Shown in pieces: positions 1 to 48,757 of a DNA stretch of 48,757 nucleotides. A program made the position numbers and the translations under genes. The stretch spans positions 1-48,757 of the forward strand of contig JAUQQP010000016.1 in NCBI GenBank assembly GCA_030549855.1, read 5' to 3'. The stretch comes from Cyanobacteriota bacterium SRBZ.bins.94.201705 (GTDB lineage: Bacteria > Cyanobacteriota > Cyanobacteriia > Cyanobacteriales > Cyanobacteriaceae). How positions within the stretch are numbered: position 1 is the first letter of the stretch; each line of letters opens with the position of its first letter. The notes under the pieces are model-generated. The model was not told where the DNA came from. It searched no databases and saw nothing but the letters and a program-made list of their open reading frames with translations.

Positions 1-1207
1 CCTCGGTGAAGTAGCTATGCATGTAGGCCACGGATACACCAAAATTCTTAGTGGGGTTATATCCTAACTGTACCCCGGCGCTGTAGGTACCGTCAAACAA
101 GCCTCTTCCTCTGACAGGCTCATTGGCATTAGCGGCCAGATAGGAGGCAGTTATGTCAAACCCACTACCAAAGTCATACTTGAAAGCTACACCCGCCCTT
201 CCTGGTTGACGGTAAATGAAGGGGTTATAACGGAGGAAACGAGACAATGAACCAGTGCCACTGCTTTCCGTGTAGGGAGAGTAGGACTTGTAGATTTCTT
301 CTATGGGCATTTCTGTCCCAACCCAGAAGGTCAGATTATCCCCCAATTTTGTCCTGTAGAACAACCTGTCCAGTGCTACATCGTTTCCTGCGCTTGCCCC
401 TCCATTTTCAAAGTTTAGCCTTGCCATGGAGGTACCCAGGGCATTCCTCAGGTTGGGGATGTTACCGGCTTCCAGACGAGTCCTTAACAAATCTTTACCA
501 GTGAAGCTGCTGTCCAGGGTCAAACGCACCCGGTTGCTCATGGTAGCCTGGGAGTCTATTCTCTGCCTTCCCCCAGCATCTACCACATCTGGCCCGAATT
601 TTGGACGGTAGAATCTCTCCCATTTACCCTGAGTGGAAGTGTGGTCTTGAGCTACAACTGCTATTATAGCCTCCCCTCTGAGTTTGGTGGTGGTGGAGAA
701 TTGACGCTCTTCCAGGAAGGCTACTCTTCCTTCTAGTTTATCTACCCTGGCTCCCAGTGCTGCCAATTCGGACTGGAATTCGTTTACCAGACGGTTAAGT
801 TTTTCTAAGTCCTCATTGGAGATGCCGCCTCCTTCTGCTATAAGTCTTTCCAAGGATTGCATACAGGCGTTTAAACCGGCGGCAAATTCATAACGGCTGA
901 GGGCGCGGTTACCCCTGAAGGTACGGTCTGGGTACCCTACTATACAACCGTAGCGCTCTACCAAGTTTCTTAACGCCTCGAAGGCCCAGTCGGTGGGGGA
1001 AACATCTCTCAGCTGGGACACTGAGGTGACTTGCCCCATGCCTTCTGTTTGGTTATATTCGGAGATTTGATTGATAAGGGCCTCGTTGCTGTCTACCTTG
1101 GGCACTTCGTTGGCGTTGGCGGAAACAGCAGTTAGTCCGTTACCGGCTATCATCAAGGCCAGTAGCGCCGGTGTCGCCAGTGTGTAGTTCTTCAGTGACT
1201 TGAACAT
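1..1207 (-). CDS. SLH-domain outer-membrane porin (OprB / iron-uptake porin family), C-terminus beyond window
   Basis: The reading frame runs leftwards from an ATG at 1207 off the window edge, so about 402 N-terminal residues are seen. A signal peptide (MFKSLKNYTLATPALLALM, then a small-residue stretch ending near ANANE) is followed by an SLH domain at about residues 65-120 (DWAFEALRNLVERYGCIVGY; RALSRYEFAAGLNAC). A coiled-coil linker at about 125-165 (ELAALGARVDKLEGRVAFLEE) leads into beta-barrel-like sequence. This order is typical of cyanobacterial OprB-like porins, where SLH anchors the barrel to cell-wall polymer and the barrel passes ions or small solutes. Substrate cannot be told from sequence. 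The barrel C-terminus is missing here. Confidence 0.9.
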   Translation of the reverse strand, partial: MFKSLKNYTLATPALLALMIAGNGLTAVSANANEVPKVDSNEALINQISEYNQTEGMGQVTSVSQLRDVSPTDWAFEALRNLVERYGCIVGYPDRTFRGNRALSRYEFAAGLNACMQSLERLIAEGGGISNEDLEKLNRLVNEFQSELAALGARVDKLEGRVAFLEERQFSTTTKLRGEAIIAVVAQDHTSTQGKWERFYRPKFGPDVVDAGGRQRIDSQATMSNRVRLTLDSSFTGKDLLRTRLEAGNIPNLRNALGTSMARLNFENGGASAGNDVALDRLFYRTKLGDNLTFWVGTEMPIEEIYKSYSPYTESSGTGSLSRFLRYNPFIYRQPGRAGVAFKYDFGSGFDITASYLAANANEPVRGRGLFDGTYSAGVQLGYNPTKNFGVSVAYMHSYFTE

Positions 1208-1389
1208 GGTTCTCCAGATAGTCCTCACACTTCTAATGTTAATCTCCCATTTTCATGATAGCACAGTTTTCCTTTTTTTCGTTAATTAGTTTCTTTTATA
1301 TAATCATTCCTTTTGGTTGTTTCTTTCAGGTTAAGCCTTAGTTAAGATGGGGTATAAGATGGTTTTGTTCCCCCTAATAGGAGTTTATC

Positions 1390-1674
1390 TTGGTGTTTAT
1401 GGTGAAAAGAATATTTATTGGCTTGATTATTTTCTATAGGCGTTTTATTTCCCCTCTGTTGCCGCCGGCTTGTAGGTTTCGCCCTACTTGTTCAGAATAT
1501 GCTTTAGGGGCTATCGAGCGTTTTGGTGTTTTCTGGGGCACTATTTTGGCCGTCAGAAGAATTCTCCGTTGTCATCCCTTTTCCCCCGGCGGTTATAACC
1601 CTCTGCCTCATACCCTAGAAGAAGCCCTTGCCACCAATTTTTCCCTCCGAAAAACTAGACAAAAAGATGAGTAA
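1390..1674 (+). CDS. yidD: membrane protein insertion efficiency factor YidD
   Basis: This is a small YidD (formerly DUF37) protein, a family thought to assist YidC/Sec-dependent membrane insertion at the inner face of the membrane. It shows the family hallmarks: an N-terminal amphipathic segment, [11 protein letters not shown], three conserved Cys ([11 protein letters not shown] and [18 protein letters not shown]), and the expected length (about 90 aa). An AGGAG at 1379-1383 lies well placed for a TTG at 1390 or GTG at 1393; the ATG at 1399 is 15 nt away from it, so the exact start is uncertain. The neighbour downstream is dnaE-C, with its own probable promoter in between. Confidence 0.93.
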
Positions 1675-1689
1675 TTTGCTATTTTTTTA

Positions 1690-1698
1690 TGCTATAAT
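1690..1698 (+). promoter_or_regulatory. extended -10 promoter element for dnaE-C
   Basis: TGC followed by TATAAT at 1693-1698 forms an extended -10 element, about 75 nt before the dnaE-C start. No good -35 hexamer sits 17 nt upstream. This suggests that the C-terminal polymerase half is transcribed independently of yidD. Confidence 0.45.
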
Positions 1699-1773
1699 GA
1701 TGCCGGTAATTGTTAGGGATATAACTTTTATAACTTCAAGTATTTGTTAGATATAATTGCCAGAAAGAGATAG

Positions 1774-3093
1774 ATGGTAAAGATAGTTAAAAGAAGACCA
1801 TTAGGGCAGCAAAAAGTCTACGATATAGGAGTAGAAAAAGACCACAATTTTGTCCTGGCAAACGGACTTGTAGTTTCTAATTGTTTCAACAAATCCCACT
1901 CTACAGCCTACGCCTACATCACCTATCAAACGGCCTATCTGAAGGCCAACTATCCGGTGGAGTACATGTCTGTCCTTTTGACTTCTAACAGTGATAACCA
2001 GGAGAAGGTAAAACAGTATAGAGAGAATTGTCTGGAAATGGGGATAGAGGTTTGTCCTCCTGATATCAACACCTCTCAAAAAGAGTTCATCCCCCAAGGA
2101 AAGAAAATATTATTTGGACTATGTGCCATAAAGAATCTGGGAGAAGCAGCTATCGAAAACATAATGGAAGCCAGGAAAAAAGCGGGGGGAAAATTCAAGA
2201 GTTTTGCGGATTTTATTAGCAAAGTTAACCTGAGGGTTTGTAATAGGAAAGTGTTGGAGACACTGATATATGCAGGGGTTTTTGATAGCATTCATCCCAA
2301 CCGTTGTCAGTTGATTGAGAATTTGGATTTGATGATAAATTGGGCCCAGAAAAAACAAGAAGAAAGACAGACGGGGCAATTGAACATTTTTGATTATATC
2401 TCCCAGGAGTCTCCCGAATGTGAGGAGGCGCCCACTATGTCAAATGTCCCGGATTTTTCTCCCTTGGAAAAAATTAAACTGGAAAAAGAATACCTGGGTT
2501 TTCCCGTATCCCAACATCCCCTCAAATTATACAAGGAAAAAGTAAAACTCCTTTCCCCTGTGGAAGTAAAAGATTTGCCTGAGATAAAAAGTAGGAAAAA
2601 GGTAGGCATTTTGGCCATGATTACCAAGATAAGATATCACCTGGATAAAAATAACAAAAAAATGGCATTTCTGACTATAGAAGACGCGTCACAACAAATA
2701 GATGGGATTGTGTTTGCCAGTGTCTACGAGGGGATAAAAGACAGTATAGTAGCCGACACGCCTCTGATTATCTGGGGGAGAGTTGACATTAAAAACGAAC
2801 AACCACAAATAATAGTCGACTATCTGAGTAAGGTGGAAGAGATAACACCAGTTTTTATACAATTAAATCCCTCCCAGGTAAGGGAAGAGACAGTAGTAAA
2901 ATTAAGGGATATACTAAAGGAAAAATCCAAAGACAAGAACAAGAGAAATATACCTACTTTTATTAAGCTAGAATCAGATAGGGAAAATATTATCATCCGG
3001 CTGGGAGAAGAATATTGGGTTGAAAAAGCCGACGAGACTGTTTCAACTCTACAAAATGCTGGCTTTGTCGCCTATACCCACTATCTGATATAA
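1774..3093 (+). CDS. dnaE-C: DNA polymerase III alpha subunit, C-terminal half with split-intein C fragment
   Basis: Residues 1-36 are a split DnaE intein C fragment (starts MVKIVKRRPLG, block F-like DHNFVLANG, terminal Asn36), followed by the C-extein at Cys37 (CFNKSHSTAYAYITYQTAYL). After trans-splicing with the dnaE-N product (encoded at 33497-36121), Asn36 is released and Cys37 becomes the junction residue. The extein is about 403 aa. It holds the C-terminal part of the polymerase with helix-hairpin-helix-like sequence and an OB-fold region near 285-360 (VGILAMITKIRYHL; FLTIEDASQQIDGIVF). Together the halves make an alpha subunit of about 1178 residues, normal for replicative DnaE. An AG-rich SD-like stretch precedes the ATG. 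Confidence 0.97.
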   Translation: MVKIVKRRPLGQQKVYDIGVEKDHNFVLANGLVVSNCFNKSHSTAYAYITYQTAYLKANYPVEYMSVLLTSNSDNQEKVKQYRENCLEMGIEVCPPDINTSQKEFIPQGKKILFGLCAIKNLGEAAIENIMEARKKAGGKFKSFADFISKVNLRVCNRKVLETLIYAGVFDSIHPNRCQLIENLDLMINWAQKKQEERQTGQLNIFDYISQESPECEEAPTMSNVPDFSPLEKIKLEKEYLGFPVSQHPLKLYKEKVKLLSPVEVKDLPEIKSRKKVGILAMITKIRYHLDKNNKKMAFLTIEDASQQIDGIVFASVYEGIKDSIVADTPLIIWGRVDIKNEQPQIIVDYLSKVEEITPVFIQLNPSQVREETVVKLRDILKEKSKDKNKRNIPTFIKLESDRENIIIRLGEEYWVEKADETVSTLQNAGFVAYTHYLI

Positions 3094-3220
3094 ACAACCA
3101 TCTAAGCAACAGAATTTATCTCGCCCCTTTTTGATGGAATGTTAAATTTTTGATTAACAGTGGCAAGAAATAGGGGAAGTGAGCTAGGGTAGTATAAAAA
3201 CAATTAGCCCGGAGGGGAGT

Positions 3221-3469
3221 ATGTGTATATGTGTTAACTGTCTGTATGTAGACCGTTGTAAGACGTACTATGCGGTGGAAACCCAACACCAACAACCCCA
3301 TCTAAACGAGAATCCGGATTTTGAGCCCGTCCATCCATGTATAAATGTAAACATTCGTACCAAAGGAGAGTACATAGAGATGGAATGGGATGTGGTGGGA
3401 TGTGGGAGTTTTACTGAAGATGTGGGGAGGTGGGCAAGATTACGTCCAGGAGAGGCAATACCCACCTAG
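3221..3469 (+). CDS. ycf34: Ycf34 family protein
   Basis: This 82-aa protein is conserved in cyanobacteria and red-algal plastids. The N-terminus carries a Cys cluster (C2, C4, C7, C13 in MCICVNCLYVDRC); family work reports an Fe-S cluster and a link to photosynthetic electron transport. The family signature sequences are also present: HQQPHLNENPDFEPVHP, INVNIRT, MEWDVVGCGSF and a terminal LRPGE-PT. A clean SD (GGAGGGGAGT) sits right before the ATG, and a -10-like TAGTATAAA lies near 3190. It is a single-gene unit between dnaE-C and a convergent small membrane protein gene. Confidence 0.92.
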   Translation: MCICVNCLYVDRCKTYYAVETQHQQPHLNENPDFEPVHPCINVNIRTKGEYIEMEWDVVGCGSFTEDVGRWARLRPGEAIPT

Positions 3470-3548
3470 AAGATTGTAAGACAAAACCCAGGGCATTATA
3501 CCATAAACCCCCCGGGGCTCATAATATAAACCTTGGATGTAAATGATA

Positions 3549-3570
3549 GCCCCCCGGTGGGGGTTTGTAA
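3549..3570 (+). terminator. possible terminator after ycf34
   Basis: A short GC stem (CCCCC / GGGGG with loop CGGT) is followed by TTTG. It lies between the convergent ends of ycf34 and the next gene. The U-run is short, so this is tentative. Confidence 0.35.
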
Positions 3571-3582
3571 AGGGAAAACCAG

Positions 3583-3948
3583 CTAGAATAAGTCCAAGTC
3601 TAGGGCTTTTGCGCCCCCCTTTAGGAATAATAACAAAAGTTTTTGCAGTTGATTCCAGACTAGGCCACCAGTAAGAATAGTTAAACCCCCGGCAATGAGA
3701 TAGGAGAAAACACGACTATAGGTGAATACCTCTAAACCGGCAGCCAAAAACATACAAACCCCAACACAAATACCCAGAAAGGGTAGTGCTATCCGGGATA
3801 ATCCCTCCCTCTCTATCTCCTTTTTTTGCCTTTTTCGCCACCCATCTACTTCTTGTTTCAGGGTAGCCTCAAAGGCTAAACCACAGGTAACCCCTATAAA
3901 TAGTCCTAATAACAATAAGCCTAGAGGTGGTTCAGGAATATAGTACAT
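3583..3948 (-). CDS. small integral membrane protein of unknown function
   Basis: I do not recognise this 121-aa protein. It has a hydrophobic N-terminal helix (about residues 8-27, LGLLLLGLFIGVTCGLAFE), a charged cytoplasmic-like stretch (28-48, QEVDGWRKRQKKEIEREGLS), and two further hydrophobic segments at about 51-72 and 80-110. There is no signal-peptide cleavage site. It is transcribed alone on the minus strand, divergent from the thiC riboswitch. The membrane topology and coding-like composition support a real gene; nothing supports a function. Confidence 0.7.
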   Translation of the reverse strand: MYYIPEPPLGLLLLGLFIGVTCGLAFEATLKQEVDGWRKRQKKEIEREGLSRIALPFLGICVGVCMFLAAGLEVFTYSRVFSYLIAGGLTILTGGLVWNQLQKLLLLFLKGGAKALDLDLF

Positions 3949-4070
3949 AGAAACTAATAGGGCCGCTAATTCTGGTCCTAGAACATCTTAACACTGTTTG
4001 TCCCCCCTACGATGGCCACAAAAATCCAGAGGATGCCAGTCGGATCAAAGAAATGATGATACAATTATCA

Positions 4071-4155
4071 CTATAGCTAGGGGTGCCCTTGCAGGCTGAG
4101 AATAAACCCTTAGAACCTGAACTTGGGTAATACCAGCGTAGGAAAGCTAAACATA
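4071..4155 (+). promoter_or_regulatory. TPP riboswitch (THI-box) upstream of thiC
   Basis: The conserved THI-box segments are in order: GGGTGCC, then CTGAGA, then ACCCTTAGAACCTGA, then TAATACCAGCGTAGGAAAG. A closing P1 stem forms between TAGCT (4074-4078) and AGCTA (4145-4149). The aptamer ends about 11 nt before the thiC start, so the P1 stem abuts the ribosome-binding region (GAGGT at 4156-4160). Control is therefore likely at translation initiation: TPP binding would hide the start region and lower thiC expression. Confidence 0.95.
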
Positions 4156-4162
4156 GAGGTAA

Positions 4163-5551
<1,389 letters not shown>

Positions 5552-5674
5552 TTTAGTAGGGTAGGGTGGGCGCTTGTCTTTTCCAGGACTTGTCTTTCCC
5601 CCTGGTGTCATGGGCCTACCCCTACCTTCCGATGGGGCTGTCTCCCACCCTCCTTCCACCCAAAGGTAGACTAT

Positions 5675-6004
5675 ATGCGGTTTCTGCAACAGCTGCTAGG
5701 TTTAGCACTCCTTTTGTGGGGTTTATACCTGCTGGGTAATAATATCATTTTTGGCACCGGCCCACATCCTTACTGGTGGCGAGGAATAGCTGCTGACTTG
5801 TCCGTAGGTAGCCTCACTGCTGGTATTCTGGGTTTGTTCACCCTCCCTAGAAGCCTCCATTCCTATGCCTGGGGGCTTATTTTTTTCGGCGTTATTTTTG
5901 TGGTTGCTAGCGGCTACGCCTATCTTCGTCCTACCAGTCTCTGGCAGTTTTTTCTTTGGACGGCTATGATGGTAGGCGGTTGGAAACTTTTAACAGAGGC
6001 CTAG
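5675..6004 (+). CDS. four-helix membrane protein of unknown function
   Basis: This 109-aa protein is not recognised. Four hydrophobic segments fill most of it: about 5-27 (LLGLALLLWGLYLLGNNIIF), 38-58, 63-83 (YAWGLIFFGVIFVVASGYAYL) and 88-104. An AAGG about 8 nt before the ATG serves as a weak SD. It follows thiC at 123 bp and could be co-transcribed, but there is no evidence for a thiamine role. The spacer contains several G- and C-rich runs that can pair. Confidence 0.65.
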   Translation: MRFLQQLLGLALLLWGLYLLGNNIIFGTGPHPYWWRGIAADLSVGSLTAGILGLFTLPRSLHSYAWGLIFFGVIFVVASGYAYLRPTSLWQFFLWTAMMVGGWKLLTEA

Positions 6005-6317
6005 TCTTCTTTTTTTTATCCTTCTTTTGTTTATAATCTTTCTTATTTAACTACCGCACCAGTATCCAAAACTCTCCACATGCCCCGCCTTTAACCATCT
6101 CGTCCGCCTATGCCTTTCCATTATATTGATATATATTTGCAAATAAAAAGTGCCCAGGTGCGGCCCTGGCAGTCACCCCCTCCTGCCGTCCCACGACCCC
6201 ATTCTAACACAAAAGCGGCGGCGACTGGGGGAAAAAATTAAGAAATGTAAAAAAAAAAATATAACTGCCGGCATGCAGCATACCCCTGCCGGGGAAGACA
6301 AGGGAAACTGTTATAGC
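6005..6317. other. intergenic gap with a terminator for the histidine kinase gene
   Basis: This 313-bp gap lies between converging genes. Apart from the hairpin with an adjacent A-run at 6249-6294 it holds no gene I can support. The only open frames are short and unlike any family. Confidence 0.6.
6249..6294 (-). terminator. rho-independent-type terminator after the hybrid kinase gene
   Basis: On the minus strand a stem CCGGCA / TGCCGG (6287-6292 with 6268-6273, 13-nt loop) is followed by TATA and a run of T (A-run at 6249-6259 on the plus strand). It lies 24-69 nt beyond the kinase stop codon. Confidence 0.5.
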
Positions 6318-9300
6318 CTAAACCTGGCGTAGTTTTTCCAACTCCAGGTGGATGGCCTTTTTGACCTCTTCGTATTCCGCTATAATCTTCTCAATGAGGG
6401 GAGGGGCCTTTTCTAGATTTTTCTCTGTCATCAGTAGTTCTAGTTGTTTACAAAGTTCAGACAAGGTGGTGGCACCAAGGCTGGCACTACTGGATTTAAG
6501 GCTGTGGGCATTGAGTTTTATGGTATCACAGTCCTTGGCAGTAAGTCCCTCTTTTATCTTTTCAATCAGGTTGGGAGAATCCTGTAAATAGGTTGCCACT
6601 AACTCGGAGAAGACTGCGGGGAAATCCTCCTCCCCCATCATTTCCTTCAAGTCGTTAATCGCTTTGGGATCTAGTTTTGTCATAATGGTATCAGGATTGG
6701 TCTGGTGTTTCTCTGCTACAATATCAGTATTATCCCCGGTTTGAGATAGGGATTGTTTGATTCGGCCAAGATTCTTTAATTTCTCCATCAAAACCTCTAA
6801 TCGCACCGGTTTAGAAATATAATCATCCATGCCGGCAGCAAGACAAATCTCCCTATCCCCCTCCATGGCATTGGCAGTCATGGCAATGATATAGGGAGGA
6901 TTACCCTGGAAATTGCCAGTGGGAGAATTCCAAAGTGTGCGAATTTGACGGGTAGCAGTCAAACCATCCATCTCGGGCATCTGCACATCCATGAGAATTA
7001 AATCATAAGACTGACGACGCAGGGTTTCAATCACCTCTAAACCATTGGCTACCACATCCGCGCGATACCCTAAACGTTTGAGAATATTGGTGATTACCTT
7101 CTGGTTGACAATGTTGTCCTCGGCAATGAGAATCCTTAAAGGGGCAATACTAGCAATGTTTTCAAATTGACTGGGTAAGGGGGTGAAAACCCTCCTAGAC
7201 TCCAATTCCCCTCGGCATACATGCATTAAAATGTCTAACAGTTGGGATTGTTTTATCGGCTTGTGAAGGGTGGCGGCCCATTGTACTTCATTTGTAACCT
7301 TATTCTCTGAACTGCCCATGGAGGTAAGTAGAATTAGAGGCAATTGCTGACAGTCGGGTAAAAGGCGAATCTGTTTGGCTAGGGTTACCCCATCCATCCC
7401 CGGCATGTGCATGTCTAATACCACTACGTCTGGCTTCCGTTGTTTTAACGCTAACAAGGCTTCCCTGGCAGAAGCTACGGCAATTGTTTCCATGCCAAAA
7501 TTCTGACACTGAATGGTTAAAATCTGTCTATTGACCTCATTGTCGTCTACAATCAAAACACTCTTGTTTTTAAGAGTCTCAACAGTAGCAACTTCATCGG
7601 AAGCCAACCACCTGGGAAGAATGGTTTTGACGGTAAAACAAAAGATGGAGCCGGGCTCTTCCGGTTTTGTGGTAATCTTATAATCAGCAGGCGCACTCTC
7701 GGTGGCAACCCCCCTACTTTCTGCCCAAATTCTCCCCCCCATCAGGGTTACCAAACGATGGCAAATGGCTAACCCCAAACCTGTGCCTCCATAATTGCGA
7801 GTGGTGGAGGAGTCTACCTGGGAAAAGGGTTTAAACAGTCTATCCATCCGGTTGGGGGGAATGCCTATGCCCGTGTCTTTTACTTTAAAGAGTAGTTCAT
7901 ATTCGGTGCTATTGTTGTCAGTATACTCCTTGTGGTTTACCTCCGCCGATAAGACTACCTCGCCACTGTTGGTAAATTTAACGGCATTGTTTAGCAAATT
8001 CACCAATACCTGTCTCAAACGAGTTACATCCCCTACCACCGTCTTTGGCACTTCTGGAGAAACATAATAAACTAGTTCAAGGTTTTTGTCTGCTGCCTTC
8101 CCAGCTACCAAGTCTAGAGATTCCTCTACCACCGTTAGTAGGGAAAAGGGTTGATATTCTAACTCTAATTTCCCCGATTCTATCTTGGAAAAATCCAAAA
8201 TATCGTTTATAATGGTCAACAGACTATCGGCACTAGTGCGGATAATTTCAGCAAATTCCCTTTGTTCGTCATTTAGTGGCGTGTCCAACAGTAACCCCGT
8301 CATGCCAATAATAGCATTCATGGGGGTGCGGATTTCGTGACTCATGGTGGCGAGGAATTCACTTTTCGCCCTATTGGCGGCTTCTGCTTGCTCTTTGGCC
8401 CTCTGTAACTCTTGCTCTACTTTTACCTTATCAGTAATGTCGGTAATTGTGCCCGCCAGACGGTAGGCTTTCCCACTCTCATCCTCCTCTCGTTTCCCCT
8501 TGGCTAACACCCACACATAGTGCCCGTCACGGTGTAGTATTCTGTGTACGTTTTGATATATATCAGTTTTCCCATTCAAATGGGAATGAATATCCTGGAG
8601 GTGTTTTTCTAAGTCTTCGGGATGGATGCGATGCAACCAGGTTTCTATTCTCCCTGGCAAAGGGCAATCTTCATAGCCAATAATCCGCATCCAGGAAGGA
8701 GAATAATATACCTCATTAGTGTTTAAATTCCAATCCCAAATACCATCATTGGTGCCAGATACTGCCAATTCATATCTTTCCTCCTTCTCTCTTAGTAATT
8801 TTTCTATCTCCTTTTTCTTTCTAATTTCCTCTTCCAATTGTTGTGCCTTTTCTATCAAATCCCTTGTGCGTGTTTTGACGGTTTCTTCTAGATTTTCTTT
8901 CATCTGGTTTATCTGGTGAAACCTATCTTTTAAGGCGGCAACCATTAACTTATAGTTTTCCGTCAGCCTGTCTATTTCCAATATGTCTGTGGGGGGAATG
9001 ACTATCTCTTCAGAATTGCTTTCAATCCTCTCGGGGAGATTGGTAGTAATCTTTGCCAGCATGACTAGGGGTTTTACTATTTGTTTGCTAAGCTTGTCAG
9101 CGAAGACAAAAGACAATATAACAAGTAACAGAAGAATACCCAAAACTTTTATGTAGAGAATATGAATTTTTTTAACATAGGCTTTTGCCGGAATCCTAAC
9201 CACCAGTTTCCAGGGAATTCTTCGACTTATTTTCAACTCCCTGACATAGAAAGAATCCTCCCACCGCTTCATCACTGAAACCCCTTGTTGAATTGGCAAC

Positions 9301-10481
9301 CAGTGGTAGAAGTCTCCCTCTTTTACTCTTATCTGGTAGTTATTATCTCTCACATAAGTCTCTCCTGGTGGTAACTCCAAATTAGAAGCAATAACTTTCC
9401 TGTTTTCATCCAAAAGAATTATATCCACTGGGAAATTGTAACCGGCATCGATTTTAAACAAATTCTGTAGTCTTCTCAAGGAGAAACTGGCATGTATAAT
9501 TCCAGAGGATTTTCCCTCAAAAGCAAGAAGAAAAGTGACATGATTTTCGGGCAACAGGTAATTTTTTTGGACATTGGTGGCATTTAAGCCGGTATTTTTA
9601 ATACTAGCCCAGTCTAGGGAGTTAGTAATCCTACTGCCTACAAGAGATTGACCAGAATTGCCCTTTGAAGAAGCGGCAACAACATACCCATTTTTGTCGG
9701 TAACAAGAAGCAAATCAATCTCAGGAAAAATATCTATAACACTGTCGACTGCTTTTTGGATTTCAGAGGGATTATTGCCCTTGGCACAATAGACGGCAAT
9801 TGTTTCCATCGGGTGGAGATTTAACTTCTGCCACTGGGTTATTGCCGCCATTGACTGGCTTGCAAGCCAATTCAAATCCCTAAATATTTCATCCTCAATA
9901 TTCCTCGCAAAAGTGCTACCATGGGCAATAACAATTCCCAAGGTAGGTATTAATAAGAAGCCCAGCAATATATTGAAAACAACTTGAGAAAATTCTCTTT
10001 TGAAATTCCCTTTGCCAGGAGAGGTTACTAAACAGATAGAACCGTAAATAAGAGTAGCTAATACAACGTTAAAAATGCCATTTATAGCCTGTTTTAACCA
10101 GACCAAAAAAAGGGCGTTGAGGCTAAAACGCATTATAAAGCCAAAAAAGACTAATACCAAGCAACCCCCTAAAGTAAGCCAGTAGATGAGGTCAAGAATT
10201 GCAAGATTTCTCCGGCGTTTAGGGAAGAAGGCGTTGACAAATATAGCCTCAGCGGTAAAAACTATAATACTGTAAGGCTGACCCCAGAGAAAATAAGTGT
10301 GGATACTGCTGATAAAAGCAGCAAAAATGCTGAAAAAAGCACCGCAGAAATAGCTAGCCAGCCAAACGAAAACACCCCCGAATAAAAAGTCTACGCCAAA
10401 AAAAATGGGCAGTCTAAAATAGTTACCGAGGTAAGCCAGAATGACAAGCAAAAATCCAGCAAGAGTCTTATTGATAGTCAT
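6318..10481 (-). CDS. membrane hybrid histidine kinase: TM sensor-dCache-HAMP-PAS-HisKA-HATPase-REC-REC-Hpt
   Basis: This phosphorelay sensor has about 1387 residues. From the N-terminus: six to seven hydrophobic helices (about 1-200, MASE-like), an extracytoplasmic Cache-like domain (about 190-440), one TM helix, HAMP (about 455-510), a coiled coil, PAS (about 575-690; GIWDWNL; HRDGHYVWVLAKG), HisKA with phospho-His in SHEIRTPMNAIIG (about 713), HATPase (LLNNAVKFTN; DTGIGIPP; GGTGLGLAI), REC1 (VVLDMHMPGMDG), REC2 (LILMDVQMPEMDG) and Hpt (LNAHSLKSSSASLG, about 1325). The frame stays open to 10685, but that would overlap divergent fabZ. The ATG at 10481 begins MTINKTLAGFLLVILAYLGN directly before the first helix, so I chose it. 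The ligand and final response regulator are unknown. Confidence 0.93.
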   Translation of the reverse strand: MTINKTLAGFLLVILAYLGNYFRLPIFFGVDFLFGGVFVWLASYFCGAFFSIFAAFISSIHTYFLWGQPYSIIVFTAEAIFVNAFFPKRRRNLAILDLIYWLTLGGCLVLVFFGFIMRFSLNALFLVWLKQAINGIFNVVLATLIYGSICLVTSPGKGNFKREFSQVVFNILLGFLLIPTLGIVIAHGSTFARNIEDEIFRDLNWLASQSMAAITQWQKLNLHPMETIAVYCAKGNNPSEIQKAVDSVIDIFPEIDLLLVTDKNGYVVAASSKGNSGQSLVGSRITNSLDWASIKNTGLNATNVQKNYLLPENHVTFLLAFEGKSSGIIHASFSLRRLQNLFKIDAGYNFPVDIILLDENRKVIASNLELPPGETYVRDNNYQIRVKEGDFYHWLPIQQGVSVMKRWEDSFYVRELKISRRIPWKLVVRIPAKAYVKKIHILYIKVLGILLLLVILSFVFADKLSKQIVKPLVMLAKITTNLPERIESNSEEIVIPPTDILEIDRLTENYKLMVAALKDRFHQINQMKENLEETVKTRTRDLIEKAQQLEEEIRKKKEIEKLLREKEERYELAVSGTNDGIWDWNLNTNEVYYSPSWMRIIGYEDCPLPGRIETWLHRIHPEDLEKHLQDIHSHLNGKTDIYQNVHRILHRDGHYVWVLAKGKREEDESGKAYRLAGTITDITDKVKVEQELQRAKEQAEAANRAKSEFLATMSHEIRTPMNAIIGMTGLLLDTPLNDEQREFAEIIRTSADSLLTIINDILDFSKIESGKLELEYQPFSLLTVVEESLDLVAGKAADKNLELVYYVSPEVPKTVVGDVTRLRQVLVNLLNNAVKFTNSGEVVLSAEVNHKEYTDNNSTEYELLFKVKDTGIGIPPNRMDRLFKPFSQVDSSTTRNYGGTGLGLAICHRLVTLMGGRIWAESRGVATESAPADYKITTKPEEPGSIFCFTVKTILPRWLASDEVATVETLKNKSVLIVDDNEVNRQILTIQCQNFGMETIAVASAREALLALKQRKPDVVVLDMHMPGMDGVTLAKQIRLLPDCQQLPLILLTSMGSSENKVTNEVQWAATLHKPIKQSQLLDILMHVCRGELESRRVFTPLPSQFENIASIAPLRILIAEDNIVNQKVITNILKRLGYRADVVANGLEVIETLRRQSYDLILMDVQMPEMDGLTATRQIRTLWNSPTGNFQGNPPYIIAMTANAMEGDREICLAAGMDDYISKPVRLEVLMEKLKNLGRIKQSLSQTGDNTDIVAEKHQTNPDTIMTKLDPKAINDLKEMMGEEDFPAVFSELVATYLQDSPNLIEKIKEGLTAKDCDTIKLNAHSLKSSSASLGATTLSELCKQLELLMTEKNLEKAPPLIEKIIAEYEEVKKAIHLELEKLRQV

Positions 10482-10665
10482 CTTTCTAAGGGGGTTGGCA
10501 ATAGCCGCTGGAATTAAAATTATGGTGGCAAACTGGTACAGAGTATAAGGGAAAAGATAACACTGAATACCATAACCATTATACCTCCAACTGGGGAAGG
10601 ACAAAAAGAGGGGAATTGCCCCAGAGGGAAAAGCATGGTATCCTATTGAAAGTCGAGCAACTCTG

Positions 10666-11175
10666 ATGCCTGTGGTAGATAACACAAAGGAAATGGAACA
10701 GTTTGCGGGAATAGAGAAGGAGAATAAGCCAGTAGAAGAGGTAAAAAAGACATTTTCTGCGTTAGAAATTCAGGAATTACTGCCCCATCGTTACCCTTTT
10801 GCCCTAGTAGACCGTATAATAGACTATGTGCCAGGAGAAAAAGCAGTAGGCCTGAAAAACCTTACCATCAATGAGTCATTTTTTCAAGGCCATATTCCGG
10901 GAAGGCCAATAATGCCGGGGGTTTTGCAACTGGAAGCCATGGCACAGGTGGGGGGGATAGTATTAACCCTACTGCCGGGGATGAAGGGGAAATTCTTTGC
11001 CTTTGCCGGGATAGAAAAAGCCCGCTTCCGTAAACCCATTGTACCAGGAGACCAGTTGATTATGACGGTAAAATTGCTTTCTTTTAGACACCGCATTGCT
11101 AAGATGTACGGACAGGGGATGGTAGACAATCAACTGGCGGTGGAGGCGGAAATGTTATTCTCTGTTCTAGACTAA
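10666..11175 (+). CDS. fabZ: 3-hydroxyacyl-[ACP] dehydratase FabZ
   Basis: FabZ dehydrates (3R)-hydroxyacyl-ACP in type II fatty acid elongation. The 169-aa protein has a variable N-terminal 30 residues, then [46 protein letters not shown] (catalytic His in GHIP and Glu in QLEAMAQ) and [11 protein letters not shown]. It is followed 21-36 bp later by lpxA, the fabZ-lpxA order found in lipid A clusters. lpxC, usually upstream, is not here; a divergent kinase gene takes that place. No clear SD before the ATG. Confidence 0.97.
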
Positions 11176-11211
11176 GACTTGTTGTACACTGGTTGATTGG
11201 TAAGAGGAATC

Positions 11212-12021
11212 GTGATCCATCCTACTGCTATCATAGATCCTAGGGCTGAATTAGATCCTACAGTAAAAGTGGGCCCCTATGCCGTAATTGGTGCCGAGGT
11301 GAAGATAGGCGCTGGTACCGTGGTAGGCAGCCATGCTATAATAGAGGGGCCAATAGAGATAGGCTGTGACAACCAAATCTACCCTGGCGCGGCTTTGGGA
11401 TTGCCTCCTCAGGATTTAAAGTACAAAGGTGCCAAAAGTTATGTAGTAATAGGGGATAGGAATATATTCCGGGAATACGTCACCGTCAACAGGGCAACGG
11501 GAGAGGGGGAAAAGACAATAATAGGCAATGACAACCTGTTGATGGCCTACGTCCACATAGCCCATAATTGTATCCTAGGGGATGGGATAGTTATTGCCAA
11601 CGGTGTCTCCCTTGCAGGACATGTAGAGGTAGAATCTAAGGCAGTGATTGGGGGTGTCTTGGGAATCCACCAGTTTGTTAGAATTGGCACTATGGCCATG
11701 TTGGGAGGCATGAGTAGAATTGATAGAGATGTACCCCCCTACATGCTAGTAGAAGGCAACCCTTGTCACATTCGTTCCCTAAATATGGTAGGATTCAAAC
11801 GTAATAAGTTCACCAGGGAACAAATAGAAGTACTGAAAAAAGCATACAAAATTCTATACAAGTCCGGTTTGACTATCAGGGAGGCATTAGCACAACTCGA
11901 GCCACTACAAATGTATCCAGAAGTGCGTCACCTAAGGGAATTCATACATAGTTCAATAAATGACCCAAACCGTAGAGGTTTGATAAACCCCCAAAGGAGA
12001 GGAAGTAAGGATGAAGTCTGA
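11212..12021 (+). CDS. lpxA: UDP-N-acetylglucosamine acyltransferase LpxA
   Basis: LpxA performs the first step of lipid A synthesis, 3-O-acylation of UDP-GlcNAc by hydroxyacyl-ACP. The N-terminal two thirds is a left-handed beta helix with hexapeptide repeats ([20 protein letters not shown] and similar). The catalytic region has AYVHIAHNC, and the C-terminal helical part has [20 protein letters not shown] chose the GTG at 11212 because it gives the family N-terminus [14 protein letters not shown] and follows a TAAGAGGA SD. A TTG at 11197 would add five residues. The end overlaps pyrF by 11 bp, implying translational coupling. Confidence 0.96.
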
Positions 12022-12712
12022 AAGAGTAATTGTAGCACTGGACGTGCCTGACTGGGAAGGGGCGACAAAATTGGTAGAAATGCTGCCAGGGGTAACCTTT
12101 TGGAAGGTAGGCTTACAGCTGTTTGTGGCAGAGGGGGGTGATATTCTAAAGTATCTAAAAGACAAGGGGAAAAGAGTCTTCCTCGATTTGAAATTCCATG
12201 ATATTCCCAATACTGTTAGGGGGGCAATCCTATCTGCCTTATCCTACCAGGTGGACTTGTTAACTGTCCATGCGGCAGCTGGCAGGGAAGCCCTAAAAGC
12301 TGCCCAAGAAGCGGTAAAAAACAGCACATTTGCCCCCAAATTACTGGCTATTACCGTTTTAACCAGCCTAGATGCCTCCCAGTTAGCCTCTGACCTCAAA
12401 ATCCCCCTCCCACCGCCGGAATACGCCCTCCACAACGCCCTGATGGCCAAGGAATGTGGTTTGGACGGGGTGGTGGTGTCCCCCCAAGAGGTTAGACGGA
12501 TAAAACAGGCATGTGGTAAAGATTTCTTAACAGTGTGTCCCGGCGTGCGACCTCAATGGGCTACAATGGGGGACCAGAAAAGGGTTATGACCCCAAAACA
12601 GGCCTTGGCCGAAGGTGCCGATTACCTGGTGATAGGACGCCCCATAACCCACGCCCACAATCCCCCCCTAGCCTGGGAGAAGCTACTGGCAGAGGTGACA
12701 GAACCCCCCTAG
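12011..12712 (+). CDS. pyrF: orotidine 5'-phosphate decarboxylase
   Basis: PyrF decarboxylates OMP to UMP, the last step of de novo pyrimidine synthesis. The 233-aa TIM-barrel protein shows the N-terminal VIVALDVP, the catalytic Lys-Asp region [17 protein letters not shown], the TVHAAAG strand, and phosphate-binding ends GVRPQ and [10 protein letters not shown] strong SD (AGGAGAGGAAGTAAGG) lies inside the lpxA 3' end, and the genes overlap by 11 bp. cbiB follows 10 bp after the stop, so fabZ-lpxA-pyrF-cbiB probably forms one transcript. Confidence 0.97.
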
Positions 12713-12722
12713 TATATCATCT

Positions 12723-13700
12723 ATGCTATCACAGTTTAAGGGAATTTTGCTCCTCTGGCTAGCCTCCTTCTTAGACTACTGTATAGGCGACCCCTGGGGT
12801 TGGCCCCATCCTGTAAAATTCATAGGTGGCGTCATCCACATTGCCGTCAACTGTATTCTGCAGCGGGTTACCTCTTCCACGGGGCGTCGGCTGTGGGGGG
12901 TTATTCTGGCTTTATCCCTCGTGTTTGCAAGTGGTGTTGTGTCATGGCTGGTAGTCAAACTGGCCTGGAAAGTCAATCCCTGGGTGGGAGGGGTGGTGGA
13001 GGTAGTCATGTTGGCCAGTTGCTTTGCCGGCAGAAGTTTAAGACAGGCAGCAGAAGAGGTGTTGCAGTATCTCCCCCATGACTTGGAAAATGCCCGTAGT
13101 CGCCTCAGTCTTTATGTGGGTAGAGACACAGACAAACTCCCCCTCCCGGAAATCTATAGGGCTGTTTTGGAGACCGTAGCTGAAAATACTACTGACGGAG
13201 TTACAGCCCCACTTTTTTACGCCCTTATGGGTTTATTTATCCCCCCCATTGGCACTGTGCCCATGGCTATGGCATACAAGACCATTAGCACCCTTGATTC
13301 TATGATAGGCTATAAGAGGGAACCTTATCAAGATATTGGCTGGTTTAGTGCCAAACTGGAAGATTATGCCACCTGGATTCCCTGTCGTCTTACAGTCTTA
13401 ACGGTGGCACTGATGTCAAAACGCCCCCTCCATTCTATCATAAAATGTAGACAGGATGCCATAAAGGATCCTAGTCCCAATTCCGGGTGGAGTGAGGGTA
13501 TTTTTGCCGTGGTTTTGGGAGTACAACTGGGAGGTGTTAATTTTTATAAAGGGGAAATGAAATTTAAACCCCTCTTAGGTCAGCCTTATAGGAATATAGA
13601 TGCTCAAGTAATCAGACAAGCCTTAGGAATAACCCGTTATTGTTTTCTCCTCTGGCTGGCTTCTGCCACTGTCTTAAAACTATTATTCCCCCAGTGGTGA
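12723..13700 (+). CDS. cbiB: adenosylcobinamide-phosphate synthase CbiB/CobD
   Basis: CbiB joins adenosylcobyric acid to the aminopropanol (phosphate) arm in cobalamin synthesis and is an integral membrane enzyme. The 325-aa protein has the family signatures LDYCIGDPWGWPHPVKFIGG near residues 18-37, ENTTDGVTAPLFYAL near 160, AYKTISTLDSMIGYK near 185, and several membrane helices (about 55-80, 85-105, 165-185, 305-322). No SD is visible, as expected for a gene 10 bp behind pyrF and probably reached by coupled translation. Cyanobacteria make pseudocobalamin, so this is a plausible housekeeping gene. Confidence 0.95.
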   Translation: MLSQFKGILLLWLASFLDYCIGDPWGWPHPVKFIGGVIHIAVNCILQRVTSSTGRRLWGVILALSLVFASGVVSWLVVKLAWKVNPWVGGVVEVVMLASCFAGRSLRQAAEEVLQYLPHDLENARSRLSLYVGRDTDKLPLPEIYRAVLETVAENTTDGVTAPLFYALMGLFIPPIGTVPMAMAYKTISTLDSMIGYKREPYQDIGWFSAKLEDYATWIPCRLTVLTVALMSKRPLHSIIKCRQDAIKDPSPNSGWSEGIFAVVLGVQLGGVNFYKGEMKFKPLLGQPYRNIDAQVIRQALGITRYCFLLWLASATVLKLLFPQW

Positions 13701-14055
13701 TACCCTATAATAAGCCCATTGCCATATACCCCTACATACCCTCTTGCTACCCCCCCCCTCAAGACTGTGTCGTAGAGGCAGGGTTGTCTTTTTATCCCCC
13801 CAGTGGTTGCAACTGCCACAACACCTACCTGCCTTAAATAAGTCTACCCACCACAGTAGTCTTTCCCGCAATGCCTTCTTTTTAAGGCTAACTCACCTTT
13901 TTCTTTTGCATGGAAATCCCCCCACAATTGCCTCTATGTCAACACCTATTTGACTTTTTTTAACACAACCCGGGAAGGTTTTGTCATCATGAAGATGGTA
14001 TTCCCAGGTGTGGGATTTGAGTGAAACAAACAGTGAGAATCCTCGTAAAGGAAAA
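13701..14055. other. intergenic gap between convergent cbiB and aroB
   Basis: This 355-bp stretch is rich in pyrimidines on the plus strand (CCCCCCCC at about 13751). A small inverted repeat (GTGG / CCAC around TTGCAAC, about 13804-13820) is present. No gene or clear terminator is supported. Confidence 0.5.
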
Positions 14056-15162
14056 CTAGCTGTCTAAAAGATTTTCTAAAACCTCCCTCAGCAAGTCTAT
14101 TTGATTGTCTTTGACTTCATGAATAGATACACTGCCAATGGAGGAAGGTAAAACAAATCTTATCCTGCCATTTTTCACCTTCTTATCAATGTAAAGATGT
14201 GAAATAATGTCATCCACAGAAAGATAAGAGGGAATCCGTGTAGGTAAGGAGGCTTTAACTATCAGCCTGTCTTGTCTTTCCGCCTCTTGTTCACTCCATA
14301 AACCTAGTTTAACAGCAAGACGCCCTGCCGCTACCATTCCTATGGCAACCGCCTCCCCATGGACAAAGGTTTCGTAATCGGTTAAACTTTCCAATGCATG
14401 ACCTATAGTATGTCCGTAGTTTAAAATCGCCCTTAAACCCGACTCCCTCTCGTCTTTTGACACCACATCGGCTTTGGCTTGACAGGAGCGTGTTATAATC
14501 TCAACCAGTAGACTTGGCGGTATTCTTTCTAGTCTATCAATACTGTCGGCGGCTTCTAGAGACTCAAACAGGGTTTTATCCCAAATCACACCATACTTGA
14601 TTACCTCCGCCATGCCTGCGGTGAATTCCCTTGGCGGAAGAGTCTTTAAAACCGAGACGTCAATCAAAACTAGCCTTGGCTGATAAAATGCACCAATTAA
14701 ATTCTTACCCCGCGGATGATTCACCCCTGTCTTTCCACCTACGGAGGCATCTACCATTGCCAGTAGGGAGGTGGGGATTTGCACAAAATTAACCCCCCTC
14801 AACCAGGTGGCGGCAGCAAAGCCGGTTATATCTCCAATTACTCCGCCTCCTAAGGCAATGAAGGTGGAATTGCGCTCCAATCTACACTCTAATGCCTTAT
14901 CATACAATTGGGCAACCGACTCTAGGTTTTTGTATTTTTCCCCGGCAGGAATAAGGTGATAGTCTACCTCATAACCGGCTTTTGTCAGCGACTGTAGTGT
15001 TGTTTGTCCATAATAGTCGAAGATTTCTGGATTGGAAACTACTAATACTTTCTTGCCAACGGGTAGTGTTTTTAGTTTCTCCCCAATACCAGTTAAACCG
15101 TTGGTAGTTATGTAGATGCAGTAGGAATTCTGCGGCAGGGATACTAATACAGTGGATTCCAT
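14056..15162 (-). CDS. aroB: 3-dehydroquinate synthase
   Basis: AroB converts DAHP to 3-dehydroquinate, the second step of the shikimate pathway, using NAD+ and a divalent metal. The 368-aa protein shows the nucleotide-binding part ([13 protein letters not shown]), [12 protein letters not shown], the central [51 protein letters not shown], and the metal ligands in [13 protein letters not shown] and [10 protein letters not shown]. It is the last minus-strand gene of the block, 2.07 kb downstream of cheW across a gap without a recognisable gene, so it probably has its own promoter. Confidence 0.97.
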
Positions 15163-16180
15163 CGACTATAATCCTACCTTCTCTGCAGTGTTGGCCATTT
15201 ATTCTACCATCTAGGCGTCAGAGAAATTCCCCCTTTTGCCTTCTTTCAGTCGCCTATTTTCCGCCACTTACCCCATCACCTTTTGACTTTTATCCCCCAG
15301 ACTAATCCTGCTGTCTGCATTTTCCTTTTTCTCCCCCATTTACTATCTCCTGTATCCCTCCCTCTCTAGAATCTCTCCACCACTCACCCACTCACTGGCT
15401 GGCAGAAAGAAAATTTGTCTGTTTCTACTTCCAGTCTCTTTTTCTTGGGGGTTTACCACTAGCAATTTGTCTTCCCCCTCAGTTAAAACCTTGTGGATTA
15501 TTTAACTGGTTTTAGCAATTCCCCCCTTTTCCTTATTCTCTCCATTGTTTTGTCACTGTGGAAAGCCTTCATCTCTATTACCCTCTCTTTGTCAAACCAA
15601 ACCCAAAAATCATCCCATAGCCATACTAACCATCTACACGGAGGGGATAATTCCTCCCAATCCACATTCTCCTACCCAATAAATAACCATAATGAGTAAT
15701 CCCCCTCTTTATCCTCTTTGCCAATGGTGATTTTTGTAGCAGATAGAAGTCGACTTGTCTTTGTTTCACTTCTCTATCAAGTTTTTTATCTCCCCCCAAG
15801 ACTGCCTCTTATACCCGCCTTCTACTTTTCCTTTTGCCTCCATAGCGGCAGCCACCATCCGCATTTTCGTCAATAGACAAAACAGGAGAAAGAGTTTCAA
15901 GACATGACATCATCAGACTCCGATTCTAGCAATTTTTTTCTGCCAAAAGACTCTTCTTCCCACCCCCAACCAGTAGCAGCCGCCAGTTTCTTCGATAAAC
16001 CTCTATCCCTCTTTCCATCTACATAAAACCAATATAGTCACCAGTGTTTCCTCACCCCTACTCCTACTCTATCTTACCATGCCATCCATCTACCCCATAA
16101 TCCTTTTCAGTTACTAACTCCCCCAGTAGTTGTCTTTTTCCTCTGCCTCACCACTTATCCATTAGTTTAGTTTTAACTTG

Positions 16181-16387
16181 TCATGGCTTGGTTACAACGT
16201 AATAATTTAGTAGTATAAAGTATACGATCGGGATATAAAATACTACTTTAATACTGAAAACTTCCTTTTTTCCAATGTGTCTTTCTGAGTTTGTTAGCCA
16301 CTGCCGAATATACCATATAGCCAATTCCGATTGATACTTCTTTGCCGTCTGTTTCTTTAGGTTATACCTTCTATCTAGCCACTTCAT
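16181..16387 (-). CDS. possible small membrane protein (weak candidate)
   Basis: This 68-aa frame (starts MKWLDRRYNLKKQTAKKYQ) lies in the one patch of the gap that is AT-rich rather than C+T-rich. It has a basic N-terminal half with WYIRQWL and a hydrophobic C-terminal helix (about residues 46-65, KVVFYIPIVYFILLNYYVV), the layout of a single-pass small protein. GGAGGAGG directly precedes the ATG, though the spacing is short. I recognise no family, and a chance ORF is quite possible. Confidence 0.28.
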   Translation of the reverse strand: MKWLDRRYNLKKQTAKKYQSELAIWYIRQWLTNSERHIGKKEVFSIKVVFYIPIVYFILLNYYVVTKP

Positions 16388-16780
16388 CCTCCTCCCCGTC
16401 TATCAGACTGCCGCCTCTATTGGTGGAATCCTTCCCTTCGTCTGGCTGATTGATTTATTTCCCAAGCCAGAATACAAAATTTTTCCCTCCAACCTATATG
16501 CCTTCTACAAGCCTCTATTAAAACACGACTATCTTCTCGCCATTATTTCCCCGTGTTTTCCTTCCTCCATGTTTTCCTCTGCCGTCTACAAGAGAATACT
16601 CTCTGTTTCACCTGCCTTTTCCCCCCCCTATTACATTCTTGCTTTTTCCTCTTTTGTTATCCCAATACCGGCGTTGGTTACAGCCAGGGAATTAATCCTC
16701 CACCACAATTTCCCACTCTTTCTGACAGTTGGTAAAACCATTCTTTTTTCCCTCCCTCTCTTCCCCTCCTCCCTCTCCCC

Positions 16781-16830
16781 CTGTCTACCCCTATCTACTT
16801 CTGTCTACTTCTATCTACCTCTATCTCCCT
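16781..16830. repeat. five 10-bp tandem repeats
   Basis: Five units in exact register with consensus CTRTCTACYT: CTGTCTACCC, CTATCTACTT, CTGTCTACTT, CTATCTACCT, CTATCTCCCT. This is a minisatellite-like tract inside the pyrimidine-rich gap. Confidence 0.85.
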
Positions 16831-17232
16831 CCCCCCTGTCATGCTGGCTGACAAGTTTTTCCCAATTTCCCCACAAGGCAGCCTGCCAAAAATAAAACTA
16901 CCCTCTTGTCTATATGCCATGGCTTCTACTTTCTATTCGTCAATTCATCTACGAAGAAATACTAAAATTTCCCCGTCGGCTACCTTTTTTTTCTCCTACT
17001 GCTGTTTCCTTTTTCTTCTCGCTTTTTCCTCCCCCAACCGGGAAAAATAGATTATCTTCCCTACCCGCCAACTTCTTTTTACCCGGCAACCATCATCCCT
17101 TTTTCCTCTTCTCACTCTTTCCCTTAATCTCACCCCCTTATAGTCTTCCCTTCAATCTCCTTGGCAAGATGCCACTGTCTCCCTCCCCTGACTTTCCTCC
17201 CCAAAGGAAAAGTTTCCTGCTTACACCCTCTC

Positions 17233-18357
17233 TTACACCGCCTCATCCACAACTAGCCTGCCACTATTCATGACTTCTGCTAGGTTGATGACGGTTAACA
17301 TTTTTCCCTGATAGGGGATTACCCCCTGAGAGTATTCCGTTTGAATTTTTACTTCCTCCTTTTCTTCTTGTTGTAGCAACTGTTGGGGATTAATCATTAG
17401 AATTTCTCTGATTTCGTCTACTACTATGCCGGCAACAATTCCATCCACATTGACAACTATTGCCGGCTTTTCCTCTGTCGGGGGAGTTGGTGTTAAATTG
17501 AATTCCCTCCTAATATCTATTAGGGTTACTACTTCCCCCCTCAGGTTAATATTACCTACAACAAAGTCCGGAGTGCAAGGCACTGGCGTGTATTTCTTGA
17601 ATTTTATGAATTCTCTCACTAGGGGCAATTCTATGCCAAAATACTCTTGGTTTAGGGTAAATACGGCAATTGGTTTTAAGCCGGTAAAGTCTTTGAATTG
17701 TATTTTCTGTCTCAGACGTTTTGCCCTTTCTCTGAGTATTCTCTTCTCATCCTCTGTTATACCCGGGAAAAAGTCTGTTTTCCTATATCTCTTCTGCCGT
17801 TGATTTTCTTCTGTCTCCCCGGATGTTTCCTCTTCCCCCTCTTTTTCCCCCTCTTCACCAGAAGGTAACTCTTCTTCATCAGAAGGTAACTGGAATAAGT
17901 CTAATTCTAGGGATAGTGTTTGAGATTCTACATATCTTAGTAGCTTGTCTGTGTCTAGCAGAAAGACAATCTTCTCCCCCTTTTTCGCTACACCCCCAAT
18001 GAATTTCTCCTGTTTAAACTCTTCACTTCCCCTGTCATAGGGTAACTCGGAAGTGATGTCTTCTTCTTCAATAATGTCTACATCCTCTACTTGGTTAGTT
18101 ATTAATCCCACTTTTAATTCTTCATGTCTTACTACCACAATGTTGTCAGTAATCTGGTAGCCACTCGTATCATAGCCAAAACGAATATTTAAATCCATTA
18201 TTGGCAGAATTTCCCCCCTTAAATTTATAACCCCCACTATATCTTCTGGGGCGTCGGGAATGGGTGTCAAATCGGGAATGAAAAATACTTCTTGAATTTT
18301 CTCTGCCGGCAACCCGTAAGTCAGATTATTATGGTTGAAAGTTAGGTAGTAACTCAT
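17233..18357 (-). CDS. cheW: double CheW-domain chemotaxis adaptor
   Basis: This 374-aa protein has two CheW domains: about 1-150 (GLPAEKIQEVFFIPDLTPIPDAPEDIVGVINLRGEILPIMDL) and about 225-370 (YFGIELPLVREFIKFKKYTPVPCTPDFVVGNINLRGEVVTLIDI). They are joined by a very acidic, Glu-rich linker (about 160-190) and a basic stretch. CheW adaptors bridge receptor tips and CheA; two domains in one chain could cross-link an array. The start follows an AAAGGAGGAAAAC SD. It lies in the same direction as cheR but 2.7 kb downstream of it, an unusually long gap for a chemosensory operon. Confidence 0.93.
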   Translation of the reverse strand: MSYYLTFNHNNLTYGLPAEKIQEVFFIPDLTPIPDAPEDIVGVINLRGEILPIMDLNIRFGYDTSGYQITDNIVVVRHEELKVGLITNQVEDVDIIEEEDITSELPYDRGSEEFKQEKFIGGVAKKGEKIVFLLDTDKLLRYVESQTLSLELDLFQLPSDEEELPSGEEGEKEGEEETSGETEENQRQKRYRKTDFFPGITEDEKRILRERAKRLRQKIQFKDFTGLKPIAVFTLNQEYFGIELPLVREFIKFKKYTPVPCTPDFVVGNINLRGEVVTLIDIRREFNLTPTPPTEEKPAIVVNVDGIVAGIVVDEIREILMINPQQLLQQEEKEEVKIQTEYSQGVIPYQGKMLTVINLAEVMNSGRLVVDEAV

Positions 18358-21044
18358 TGTTTTCCTCCTTTGCTATATATGTCAAACCAAAACTACACCA
18401 CGCCGCCGTCAGTCTCAGTCGGCTTCTCACTGTCAGTCTCAGCCTTGTAACAACGCCAATAGGAATAGTATCTTCTTATTTCATCCTAAAACATATTTCT
18501 TGTGAATGTTTAACTATATCAACCAGTTAGTTTGTTTTAATATCTCTTTTTGCTAAAATAGTCTTACTCAACTCCTTCATGCTATCTCTTTCCACAACTC
18601 TGCTTCTTCTCCCATCCTGTTGAAACATGCTACTGTCTCCCCTCTGCCGCCTCAAAACCCCCCACTGCTTTCTGCTGTGGCAAGGCAATCCCATCAAACC
18701 TCGTCAATAACTTCCACTGTAGGCAATAGTTTCTACAACCCTAACACTTGACTTTGTTAGACAAACACTCGTCACCCCGCCAAAACCTCTTTCAACCTTA
18801 TCAACCACTTGGCAGTCAAAACCAAAAATCAACTCCTTATCTTTACAATTGCCTTCTCCTTTCACCCTCCTCTGGCTGATTAGTCACCCCCGGCTGTCTC
18901 CATAAGTAGGCTTTTTTTTCGGCATTTGGTTGAAATATCTCATATTCCCCCCCTCATCTAACTTTTGTCTCTTGAAGGAGTCTACGACACTGTCTTTTCC
19001 CCATCTTCTGCCGTTGGAATATAAGCGTCTTTTGACACTTTGTTGAAATATCCCACTGTTTCCTGTTATCCTGAACAATAGCATTTGACTGCCTGACTCT
19101 CATCGCCGTTTCAAGCTGAATATCCCCTGACTGTCTCAAAACGCTAGTCTATCTTCCCGATAAAAGCAAAAAGGGGAAAAAAAGAGGCAAAAAGAATTGG
19201 CTGTAGTGGGATAGAAACAGTTAACTGTGGTATTATGAAAGGGGTTTTTTCACCCCAGAAGGAAAAGGCTTACAATTATAAGGGTGTACAGTGAGACATA
19301 AGCGGAAATCTCCTGTTACCACCGCCGTTTATCTGAGATACCAATAATCACTCAAAGCCGATAAACACCCCCTTTTCCCCCCTAGGATTGAAACCTAAAA
19401 GACTTCCTCGAATAATCCTCTCCCCACCCTCGGCTGTTAAGATGTCTCGGAAGAGACGAAGGAAAGAGTTTTATCTGTTAGACTCTGTTACACAATCATC
19501 CCCTCTGTGGCAAAAAGACTTCATAACCCCGGCATGCTGAAATTTTTCGCCGTGGCTGTCTTAACCAGTTGGCTTCCTTTTTTGTCATTCAGCCTTAACC
19601 CCTTTTTTCCCTCTAACTCCCTTTCCTTTTTCCCCCTAGCGACTCGGCTAATCATCTCCTTTTCCGCTGATAGACTAAAACCGCCTGTAATTTTTTCAAT
19701 TCTCCTCCCTGGTTTCCCTTTCAGAGGCAGTAGTGACTGTATCGGAAATCCCTAGGCTTTTCAGAAATCTCTCTCTCTCCAGCCTTTTTTTCCACAAACT
19801 AGTCTACCACACACTACTGCCACAATGGTTGTTAAACATAGGCTAGTTGCCTCCCCCTCAAATTACTCTTAAACACACCTTCTCCCCCCATCTAGCTAAG
19901 ACTTCCTGTAATTGCCTTAAAAACTATCTTTTCCTTCTGTTTACTGGCAGGCTTTTTGTATTGGTATTCTCTTAAAACATTCCTCTGTCGAAACCATATT
20001 ATTCAACCTTGTAACTCCACCACTCCCTGTCTATCTTCTATTGCCCGAGATATCATTTTACTTGTTTGTTTTCGGATAATTCCCCACCTCCCTTACCATG
20101 CCTCGACAAAATTATTCAATAGCCTCAATTCACCTCTTTTACGGCTAAAATACAGTCAAATTTTGGTGTTAGGCTAAAACCCCTTGTAACTACTTCAACG
20201 ACTCAATAGTAGTCACCGCATCCGGTTTGTCTCGTTTAAAAAAGCCGTTGTCAGTTTTGCAGAAATCCCTCTAGTTTTACCTTACTGCCTCAACTCGTCA
20301 GTATCCTTTTCACTGACATGCCGATAGTAAATTCAATCCTGTGGGGTTTTGTTTGTTTTACCCCCAAGACTTTTTTTCTCCTCCAATCAACATCCATGCC
20401 TGCTGCGGCAATAACAGTCTTTCTTTCCTCCACAACTGCCTAGTCTTCAAAAACACCCTTTCACTGTCTCAAAAAATTCCCCTATTCTACGCCGCGACAA
20501 TACCCTTGTTTAACCCCATCGGACAATTATACCCCCACTGGAATATTAGCCCAAAACTCCCAGTAATTTCATCGTGTTGAAAACTCATCTATCCCCCTCT
20601 GCCGTTTTCTCTTACCCCAGACACCATTCAATCCCAATCCCTGTCTGCCGGTTAAAATCTGTTGTGATTGTGTAGACTACCCATACTCTTCCCCACTTAC
20701 TGCCTACTAAAACCTTTTGCTATTTTGGGGATAGTTTCTTTTTGGCATGAGGCTAAAACACCCCATAACCCCCTCCCTCGGCAATTTAATCTTCTCTAAT
20801 ACTAGCCCGAAAAAATAATCATAACCGTTTTGATAATTCTTATAGTGTCATAACTCCTGTTGTGGGGAAGCCATGTCAGGGTAATAGTCTTTCTCCCTTT
20901 TACCTGTCAACTAATCACTCCCCTCTCCTCCACAGACTGTCATCTCACCCCCCTAGTTATACATGCCGTTATAATGCCAAGGCATCTTGTAACTATGTCG
21001 AAAGAAACCCATGGGGTGACGGTATAACCCCCTGTCAACCGCCA
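18358..21044. other. 2.69-kb pyrimidine-skewed region with a degenerate interspersed motif
   Basis: No gene is recognised between cheR and cheW. The plus strand is C+T rich (so the minus, cluster-sense strand is purine-rich). A degenerate motif close to GGCTAAAACCCCTTGTAACT recurs at irregular spacing: the best copy is at about 20171, with weaker ones near 19672, 20652, 20707 and 20752 and half-copies (CTTGTAAC or CTGTAATT) near 18443, 19905, 20009 and 20982. A purine-rich island at about 19150-19400 includes an inverted repeat GTTTATC / GATAAAC (19327-19333 with 19360-19366). Short open frames show no family resemblance. Confidence 0.55.
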
Positions 21045-22655
21045 TCAAGCCGACATGTCTTGCAATTGTACCAATAATTCCTCTACAGATATATCATCCA
21101 ATTCTTCTATCCTATTACTTTTTGGCATCCCCTCTAAAATTTTCAAAGCTGTGTTTCTTAACTTCCTACTTTTGTCCACATCCCCACTACTTTGGTACAA
21201 ATTTGCTAGACTAATATAGGCTAGGAAGTAGTCTGGCTCAAGATAGATTACCCTTTTTAGGGCTTCCTTAGCGTCTTCTATATTCCCCTCCTCTTCTTCT
21301 ATCTGTGCTAAAAGTAAATAGGGTTTGATTTGCAGATTGTCTATAGACATAGCGGTATGACACCATTTCCTAGCCGCTTCATATCTGCCGAGGTTTGCAT
21401 TTATTTCTGCCATCAGATAGGTAGCAGTGTAGTGATGGGGAGACTGTTTTAAGAAAGCCTCCAACTTCTTTTCGGCTAGATGATAGGATTTTTGCTGGAT
21501 TAGTCTTCTTGCCTCCGCCAATAACTCCTCTTGTTGGGGGGTGTCAGCGATGGTTGGCTGGGTAGTTGTTGGCTGAATAGTTTTTGGCTTAGTGACTTTT
21601 GGCGGCATAAGATTGTTGGCAACTGGCAGAGGCGGGGAAGGCGAGGTGTGGTTTTTCACAGTGGGTGTGGTGGCTGAGGGGAAAATGACAGAAGGCTTGG
21701 AAGGTTGCGTTTTCTCTGCTTGGATTGCATTTACATTAGTATTCTCCCCGGAGAAAAACACATTGGTATCCGTCTTGGGGAGGCTAACAGGGAGATAGGC
21801 TGAGACTCCTCCACGCCGTTGATATACCACCGATTCCGGAAAAATTTTCGTGTGAAATGCTTTTACCTGATTATTACTCAATTCTGCATGCCCTGTGATT
21901 AAATAACCATTGGGTTTAAGGGTGTTATAGAATTTCGTTACTACCTTGTTAATAGCCGTCTCGGTGAAGTAAATAAATACATTCCGACAGATAATTAAAT
22001 CCATATCCTTCAATCCCATCTCGGCATTAGGCATCTCATCCCTTACCAGATTAAACTGTCTGAATCTCACCAGTCTTTTTATTTCTTCATTCAGTTGATA
22101 GTAGCCTCCCAGATTTTTGAAATAACGCTGTTTTATCTCCTCTTCTACTTGTCTAAATGACCATGTGTTATATACTGCCCTTTGGGCTTGATTCAGGGAT
22201 TCTCTGTTAATATCTAGTCCTATAATATCAATCTGCCAAGAATCCCAATCTGGTATTAATTCCCTTATTAGGATAGCCACAGAATATGGTTCTTGTCCAG
22301 TAGAACATCCCGCACTACAAATCCGCAACGTTTTTATTTTCTGATTGTTGCGTATCAACTCCGGCAAAATAGTCTGTTTCAGCAGTTTAAATTGCCCTTT
22401 ATCCCTGAAAAAATAGCTTTCTTTGTTAGTAATTAGACATACAAATCTTTGCCATTCTTCTTCGCTTTCCGGGGTTTCAGCTGCTAACAATTCATAATAA
22501 CTTTCCGGATTTGGCAGTTTTAATTCCCGCATCCTTTTTAATATGTTATCTCCCATTGCCCCGTAATTTTGATTTCGTATTTCTATTCCAGTCTGTTGGG
22601 CAATAAGGCTGACAAAATCCTCCCTCAGTCTAGGAGAAATCACTTCTGTATTCAT
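21045..22655 (-). CDS. cheR: CheR methyltransferase with C-terminal TPR domain
   Basis: CheR methylates glutamates on chemoreceptors using S-adenosylmethionine. Residues 1-275 are the CheR N-helical and Rossmann parts: ITNKESYFFRD (about 75-85), the SAM motif RICSAGCSTGQEPYSVAI (111-128), IIGLDINRESLNQA, and LIICRNVFIYF. A Pro/Thr-rich linker (about 290-375) leads to tetratricopeptide repeats (about 376-520, e.g. ALKRVIYLEPDYFLAYISLANLYQSSGD), a layout known for regulated CheR forms. It is paired with CheB across a 0.9-kb gap. CheR/CheB pairs are absent from the well-studied Synechocystis PCC 6803 tax loci, so this system can probably adapt. Confidence 0.95.
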   Translation of the reverse strand: MNTEVISPRLREDFVSLIAQQTGIEIRNQNYGAMGDNILKRMRELKLPNPESYYELLAAETPESEEEWQRFVCLITNKESYFFRDKGQFKLLKQTILPELIRNNQKIKTLRICSAGCSTGQEPYSVAILIRELIPDWDSWQIDIIGLDINRESLNQAQRAVYNTWSFRQVEEEIKQRYFKNLGGYYQLNEEIKRLVRFRQFNLVRDEMPNAEMGLKDMDLIICRNVFIYFTETAINKVVTKFYNTLKPNGYLITGHAELSNNQVKAFHTKIFPESVVYQRRGGVSAYLPVSLPKTDTNVFFSGENTNVNAIQAEKTQPSKPSVIFPSATTPTVKNHTSPSPPLPVANNLMPPKVTKPKTIQPTTTQPTIADTPQQEELLAEARRLIQQKSYHLAEKKLEAFLKQSPHHYTATYLMAEINANLGRYEAARKWCHTAMSIDNLQIKPYLLLAQIEEEEGNIEDAKEALKRVIYLEPDYFLAYISLANLYQSSGDVDKSRKLRNTALKILEGMPKSNRIEELDDISVEELLVQLQDMSA

Positions 22656-22884
22656 TTTTTTCTCTTTTCTCTCAAACCCTCTTAATTGTCATTTCTCCCA
22701 GGATAAAACCCCTTATACTCACCTTAACACACCTTCCCCTCCCTGCAACTTTTTTTTCCTCCCCCCTCTCCCTTCAGTCTCTTCAGTCTCTTCAGTCTCT
22801 TCTCTCCCAGTTTACCCTTTTTTCTCCTCTTGGACTCCCAAAATCTTGTTTTTTTTTCGCCATCCTCATCCTCTCTTTTCCCCC

Positions 22885-22913
22885 TTGACATTTTTCTCTT
22901 AAAAGGATAAAAT
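22885..22913 (+). promoter_or_regulatory. sigma-70 promoter of unit 1
   Basis: TTGACA at 22885-22890, 17-nt spacer, TAAAAT at 22908-22913. The -35 and spacing are consensus; it points away from cheR and toward cheB. Confidence 0.7.
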
Positions 22914-23050
22914 TATTAGGGGGGTAGTGTAAAAATTTTTGTTTACTCTTAAAATTACTAAATAGTGACACAAAAGTCAGAAGAGAGGGGCCAAGGGCGT
23001 TACAGACGGATGTTAAGATTAAGTTACAGAGAATTTTAAAAAAGTTAACA
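22885..23050 (+). ncRNA. tandem unit 1: candidate small-RNA gene
   Basis: This is the most diverged of three homologous units. After the promoter (22885-22913) come GTTTACT at 22941, TTACTAAATAGTGACA, a purine-rich variable middle, GTTACA at 23023-23028 and a closing GTTAACA at 23044-23050. Offsets of these blocks from the -35 (56, 138 and 165) match the other units almost exactly. There is no start codon followed by a conserved open frame, so a non-coding transcript is the simplest reading. No terminator with a U-run was found, so the RNA end is unknown. Confidence 0.45.
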
Positions 23051-23139
23051 TGACAAAAGTAAAAGGTAGAGACAAACTCTAGAAACGATTATAAATTGTA
23101 AACCCCAGGGGAAAAAGGGGAAAAACAGGCGGTCAGGCC

Positions 23140-23168
23140 TTGACATTTTCCATGTCAGAAGATAGAAT
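23140..23168 (+). promoter_or_regulatory. sigma-70 promoter of unit 2
   Basis: TTGACA at 23140-23145, 17-nt spacer, TAGAAT at 23163-23168, matching units 1 and 3. Confidence 0.72.
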
Positions 23169-23303
23169 AGTAATAGTGGTGGTATAACTATTTTTGTTTA
23201 CTTAAAGTTACTAAATAGTGACAGAGAAGACAGAAGGAAGAAGGGAAGGCGGTTTGAGGGAAATGTAAAGATACAGTTACAAAAGACTAAAAATAACTTA
23301 ACA
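23140..23303 (+). ncRNA. tandem unit 2: candidate small-RNA gene
   Basis: Promoter, then GTTTACT at 23196, AAAGTTACTAAATAGTGACA, a purine-rich middle, TGTAAAGATACAGTTACA ending at 23281, and CTTAACA at 23297-23303. Offsets from the -35 are 56, 136 and 163. It starts 255 bp after unit 1; an 89-bp linker between them is not conserved with the 118-bp linker that follows. Confidence 0.48.
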
Positions 23304-23421
23304 GGACAGGGGATTGTGGCCACTGGGTTTACTGGGGGAGAGGGGAGAGAGTTGCTGGGGAATATAACTGAGGGGGGAAGGGAAATCAGTGAGAAGTTAT
23401 GCAGGGGGGTAGGGCAGGCCC

Positions 23422-23450
23422 TTGACATTTCTTTCTTTAAAAGCTAGAAT
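23422..23450 (+). promoter_or_regulatory. sigma-70 promoter of unit 3
   Basis: TTGACA at 23422-23427, 17-nt spacer, TAGAAT at 23445-23450. Transcription would run into the 3' end of cheB on the opposite strand. Confidence 0.72.
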
Positions 23451-23587
23451 AGTTTCAGGGGGGGATTGTGACCATTTATGTTTACTTAAAGATACTAAAC
23501 AGTGACATAAAAGATAGAAGGGGCGGAGGAAAAGAGGGTAGAGGGGTTGTAAAGAATGAGTTACAAAATACTAAACATTACTTAAAG
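23422..23587 (+). ncRNA. tandem unit 3: candidate small-RNA gene overlapping the cheB 3' end
   Basis: Promoter, then GTTTACT at 23480, AAAGATACTAAACAGTGACA, a purine-rich middle, TGTAAAG, GTTACA at 23560-23565, and CTTAAAG at 23581-23587. Offsets from the -35 are 58, 138 and 165. The last 17 bp lie within the cheB coding region and supply its stop codon (23571-23573) on the other strand, so a transcript would be antisense to cheB mRNA. Confidence 0.48.
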
Positions 23588-24698
23588 AATCAGAGGAGGA
23601 GAGGAAGCCACGGGATTGGAGAAGTTGAAGAAGATGAGGGGCGATTTGGGGGAGGGGGAGGACCCGGTGGACGGCACCAAGTTTGATGGCTTCCTGAGGC
23701 ATACCGAAGACGATGGAGGTAGACTCGTCCTGGGCAATGGTATAGCCGCCTTTCTGTTTGAGGGTGAGAAGGCCCCTGGCACCGTCTCTACCCATGCCTG
23801 TCATTAAAACGCCCACGGCGGAAGGGCCATAGTAGTGGGCAACGGTTTCAAAGAGGACAGTGGCGGAGGGATTATGACTGTCTACTGGAAGATCGTCGCC
23901 GCAGTAGAATCTTCCCTGGGGATCAATCTTGAGATGGAGCCTTTCTGGGGGGAAGTATACTTTGCCGGGTTGTGGTTTCTCCCCAGTCTGGGCTATCTCC
24001 ACGGGGAGGGCTATGTTATTCCGTAGCCAGTCCAAAAAACCCTTCAAAAAGCCCGTGCTGATGTGTTGTACGCAGAGAATGGGCACCGGAAAATCGGGTG
24101 GCAGACTGCCTAACACTTCTTGAAAAGCCTGAGGGCCCCCCGTAGACGCCGCCATGGCCACCACTGCTATCGGGTTGGTCCTAGAAGACTGGCTCGCCTT
24201 TTCGGAGGGCGTTGCTGGGGGCTTGTGGATTTTGACCGGTTTTTCCCAGGGGTCTACCAGTTTTATCTTAGCTGGACGAACTCGTTTTGTAAATACCTTT
24301 ACCCCTGCTATTATTCGGATTTTCTCCAGCAACCGCTCGCCAATAGACTCGTATTCCTCCAGGGTGCCACTGGCGGGTTTGGGGAATATGTCTACCGCAC
24401 CGGCTTCTAGGAGTTGAAATATATTATTTTCGTCGTCTTCTTGAATACAACCACTGATAACCAAGATGGGCACCGGGTTGGTAGTCATTATCTTGTGAAT
24501 CAACTCCAACCCGTCCATCCTTGGCATCATCAAGTCAGTGCAGACTATGTCCGGCTTCACCTTAGGCAGTAGTTCCATGGCCTCCACCCCACTCCTTGCC
24601 GTCCCCACCAATGTCATGTCTTTAGCACCTTCTATAATACGTCTTATAATTGTAAGGGCCACGGGGGAGTCTTCTACCAACAACACTCTGATAGTCAT
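23571..24698 (-). CDS. cheB: CheB protein-glutamate methylesterase
   Basis: CheB removes methyl groups from receptors and deamidates Gln; its REC domain lets CheA switch it on. Residues 1-125 are the receiver (phospho-Asp55 in DIVCTDLMMPRMDG, Lys107 in FPKP). Residues about 175-365 are the esterase with catalytic Ser185 (AASTGGP), His212 (CVQHIS) and Asp305 (GMGRDGA). Length (375 aa) is normal. It is 77 bp downstream of the MCP gene and likely in its operon. The C-terminal residues and stop are encoded within the distal block of tandem unit 3. Confidence 0.97.
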   Translation of the reverse strand: MTIRVLLVEDSPVALTIIRRIIEGAKDMTLVGTARSGVEAMELLPKVKPDIVCTDLMMPRMDGLELIHKIMTTNPVPILVISGCIQEDDENNIFQLLEAGAVDIFPKPASGTLEEYESIGERLLEKIRIIAGVKVFTKRVRPAKIKLVDPWEKPVKIHKPPATPSEKASQSSRTNPIAVVAMAASTGGPQAFQEVLGSLPPDFPVPILCVQHISTGFLKGFLDWLRNNIALPVEIAQTGEKPQPGKVYFPPERLHLKIDPQGRFYCGDDLPVDSHNPSATVLFETVAHYYGPSAVGVLMTGMGRDGARGLLTLKQKGGYTIAQDESTSIVFGMPQEAIKLGAVHRVLPLPQIAPHLLQLLQSRGFLSSSDSLSNV

Positions 24699-24775
24699 AG
24701 GGTGGTCAGCCGCTGAAACCCGATGGTACGGCCTTTTTTACCTCCTATTTCCAGTTTAGGACAATTGGGGGCCCA

Positions 24776-26230
24776 TTAGATCATCGCCTCCAGATTCTTG
24801 GCTGTGGCACTTAACTCTGAAGTCCCTCGTCCTACTTGAGTGATACTGGCCGCCGTTTCCTGTGCCCCTTTGTTGATAGCCTCCATGGCCTCTAAAACTT
24901 GTTCTACTGCTTTGCCCTGTTGTCGGATGTTGAGGAGGATTTGTTGGTTATTCATGGCTACGGTGTTTATGGCTTCTAAGATGGAGGAGAAAGCTTTGGC
25001 CGTGTTTTCTGTGATGGACATGCCGGCATTGGCTGTCTTGGTGCCTTCATCGGTTACCATGACGGTGGTATTAATGGCATTTTGGATGTCTGTTACCAGT
25101 TGGCTGATATGAAGGGCCGATTGACGACTTTGTTCAGCCAGTTTCCGTATTTCTTCTGCCACCACAGCAAAGCCTTTGCCATATTCCCCTGCCCTCACTG
25201 CTTCTACCGAGGCGTTTAGGGCTAACATGTTGGTCTGTTGGGCTAAGTCGTTTACCAGGGAGGAAATACTGCCTATTTGACTGGTTTGTTCCGACAGACG
25301 TACAATTTGGTCAGCAATGGCCGCCACTTTATTCTTCAAGTCTATCATGGTGGCCACAGTTTCCTCTACGGACTGATTCCCCTGTTGGGCTAGCTGTAAC
25401 ACCTCTTGGGCGGCTTCTGCGGCTGCTTTAGCTTGTTCCTCTGACTGGTGTGCTGATGCCCTCAACTGGTCCATGGTGGTGGTTGTCTCATTTACCGAAG
25501 CCGCCTGGAGACTGGCGGTTTTCTCCTGTTGTTCCATAGAGGCAGCTATTTCGGCGGCAGAGGCAGAGATTTGGGCTACTGCCTGTTGGATTTCCTGGGC
25601 GATGGATTTAGCAATACTGTTGGCTAGTACTAAAGTAAAACCACCACCTCCGAAAATACCTATCAGAGTTACCAGTATGGCCACACTTCCTATCAACTCC
25701 CCCCGTCTGCCGATAGCCTCAATAATTTCATTTTCTGCCTGTATTATTGTGTCCGCCTTTTCATCCAAACTGACTGCCCTTATCCCCTTCAGTCTTTGAA
25801 TGGCCTCTTGAGTCTTGCCTGCCTCCAGTAAATTCATCACCTCGTCTGTTTTTTTTATAAAGGCTTCCAACTCCTTCTCAAACTCTGTCCATTGTTGCTT
25901 TATTTTCTCATTTTGAATTTCCGCCTGGGCGAGGGGGGCATGTTTTTCTATTTTTTTCCTGCCTTCCTGATAGGACTGTTGATAAGAAGCTAAGTCTCCC
26001 GGAAAAAGGGCGGCACCCCTGGCAGTGCGCAAAATCCTACCAGTACCTATTACCGTTTCCCTCATATTGTCTATCACCCTGTTAGCCCGGGCTAAATCTT
26101 CCCTTACGTTGTTGTTCAACTGGACGACTGCCCCGATAACGATACCGAAGAATACTAACACTCCCACGGGCAGGGCATAACCACGCAGGATTCTGTCTTG
26201 CAGTCTGTTGTCCTTGAGTGCTATTACCAT
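24776..26230 (-). CDS. methyl-accepting chemotaxis protein without a clear HAMP domain
   Basis: This 484-aa receptor has TM1 (about 17-37), a periplasmic four-helix-bundle-like region (about 40-177), TM2 (about 178-203), and a cytoplasmic signalling coiled coil (about 210-484). The hairpin tip is near residues 330-370 ([37 protein letters not shown]), the CheA/CheW contact. TM2 joins the signalling coil through only about 15 residues, so no full HAMP is seen. The gene lies 45 bp after cheA and before cheB. The ligand or light sensor is unknown; there is no GAF chromophore domain. Confidence 0.95.
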
Positions 26231-26275
26231 ACCTTTACCTCTCTGTCAATAGTTTTTTAAAAAAGTTAAACGAAA

Positions 26276-28873
26276 CTAGAATATGAGTCTGTCAAGGGTT
26301 TCCAGGAGGACATCCTGATTGAATTGTCCCTTGACGATGTAGGCATTGGCACCAGCCTGGGCGCCCCTTCTCTTGTCCTCTTCCTTGGCAAGAGAGGTGA
26401 CAATGATAATGGGAATTTCTCGGAATTCGGGATGCTGACGGACTCTGGCGGTGAATTCGATGCCATTGAGATTGGGCATTTCGATGTCGGAGATGATGGC
26501 ATCCACCTGTAGTCCAGAGAGGAGTTTGTTATAGCCATCCAATCCATCTACGGCAATGACCACCTCGTAACCAGCTTTTTCTAAGATGCGTTTTTCCTGG
26601 GTGCGTACAGCGATGGAATCTTCCACCAGTAGTACAACCGGTTTCCGTGTCCGTGGTGCTTCCTCTGGGATGACGGGGGTGGGTAAAGTAGTGGCATGGC
26701 GGACAGATTTAACCAAGTCGTAGGGATTAAGGATAGCACACACATCGCCATTGCCCAAAATAGTGGCCCCTGCTACATTGCGCACGCGTTTCAACAGCCT
26801 ACTTTGGGGTTTGACCACCACGTCTAAAACCTGTTTACAGTCATCCACCTCGAAGGCAACCATTTCCCCCTCTACCTGCAATATCACGGCCTTTTTGAGG
26901 GTTGATTGCTGTTGTTGTGTTCGTCTTTTCTGTTTTTGCTGGGAGGAAGAAACGGCAGGCAGTTGCAACAAATCGGCCATCTTCACCAGGGCTACCGGTT
27001 GCCCCCGCACAGAAACAGTAGGCTTGCCTTCCAGACTGTATACTTCTTCTGGCCTTATAAGCAGGGTTTGGACTATGGCATCCGTGGGTATTGCCTGCAA
27101 CCACCCCTGTACTTCGACCAGCATTACGTTAATACTGGCAACACTACTGGGGAGAGTGATACGGAAAACAGTGCCTCCCTGGGGGGGTGATTCCAGGGAT
27201 ATATTACCCTTTAATTTTTCTACATTATTTCGTAGTACATCTAGTCCTACACCCCTGCCAGAAATTTCCGTGACAAAGGTGCGGGTAGAAAAGCCGGGAA
27301 GGAAGATAAGATTACGTAGCTGTTGGGGGGTCATTTGGGCCAGTTGTTCAGCAGTGTAGAGTTTGCGTTTAAGGGCGGTTTGTCTTATTTTTTCCAAGTC
27401 CAACCCTCTGCCATCATCCCCCACCTCAATAACCACATTACTCCCGGTAGAGGTAGCTTTCAACCAGATTTTGCCTATTGGATTTTTTCCTTTTTCCTGT
27501 CTTTCTGCTGGAGTTTCAATACCATGGTCTACCGCATTACGCAATAGGTGTAGGAGGGGGTCCTTCATATCTTCTATAATCTGCTTATCAACAGTCAATT
27601 CCCCTCCCTCCATGACGAAATCCACCTGTTTGCCTTGTTCATTAGCCAAATCCCTTACCACCCGGGGAAACAGGAGGAAGATGGTAGAAAGAGGCAAAAG
27701 TCTTAAAGTCCTTACCTTATCCTCCAATTCCCGGCAGATAGTTTCCAGACGGCTGTTGTTTTCTGCAATACTAGTTTCCAGAAAGGACACCAACTCGTCC
27801 AGCTGTACCCAGATGCCCCGTTGTCTTCCCCCTTTTTTCCAACCCTCCCAAAGGCCCTTTAAATCCCTTACCCTCTCCTGGATGTGTGCCAGGCCGGTTT
27901 TGGCCACCCTCAACTCTCCAGTATGAACCATCAGGGCATCTAGATACTGGGTGGGTACCCTAATGGTATCTAACTGTCTATCACTTTTTCTACGACCATA
28001 ATACTCTCTGGTTTTCTTCTCTTCCTCCTCCTCTTGCCCCCGGAGACGTTCTAAAAGGCTCAGAGTACCTTCGTAGTCTACTTGTACTGGTTCACCGCTG
28101 AGGGCACAGTGGCAAAGGGAGGAGATGACTTGTATTGCCTGTTGGAGGGTTTTATTAGCCTGAGGGGGGAGACTTTTAGATTTTTGTTTGAAGGCTTCGC
28201 AGACATCCCGAAACCGGTGGAGGAGACTCTCAATAATCCCCAAGCCGACAAAGCGGGAGTCTAATTCAAAGCTTTCTATCTCCTTAAGCAGTTCATCTGG
28301 TATTTCCCAGTCTGGGTTTTCTTCTAGCAGGGATAGGTGGGCCTTGATTTTGTGAAGATGTTCCTCTTGAGAGAGACTATAGATTTCCCGTAGAGATTCG
28401 TCTTCGATGAAAAGGGGAGAGGGAAGGGGGGTTTTTTCCGTAGGCTGAGTTGGTTGGGGGTAGAGGTTTGTTTTGTCTTTTTCGGGGAGGAAGGCATTTA
28501 ACCGCCGGCTTAACTCTTCTGGGTTGACACCGCTGGGTTGATCAGTTACTGCCTCTTGTACCAGTTTCCCCAATGCCCCCACCACCTCATACATGGTATC
28601 CCCTAACTCTTTTGACCATTCCAGGGTACCATTTTTCAGGCCCCCAAACAACTCTTCTAGCTGATGGGCTAGGGTTTCTACGGATTTCACCCCTACCACC
28701 CGGGAGTCTCCTTTAAGACTGTGGGCTTCCCGCAGAAGAGTTGCCAACAACTCCTGATTGTAAGGCTCCTTTTCCAGGTTTAGCAGTCCAGTCTCCAGAT
28801 TTTGGACATGTTCCCCACCGGAGACCTGATATATTTCTCTTAGTTCTACATCCTCTATCATTGTCCTCGACAA
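26276..28873 (-). CDS. cheA: CheA histidine kinase with two Hpt domains and C-terminal REC
   Basis: This 865-aa kinase has Hpt1 (1-110; phospho-His51 in REAHSLKGDSRVVG), Hpt2 (about 155-260; the same position reads KEIESFELDSRFVG with Glu200 instead of His), a dimerisation region (about 310-400), HATPase (HLLRNAVDHGIE; DDGRGLD; GFSTR; GRGVGLDVL), a CheW-like domain (about 575-720) and REC (about 740-865; ISDIEMPNLNG). A CheA fused to REC is common in cyanobacterial tax/pil loci. The start follows a weak context with no clear SD. It precedes the MCP by 45 bp and follows the PATAN-REC genes, so it is the core of one transcription block. Confidence 0.96.
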   Translation of the reverse strand: MSRTMIEDVELREIYQVSGGEHVQNLETGLLNLEKEPYNQELLATLLREAHSLKGDSRVVGVKSVETLAHQLEELFGGLKNGTLEWSKELGDTMYEVVGALGKLVQEAVTDQPSGVNPEELSRRLNAFLPEKDKTNLYPQPTQPTEKTPLPSPLFIEDESLREIYSLSQEEHLHKIKAHLSLLEENPDWEIPDELLKEIESFELDSRFVGLGIIESLLHRFRDVCEAFKQKSKSLPPQANKTLQQAIQVISSLCHCALSGEPVQVDYEGTLSLLERLRGQEEEEEKKTREYYGRRKSDRQLDTIRVPTQYLDALMVHTGELRVAKTGLAHIQERVRDLKGLWEGWKKGGRQRGIWVQLDELVSFLETSIAENNSRLETICRELEDKVRTLRLLPLSTIFLLFPRVVRDLANEQGKQVDFVMEGGELTVDKQIIEDMKDPLLHLLRNAVDHGIETPAERQEKGKNPIGKIWLKATSTGSNVVIEVGDDGRGLDLEKIRQTALKRKLYTAEQLAQMTPQQLRNLIFLPGFSTRTFVTEISGRGVGLDVLRNNVEKLKGNISLESPPQGGTVFRITLPSSVASINVMLVEVQGWLQAIPTDAIVQTLLIRPEEVYSLEGKPTVSVRGQPVALVKMADLLQLPAVSSSQQKQKRRTQQQQSTLKKAVILQVEGEMVAFEVDDCKQVLDVVVKPQSRLLKRVRNVAGATILGNGDVCAILNPYDLVKSVRHATTLPTPVIPEEAPRTRKPVVLLVEDSIAVRTQEKRILEKAGYEVVIAVDGLDGYNKLLSGLQVDAIISDIEMPNLNGIEFTARVRQHPEFREIPIIIVTSLAKEEDKRRGAQAGANAYIVKGQFNQDVLLETLDRLIF

Positions 28874-29008
28874 CGGTTATCACTGTGTACCATTACCAAC
28901 AACTGGCAGCTGGCATCCCCTCCTAGGGCATACCTTCCCTCTATCCTAATGCTATAACTTCTTCCCCGCGGTATAACAATTACTTAATCCTTTTTGACAT
29001 GTCGTCCA

Positions 29009-30217
29009 TCAGACCATCCCTGACTGTCTTGCCATCACGGGTTGAAGATAGCGGTTGACGGTGGCAATCAACTTGTCGGCTACGGGGGGTTTAGGGATAA
29101 AATCGGTAGCACCAGCTAATTTGGCCTTGGTTTTATCTAGGGTGCCATCTTTCGCAGAGAGGATAATAATAGGCGTATTCTGGAAAACAGGACTTTCTCG
29201 TAAAAAGCGACAGACACTGTGGCCACTGGCGTTGGGCAAGTTCAGGTCTAGTATGATAAGATCTGGCTTATGCTCTAGGATTTTACCTAACCCCCTCATT
29301 GGTTCACTGATAAGTAAAGTAGCAAAACCCGCACCCTCTAGTATTTTTTTGAGGGTGTGTAGTACTATAGGGCTGTCGTCAATACAGGCTATCAGAAACC
29401 TACCCGGTTTACTGTTTGTGGTGTTACGATGCCTTACTTCCGAAAACGAATCAACTGGGAGGGTATTGCTATTTGTTTCTAGGGAAAGTGGCAAGTCTGG
29501 GATGGGGGATAAGACAATTAACCCATTTTCCTCCCATTTTTTGAGGGATTCCATCACCCGAGGAAGGGGAAGCCTCATTGTTTTAGCCACATCCCAAAGA
29601 GTAAATTCCCCGTTTAGGTATTGCCGTTGTGTGGTATCCTTTATGGTGCCCTGTCCCTTTTCCGAAAGGGTGGGTGCGAGGGTTGGCATTATACCATTGG
29701 TTGTTTGTTTTCCCAGGGTTTCATACAGTGTTTCTGCCTCTTTCAGGAGGCCTTCTATCTCCGAGGGGGTTAAACTGAGGAAGAAGGAGAGAGTAGAATG
29801 TATTTCTCCCCTATCCTGCCAGGATACCACTACCCTTCCAGACAACAATAGTTCTAATATACACTCTCTGGCTACCTCGGCGATGACAGATTTAGCCGCT
29901 TCCAGGGGGATTAGTTTCTTGGAAACCATCTCCCGGAGACAACGAGACTCCCACACCGGGTGAAAGTCTGAGTTATCGGCGTATTGTGCCCAAGTGGTTA
30001 TATCCTCTGTCTGTTTTCCCAAGGCGCGACGGAAGCGTCTTACCCTATGTTCAGAGTCGATAAAATACTGTAAAAAGCCCCTCAAAAAGAAGGCGGTTTT
30101 TAGCCTACCCCCTTCACAGGAAAAGCTCAATTCTCCGGTGGCTTTTTGTTTGTATATTTCCCACAACTTCTGTAGAAACAGACTCCGAAAATCTCCTGCA
30201 ACCTTTTCTCTTTCCAT
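29009..30217 (-). CDS. PATAN-REC (PatA/PixG-type) response regulator 1
   Basis: N-terminal PATAN/DUF4388 domain (SLFLQKLWEIYKQKATGEL; FFLRGFLQYFIDSEH), a winged-helix-like stretch (LWDVAKTMRLPLPRVMESL), then a C-terminal REC (FLIACIDDSPIVLHTLKKIL; phospho-Asp in LIILDLNLPNASG; Lys in IPKPP). In Synechocystis such proteins (PixG, PilG type) are outputs of tax systems for phototaxis and pili. I start at ATG 30217 (MEREKVAGDF); the frame extends to a TTG at 30280 with no SD and an atypical N-terminus. About 265 bp of its REC are nearly identical to the next gene. Confidence 0.92.
   Translation of the reverse strand: MEREKVAGDFRSLFLQKLWEIYKQKATGELSFSCEGGRLKTAFFLRGFLQYFIDSEHRVRRFRRALGKQTEDITTWAQYADNSDFHPVWESRCLREMVSKKLIPLEAAKSVIAEVARECILELLLSGRVVVSWQDRGEIHSTLSFFLSLTPSEIEGLLKEAETLYETLGKQTTNGIMPTLAPTLSEKGQGTIKDTTQRQYLNGEFTLWDVAKTMRLPLPRVMESLKKWEENGLIVLSPIPDLPLSLETNSNTLPVDSFSEVRHRNTTNSKPGRFLIACIDDSPIVLHTLKKILEGAGFATLLISEPMRGLGKILEHKPDLIILDLNLPNASGHSVCRFLRESPVFQNTPIIILSAKDGTLDKTKAKLAGATDFIPKPPVADKLIATVNRYLQPVMARQSGMV
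29076..29340. repeat. gene-conversion tract, copy 1 (pairs with 30732-30996)
   Basis: These 265 bp match 30732-30996 with five mismatches and no gaps (about 98%), a constant offset of 1656 bp. Identity falls sharply on both sides. The tract encodes most of the REC domain. Confidence 0.95.
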
Positions 30218-30280
30218 GACAGTAGCACCCCCATTTCCGTAGCTTTCTCTTTTTAATTTTTCTTCTTGTGTTGGAGTCAA

Positions 30281-30667
30281 CTTGCAAAGTATTCTTTGCC
30301 CTCTCCTCTTAAATCATAAGCAAATTTTCCCCGAAATAACTTTAATTTTTGTACAGCTCTAACTGTTACTTTTTGTTTTTTTTTAAACTTTTTTTTGAAG
30401 GTCTAGCAACCACGCCAGCATTTTGTTATACCAGACACCCTTTTCCGGAAGAACATGTGATGAGATATACATTCTACTTCTACCTCTACTTCTAGTTTGT
30501 CCCCACAGGGTTGGTATATGATTGCCTCTGATTTCCACCAAATGGGGATTTGGACTATTTGTTTAAGGATTTCGTTACAAAATTAAACATTCCCCACTTT
30601 GTTAAGAAAAAATAAAGCCCCCAAAAGAAGGGAGAAATTAAATCGTTAACAGACAATTAACAGCCAA
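30281..30667. other. intergenic gap between PATAN-REC genes 1 and 2
   Basis: This 387-bp gap is AT-rich with T-runs (about 30376-30405). It probably holds a promoter for regulator 1 on the minus strand, but I see no convincing -35/-10 pair. No gene is supported. Confidence 0.45.
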
Positions 30668-31816
30668 CTAACAGATACTCTGTTTTGCCGTCACAAGGTT
30701 AAGATGTCGCCTGACGGTAGCAATTAAATCTTCGGCTACGGGGGGTTTAGGGATAAAATCGGTAGCACCAGCTAATTTGGCCTTGGTTTTATCTAGGGTG
30801 CCATCTTTTGCAGAGAGGATAATAATAGGCGTATTCTGGAAAACAGGACTTTCTCGTAAAAAGCGGCAGACACTGTGGCCACTGGCGTTGGGCAAGTTCA
30901 GGTCCAGTATGATAAGATCTGGCTTATGCTCTAGGATTTTACCTAACCCCGTCATTGGTTCATTGATAAGTAAAGTAGCAAAACCCGCACCCTCTAAAGT
31001 TTTCTTGAGGGTTTGCAACAAAACGGGGCTATCGTCAATACAGGCAATGAGATAATTATCCCTAGATTCGGCCTCTTGGGAAGACTTGTCAGCTGTTTTG
31101 GTAGGGAGGGGGGTTGTTTCCTCTTCCTCTGGTGGCGGGGTAACAAAAGTGATCAAGCCCTTATTTTCCCAGTCTTTGAGAGATTTGGCCACCGCCTCTA
31201 TGGGCTGTTTTAGGGAGGCGGCTAGGTCCCACATGGTATAATAGCCGTTGAGATAACCCCTTTGGAGTGCGTCTTTAACCATTGTCTTCCCCTTGGCTGA
31301 CAAAAGAGGCGCCAGATTAGGTTGCCGCCAGCCTTCCTTCCACCACAGTTGACTCAGTTTTCTAACCCTGTTGTTAATCTCAAGAATTTCCGAGGGAGGA
31401 AGACTGAGGAAATAGGCGAAAGGGGAAGAATCTATCTCTCCTTTTTCCTGCCATTCCATTGTCATCCCCCCATCAAGACACAATTCCAGCAGACACTCCT
31501 CCGTCACTTGCTCTATAATGGACTTGGCCTGTGGTAAGCCGATTTCCTTTTTCACCACTCCCCGACGCAGTATTTCATACTCCCACAACTGTCCTTCGGC
31601 AAAGACTGTGGCATATTTTGGGTATTTTGTTGCTACTAGTCTTTGCCAACGTCTTTTCCTGGTATAACTGCAAACTACATATTGCAACATCCCCCTGCCG
31701 AAGAAAACAGTCTTAACCCCGCCATTTTTCTCCCGCAAAAGCAGCCTGCCACTAGCCTTTTTCCGGTAAATCCCCTCTACTTTTTCCTGCCATTGGGACA
31801 AAAAATCACTTCTCAT
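30668..31816 (-). CDS. PATAN-REC (PatA/PixG-type) response regulator 2
   Basis: This 382-aa paralogue has a PATAN domain starting at once (FLSQWQEKVEGIYRKKASGRL; GRGMLQYVVCSYTRKRRWQRL), the winged-helix-like part (MWDLAASLKQPIEAVAKSLKDWENKGLI), an acidic/Thr linker, and a REC with intact acidic pair (CIDDSP), phospho-Asp (IILDLNLPNASG) and Lys (IPKPP). The N-terminal domain is well diverged from regulator 1, while the REC is almost the same. It lies 120 bp downstream of regulator 3. Different PATAN domains with one shared REC suggest different outputs under one CheA. Confidence 0.93.
   Translation of the reverse strand: MRSDFLSQWQEKVEGIYRKKASGRLLLREKNGGVKTVFFGRGMLQYVVCSYTRKRRWQRLVATKYPKYATVFAEGQLWEYEILRRGVVKKEIGLPQAKSIIEQVTEECLLELCLDGGMTMEWQEKGEIDSSPFAYFLSLPPSEILEINNRVRKLSQLWWKEGWRQPNLAPLLSAKGKTMVKDALQRGYLNGYYTMWDLAASLKQPIEAVAKSLKDWENKGLITFVTPPPEEEETTPLPTKTADKSSQEAESRDNYLIACIDDSPVLLQTLKKTLEGAGFATLLINEPMTGLGKILEHKPDLIILDLNLPNASGHSVCRFLRESPVFQNTPIIILSAKDGTLDKTKAKLAGATDFIPKPPVAEDLIATVRRHLNLVTAKQSIC
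30732..30996. repeat. gene-conversion tract, copy 2 (pairs with 29076-29340)
   Basis: Second copy of the 265-bp tract, direct orientation. See copy 1; the third paralogue (31937-33184) is clearly more diverged in this part. Confidence 0.95.
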
Positions 31817-31936
31817 CTCTACCCTACTTTTTCCCTCGTTTTACACTTCTTAATATATTATCTATCAGCAGGGAAATTTCAAGTAGTCTGGGTAACAAAA
31901 AAGGGGGAATATAGGCCTTTTGGGGGAGATAAACCC

Positions 31937-33184
31937 CTAACCGGTAGTCATTTGGCTTTTTTGAACTTGTTTTGGAAAAAATCTGTGAATTACACTAAGT
32001 AACTCTTCCTCCGTAGCCGATTTATTGAGGAAATCGGTAGCCCCGACTAATTTGGCTTTCGCCCTGTCTACAGAACTATCTTGGGCAGTTAGAATAACGA
32101 TGGGGGTTTTTTGGAATACTGGGCTTTCCCGTAAGAATTTGCACACACTATAGCCATTAGCATTGGGCATTTTTAAGTCTAGCAAAATCAAATCAGGCCT
32201 ATGTTCAATTAACTTAGCAAATCCCGTCATGGGCTCATTTATACTTAATACTTTAAACCCCGCTCTTTCGAAGATTTTTCTCAGATTATGAACCACAATG
32301 GGACTGTCATCAATGCAGGCAATTAAGGGTCTATCTTTCCCACCAAAAACGCCAGGAGTATGTGGGGTTATCTCAACAGATTCCTCTTTTTCTCCTGAAA
32401 ATAAAGCTGGTTCTTCCTCTGGGGTTTGCGTCTGTTCTTCTATTACTGAAACAGAGGTAGAATCCTCAATTTTGATGGTCAAATCTGCCACAGGATTGAA
32501 GACAATTAAGCCTTTTTCCTGCCAAGTGAGTAGGGAAGCGACAGTATTTTCTATCCCCTGTTTGGACTTCAAGGCAATATCCCAGAGAGTATACTCACCA
32601 CTGAGGTATTTCAGTTGCAAGGGGTTTTTCACCAGGCTTCTAGCCTTTTCCAACAAAACTGGTGCCATGGAGGGGTTGATAGAAGTCAAGCCCCCCTTCA
32701 GCCACTTACCCCTGATAGCCTCTACTTCATCGAATACTGGGTGAGTATCCGTAGGTGCCAGACTGAGGAAGTAGGAGAAGGGACACTTGACCCTATCTGT
32801 GGGTGTCCATTGTAACTCAATCTGGTCTTCTAGGGAAACTTCCAACAGACACTCCCTCAACACATAAGTTATTATCTGCTTGGCTTCCTCCAGGGTGATG
32901 GCCTTACCACATACCCCCTGGTACAACAAATCATACTCCCAGGGTTGACAATTTAGAACCTTTGTGGGATAATTCCAATGAGGACAGAACTGACCGAGGG
33001 CCCTAAACCAACGTCTGACTCGGTGGACTGAGTCGGTTACATACTGCAGTCTGCCCGAGAGGAGGTAGAAGGTTTTTAGGTTTGTTCCCCCTCTTACTGT
33101 CAATTCCCCTGTAGCCTTGTCATCATACAGCTGATCTAATTTCTCCCTCACTGTGGGGAGTATTTTTTCGCCACTTACGCTCAT
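31937..33184 (-). CDS. PATAN-REC (PatA/PixG-type) response regulator 3
   Basis: This 415-aa protein is first in the transcription order. PATAN domain at about 10-190 (KLDQLYDDKATGELTVRGG; FYLLSGRLQYVTDSVHRVRRW), winged-helix-like part (LWDIALKSKQGIENTVASLLTWQEKGLIVF), an acidic linker with TPEEEPALFSGEKEE, and REC (LIACIDDSPIVVHNLRKIF; LILLDLKMPNANGYSV; Lys in LNKSA where the others have KPP). Its REC was not homogenised with the other two. A GAGGAG SD sits 7-10 nt before the ATG. It follows dnaE-N by 312 bp and probably opens the chemosensory operon. Confidence 0.93.
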   Translation of the reverse strand: MSVSGEKILPTVREKLDQLYDDKATGELTVRGGTNLKTFYLLSGRLQYVTDSVHRVRRWFRALGQFCPHWNYPTKVLNCQPWEYDLLYQGVCGKAITLEEAKQIITYVLRECLLEVSLEDQIELQWTPTDRVKCPFSYFLSLAPTDTHPVFDEVEAIRGKWLKGGLTSINPSMAPVLLEKARSLVKNPLQLKYLSGEYTLWDIALKSKQGIENTVASLLTWQEKGLIVFNPVADLTIKIEDSTSVSVIEEQTQTPEEEPALFSGEKEESVEITPHTPGVFGGKDRPLIACIDDSPIVVHNLRKIFERAGFKVLSINEPMTGFAKLIEHRPDLILLDLKMPNANGYSVCKFLRESPVFQKTPIVILTAQDSSVDRAKAKLVGATDFLNKSATEEELLSVIHRFFPKQVQKSQMTTG

Positions 33185-33496
33185 CTTTTAACTCCTCGGG
33201 GCAAAATCCCCTTTTTGAGCCTGCTTTTGTTGTGGGGGGAGGTCTGTACTCTCTTAACAAATTCTTAATTTTTCTCCTCCCCAATCCTATTATATAATGA
33301 TGCCGGTGGGTGTGTGTTTTATTTTTTTGTTTGTAAAAAAAATTAATGTTCCTTCATATTTCTGAGGAAAAAAAGAAATTGTTGCGGTTTTATTCTAAGT
33401 GAAAACCTCTAGGTGGATAGGGTAAAAAGTATAAAAAACTACCGAAGATAAGTAGATAAAATAACTATCAACTGTGTTAATATTACCAGTGAGAAT
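33185..33496. other. gap between dnaE-N and the chemosensory block
   Basis: This 312-bp AT-rich gap contains a palindromic ATTATATAAT at about 33289-33298 that gives a -10-like TATAAT on both strands; the minus-strand one may serve the chemosensory genes. No -35 of quality and no gene are seen. Confidence 0.45.
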
Positions 33497-36121
33497 TTAA
33501 AAAGGGCACTCAAACAACTCCAAACCTCTAGAGAAAACCTCGTCAATGGGCAACATTTTCCCGTCTTTTGTCATAATTTTGTGTTCTGGCGTAGCTCTAA
33601 TTACTCTTCCATCTTCCAATTCATATTCAAAAACCTCCTGAAAGCCGCGACTGTGCCATTGGGCTATAGGCTGGGCATAAACAAAGCCGTTTTTATCCAC
33701 AGTATATACATGACATTTTATATTTTCTTCGACGATTTTGCCGATGGGAAGTGCCCCATATTCCACAGTCAAAATTTCTGTATCATAACTCAGACAATAT
33801 TCGGCAAAGTTTAGCATCTGTTCAAATAGTTTTTCAGCAATATTTTCAGGCACCCCATTTTTCACCGCCCCATCGATAAATTTTTCCCGGTGTTTCTTCA
33901 TCTCTTCCGGTTTTTTCTTACCCATGGCGCGACGGAGTAAATCGGCTTCCCCTAGAGTATAACCGGCTAATTCTTGTGCCATTTTCATGATTTGTTCCTG
34001 ATATACCAAAACGCCATAGGTTTCCCTTAAAATAGGCTCTAGTAGGGGATGCTCGTAAGTGATAGGTTCTCTACCGTGTTTTCTATTGATAAACAGGGGT
34101 ATTAGGCCTGCATCTAGGGGACCGGGACGATAAAGGGCTAAAATGGAAGATATATCCTCGATTCCCGACGGTTTTAAGTCTTTGACTATTTGCTTCATTC
34201 CCTCGGATTCTAGTTGGAAAATGCCTTCTAAGTCTCCTGATTCCAGTAGTTTGTGGGTTTTTGCCACGTCTTCTGGCAATTTTTTACTATTACCCCTGGC
34301 TATAATTTCCAAGGCTTTTCTTTCTCCCAGCGGTAATTCTTCTACGTTTATTTCCAGATTTTGATTCTGTTTAATTAACTCTGCCGTCTTATAGATATTA
34401 GTAAGATTTTTTAAGCCCAAAAAGTCCATTTTCAGCAAACCTAAAGACTCCAAATCTTCCATGGAATACTGAGTAGTAATGGCCCCCTCTTCGTTACGCT
34501 GCAGGGGCACAATTTCATCGAGAGGTTGACTGGAAATAACCACCCCAGCCGCATGGACTCCTACAGTTTTGTTGGTGCCTTCTAGTCTAATTGCCATGTC
34601 AACCCAACGTTTTACCCGAGGATCATTTTCGTATTTTTCCTTAAATTCAGGGGAGGGAGTTTCATCAGAAATCATCACCTCTAATTTTGTAGGTTTACCC
34701 CTAGACACCGGAATCAATTTACTCATATTATCTGCTTCTGTATAAGGTATTCCCATTACCCTTGCCACGTCCTTTAATACCGCTTTGGATGTCATGCGAT
34801 TAAAGGTAATAATTTGAGCTACATTTGCCTCCCCATATTTCTCGGTTACGTATTTAACAACCTGTTGTCTTTTTTCAAAACAAAAGTCTGTATCAATATC
34901 AGGCATAGACTTACGTTCAGGATTTAAAAATCGCTCAAATAATAGCCCATGATGGACTGGATCAATATTAGTAATTCCCAGGGAATAGGCTACTAATGAA
35001 CCTGCCGCTGAGCCTCTACCTGGCCCTACTGGTATATTATTATCTCTGGCAAATTTTATATAATCCCAAACCACTAAAAAGTAGGTAGAAAACCCCATTT
35101 TTTCAATCATTTTTAACTCGTATTCCAGTCTCTCACGGTATTCTTTTGGCACTTCACTGCGTTGGACACATTTTAGTCTCTTTAACAAGCCCTCCCAGGC
35201 AATCTCATGCAAATAAGTGGCCGGAGTATGTCCGGTTGGCACTTCAAATTTTGGCAATCGGAATTCTCCTAAAAGGTCATAAGGTTTTACCTTTTCGGCT
35301 ATTTCTAAAGTATTTTTGATAGCCTCCTCAATTATATCACTGTCTAGATGATCTCTAAACAAAAGGCGCATTTCTTCAGCGGATTTAAGATATTCTGTAC
35401 CGGAATATCTCATCCGGTTTTCCTCTTCTATTTTTTTGTTGGTTTGGATACACAAAAGGGCATCGTGGGCCTCTACATCATAACAAGAGATAAAGTGGGA
35501 ATCATTGGTAGCAATTATCTTGATGCCCAACTCCTTTCCTATCTTTACTAATTCCACATTTACAATTCTATCTTCTCGGTAGCCATGGTCCTGTATTTCT
35601 AAGTAAAAATCATCGGCAAAAACCTCTTTATACCACTTAGCAACCTCTCTAGCTTTGTCATAATTTCCTACTAGAATATTCTGGGGGATTTCTCCTCCTA
35701 AACAGGCACTAGTTACAATTAATCCCTCTTTGTATTTTTTTAGTAAATCTTTGTTAATACAAGGTCGAGCAAAAATACCACTGCCTTGGTAACCATGAAG
35801 ATGAGAGATGGTGGTGAGTTTAACAAGGTTGCGGTAACCCTGTTTGTCTTTTGCTAAAACCACCTGATGGTATTTTTTGACTCGTTTGTGACGGGTAGTA
35901 ATATCACCGTTGATGACATACATCTCATTGCCAATAATAGGTTTAATGCCTTTCTCCAGACAGTGTTTGACTAGTTGTATGGCACCATACATTACACCAT
36001 GATCAGTTATAGCAATAGCGGGGAATTGCAACTCTGCCGCGCGTTTTACCAAAGCCGGAATTTGAGAGGCGCCATCCAGCAGACTATACTCAGTATGAAG
36101 GTGTAATGGCACAAAAGACAT
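33497..36121 (-). CDS. dnaE-N: DNA polymerase III alpha subunit, N-terminal half with split-intein N fragment
   Basis: Residues 1-775 are the N-extein: PHP domain ([19 protein letters not shown]), polymerase palm with [15 protein letters not shown] holding catalytic Asp residues, and [19 protein letters not shown]. The chain reaches FAEY and then Cys776 starts a 99-residue intein N fragment ([40 protein letters not shown]). This fragment associates with the 36-residue C fragment made from 1774-3093 and splices the two exteins. The split site and Cys+1 junction are those of the classic cyanobacterial DnaE intein. The intein N ends (LELFECPF) without the longer Npu-type tail. Confidence 0.98.
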
Positions 36122-36754
36122 GGTTGTAGAGTAATATAACTATTGGCCAAGAGACAAATTCTAGTTTAACTCTAACCCCCATCCACCAGAGTAACCCCCC
36201 CAACTGACTGGTAGTTTCTCTTTCGTGACTTTGCAACCAAAGGGAAGCAGTTTTAACGCCACAGTAACTCCCCATTGGCGACTTCGAGGTTGTAGCGATG
36301 TATCTGCCACTGGCGTTGTAGGGAAGAAGCATTAATTCCTAGAGTAACTCCCTACGGTTACCTGGAGGTTATAGCGATGTATCTGTGACTGTTGGGGGGA
36401 AGAGGCGTCAATCCCAACCAGGGTAACTCTCTACTAGTGGTTAGCTGGAGGTTGTAGCGATGTATCTGCCACTGGCGTTGCAGGGAAGAAGCATTAATTC
36501 CAACTAGAGTAACTCCCTACGGTTACCTGGAGGTTATAGCGATGTATCTGTGAATTCGGGGAAAAAGTGTCAACTGCCACCAAAGTAACCTTTTACCAGA
36601 CTGACTGGTGAGTTTATCCTTGAGTTGTGACGACTGTTATGACTTTGTGACTGGAAGGGAGTCTCTTTGTGGTGCATAAATGACAAAAGTATTGTGGATA
36701 AGTAGGTAGAAGAGGGGGAGACGGCTTAGGAAAAACCCCTATTCCACTTCCACT
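36122..36754. other. intergenic region upstream of dnaE-N, mostly tandem repeats
   Basis: This 633-bp gap separates the divergent dnaE-N and sigma-like genes. Its middle is filled by ~80-bp repeats (36264-36584), with weaker, more decayed units on each side (about 36190-36263 and 36585-36660). The promoters of both flanking genes must lie here; I could not define them. Confidence 0.7.
36264..36584. repeat. four ~80-bp tandem repeats arranged A-B-A-B
   Basis: Units start with GTAACT at 36264, 36344, 36423 and 36509 (lengths 80, 79, 86, 76). All share GGAGGTTRTAGCGATGTATC or a close variant (GAGGTTGTAG in the first). Units 1 and 3 share CCACTGGCGTTG and AAGAAGCATTAATTCC; units 2 and 4 share CTACGGTTACCTGGAGG. 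So a two-unit block was itself duplicated. GTAAC / GTTAC in the B units can form a 5-bp hairpin. Confidence 0.9.
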
Positions 36755-38208
36755 ATGATGGAGAAACCCAGGGATTTGGTTATGCAGTTTTCCTCCTTTC
36801 TGTCTCTCAAAAAACTCAAGGGAAAACAGTTACCCGCCACTTACTGGCAAATTGAGCCACCATTGGAGAAGAATATAAGGTTACTATTAGATGGGGGGTT
36901 AGAAAGAAATGAGGAGGTGATTGCCACAAGTCTATTGCTTTTTCTCAGACAACAAGAAGACAAACTCAGGGAGAGACATCTAACTGCCTATTTTCAAGAA
37001 TGCTGTTTCTTCGCCTCAAGGAATGTATCTCGACGGCTGGAGGGTTATTCTAATTCTCTCACTTGGGAGGATTACTTTCGGTGGAGTAATTCATTGGCAA
37101 TCCCACCACAGAGACTTTTAGCCCACTATAATCCCTACTGTGGCACAAAACTAGCCACTTATGCCAGGCATAAAATCGAATCTCAACTGGTGGATGAGGC
37201 ATACCGGTATTTAGGCTGGAAAAGGGCATCCGATTGGGGGTTGTTAAAACAATTCAAACCTGCCAGTCGGAGAAAATGTTTGGAGATAATAGAGGGTTTT
37301 AGGGGAGAGACTCTACAACAGTATTTACTAGTGTGGGAATGTTTTTGCCTTATCTATTTCCCACCAGTGACAGGGAAAAGTCAACCACTCCCTTCCCCCT
37401 CTACCTCTGACTTTGTCAGGATTAGTCAGGAGTATAATTTCCTGGCAAGCAAACACAACCCACCTCTCCCTCCCCTCGACGCCGGGGAATGTGAAAGGAT
37501 AATCAAAATCTGTATAACCTGTGCTCGTAATTATTGTAATCCCAAAATGGTCTTCTTTGACGAACCTCCGGATATTGCCTCAGAAGACAACCAATGGCAA
37601 GAGGAAGTCTATACACAACAAGATTACGAGACAATTAATGGGATTATCCAGTCAGCCTATGAGGATTTAAATCCATGTCAGAAAATAATTTTCCTCCTCT
37701 GGTTAGGTTTACAAATGCCCCAGACAACTATAGCCCAAATTTTGTCTGCCAATTATGGCAATTACATCAGGCAACAATACCAGGTATCCCGGGAGATTAA
37801 CGCCGCCAGAAACTGTATTCTGAAAAGAATAATCGGGGAGGTAATTGGTGATAATTTTTCAATTTTTCCTGTTACAATTAAGGGGTTAAAACTCCCTTTG
37901 GATGAAGGGCTAACAATCCAAGGCAAACAGACTATTTTTCAGCTACTATATGCCATCTATAATTCCCTATATTCTCAGAAGAAAAACCTTTTTTTTGGCT
38001 TCCTAGCCAACCGCATATTCCCCATTTACAGCCGAGATTTATCTTCCACGCCAATTCCCTCACTAGGAAACTAAGAGAAGCTTTGCAGAGGAAATATAAC
38101 CTGCAATTTCTCCCTAAAAAACAGGGAGAGATTAGTCTCTATAACTTCATCGAGGAGTGGCTGAATATTTTCCCATGTCAAAGGGGACAAAATATTACTG
38201 ATAACTAA
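36755..38208 (+). pseudogene. sigma-70-like (group 3 type) regulator with a -1 frameshift at a T8 run
   Basis: The first frame (36755-38074) has a sigma region 4-like segment near residues 305-350 (DLNPCQKIIFLLWLGLQMPQ, TIAQILSANYG, QYQVSREINAARNCILKRI). It ends early, but reading on after the T8 run at 37989-37996 with one extra T gives a coherent tail (HANSLTRKLREALQRKYNLQ, YNFIEEWLNIFPC) to a stop at 38206-38208, 27 bp before the DUF1822 gene. So the intact protein would be about 484 aa. Cyanobacterial DUF1822 genes often follow such sigma-like genes. Whether this is a true mutation, slippage-based switching or a sequencing error is open. Confidence 0.75.
37989..37996 (+). other. T8 homopolymer at the frameshift
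   Basis: Eight T residues within AACCTTTTTTTTGGC. Adding one T joins the upstream frame to the downstream coding frame without any stop. Confidence 0.75.
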
Positions 38209-38235
38209 CAATTAACCTGATTGGATTAAGAGGTT

Positions 38236-39681
38236 ATGACCATGAGCAACTTTCAAAACAATCCCGAGGATATTTTTAACAGCATTACCGCAATTAAACA
38301 GGATGAGTTGTTTTTGCAGATTCCAGAAGAATATATCAAATCAGTCAGAGAAAGAGTTAAGGAATGTTTTCCAAAAACCATCCAACACCGTTGCCTATTA
38401 AACCTTGTGGCAAGTCGTTTTTTAGTAGATTGGCTACAAATAACCTATCCTGAGTTAGCCAAGCAAGTATTCTTAGAATTGGAAGAAAATATCCTATTTA
38501 CTATTTGGCAGTTTGTCAATGGCACCCCAGTTATTGTTAATACTCATGACATACGCCTGATAATTTTACCAGAGGAATCCTGGGATTTCAGTGAGTTTAT
38601 AATCCCCCAGGAGTGGGTGGATATTCCCAGATTTAGGGGAGACTATTTTCTCCCTGTGGGGATAGATTTAGAGACTAACTGGTTGAGATTTTATGGCTTC
38701 CTCCCTCGAGAAACAATAAAAACACGGGCTGAATATAATCCAAACCTATATCACTATCAATGCTCAAGTAAACTAATAGAAAGAGACATTAACCTGATGT
38801 TGCTGTATAGCAAATACCAGCCATCATCTGAAAAGGAATTAGTATACATGCCTGAATTGTCTCTGGAAGATAAGGATAAATTGATAGCCAAGTTAGAAGG
38901 AATAGACTGTGATGTCATCCGCCACCGTCTAGATTTTGGGGAATGGATGGCCTTATTTGCTGATGACAATTATCGTACTTTGTTATACCAGAAATATCAA
39001 CCTATAAATTTAAGCGAATGGCTGGAAAACAAATTACCTGTTACCCGTAGGGGTTGGCTAAATCTACATAGTAATGGGGGAGAGATTAACTGGATTACTC
39101 CTCCCCAACTTGTCTCTCTGGGAAAAGTTAGCATGCGCTCAAATTCTCTGTCAAGTTTACTGGAAGATATTTACAAGACAAAAGACGAGAAAAAACTGAG
39201 AATAGCAGCCCAAAAATTAGGCAGAGTTGCCGGAGAGTATAACATCAAAAAGGAAGAGATTTTAAAGGCGTTGAGCTACATTATAAACCAATCACAAGAT
39301 GAAGAAACCAGGTGGTTAGCGGCAGAGAGTATTTGTCAGTTAAAACCTGGTCATGCCTATGGGGGTTTATGGTGTGGCAAAAGACTAAACCTGGGAGTGG
39401 AATTAGGAGGATTGTCTCTGACAATAGTAATGGGGATACTGCCAAAATCTGCCAAACAAAATAGCATATTCCTCAGGGTGTATCCCAGCGAAAAATCATC
39501 CCGTCTGCCGACAGGTTTAAGAGTAAGAATACTGGATGAAAACACGGAGGTATTCAAGGAATTAATAGCCAGGGAGGGTGATGTATTGTTACAATACAAA
39601 TTTTGGGGCAACAAAGGAGAGGTTTTCTGGATACAAATCCAATATCTATCTAGCCAACTGACTGAAGCCTTTATCGTCTAG
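38236..39681 (+). CDS. DUF1822 family protein
   Basis: DUF1822 is a largely cyanobacterial family of unknown function. The 481-aa protein shows the typical start region (LFLQIPEEYIKSVRERVKE), RCLLNLVASRFLVDWLQ, IILPEESWDFSEFIIPQEWVDIP, and GDYFLPVGIDLETNWLRFYGF. A C-terminal part (about 290-481) looks like armadillo/HEAT-type helices followed by beta-rich sequence (GVELGGLSLTIVMGILPKS; LPTGLRVRILDE). An AAGAGG SD precedes the ATG at 38236; a second ATG lies six nt further. It follows the sigma-like gene by 27 bp, so both are probably one transcript. Confidence 0.85.
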   Translation: MTMSNFQNNPEDIFNSITAIKQDELFLQIPEEYIKSVRERVKECFPKTIQHRCLLNLVASRFLVDWLQITYPELAKQVFLELEENILFTIWQFVNGTPVIVNTHDIRLIILPEESWDFSEFIIPQEWVDIPRFRGDYFLPVGIDLETNWLRFYGFLPRETIKTRAEYNPNLYHYQCSSKLIERDINLMLLYSKYQPSSEKELVYMPELSLEDKDKLIAKLEGIDCDVIRHRLDFGEWMALFADDNYRTLLYQKYQPINLSEWLENKLPVTRRGWLNLHSNGGEINWITPPQLVSLGKVSMRSNSLSSLLEDIYKTKDEKKLRIAAQKLGRVAGEYNIKKEEILKALSYIINQSQDEETRWLAAESICQLKPGHAYGGLWCGKRLNLGVELGGLSLTIVMGILPKSAKQNSIFLRVYPSEKSSRLPTGLRVRILDENTEVFKELIAREGDVLLQYKFWGNKGEVFWIQIQYLSSQLTEAFIV

Positions 39682-39880
39682 AAATACCCTTTGCAACCAA
39701 CTGAAAGGGGGAGGATAACCCCAATGGATTCTTCCTTCGGCTGGGGGATAGGAAAAAATGAAATTCCCAACAGCTACTTACTCAAATACTTTTGTTTTAT
39801 ACTAGACAGGACAAACAGGGCTAGGGTAAAGACAAAACTATAAGTCTTCAAGAGGGTAAGGGGGGAATCGGGGGGATGCC

Positions 39881-39920
39881 ATCCTCTCACATTCCTCAGA
39901 GAGGATAAATTGGTTTTTGA
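39881..39920 (+). terminator. probable terminator after the DUF1822 gene
   Basis: A perfect 8-bp stem ATCCTCTC / GAGAGGAT (39881-39888 with 39899-39906, 10-nt loop) is followed by AAATTGGTTTTTG. The stem is good, the T-run short and delayed. Confidence 0.45.
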
Positions 39921-39945
39921 AATATAAAACAGTTTTAAGTATAAA
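39917..39945 (+). promoter_or_regulatory. sigma-70 promoter for the tRNA nucleotidyltransferase gene
   Basis: TTGAAA (39917-39922), 17-nt spacer, TATAAA (39940-39945), about 90 nt before the start codon at 40038. Confidence 0.5.
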
Positions 39946-40037
39946 CATGTTTTATAGGCCCTGGTTTTAGGTAATAGTGGCAGCGACTGGGGGAAAATAG
40001 ATTTAGTCAAAGGAGGGAAAAAGACTGAAGTAGGAGT

Positions 40038-41300
40038 ATGTCAGTAGTTGCAGATTTTTTGGGGTGTCAATTGCCTTTTGATGAGAGTTTATTGCCGCAA
40101 AAGTGTTACCTAGTGGGGGGTATAGTGAGGGATGTCTTGTTGGGGAGAAAAAGGAAACCCCTAGACATAGATTTTGTTGTGCCTCATGATGCCATAAAGA
40201 TAGCCAAGACTATTGCGCGCAAGTATCGTGCTGGGTTTGTAGTATTAGATCCTACGCACATTATTGCCAGAGTGGTATTTCCCGAAGCCACTGTAGATTT
40301 CGCACAACAGGAGGGGGATTCTCTTTTTGCCGATTTAGGGAGACGAGATTATACTATCAATGCCATTGCTTTTGATTGTCAGGAGGGGAAGTTAATTGAT
40401 TTTTTTGGGGGGCAGGAGGATTTACAAAAGGGCATAATTAGAATGGTTAATTCCCAGAATTTACAGGATGATCCTCTTAGACTTTTAAGGGCTTATCGTC
40501 TGGCGTGTCAACTCAATTTTACCATTGATTCTGACACCCGTTATTGTATTAGAAAATTTGCCCCTCTTTTAGCACAGGTAGCCATGGAAAGGGTGAATCA
40601 GGAATTGGATTATCTCTGGGGGGAAAAACAAGGCAGTCATTGGCTAAGGGAGGCATTTGAGGACGGTTTACTTGCTATTTGTTTCCCTTCCGTCACGGCA
40701 GAGAAAGTAGATTTGCTAGAAAAAGTAGACGAATCCGCCCAATTTATTACTGAGAAATTTGGGAAGAATTTTGGAAAAGATTATAGCTGGTATAAAGATG
40801 CAAAGTTAGCCTGTTTAGTCAGCAACGAATTAACTAAGGCAGAGGAGGAGATGTGGCGATTAAAGTCTTCTCGTCAGGAGGTAAAAACAGTACTGACCAT
40901 CCTTAGGTATACCTCTGATTTATTTGCAGAAGACTTCCGGCAAAGCAAGAGGAAACAGTATTTTTTCTTCCAATCAGTCCAGGATAATTTTCCTGTGTTA
41001 GCGGTGTTTGCCCTTGCATATAGTATCGATTTTTACAAAGGTAACCAGGAAGATATAGAGTCATTTAGACAACTGATTGTTTACCTAATGGATCATTATT
41101 TAAATCCAGAGGACATCATAGCCCATCCCCGGCCAATTTTAACAGGAAATGAAATAATGAAACACCTAAAATTATCACCCAGTCCGTTAATAGGCGAGAT
41201 GTTGACTGAGGCGCAAATAGCCTATATTGAGGGAATAGTAAGGGATAAACCAGAGGCTATCCAGTGGTTGCAAGAATATCTAAAAAGAAGAAACAATTGA
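40038..41300 (+). CDS. cca: CCA tRNA nucleotidyltransferase (class II)
   Basis: These enzymes add or repair the 3' CCA (or only A) of tRNAs. The 420-aa protein shows the class II set: GGIVRDVLLGR (nucleotide-binding GGxxR), DIDFVVP (catalytic DxD), TVDFAQQEGDS, RRDYTINAIAFD, LRLLRAYRLACQLNFTID, and AMERVNQELDYLW. Some cyanobacteria divide CCA addition between two enzymes, so a restricted A-adding role cannot be excluded. The tRNA-Tyr gene in this window lacks an encoded CCA, consistent with need for it. A TAGGAG SD precedes the ATG; a promoter is seen at 39917-39945. Confidence 0.93.
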   Translation: MSVVADFLGCQLPFDESLLPQKCYLVGGIVRDVLLGRKRKPLDIDFVVPHDAIKIAKTIARKYRAGFVVLDPTHIIARVVFPEATVDFAQQEGDSLFADLGRRDYTINAIAFDCQEGKLIDFFGGQEDLQKGIIRMVNSQNLQDDPLRLLRAYRLACQLNFTIDSDTRYCIRKFAPLLAQVAMERVNQELDYLWGEKQGSHWLREAFEDGLLAICFPSVTAEKVDLLEKVDESAQFITEKFGKNFGKDYSWYKDAKLACLVSNELTKAEEEMWRLKSSRQEVKTVLTILRYTSDLFAEDFRQSKRKQYFFFQSVQDNFPVLAVFALAYSIDFYKGNQEDIESFRQLIVYLMDHYLNPEDIIAHPRPILTGNEIMKHLKLSPSPLIGEMLTEAQIAYIEGIVRDKPEAIQWLQEYLKRRNN

Positions 41301-41404
41301 TGATTGCTATAAAAATAATAAATTATTAAGGGGAGAAAAAAGAAGACGTAAATAGGGGAAAATGCGACTACAATAAGTATAATTTAGATGGAGAAATAGT
41401 CTGG

Positions 41405-42571
41405 ATGAAAAAATCGATTATTTGGTTTATTCTATCCCTGCTGCTGACAGTAACAATTTTTTATCCCCTAGAAATATCAAGTCAGTCAGTGGCAAAACAA
41501 ACAGAAATAAGGGGGGTTTGGATTACTAAAAATGATAGTGACGTGTGGTTAGACAGCAAAAAACTATCAGAGGCTATGGAGGAATTGGCAAGCCTGAATT
41601 TCAACACCGTGTATCCGGTGGTGTGGAATTCGGGATACGTAGCCTATGACAGCGAGGTGGCAAAGGGGGTAGGAATTCCCATAATCAAGGGGGAGGGGAA
41701 CTGGGATATAGTAGCAGAAATAGTATATCAGGCCCATCGCAGTGGTTTGCTGGTAATACCCTGGTTTGAATTTGGCTTTATGACACCCCCCTCTTCGGAA
41801 TTGGCAGTGTATCACCCTCAATGGCTAACCAGTAGAAGGGATGGTAGTCTGACTAGCGAGACGGCGGCGGGGGAGGTAGTGTGGTTGAATCCATTTCATC
41901 CGGAGGTACAACAGCTAATAATGGATTTGGTGGTAGAAATCTGTAGTCGTTATCAGGTGGATGGCATTCAATTTGATGATCATTTGGCATTGCCAAAAGA
42001 CTTTGGTTATGATGCCTATACTGTTATCCTATACAGGGAGGAGATGAACAAAAACCCCCCTGCCAATCCCCAAGATGAAGAATGGATAAAATGGCGCGCC
42101 GATAAAATTACCGAATTCATGGTGAGACTGAGACAAAGACTAAAACAAATCAACCCTCGTCTTATTGTTTCGGTGGCGCCCAATCCCTACCGACAAGCCT
42201 ATAATTTTTCCTTACAAGATTGGCAGAGGTGGGTGGATTTGGACATTGTAGACGAAGTTATAATACAAGTGTATCGAGATGACCTAACAAGTTTTGTCAG
42301 GGAGTTGAATCAACCCGAAGTACAGAAAGTCAAACAAAAAATCCCCACCGGTGTGGCAATTTTGACGGGGTTGAGAAACAAACCCACCCCCATCACCCTA
42401 GTAGAGAATAAGGTTAGACAAGCCAGAAGACATGGTTTAGGTGTAGCCTTTTTCTACTATGAAACCCTGTGGCGGGGATTGGGGGGAGAAACGCCAGACT
42501 TACGCAAGGCGGTTGTAAGGGCGTTATTTTACCAACCCATGCCCCGTTTCCCCATCCTAACCGCCGGGTAA
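41405..42571 (+). CDS. secreted glycoside hydrolase-like protein (GHL10 / DUF187 family)
   Basis: The 388-aa protein begins with a signal peptide or signal anchor (MKKSIIWFILSLLLTVTIFY), then the TIM-barrel GHL10 domain: RGVWITKNDSDVW, LNFNTVYPVVWNSGYVAYDS, SGLLVIPWFEFGFM, VVWLNPFHPEVQQLIMDLVVE, VDGIQFDDHLALP, and IVSVAPNPYR. The catalytic Asp/Glu pair is likely in the QFDDH and EVIIQVY strands, by analogy. Substrates in this family are mostly unknown; a role on cell-wall or extracellular polysaccharide is an inference. A GGAG lies about 11 nt upstream of the ATG. Confidence 0.9.
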   Translation: MKKSIIWFILSLLLTVTIFYPLEISSQSVAKQTEIRGVWITKNDSDVWLDSKKLSEAMEELASLNFNTVYPVVWNSGYVAYDSEVAKGVGIPIIKGEGNWDIVAEIVYQAHRSGLLVIPWFEFGFMTPPSSELAVYHPQWLTSRRDGSLTSETAAGEVVWLNPFHPEVQQLIMDLVVEICSRYQVDGIQFDDHLALPKDFGYDAYTVILYREEMNKNPPANPQDEEWIKWRADKITEFMVRLRQRLKQINPRLIVSVAPNPYRQAYNFSLQDWQRWVDLDIVDEVIIQVYRDDLTSFVRELNQPEVQKVKQKIPTGVAILTGLRNKPTPITLVENKVRQARRHGLGVAFFYYETLWRGLGGETPDLRKAVVRALFYQPMPRFPILTAG

Positions 42572-42654
42572 AAACAAGGAGTAGAGACAGGCCCCATCCC
42601 CTAATCCCTTTTCGGTTAATATTGATCCAGAATTAGTAGCCTATGGAAGGGAAT

Positions 42655-44190
42655 ATGGATTTTTCGACTCAGGTAGCAACTCAACTAAACGTGGGGGCAA
42701 CCCTACCCGAGATAATAGTCACAATTACCCTATTATTAGTAATCATTATAGACCTAATTAGTGGCAGAAAAGTAGCAGTACCCCTGGCCTATTTCTCAGT
42801 GGTAGGCCTATTGGCATCGGTGGTAGCCCTTGCTTTTCAGTGGAATAGGACAAATGTGGACTCCTTCTTGGGGGCTTTTACTGCTGATAACCTATCTATA
42901 GTATTTAGGGCAATAGTGGCCCTCTCCACCGCCCTGACTATCCTGATGTCTATTGCCTATATCCAAAACACGGGTACGTCTTTAGCGGAATTTGTGGGCA
43001 TCCTGTTGACGGCCACCCTGGGAGGCATGTTGTTGTCGGGGGCGTCGGAATTGGTGATGATATTCGTCTCCCTGGAGATGCTGAGTATCTCCTCCTACCT
43101 GATGACAGGATACATGAAAAGGGATGCCCGCTCCAATGAGGCTGCCCTTAAATATCTTCTCATAGGGGCGGCAAGTTCCGCTATTTTCCTCTATGGCTCG
43201 TCCCTATTATATGGCTTGTCAGGGGGCAAAACCAATATAAATGAGATAGCAGCCACTGTGCCGGCGGCAGGGGGTATAGAATCCCTTGCCTTGGCCATAG
43301 CCCTGGTATTCATGGTAGCCGGGATTGCCTTTAAAATCTCCGCTGTGCCCTTCCATCAGTGGACTCCGGACGTGTATGAGGGTTCACCTACACCAGTAGT
43401 GGCATTTTTGTCAGTAGGCTCAAAGGCAGCTGGTTTCGCTATCGCCGTTAGATTACTAGTTACCGTATTTGCTCCCCTGGAACAACAGTGGCACTTCATT
43501 TTTACCGCCTTGGCTATTTTGAGCATGGTGCTGGGGAATGTGGTAGCCCTTGCCCAGACTAGCATGAAGAGGATGTTAGCCTACTCTTCCATTGGCCAGG
43601 CTGGTTTTATCATGATTGGGCTGGTGGCAGGCACAGAAGCCGGCTATTCTAGCGTTATATTCTATCTGTTCTTGTACCTGTTCATGAACCTGGGGGCCTT
43701 TGCCTGTGTTATCCTCTTCTCCCTCCGCACGGGTACTGATAAAATTAGCGACTATGCCGGATTGTACCAAAAGGATCCCCTTTTAACCCTTGGACTAAGC
43801 CTTTGCCTCCTGTCTCTAGGGGGAATACCTCCCCTTGCTGGCTTTTTCGGCAAAATCTATATTTTCTGGGCTGGTTGGCAAGCTGGATTGTATTCCCTTG
43901 TATTCATTGGTCTGATCACCAGTGTTATATCTATATATTATTACATACGTGTTGTAAAGATGATGGTGGTAAAGGAGCCTCAGGAAATGTCAGAGGCAGT
44001 GAAAAATTACCCCCCTATCCGCTGGAATTTGACAGGTATGCGCCCAATCCAGGTAAGTTTGATCTTCCTCATCATTGCCACCTCCCTTTTGGGTATCCTC
44101 TCCAATCCCGTAGTGGAAATCGCCAACCAGTCAGTGGCTAGCAGTAATATCCTCAAACCCCCCATTACCTCTGCCTACCTAGACTTCTAA
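42655..44190 (+). CDS. ndhB: NAD(P)H-quinone oxidoreductase (NDH-1) subunit 2, NdhB
   Basis: NdhB is a proton-pumping antiporter-like membrane subunit of the photosynthetic NDH-1 complex in thylakoids, used in respiration, cyclic electron flow and CO2 uptake. It has about 14 TM helices, with [34 protein letters not shown]-like [28 protein letters not shown], and [19 protein letters not shown] chose ATG 42655 ([11 protein letters not shown]), the family N-terminus, with GGAAGGG just upstream; an ATG at 42643 would add four residues. Length 511 aa is normal. It stands alone ahead of tRNA-Tyr. Confidence 0.97.
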
Positions 44191-44200
44191 ACACAACAGT

Positions 44201-44232
44201 GGGGTTAGTTGCCAGCTAGCCCCAACTTTCCC
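44201..44232 (+). terminator. possible terminator after ndhB
   Basis: Stem GGGGTTAG / CTAGCCCC (44201-44208 with 44216-44223, one G-T pair) followed by AACTTTCCC. A weak U-run makes this tentative. Confidence 0.35.
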
Positions 44233-44241
44233 AAAAAATCC

Positions 44242-44271
44242 TTGCTTTTTCCCCCCTCCGTCTGTTATAAT
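44242..44271 (+). promoter_or_regulatory. sigma-70 promoter for tRNA-Tyr
   Basis: TTGCTT (44242-44247), 18-nt spacer, TATAAT (44266-44271), 20 nt before the tRNA 5' end. Confidence 0.65.
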
Positions 44272-44291
44272 ATTGGGATGTGGGAACTAAT

Positions 44292-44373
44292 GGGTCGATG
44301 CCCGAGTGGTTAATGGGGGCGGACTGTAAATCCGCTGGCTCTGCCTACGGTGGTTCGAATCCACCTCGGCCCA
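44292..44373 (+). tRNA. tRNA-Tyr (anticodon GUA)
   Basis: The 82-nt sequence folds as a class II tRNA. The acceptor stem is GGGTCGA / TCGGCCC with a discriminator A. The anticodon stem-loop reads CGGACTGTAAATCCG (anticodon GTA). There is a long variable arm (CTGGCTCTGCCTACG region) as in bacterial tRNA-Tyr, and the T arm contains GGTTCGAATCC. CCA is not encoded. It has its own promoter. Confidence 0.97.
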
Positions 44374-44452
44374 CTTCCTCCTTGTTTCTAGCTCCAAACA
44401 GTCTGGCTAACTGAAGAGGACCGCAGGTATATCTCTTCGACCTGATTTCCAC

Positions 44453-44483
44453 CAGCACCCCCTAGGGGGGGTTTCGCTTTTTG
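44453..44483 (+). terminator. terminator between tRNA-Tyr and the secE operon
   Basis: A C-run/G-run stem (CACCCCC / GGGGGGG around TA) followed by TTTCGCTTTTT, about 80 nt after the tRNA and 20 nt before the next promoter. Confidence 0.5.
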
Positions 44484-44502
44484 CGGGGGAAGACTGAAGG
44501 AA

Positions 44503-44532
44503 TTGACGGGGAAGCAGAGGTGTTGTTATAAT
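44503..44532 (+). promoter_or_regulatory. sigma-70 promoter of the secE-nusG-rplK-rplA operon
   Basis: TTGACG (44503-44508), 18-nt spacer, TATAAT (44527-44532). Predicted start of transcription is at about 44539. Confidence 0.7.
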
Positions 44533-44537
44533 GAGTA

Positions 44538-44650
44538 AACGGCCAATGGCGAGGCCGTGAGCTAACCCAATCCATGGCCGTTGTGAGGGGGGGTGTCACG
44601 GCGGTGAAGGGGGGAAACAACCGAAAGCGGGTGGGCTCAGTCCCACCTTA
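44538..44650 (+). promoter_or_regulatory. structured 5' leader of the secE operon
   Basis: The leader of about 120 nt has a long hairpin with AACGGCC / GGCCGTT (44538-44544 with 44576-44582) continued by ATGG / CCAT, and a second hairpin GGTGGG / CCCACC (44630-44635 with 44642-44647) just before the secE start. Nested pairing and purine runs lie between. I do not recognise it as a known ribosomal leader class. Confidence 0.5.
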
Positions 44651-44676
44651 TTGGTAAAATGAACGGGGGAAAGACT

Positions 44677-44922
44677 GTGACCAATACCAACAAGGAAGCG
44701 CTAAAATCAAAAAAAGCTGAAGAGGGCGAGGCTAAAAAAAACCAACAGACTACCACCGGCTTTTTTGAGGAAACTAAACAAGAACTAGCCAAGGTGGTGT
44801 GGCCTTCTCGTCAACAGTTGGTGAGTGAGTCGGTAGCTGTACTCTTAATGGTCACCCTGGTGGCTACCCTCATCTACATTGTAGATCAATTGTTCGGCTG
44901 GATGGCAGGGAAGGTGTTCTGA
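44677..44922 (+). CDS. secE: preprotein translocase subunit SecE
   Basis: SecE is the small essential clamp subunit of the SecYEG channel. After a charged N-terminal stretch come the conserved amphipathic part GFFEETKQELAKVVWPSRQQLV and one TM helix (SVAVLLMVTLVATLIYIVDQLF). I chose GTG 44677 (MTNTNKEALKSK, 81 aa) because GGGGGA lies 7 nt upstream; an in-frame ATG at 44659 without SD would add six residues. The stop overlaps the nusG start (TGATG), so the two are coupled. The order secE-nusG-rplK-rplA is the standard one. Confidence 0.95.
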   Translation: MTNTNKEALKSKKAEEGEAKKNQQTTTGFFEETKQELAKVVWPSRQQLVSESVAVLLMVTLVATLIYIVDQLFGWMAGKVF

Positions 44923-45536
44923 TGAGCCAATTGTCCGAGTCTCCTCAAGTGGAAACTGGCCGCAAGCCAGATGATAAACCCCGGTGGTATGTGGTACAGG
45001 TGGCCTCGGGATGTGAAAAGAAGGTCAAAGCAGACCTGGAACAGAGAATCCAGAGTTTTGATTTGGCCGATCGCATCCTGCAAATCCGCATACCGCAAGC
45101 GCCAACGGTGAAGGTGAAAAAAGATGGCAGCCGAGTTCATAGCACAGAAAAGATACTGCCAGGCTACATACTGGTGGAAATGATCCTAGATGACACAGTC
45201 TGGCAGATTGTGAAAAGCACCCCCAACGTAATCAACTTTGTAGGGGCAGAGCAACGCCGCACCGTGGGGCGAGGAAGGGGTCATGTGAAGCCCGTGCCTC
45301 TCTCACCGGCAGAGGTGGCCAGGATTTTCAAAGAGTCCGACGCCGCCGAACCGGTGGTTAAGATGGATTTGCGGGTAGGTGATAAAATACTTGTCATTGC
45401 CGGCCCCTTTAAGGATTTTGCCGGGGAAGTCATCGAAGTCAGCCCGGAAAGGGGCAAACTCAAGGCCCTCTTGTCTATCTTCGGCCGGGATACCCCGGTA
45501 GAATTGGAGTTCAATCAGGTTGAAAAGCAAGGCTAG
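44922..45536 (+). CDS. nusG: transcription termination/antitermination protein NusG
   Basis: NusG binds RNA polymerase and couples it to Rho or the ribosome. The 204-aa protein has an acidic N-terminal extension, the NGN domain (about 20-125; RWYVVQVASGCEKKVKADLE; PGYILVEMILDDTVWQIVKSTPNVINFVG) and a C-terminal KOW domain (about 148-200; LRVGDKILVIAGPFKDFAGEVIEV). The start shares one base with the secE stop. rplK follows after 28 bp. Confidence 0.98.
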   Translation: MSQLSESPQVETGRKPDDKPRWYVVQVASGCEKKVKADLEQRIQSFDLADRILQIRIPQAPTVKVKKDGSRVHSTEKILPGYILVEMILDDTVWQIVKSTPNVINFVGAEQRRTVGRGRGHVKPVPLSPAEVARIFKESDAAEPVVKMDLRVGDKILVIAGPFKDFAGEVIEVSPERGKLKALLSIFGRDTPVELEFNQVEKQG

Positions 45537-45564
45537 TAGAATTCTGTAGTACGAGGTAGAGCGA

Positions 45565-45990
45565 ATGGCAAAGAAAGTTGTTGCAGTAATCAAATTGGCA
45601 CTACCCGCGGGAAAGGCTAACCCCGCACCCCCCGTAGGCCCCGCTTTGGGTCAACACGGGGTCAATATTATGGCCTTCTGTAAAGAGTACAATGCTAAAA
45701 CCGCTAACCAGGCGGGAATGATTATCCCAGTGGAAATCTCTGTCTATGAGGATCGGAGTTTTACCTTCGTCCTCAAGACTCCCCCCGCCTCGGTATTGCT
45801 TAAGAAGGCCGCTGGCATTGAAGTGGGCTCCAAAGAGCCTAACCGCTCTAAAGTTGGTAAAATCACTCGGGAACAACTGCGGGAAATAGCCCAAACCAAA
45901 ATGCCCGACTTAAACGCCAATGACATCGAGGCGGCCATGAGAATCATCGCTGGCACCGCTCGCAATATGGGCATTACTATTGTCGATTAA
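45565..45990 (+). CDS. rplK: 50S ribosomal protein L11
   Basis: L11 forms the GTPase-associated stalk base on 23S rRNA. The 141-aa protein has the canonical N-domain ([41 protein letters not shown]) and C-domain ([42 protein letters not shown]). GAGG precedes the ATG. It is followed 78 bp later by rplA. Confidence 0.99.
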
Positions 45991-46068
45991 GATACCCTAT
46001 TTGTTGATATAAACTATCAAAAGGGGAGAAGTATAAACTTCGTTAGTCTACCCAAGGAGAGAAAGTAA

Positions 46069-46779
46069 ATGGCTAAAAAACACAGTCGCAGATACCTGGA
46101 AGCACTGGCAAAAGTAGAACCCCGGCCCTATGAGCCCTTGGAGGCGTTAAAGCTACTAAAAGAAACCGCCACAGCCAAGTTTGACGAAAGCGCCGAGGTT
46201 CACATCCGTTTGGGCATTGACCCCAAGTACACTGACCAGCAGTTGAGAACTACTGTCACTCTGCCTAAGGGAACCGGCCAAAAGGTAAGAGTGGCCGTCA
46301 TAACCCGCGGGGAAAAGGTAAGGGAAGCTAATGAGGCAGGGGCAGATATAGTAGGAGAAGAGGAGTTGATCGAGCAAATCCAGCAGGGGATGATGGATTT
46401 TGACGTACTCATCGCTACCCCTGACATGATGCCCAAAATCGCTAAATTGGGAAGAATCCTCGGCCCTAAGGGCTTGATGCCGTCTCCCAAGGGCGGTACA
46501 GTTACTAATGACTTGGCTACTGCTATCCAGGAGTTCAAGGCCGGTAAATTGGAATTTAGGGCTGACCGTACTGGTATTGTCCATGTAATTTTTGGCAAAG
46601 CATCCTTCCCCGCAGAAGATTTACTGGTGAATCTGAAAGCAATACAAGAGGCAGTAGACCGTAACCGCCCACCAGGAGCTAAAGGACGCTATTGGCGTAG
46701 TATGCATGTGTCAGCGTCCATGGGGCCCTCCATAGAGGTGAACTACAATAGTCTCCGGGAAATGAAATCCCTGGATTAA
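46069..46779 (+). CDS. rplA: 50S ribosomal protein L1
   Basis: L1 makes the mobile L1 stalk and in many bacteria represses its own operon. The 236-aa protein shows [81 protein letters not shown] and [17 protein letters not shown]. An AAGGAGAG SD precedes the ATG. rplJ and rplL, usually next, are absent; a sugar-phosphate epimerase follows instead. Confidence 0.99.
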
Positions 46780-46788
46780 TCTGGGCAA

Positions 46789-46846
46789 TGGGGAAAATTA
46801 TCTAACAAGGGGTTTAAAATCTAACTAACCAGGATAGTTTTCCCCA
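46789..46846 (+). promoter_or_regulatory. long inverted repeat between rplA and the nanE-like gene
   Basis: TGGGGAAAATTATC (46789-46802) and GATAGTTTTCCCCA (46833-46846) pair over 14 positions with one mismatch, leaving a 30-nt loop. There is no U-run after it, so it may be a processing or translational control hairpin, a weak terminator, or a leftover of the leader that normally precedes rplJ. Confidence 0.5.
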
Positions 46847-46855
46847 CCCATAACC

Positions 46856-47536
46856 ATGACAATTTTTGAGCAGTTGAAATCCAGTCTTGTAGTTTCTTGT
46901 CAACACCCCGTTTCCTCCCCCCTCAATGAACCCTATATCATCTGTGCCATGGCTAGGGCTTGTGTTAACCAGGGGGCAAAGGGGTTGAGACTAGAGCATC
47001 CAAGTAATATTGTAGCAGTGCGGGAACGTTTGCCTGATGTTCCTATTATTGGCTTGTGGAAAAAAACCGAATCTGATTCCCCCGTATACATAACCCCCGG
47101 TTGTGAGGAAGCTAGGGCAGTTGCTATAGCCGGGGCTGATTTAGTCGCATTAGATGCTACAGATAGACCACGCCCCTGGGGAGAAAAGCTGGGAGACATT
47201 ATTGCCTTTATTCACAACAAACTGGGGAAGTTGGTGGTGGCTGACATTGACACCATAGAAAATGCCATCCTTGCCCAGCAGTTGGGTGCCGATTTTATTG
47301 CCACTACCCTTTACGGCTATACTGAAAAGACTAAAGGATTGACGCCCCCCAATTTTGAATTCATCGCCCAACTGGTAAAAACGGTTGATAAGCCTGTAAT
47401 TTGTGAGGGGGGCATAAAGACTCCCGCAGAAGCCAAAAGGGCACTTCAATTGGGTTGTTTTTGTGTGGTGGTAGGCACAGCTATAACTGGGGTGGATTTG
47501 CTTGCCCAACAATTTGTGCGGGAAATTAACTCCTAG
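46856..47536 (+). CDS. nanE: N-acylmannosamine-6-phosphate 2-epimerase (NanE family)
   Basis: NanE enzymes interconvert ManNAc-6-P and GlcNAc-6-P. The 226-aa TIM-barrel protein has the family signatures LVVSCQHPVSSPLNEPYIICAMARA, GAKGLRLEHPSNI, IIGLWKKTESDSPVYITP, GADLVALDATDRPRP, ADIDTIENAILAQQLGADFIATTLYGYT and ICEGGIKTPAEAKRALQLGC. No nan transport or lyase genes are nearby, so the role is probably in amino-sugar salvage or envelope sugars. No SD is seen. It starts 10 nt after the inverted repeat. Confidence 0.92.
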   Translation: MTIFEQLKSSLVVSCQHPVSSPLNEPYIICAMARACVNQGAKGLRLEHPSNIVAVRERLPDVPIIGLWKKTESDSPVYITPGCEEARAVAIAGADLVALDATDRPRPWGEKLGDIIAFIHNKLGKLVVADIDTIENAILAQQLGADFIATTLYGYTEKTKGLTPPNFEFIAQLVKTVDKPVICEGGIKTPAEAKRALQLGCFCVVVGTAITGVDLLAQQFVREINS

Positions 47537-47565
47537 CTATCTGCCTGACAATACAGCCTTCCCCG

Positions 47566-48402
47566 CTACATGACGCCCCTTTGTCGCAACCAATCCTCTA
47601 CTTCTTCTAGCCGGCTAAAGTCAAACAGCTTCTCCCCTAAACTCTCTAAATCCTCCTTCCCCAGTTGCTGTAACAAAGCCAACAGTGGTGAGGGTATCCT
47701 GCCAAAGCGTTTTTCCAGCAGCCTGCATAATAGTTGTCTTTCCCCCTCTTGTTTCCCCTTTTCCTCACCCTTTTTAAAGATGTCTTGGTAGATAACAGAT
47801 TCCCGCATAGTCTCCTCCCGTAACAGTTTAAAAATCAAGTCTTTGTCGAAACGCAAACCCGCCAGAATTTGTGTACAAGCCGTCAGATTCTGTCTAGTCT
47901 CCCTATCGGCTATGTTAGCAAGACTGTTAGCCACCCGAGTTAGAAGAGTGGAAGGGGAGTCGGTTTTTGCCAAAGACGCCAGGGGAATAAGAGGAGGTTG
48001 CTGAAGGAAAAAATCCGGATTTTCTTCCCACATCCTCACCACTCGCCACCGATGAAGGGTATTCTCCCCCTGGTAGCAGTCAGTGTAGGCAAGGGGATGA
48101 CTAGTCTGACGGAGGAAAATTACCACTTGTGTTACAGGACAGTTATATTGCCGCACCAGTCTCACAAAATAGTCTAACATCCTTAGGCCCAGGGGGGGAT
48201 GGGATTGTACAGCCGTCTGAAACTCGATGTGTAAAATCCTTTGGGGGGTTTGAAGGAAAAGAAGGGAGTCAGCCACTATCGGTGGTACACTTAATTCTGT
48301 TTTTAATACCACTGCCTCCTTTACCTCCGTTGCCAGCAACCATTGTGCGAAACAGAGGGGATAGGTTTGGGCTAACAGTTTACATATGTTGTCAAAAGAC
48401 AT
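47566..48402 (-). CDS. Rpn/PD-(D/E)XK nuclease-like protein with DUF4351 C-terminus
   Basis: This 278-aa protein belongs to a family of transposase-derived or recombination-promoting (Rpn-like) nucleases common in cyanobacteria. Near the N-terminus ILHIEFQTAVQ resembles the core ExQ/ExK strand of PD-(D/E)XK nucleases, preceded by ADSLLFL. A C-terminal DUF4351 helix bundle is seen (QLLCRLLEKRFGRIPSPLLALLQQLGKEDLESLGEKLFDF). I chose ATG 48402 (MSFDNICKLLAQ); the frame goes to 48426, but those codons lie inside the preceding gene. ATG 48402 overlaps the upstream gene's stop (TAATG). Confidence 0.82.
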   Translation of the reverse strand: MSFDNICKLLAQTYPLCFAQWLLATEVKEAVVLKTELSVPPIVADSLLFLQTPQRILHIEFQTAVQSHPPLGLRMLDYFVRLVRQYNCPVTQVVIFLRQTSHPLAYTDCYQGENTLHRWRVVRMWEENPDFFLQQPPLIPLASLAKTDSPSTLLTRVANSLANIADRETRQNLTACTQILAGLRFDKDLIFKLLREETMRESVIYQDIFKKGEEKGKQEGERQLLCRLLEKRFGRIPSPLLALLQQLGKEDLESLGEKLFDFSRLEEVEDWLRQRGVM

Positions 48403-48757
48403 TACAAACCCCTTTGTCGCAACCAATCCTCTACTTCTTCCAGCCGGCTAAAGTCAAACAGCTTCTCCCCCAAACTCTCTAAATCCTCCTTCCCCAGTTG
48501 CTGTAACAAAGCCAACAGTGGTGAGGGTATCCTGCCAAAGCGTTTTTCCAGCAGCCTGCATAATAGTTGTCTTTCCCCCTCCAAATAGCCTATCTGTTTA
48601 CCCTTTTCCTCCCCTTTTTTGAGAATATCCTGGTAGATAACAGATTCCCGCATAGTCTCCTCCCGTAACAGTTTAAAAATCAAGTCTTTGTCGAAACGCA
48701 AACCCGCCAGAATTTGTGTACAAGCCGTCAGATTCTGTCTAGTCTCCCTATCGGCTA
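48402..48757 (-). CDS. second Rpn/DUF4351 nuclease-like gene, N-terminus beyond window
   Basis: The C-terminal 118 codons of an upstream paralogue run to a TAA at 48402-48404. They are nearly identical to the C-terminal part of the gene above (47566-47930), except for a five-codon insert (IGYLE) in the KGKQ-EGERQ stretch. It overlaps the start of the downstream paralogue by one base, so both are probably translated from one mRNA. The N-terminal nuclease part is not visible. Confidence 0.82.
   Translation of the reverse strand, partial: ADRETRQNLTACTQILAGLRFDKDLIFKLLREETMRESVIYQDILKKGEEKGKQIGYLEGERQLLCRLLEKRFGRIPSPLLALLQQLGKEDLESLGEKLFDFSRLEEVEDWLRQRGL

Follow-up and report, generated by a model that had tools for sequence, protein, structure and literature searches.

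Three tandem promoter-bearing noncoding units in the cheB-cheR gap of a cyanobacterial chemosensory operon, a candidate antisense array

The window, i.e. the whole stretch of 48,757 nucleotides analysed (contig JAUQQP010000016.1 of Cyanobacteriota bacterium SRBZ.bins.94.201705), carries a chemosensory operon on the minus strand. The operon includes a CheA-like kinase gene (26276-28873), an MCP gene (24776-26230), cheB (23571-24698) and cheR with a TPR tail (21045-22655), followed further along by a double CheW gene (17233-18357). The gap between cheB and cheR is 915 bases long and contains three units on the plus strand: unit 1 at 22883-23055, unit 2 at 23138-23310 and unit 3 at 23420-23591. 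They are separated by linker 1 (23056-23137) and linker 2 (23311-23419). The cheR gene lies behind the units, and its leader occupies 22656-22884 on the minus strand. The last block of unit 3 extends over the stop codon of cheB (23571). The preliminary description had the units firing toward cheB; the orientation is as described, and more precisely they point at the 3' end of this upstream operon gene, against the operon.

Several other features of the operon region were recorded. The cheR leader contains a 9-bp tandem repeat, CTTCAGTCT, in 3.4 copies at 22772-22802. The 2.7-kb gap between cheR and cheW (18358-21044) holds a 30-nt element five times, 63-77% identical to the reference copy, and no conspicuous unit-like promoters lie beside it. 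Three consecutive paralogous response-regulator genes, which we take to be PatA-like from their look, are located upstream of the CheA-like gene at 29009-33184.

Unit 1 consists of a promoter, a 5' box, a purine-rich middle and a degenerate 3' box. The promoters located by the promoter scan are TTGACA-17-TAAAAT at 22885-22913 in unit 1 and TTGACA-17-TAGAAT at 23140-23168 and 23422-23450 in units 2 and 3, exactly as first described. The 5' boxes are found at 22941-22970 (with a 2-nt insertion), 23196-23223 and 23480-23507, and the 3' blocks at 23023-23050, 23276-23303 and 23560-23587, all on the plus strand. When the positions were checked, the offsets given earlier for GTTTACT (+56, +56 and +58) and GTTACA (+138, +136 and +138) also proved correct. 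A whole-genome search with unit 2 returned unit 3 with 74% identity (E 9.6e-22) and unit 1 with 72% identity (E 1.8e-18).

Two genomes of the genus were compared, the window's own (G000) and a sister genome (G001). G000 has full units at two loci, the cheB-cheR array and a solo copy on the minus strand at G000:C45:8562-8759, flanked by an AEC-type transporter gene, whose 3' end it faces, and by a phosphoketolase-like gene. This sole further full copy in the genome has a promoter of perfect consensus, TTGACA-17-TATAAT, which argues against a generic promoterless scattered repeat, the refutation envisaged in the preliminary description. G001 has one unit, in a cheB-cheR gap of 441 bases and in the same orientation as in G000. 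No recognised co-oriented gene follows the units at any of these three places; what lies ahead in each case is the 3' end of a convergent gene, namely cheB in both genomes or the AEC-type transporter gene.

Nine promoter-like sites were found on both strands of 22400-24800, compared with 2.8 (sd 1.5) in shuffled sequences, and the promoters of units 1-3 each match the consensus at 11 of 12 positions. The pattern TTGACA-N16-18-TANNAT occurs seven times in 105,963 bases, composed of six stretches of the own and the sister genome chosen largely for holding units or boxes, and five of the seven occurrences are those of the five units. Across the five units 17 of the 29 promoter columns are invariant. 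Averaged over the columns of the five copies, majority identity is highest in the 5' block (0.89), followed by the promoter (0.86), the 3' block (0.80), the leader (0.74) and the middle (0.69).

The box reads approximately ACTWAAMATTACTWAAM and is a direct repeat with a 10-bp period. It starts about 25-30 bp beyond the -10 element and usually recurs about 90-110 bp further on. Over eight loci the distance from the -10 element to the box varies from 24 to 37, so that there is no fixed helical phase. A weight matrix built from eight 5' boxes also finds the 3' block in the units; its score there was reached by none of 1000 shuffles for unit 3, where the block is a second box copy, by 3 for the C45 copy, by 11 each for unit 2 and the sister unit, and by 35 for unit 1. 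The 5' and 3' blocks are most likely one motif, which is supported in four of the five units and marginal in unit 1.

Four further loci have the box while lacking the remainder of the unit. In the transporter gap of G001 a 3' box lies beside the stop codon, and the promoter and the 5' box are absent. The murJ loci of both genomes have a -10 element that lacks a recognisable -35 and is followed, 24 bases on, by a 5' box, with the 3' box absent; in G000 this locus is situated between a gene for a Dam-type methylase and the convergent murJ. The methylase gene, whole in G000, is present at the G001 murJ locus as a remnant of residues 154-298 in two pieces (L181:16489-16919, G001:C12). The fourth locus, after the DUF445 gene of G001, has a 5' box only; no box match was found at the corresponding place in G000, where the promoter-like part is kept. 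Since the motif occurs apart from the unit, the box behaves like a DNA operator, and it appears more like such an operator than like part of an RNA. A search of 388 genomes for the box with at most one mismatch found it beyond the genus in 6, three of which belong to a single genus and share a single sequence, and the control had hits in 3 genomes; outside the genus the exact box is near the control level. The zero-mismatch match at C8 (control: 0 matches) is not independent, the box pattern having been written after that match was seen. Viral contigs gave 0 box matches.

Two known cyanobacterial sites were compared with the box. HLR1, the binding site of RpaB, is given as KTTACAWW-N2-KTTACAWW, and near a start site it is described as repressing (PMC9241938, PMC11633204). 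Like HLR1, the box consists of two direct repeats with a 10-bp period, and the best HLR1-like position falls on the 5' box in four of the five units; unlike HLR1, those four boxes have TTACT for TTACA, or a further change, in both halves. HLR1 in the form KTTACAWWNNKTTACAWW fits with 2-3 mismatches per unit and was rejected, the fit being no better than that of shuffles except in unit 2 (shuffles as good, out of 300: 91 for unit 1, 4 for unit 2, 59 for unit 3, 80 for the C45 copy and 65 for the sister unit). Canonical HLR1 with up to one mismatch is enriched in both genomes, with 53 versus 14 and 47 versus 19 control matches, which argues that the specificity of RpaB has not simply drifted. 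The box would then be something other than HLR1, or a variant class. The cyanobacterial Pho box is described as repeats of CTTAACCT with 3-bp linkers (PMC1906773). It shares with the box a CTTAA core in direct repeats and differs in period, which is 10 rather than 11 in the box, and in the CC that the box lacks. As a site of SphR (YTTAAYYW, 11-bp period) it matched on the reverse strand with 2-3 mismatches, and 42-186 of 300 shuffles were as good across the five units; it was also rejected. A literature search with the box strings returned nothing relevant.

The preliminary description had asked whether the unit recurs near cheB and cheR in other cyanobacterial genomes. It does so in the cheB-cheR gap of the sister genome, and no full unit was seen outside the genus. 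Model R1 was built from the five full units, whose scores (E < 1e-26) hold by construction; in 15 genomes of the family its next match had an E-value of 2.1e-5. Some match at E up to 0.1 was obtained in 11 of the 15, and the 13 family genomes other than G000 and G001 yielded no full copy. A plain DNA search of 60 relatives yielded, outside the genus, a single match of 24 bases. Model R2, which covers the core only and was used with strict filters, was run against 148 genomes drawn from the order, a set without a G001 match. Besides G000, 11 genomes gave weak matches, one or two each and at best E 4.4e-4, a number of genomes above what the nominal E-values lead one to expect. As 6 of the 11 loci examined fall within or overlap open reading frames, these matches were treated as background. 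The C8 and DUF445 loci were among those from which R2 was built, and its scores there hold by construction; R1, built without them, scored them at E 0.0057 and 2.1e-5, and the murJ locus of G001 was recovered by R2 although it lies outside its build set (E 1.3e-5). Relatives of cheR lie near genes named cheB-like by eye from their translations in G005 (gap of 144 bases), G014 (90 bases) and G004 (with an open reading frame between). No unit match was found at these three loci, from which it follows that the operon does not need the unit in general. Among the best 80 of 524 CheB relatives in named genomes, one is close (61%, Cyanobacteria bacterium RI_101), and R1 found nothing in its 7,907-base locus at E up to 10.

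The units appear to be noncoding. Comparison of their open reading frames bore out the earlier statement that no frame is conserved: a short GTG frame partly common to units 1 and 2 is cut off in unit 3 after its second codon, a 72-aa GTG frame that runs into cheB antisense is peculiar to unit 3, and no small open reading frame conserved across the units was found. RNA structure was rejected as the cause of the conservation, RNAalifold giving -0.58 kcal/mol for the five units with 0 of 12 pairs compensated. Compared with shuffles, the single folds of units 1, 2 and 3 and the sister unit, the four covered by these statistics (the C45 copy was folded without shuffles), have z values of 0.89, -2.10, 1.25 and 0.64; unit 2 beats 193 of 200 shuffles and the others are no better than shuffles. 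The opposite strands of units 1-3 have z values of -0.67, 0.42 and 0.02. No Rfam family matched the units at the gathering score, and at relaxed E the only match was to a snoRNA-type family (E 1.5).

No terminator-like site was found at the unit ends in any of the five units. The sole plus-strand candidate between the units of the window is a weak terminator-like hairpin at 23405-23423, which starts inside linker 2. The leader of the sister unit contains a hairpin followed by T's at L183:4071-4095 (G001:C28, minus strand), 8 bases past the -10 element and just before the 5' box, with no such site found in the other four units. It is a possible early attenuator; it counts against read-through there and could instead stop most transcripts early. 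The preliminary description took conserved blocks with a drifting middle as a sign of selection on a transcript. The conservation pattern is as reported, but the view that the blocks reflect an RNA is not supported: conserved fold, covariation, open reading frame and unit-end terminator were all looked for and not found, and the blocks are one repeated motif that occurs away from the units too.

The purine content of the plus strand rises from 20% in the cheR leader (80% purine in the cheR sense) to 65% from unit 1 on, so that the bias flips at unit 1, and linkers 1 and 2 have 73% and 72% purine on the unit strand. The five highest 686-nt purine segments of the 48.7 kb all fall within this array region, and the genes of the window have a mean of 54.1% purine on the coding strand (26 genes; of 30 open reading frames, four lying antisense over others were set aside). 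In the four other gaps flanked by minus-strand genes on both sides, the plus strand is 33-49% purine. Of the overlapping 135-nt segments, 5 of 494 in those four gaps reached 63% purine, as did 32 of 847 across all the other gaps analysed, where the highest value was 69%. A corresponding flip is seen in the sister genome at its single unit. In the transporter gap the purine content of the gene strand is 18-42% over the G000 unit, whereas in G001, where the promoter is absent, it is low only in the first 50 bases. The bias is not general, as the three values recorded after the box at box-only loci are mixed (58%, 50% and 69%). The flip at the first promoter, the high values of the linkers and the contrast in the G001 transporter gap support rightward transcription through the linkers. 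The bias is an indirect sign and was in part copied by duplication, so that the copies do not count as independent.

The reading that we favour, tentatively and as one that is quite possible though short of probable, is that regulated promoters, arrayed in the cheB-cheR gap, produce noncoding RNA that is antisense to the cheB-cheR mRNA. The array would comprise three noncoding transcription units (one in the sister genome), each with a strong sigma70-type promoter by consensus match. These promoters lie on the strand opposite the che operon and are oriented into it. They would fire rightward, and their transcripts would read through the linkers, as the want of terminator-like sites at the unit ends suggests. 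The resulting noncoding RNA would be complementary to that part of the cheA-mcp-cheB-cheR transcript which covers cheB and cheR. A putative regulator would bind the boxes in the early transcribed region and set the success rate of the promoters. Least certain are the last steps, by which the array might lower downstream cheR expression through antisense pairing or polymerase collision and the copy number might scale this effect; the effect on cheR is conjecture, because cheR's own promoter has not been located. If the reading is right, the locus offers a compact test, inside a chemosensory operon, of whether promoter copy number tunes antisense control, and the box is a concrete bait for finding its putative regulator.

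The preliminary description proposed a candidate small-RNA family. A promoter-bearing noncoding tandem family is what was found; discrete small RNAs are possible and not indicated. In this form the units would produce trans-acting RNAs of about 130 nt with sibling copies, and the blocks would be RNA seed regions, an explanation that we regard as somewhat unlikely. It would account for the separate promoter of each copy, the near-constant distance of the blocks, the solo copy at C45 and the fold of unit 2, and it is at odds with the missing consensus fold and compensated pairs, the unremarkable folds of units 1 and 3 and the sister unit, the unit ends without terminator-like sites, the blocks that occur apart from units and the linkers that equal the units in purine richness. 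The model for such a family is NsiR1, a demonstrated RNA of about 60 nt encoded upstream of hetF in Nostoc sp. PCC 7120 by 12 tandem copies, which have partly diverged, carry DIF1-type promoters of their own and include one antisense to the hetF 5' UTR (PMC9045159). The present array resembles NsiR1 in its tandem divergent copies within one gap, each with a promoter (here by consensus), and differs from it in copy number (3) and unit length (about 165 bp), in its consensus TTGACA promoters and recurring DNA box, and in being a predicted rather than a demonstrated source of RNA. The comparison with NsiR1 was by description, and the two arrays may perhaps work alike. No other cyanobacterial array of this kind was met in the literature examined, and the cheB-cheR array would be a second one. 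Among the matches listed (titles and abstract starts) for antisense RNA and cheB in cyanobacteria none concerned such an array; a search for tandem promoters with small RNA and chemotaxis had no match, and one for sibling or multicopy small RNAs found none on such an array.

That the array is instead cis-regulatory DNA, its binding boxes controlling the gene behind (cheR or the phosphoketolase-like gene) with the plus-strand promoters secondary, seems quite unlikely to us. One motif recurs within most units, the units lie upstream of both genes in the same relative orientation, and the box in the transporter gap of the sister genome is without a promoter and upstream of the phosphoketolase-like gene, all of which speaks for this explanation. 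It sits less well with a promoter conserved about as strongly as the 5' box, with the murJ loci, behind which lies a methylase 3' end or remnant and no divergent gene, and with a purine bias that indicates transcription leading away from cheR. A MITE-like repeat, duplicated and either selfish or without function, is very improbable. Its case would be the difference in copy number between the cheB-cheR gaps of the sister genomes (3 versus 1) and the solo copy in another gap of one genome where the other has only the 3' box; there are just two full-unit loci in the genome, the promoter and boxes are conserved while the middle drifts, and the sister genome keeps place and orientation. A search of 22400-24200 for inverted repeats detected none inside a unit, and with so few copies a MITE or dispersed repeat was rejected.

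A further repeat array is present downstream of the DUF445 gene in both genomes, with segments composed of ATGTAAAAAAATGTTA, about 29 bases and TATAATGG. G000 has two clear copies and one weaker copy before the contig end (L216:2737-3387, G000:C8), and G001 has two or three clear copies together with degenerate ones over 2.8 kb (L181:3081-5917, G001:C12). The first part of the segments resembles HLR1 on the opposite strand, and the array is looser than that between cheB and cheR. A consensus promoter scan of the DUF445 gap of G001 found no excess (6 versus 5.6). These observations are suggestive only of a second tandem array, of HLR1-like plus -10 units; together with the cheB-cheR array they hint that the genus may tend to place tandem promoter units in its long gaps. 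A wider proposal, which we consider unlikely, is that the genus would use such arrays as dosage-tunable noncoding modules, with the cheB-cheR array as an antisense brake under a putative new box-binding regulator and the DUF445 array as a second case.

Three minor observations concern other parts of the two genomes' sequences examined. The antisense RNA IsrR (Rfam RF01419, 166 bits) was detected at L009:17482-17668 (G000:C45), opposite a gene which is presumably CP43/IsiA-like. In the window, a TPP riboswitch at 4069-4161 directly precedes the gene at 4166, which we take to be ThiC-like. Also in the window, an 874-aa open reading frame (33497-36121) ends, and a 439-aa one (1774-3093) starts, in the manner of the two halves of a split-intein dnaE, and judged from their translations they presumably code for the DNA polymerase III alpha subunit.
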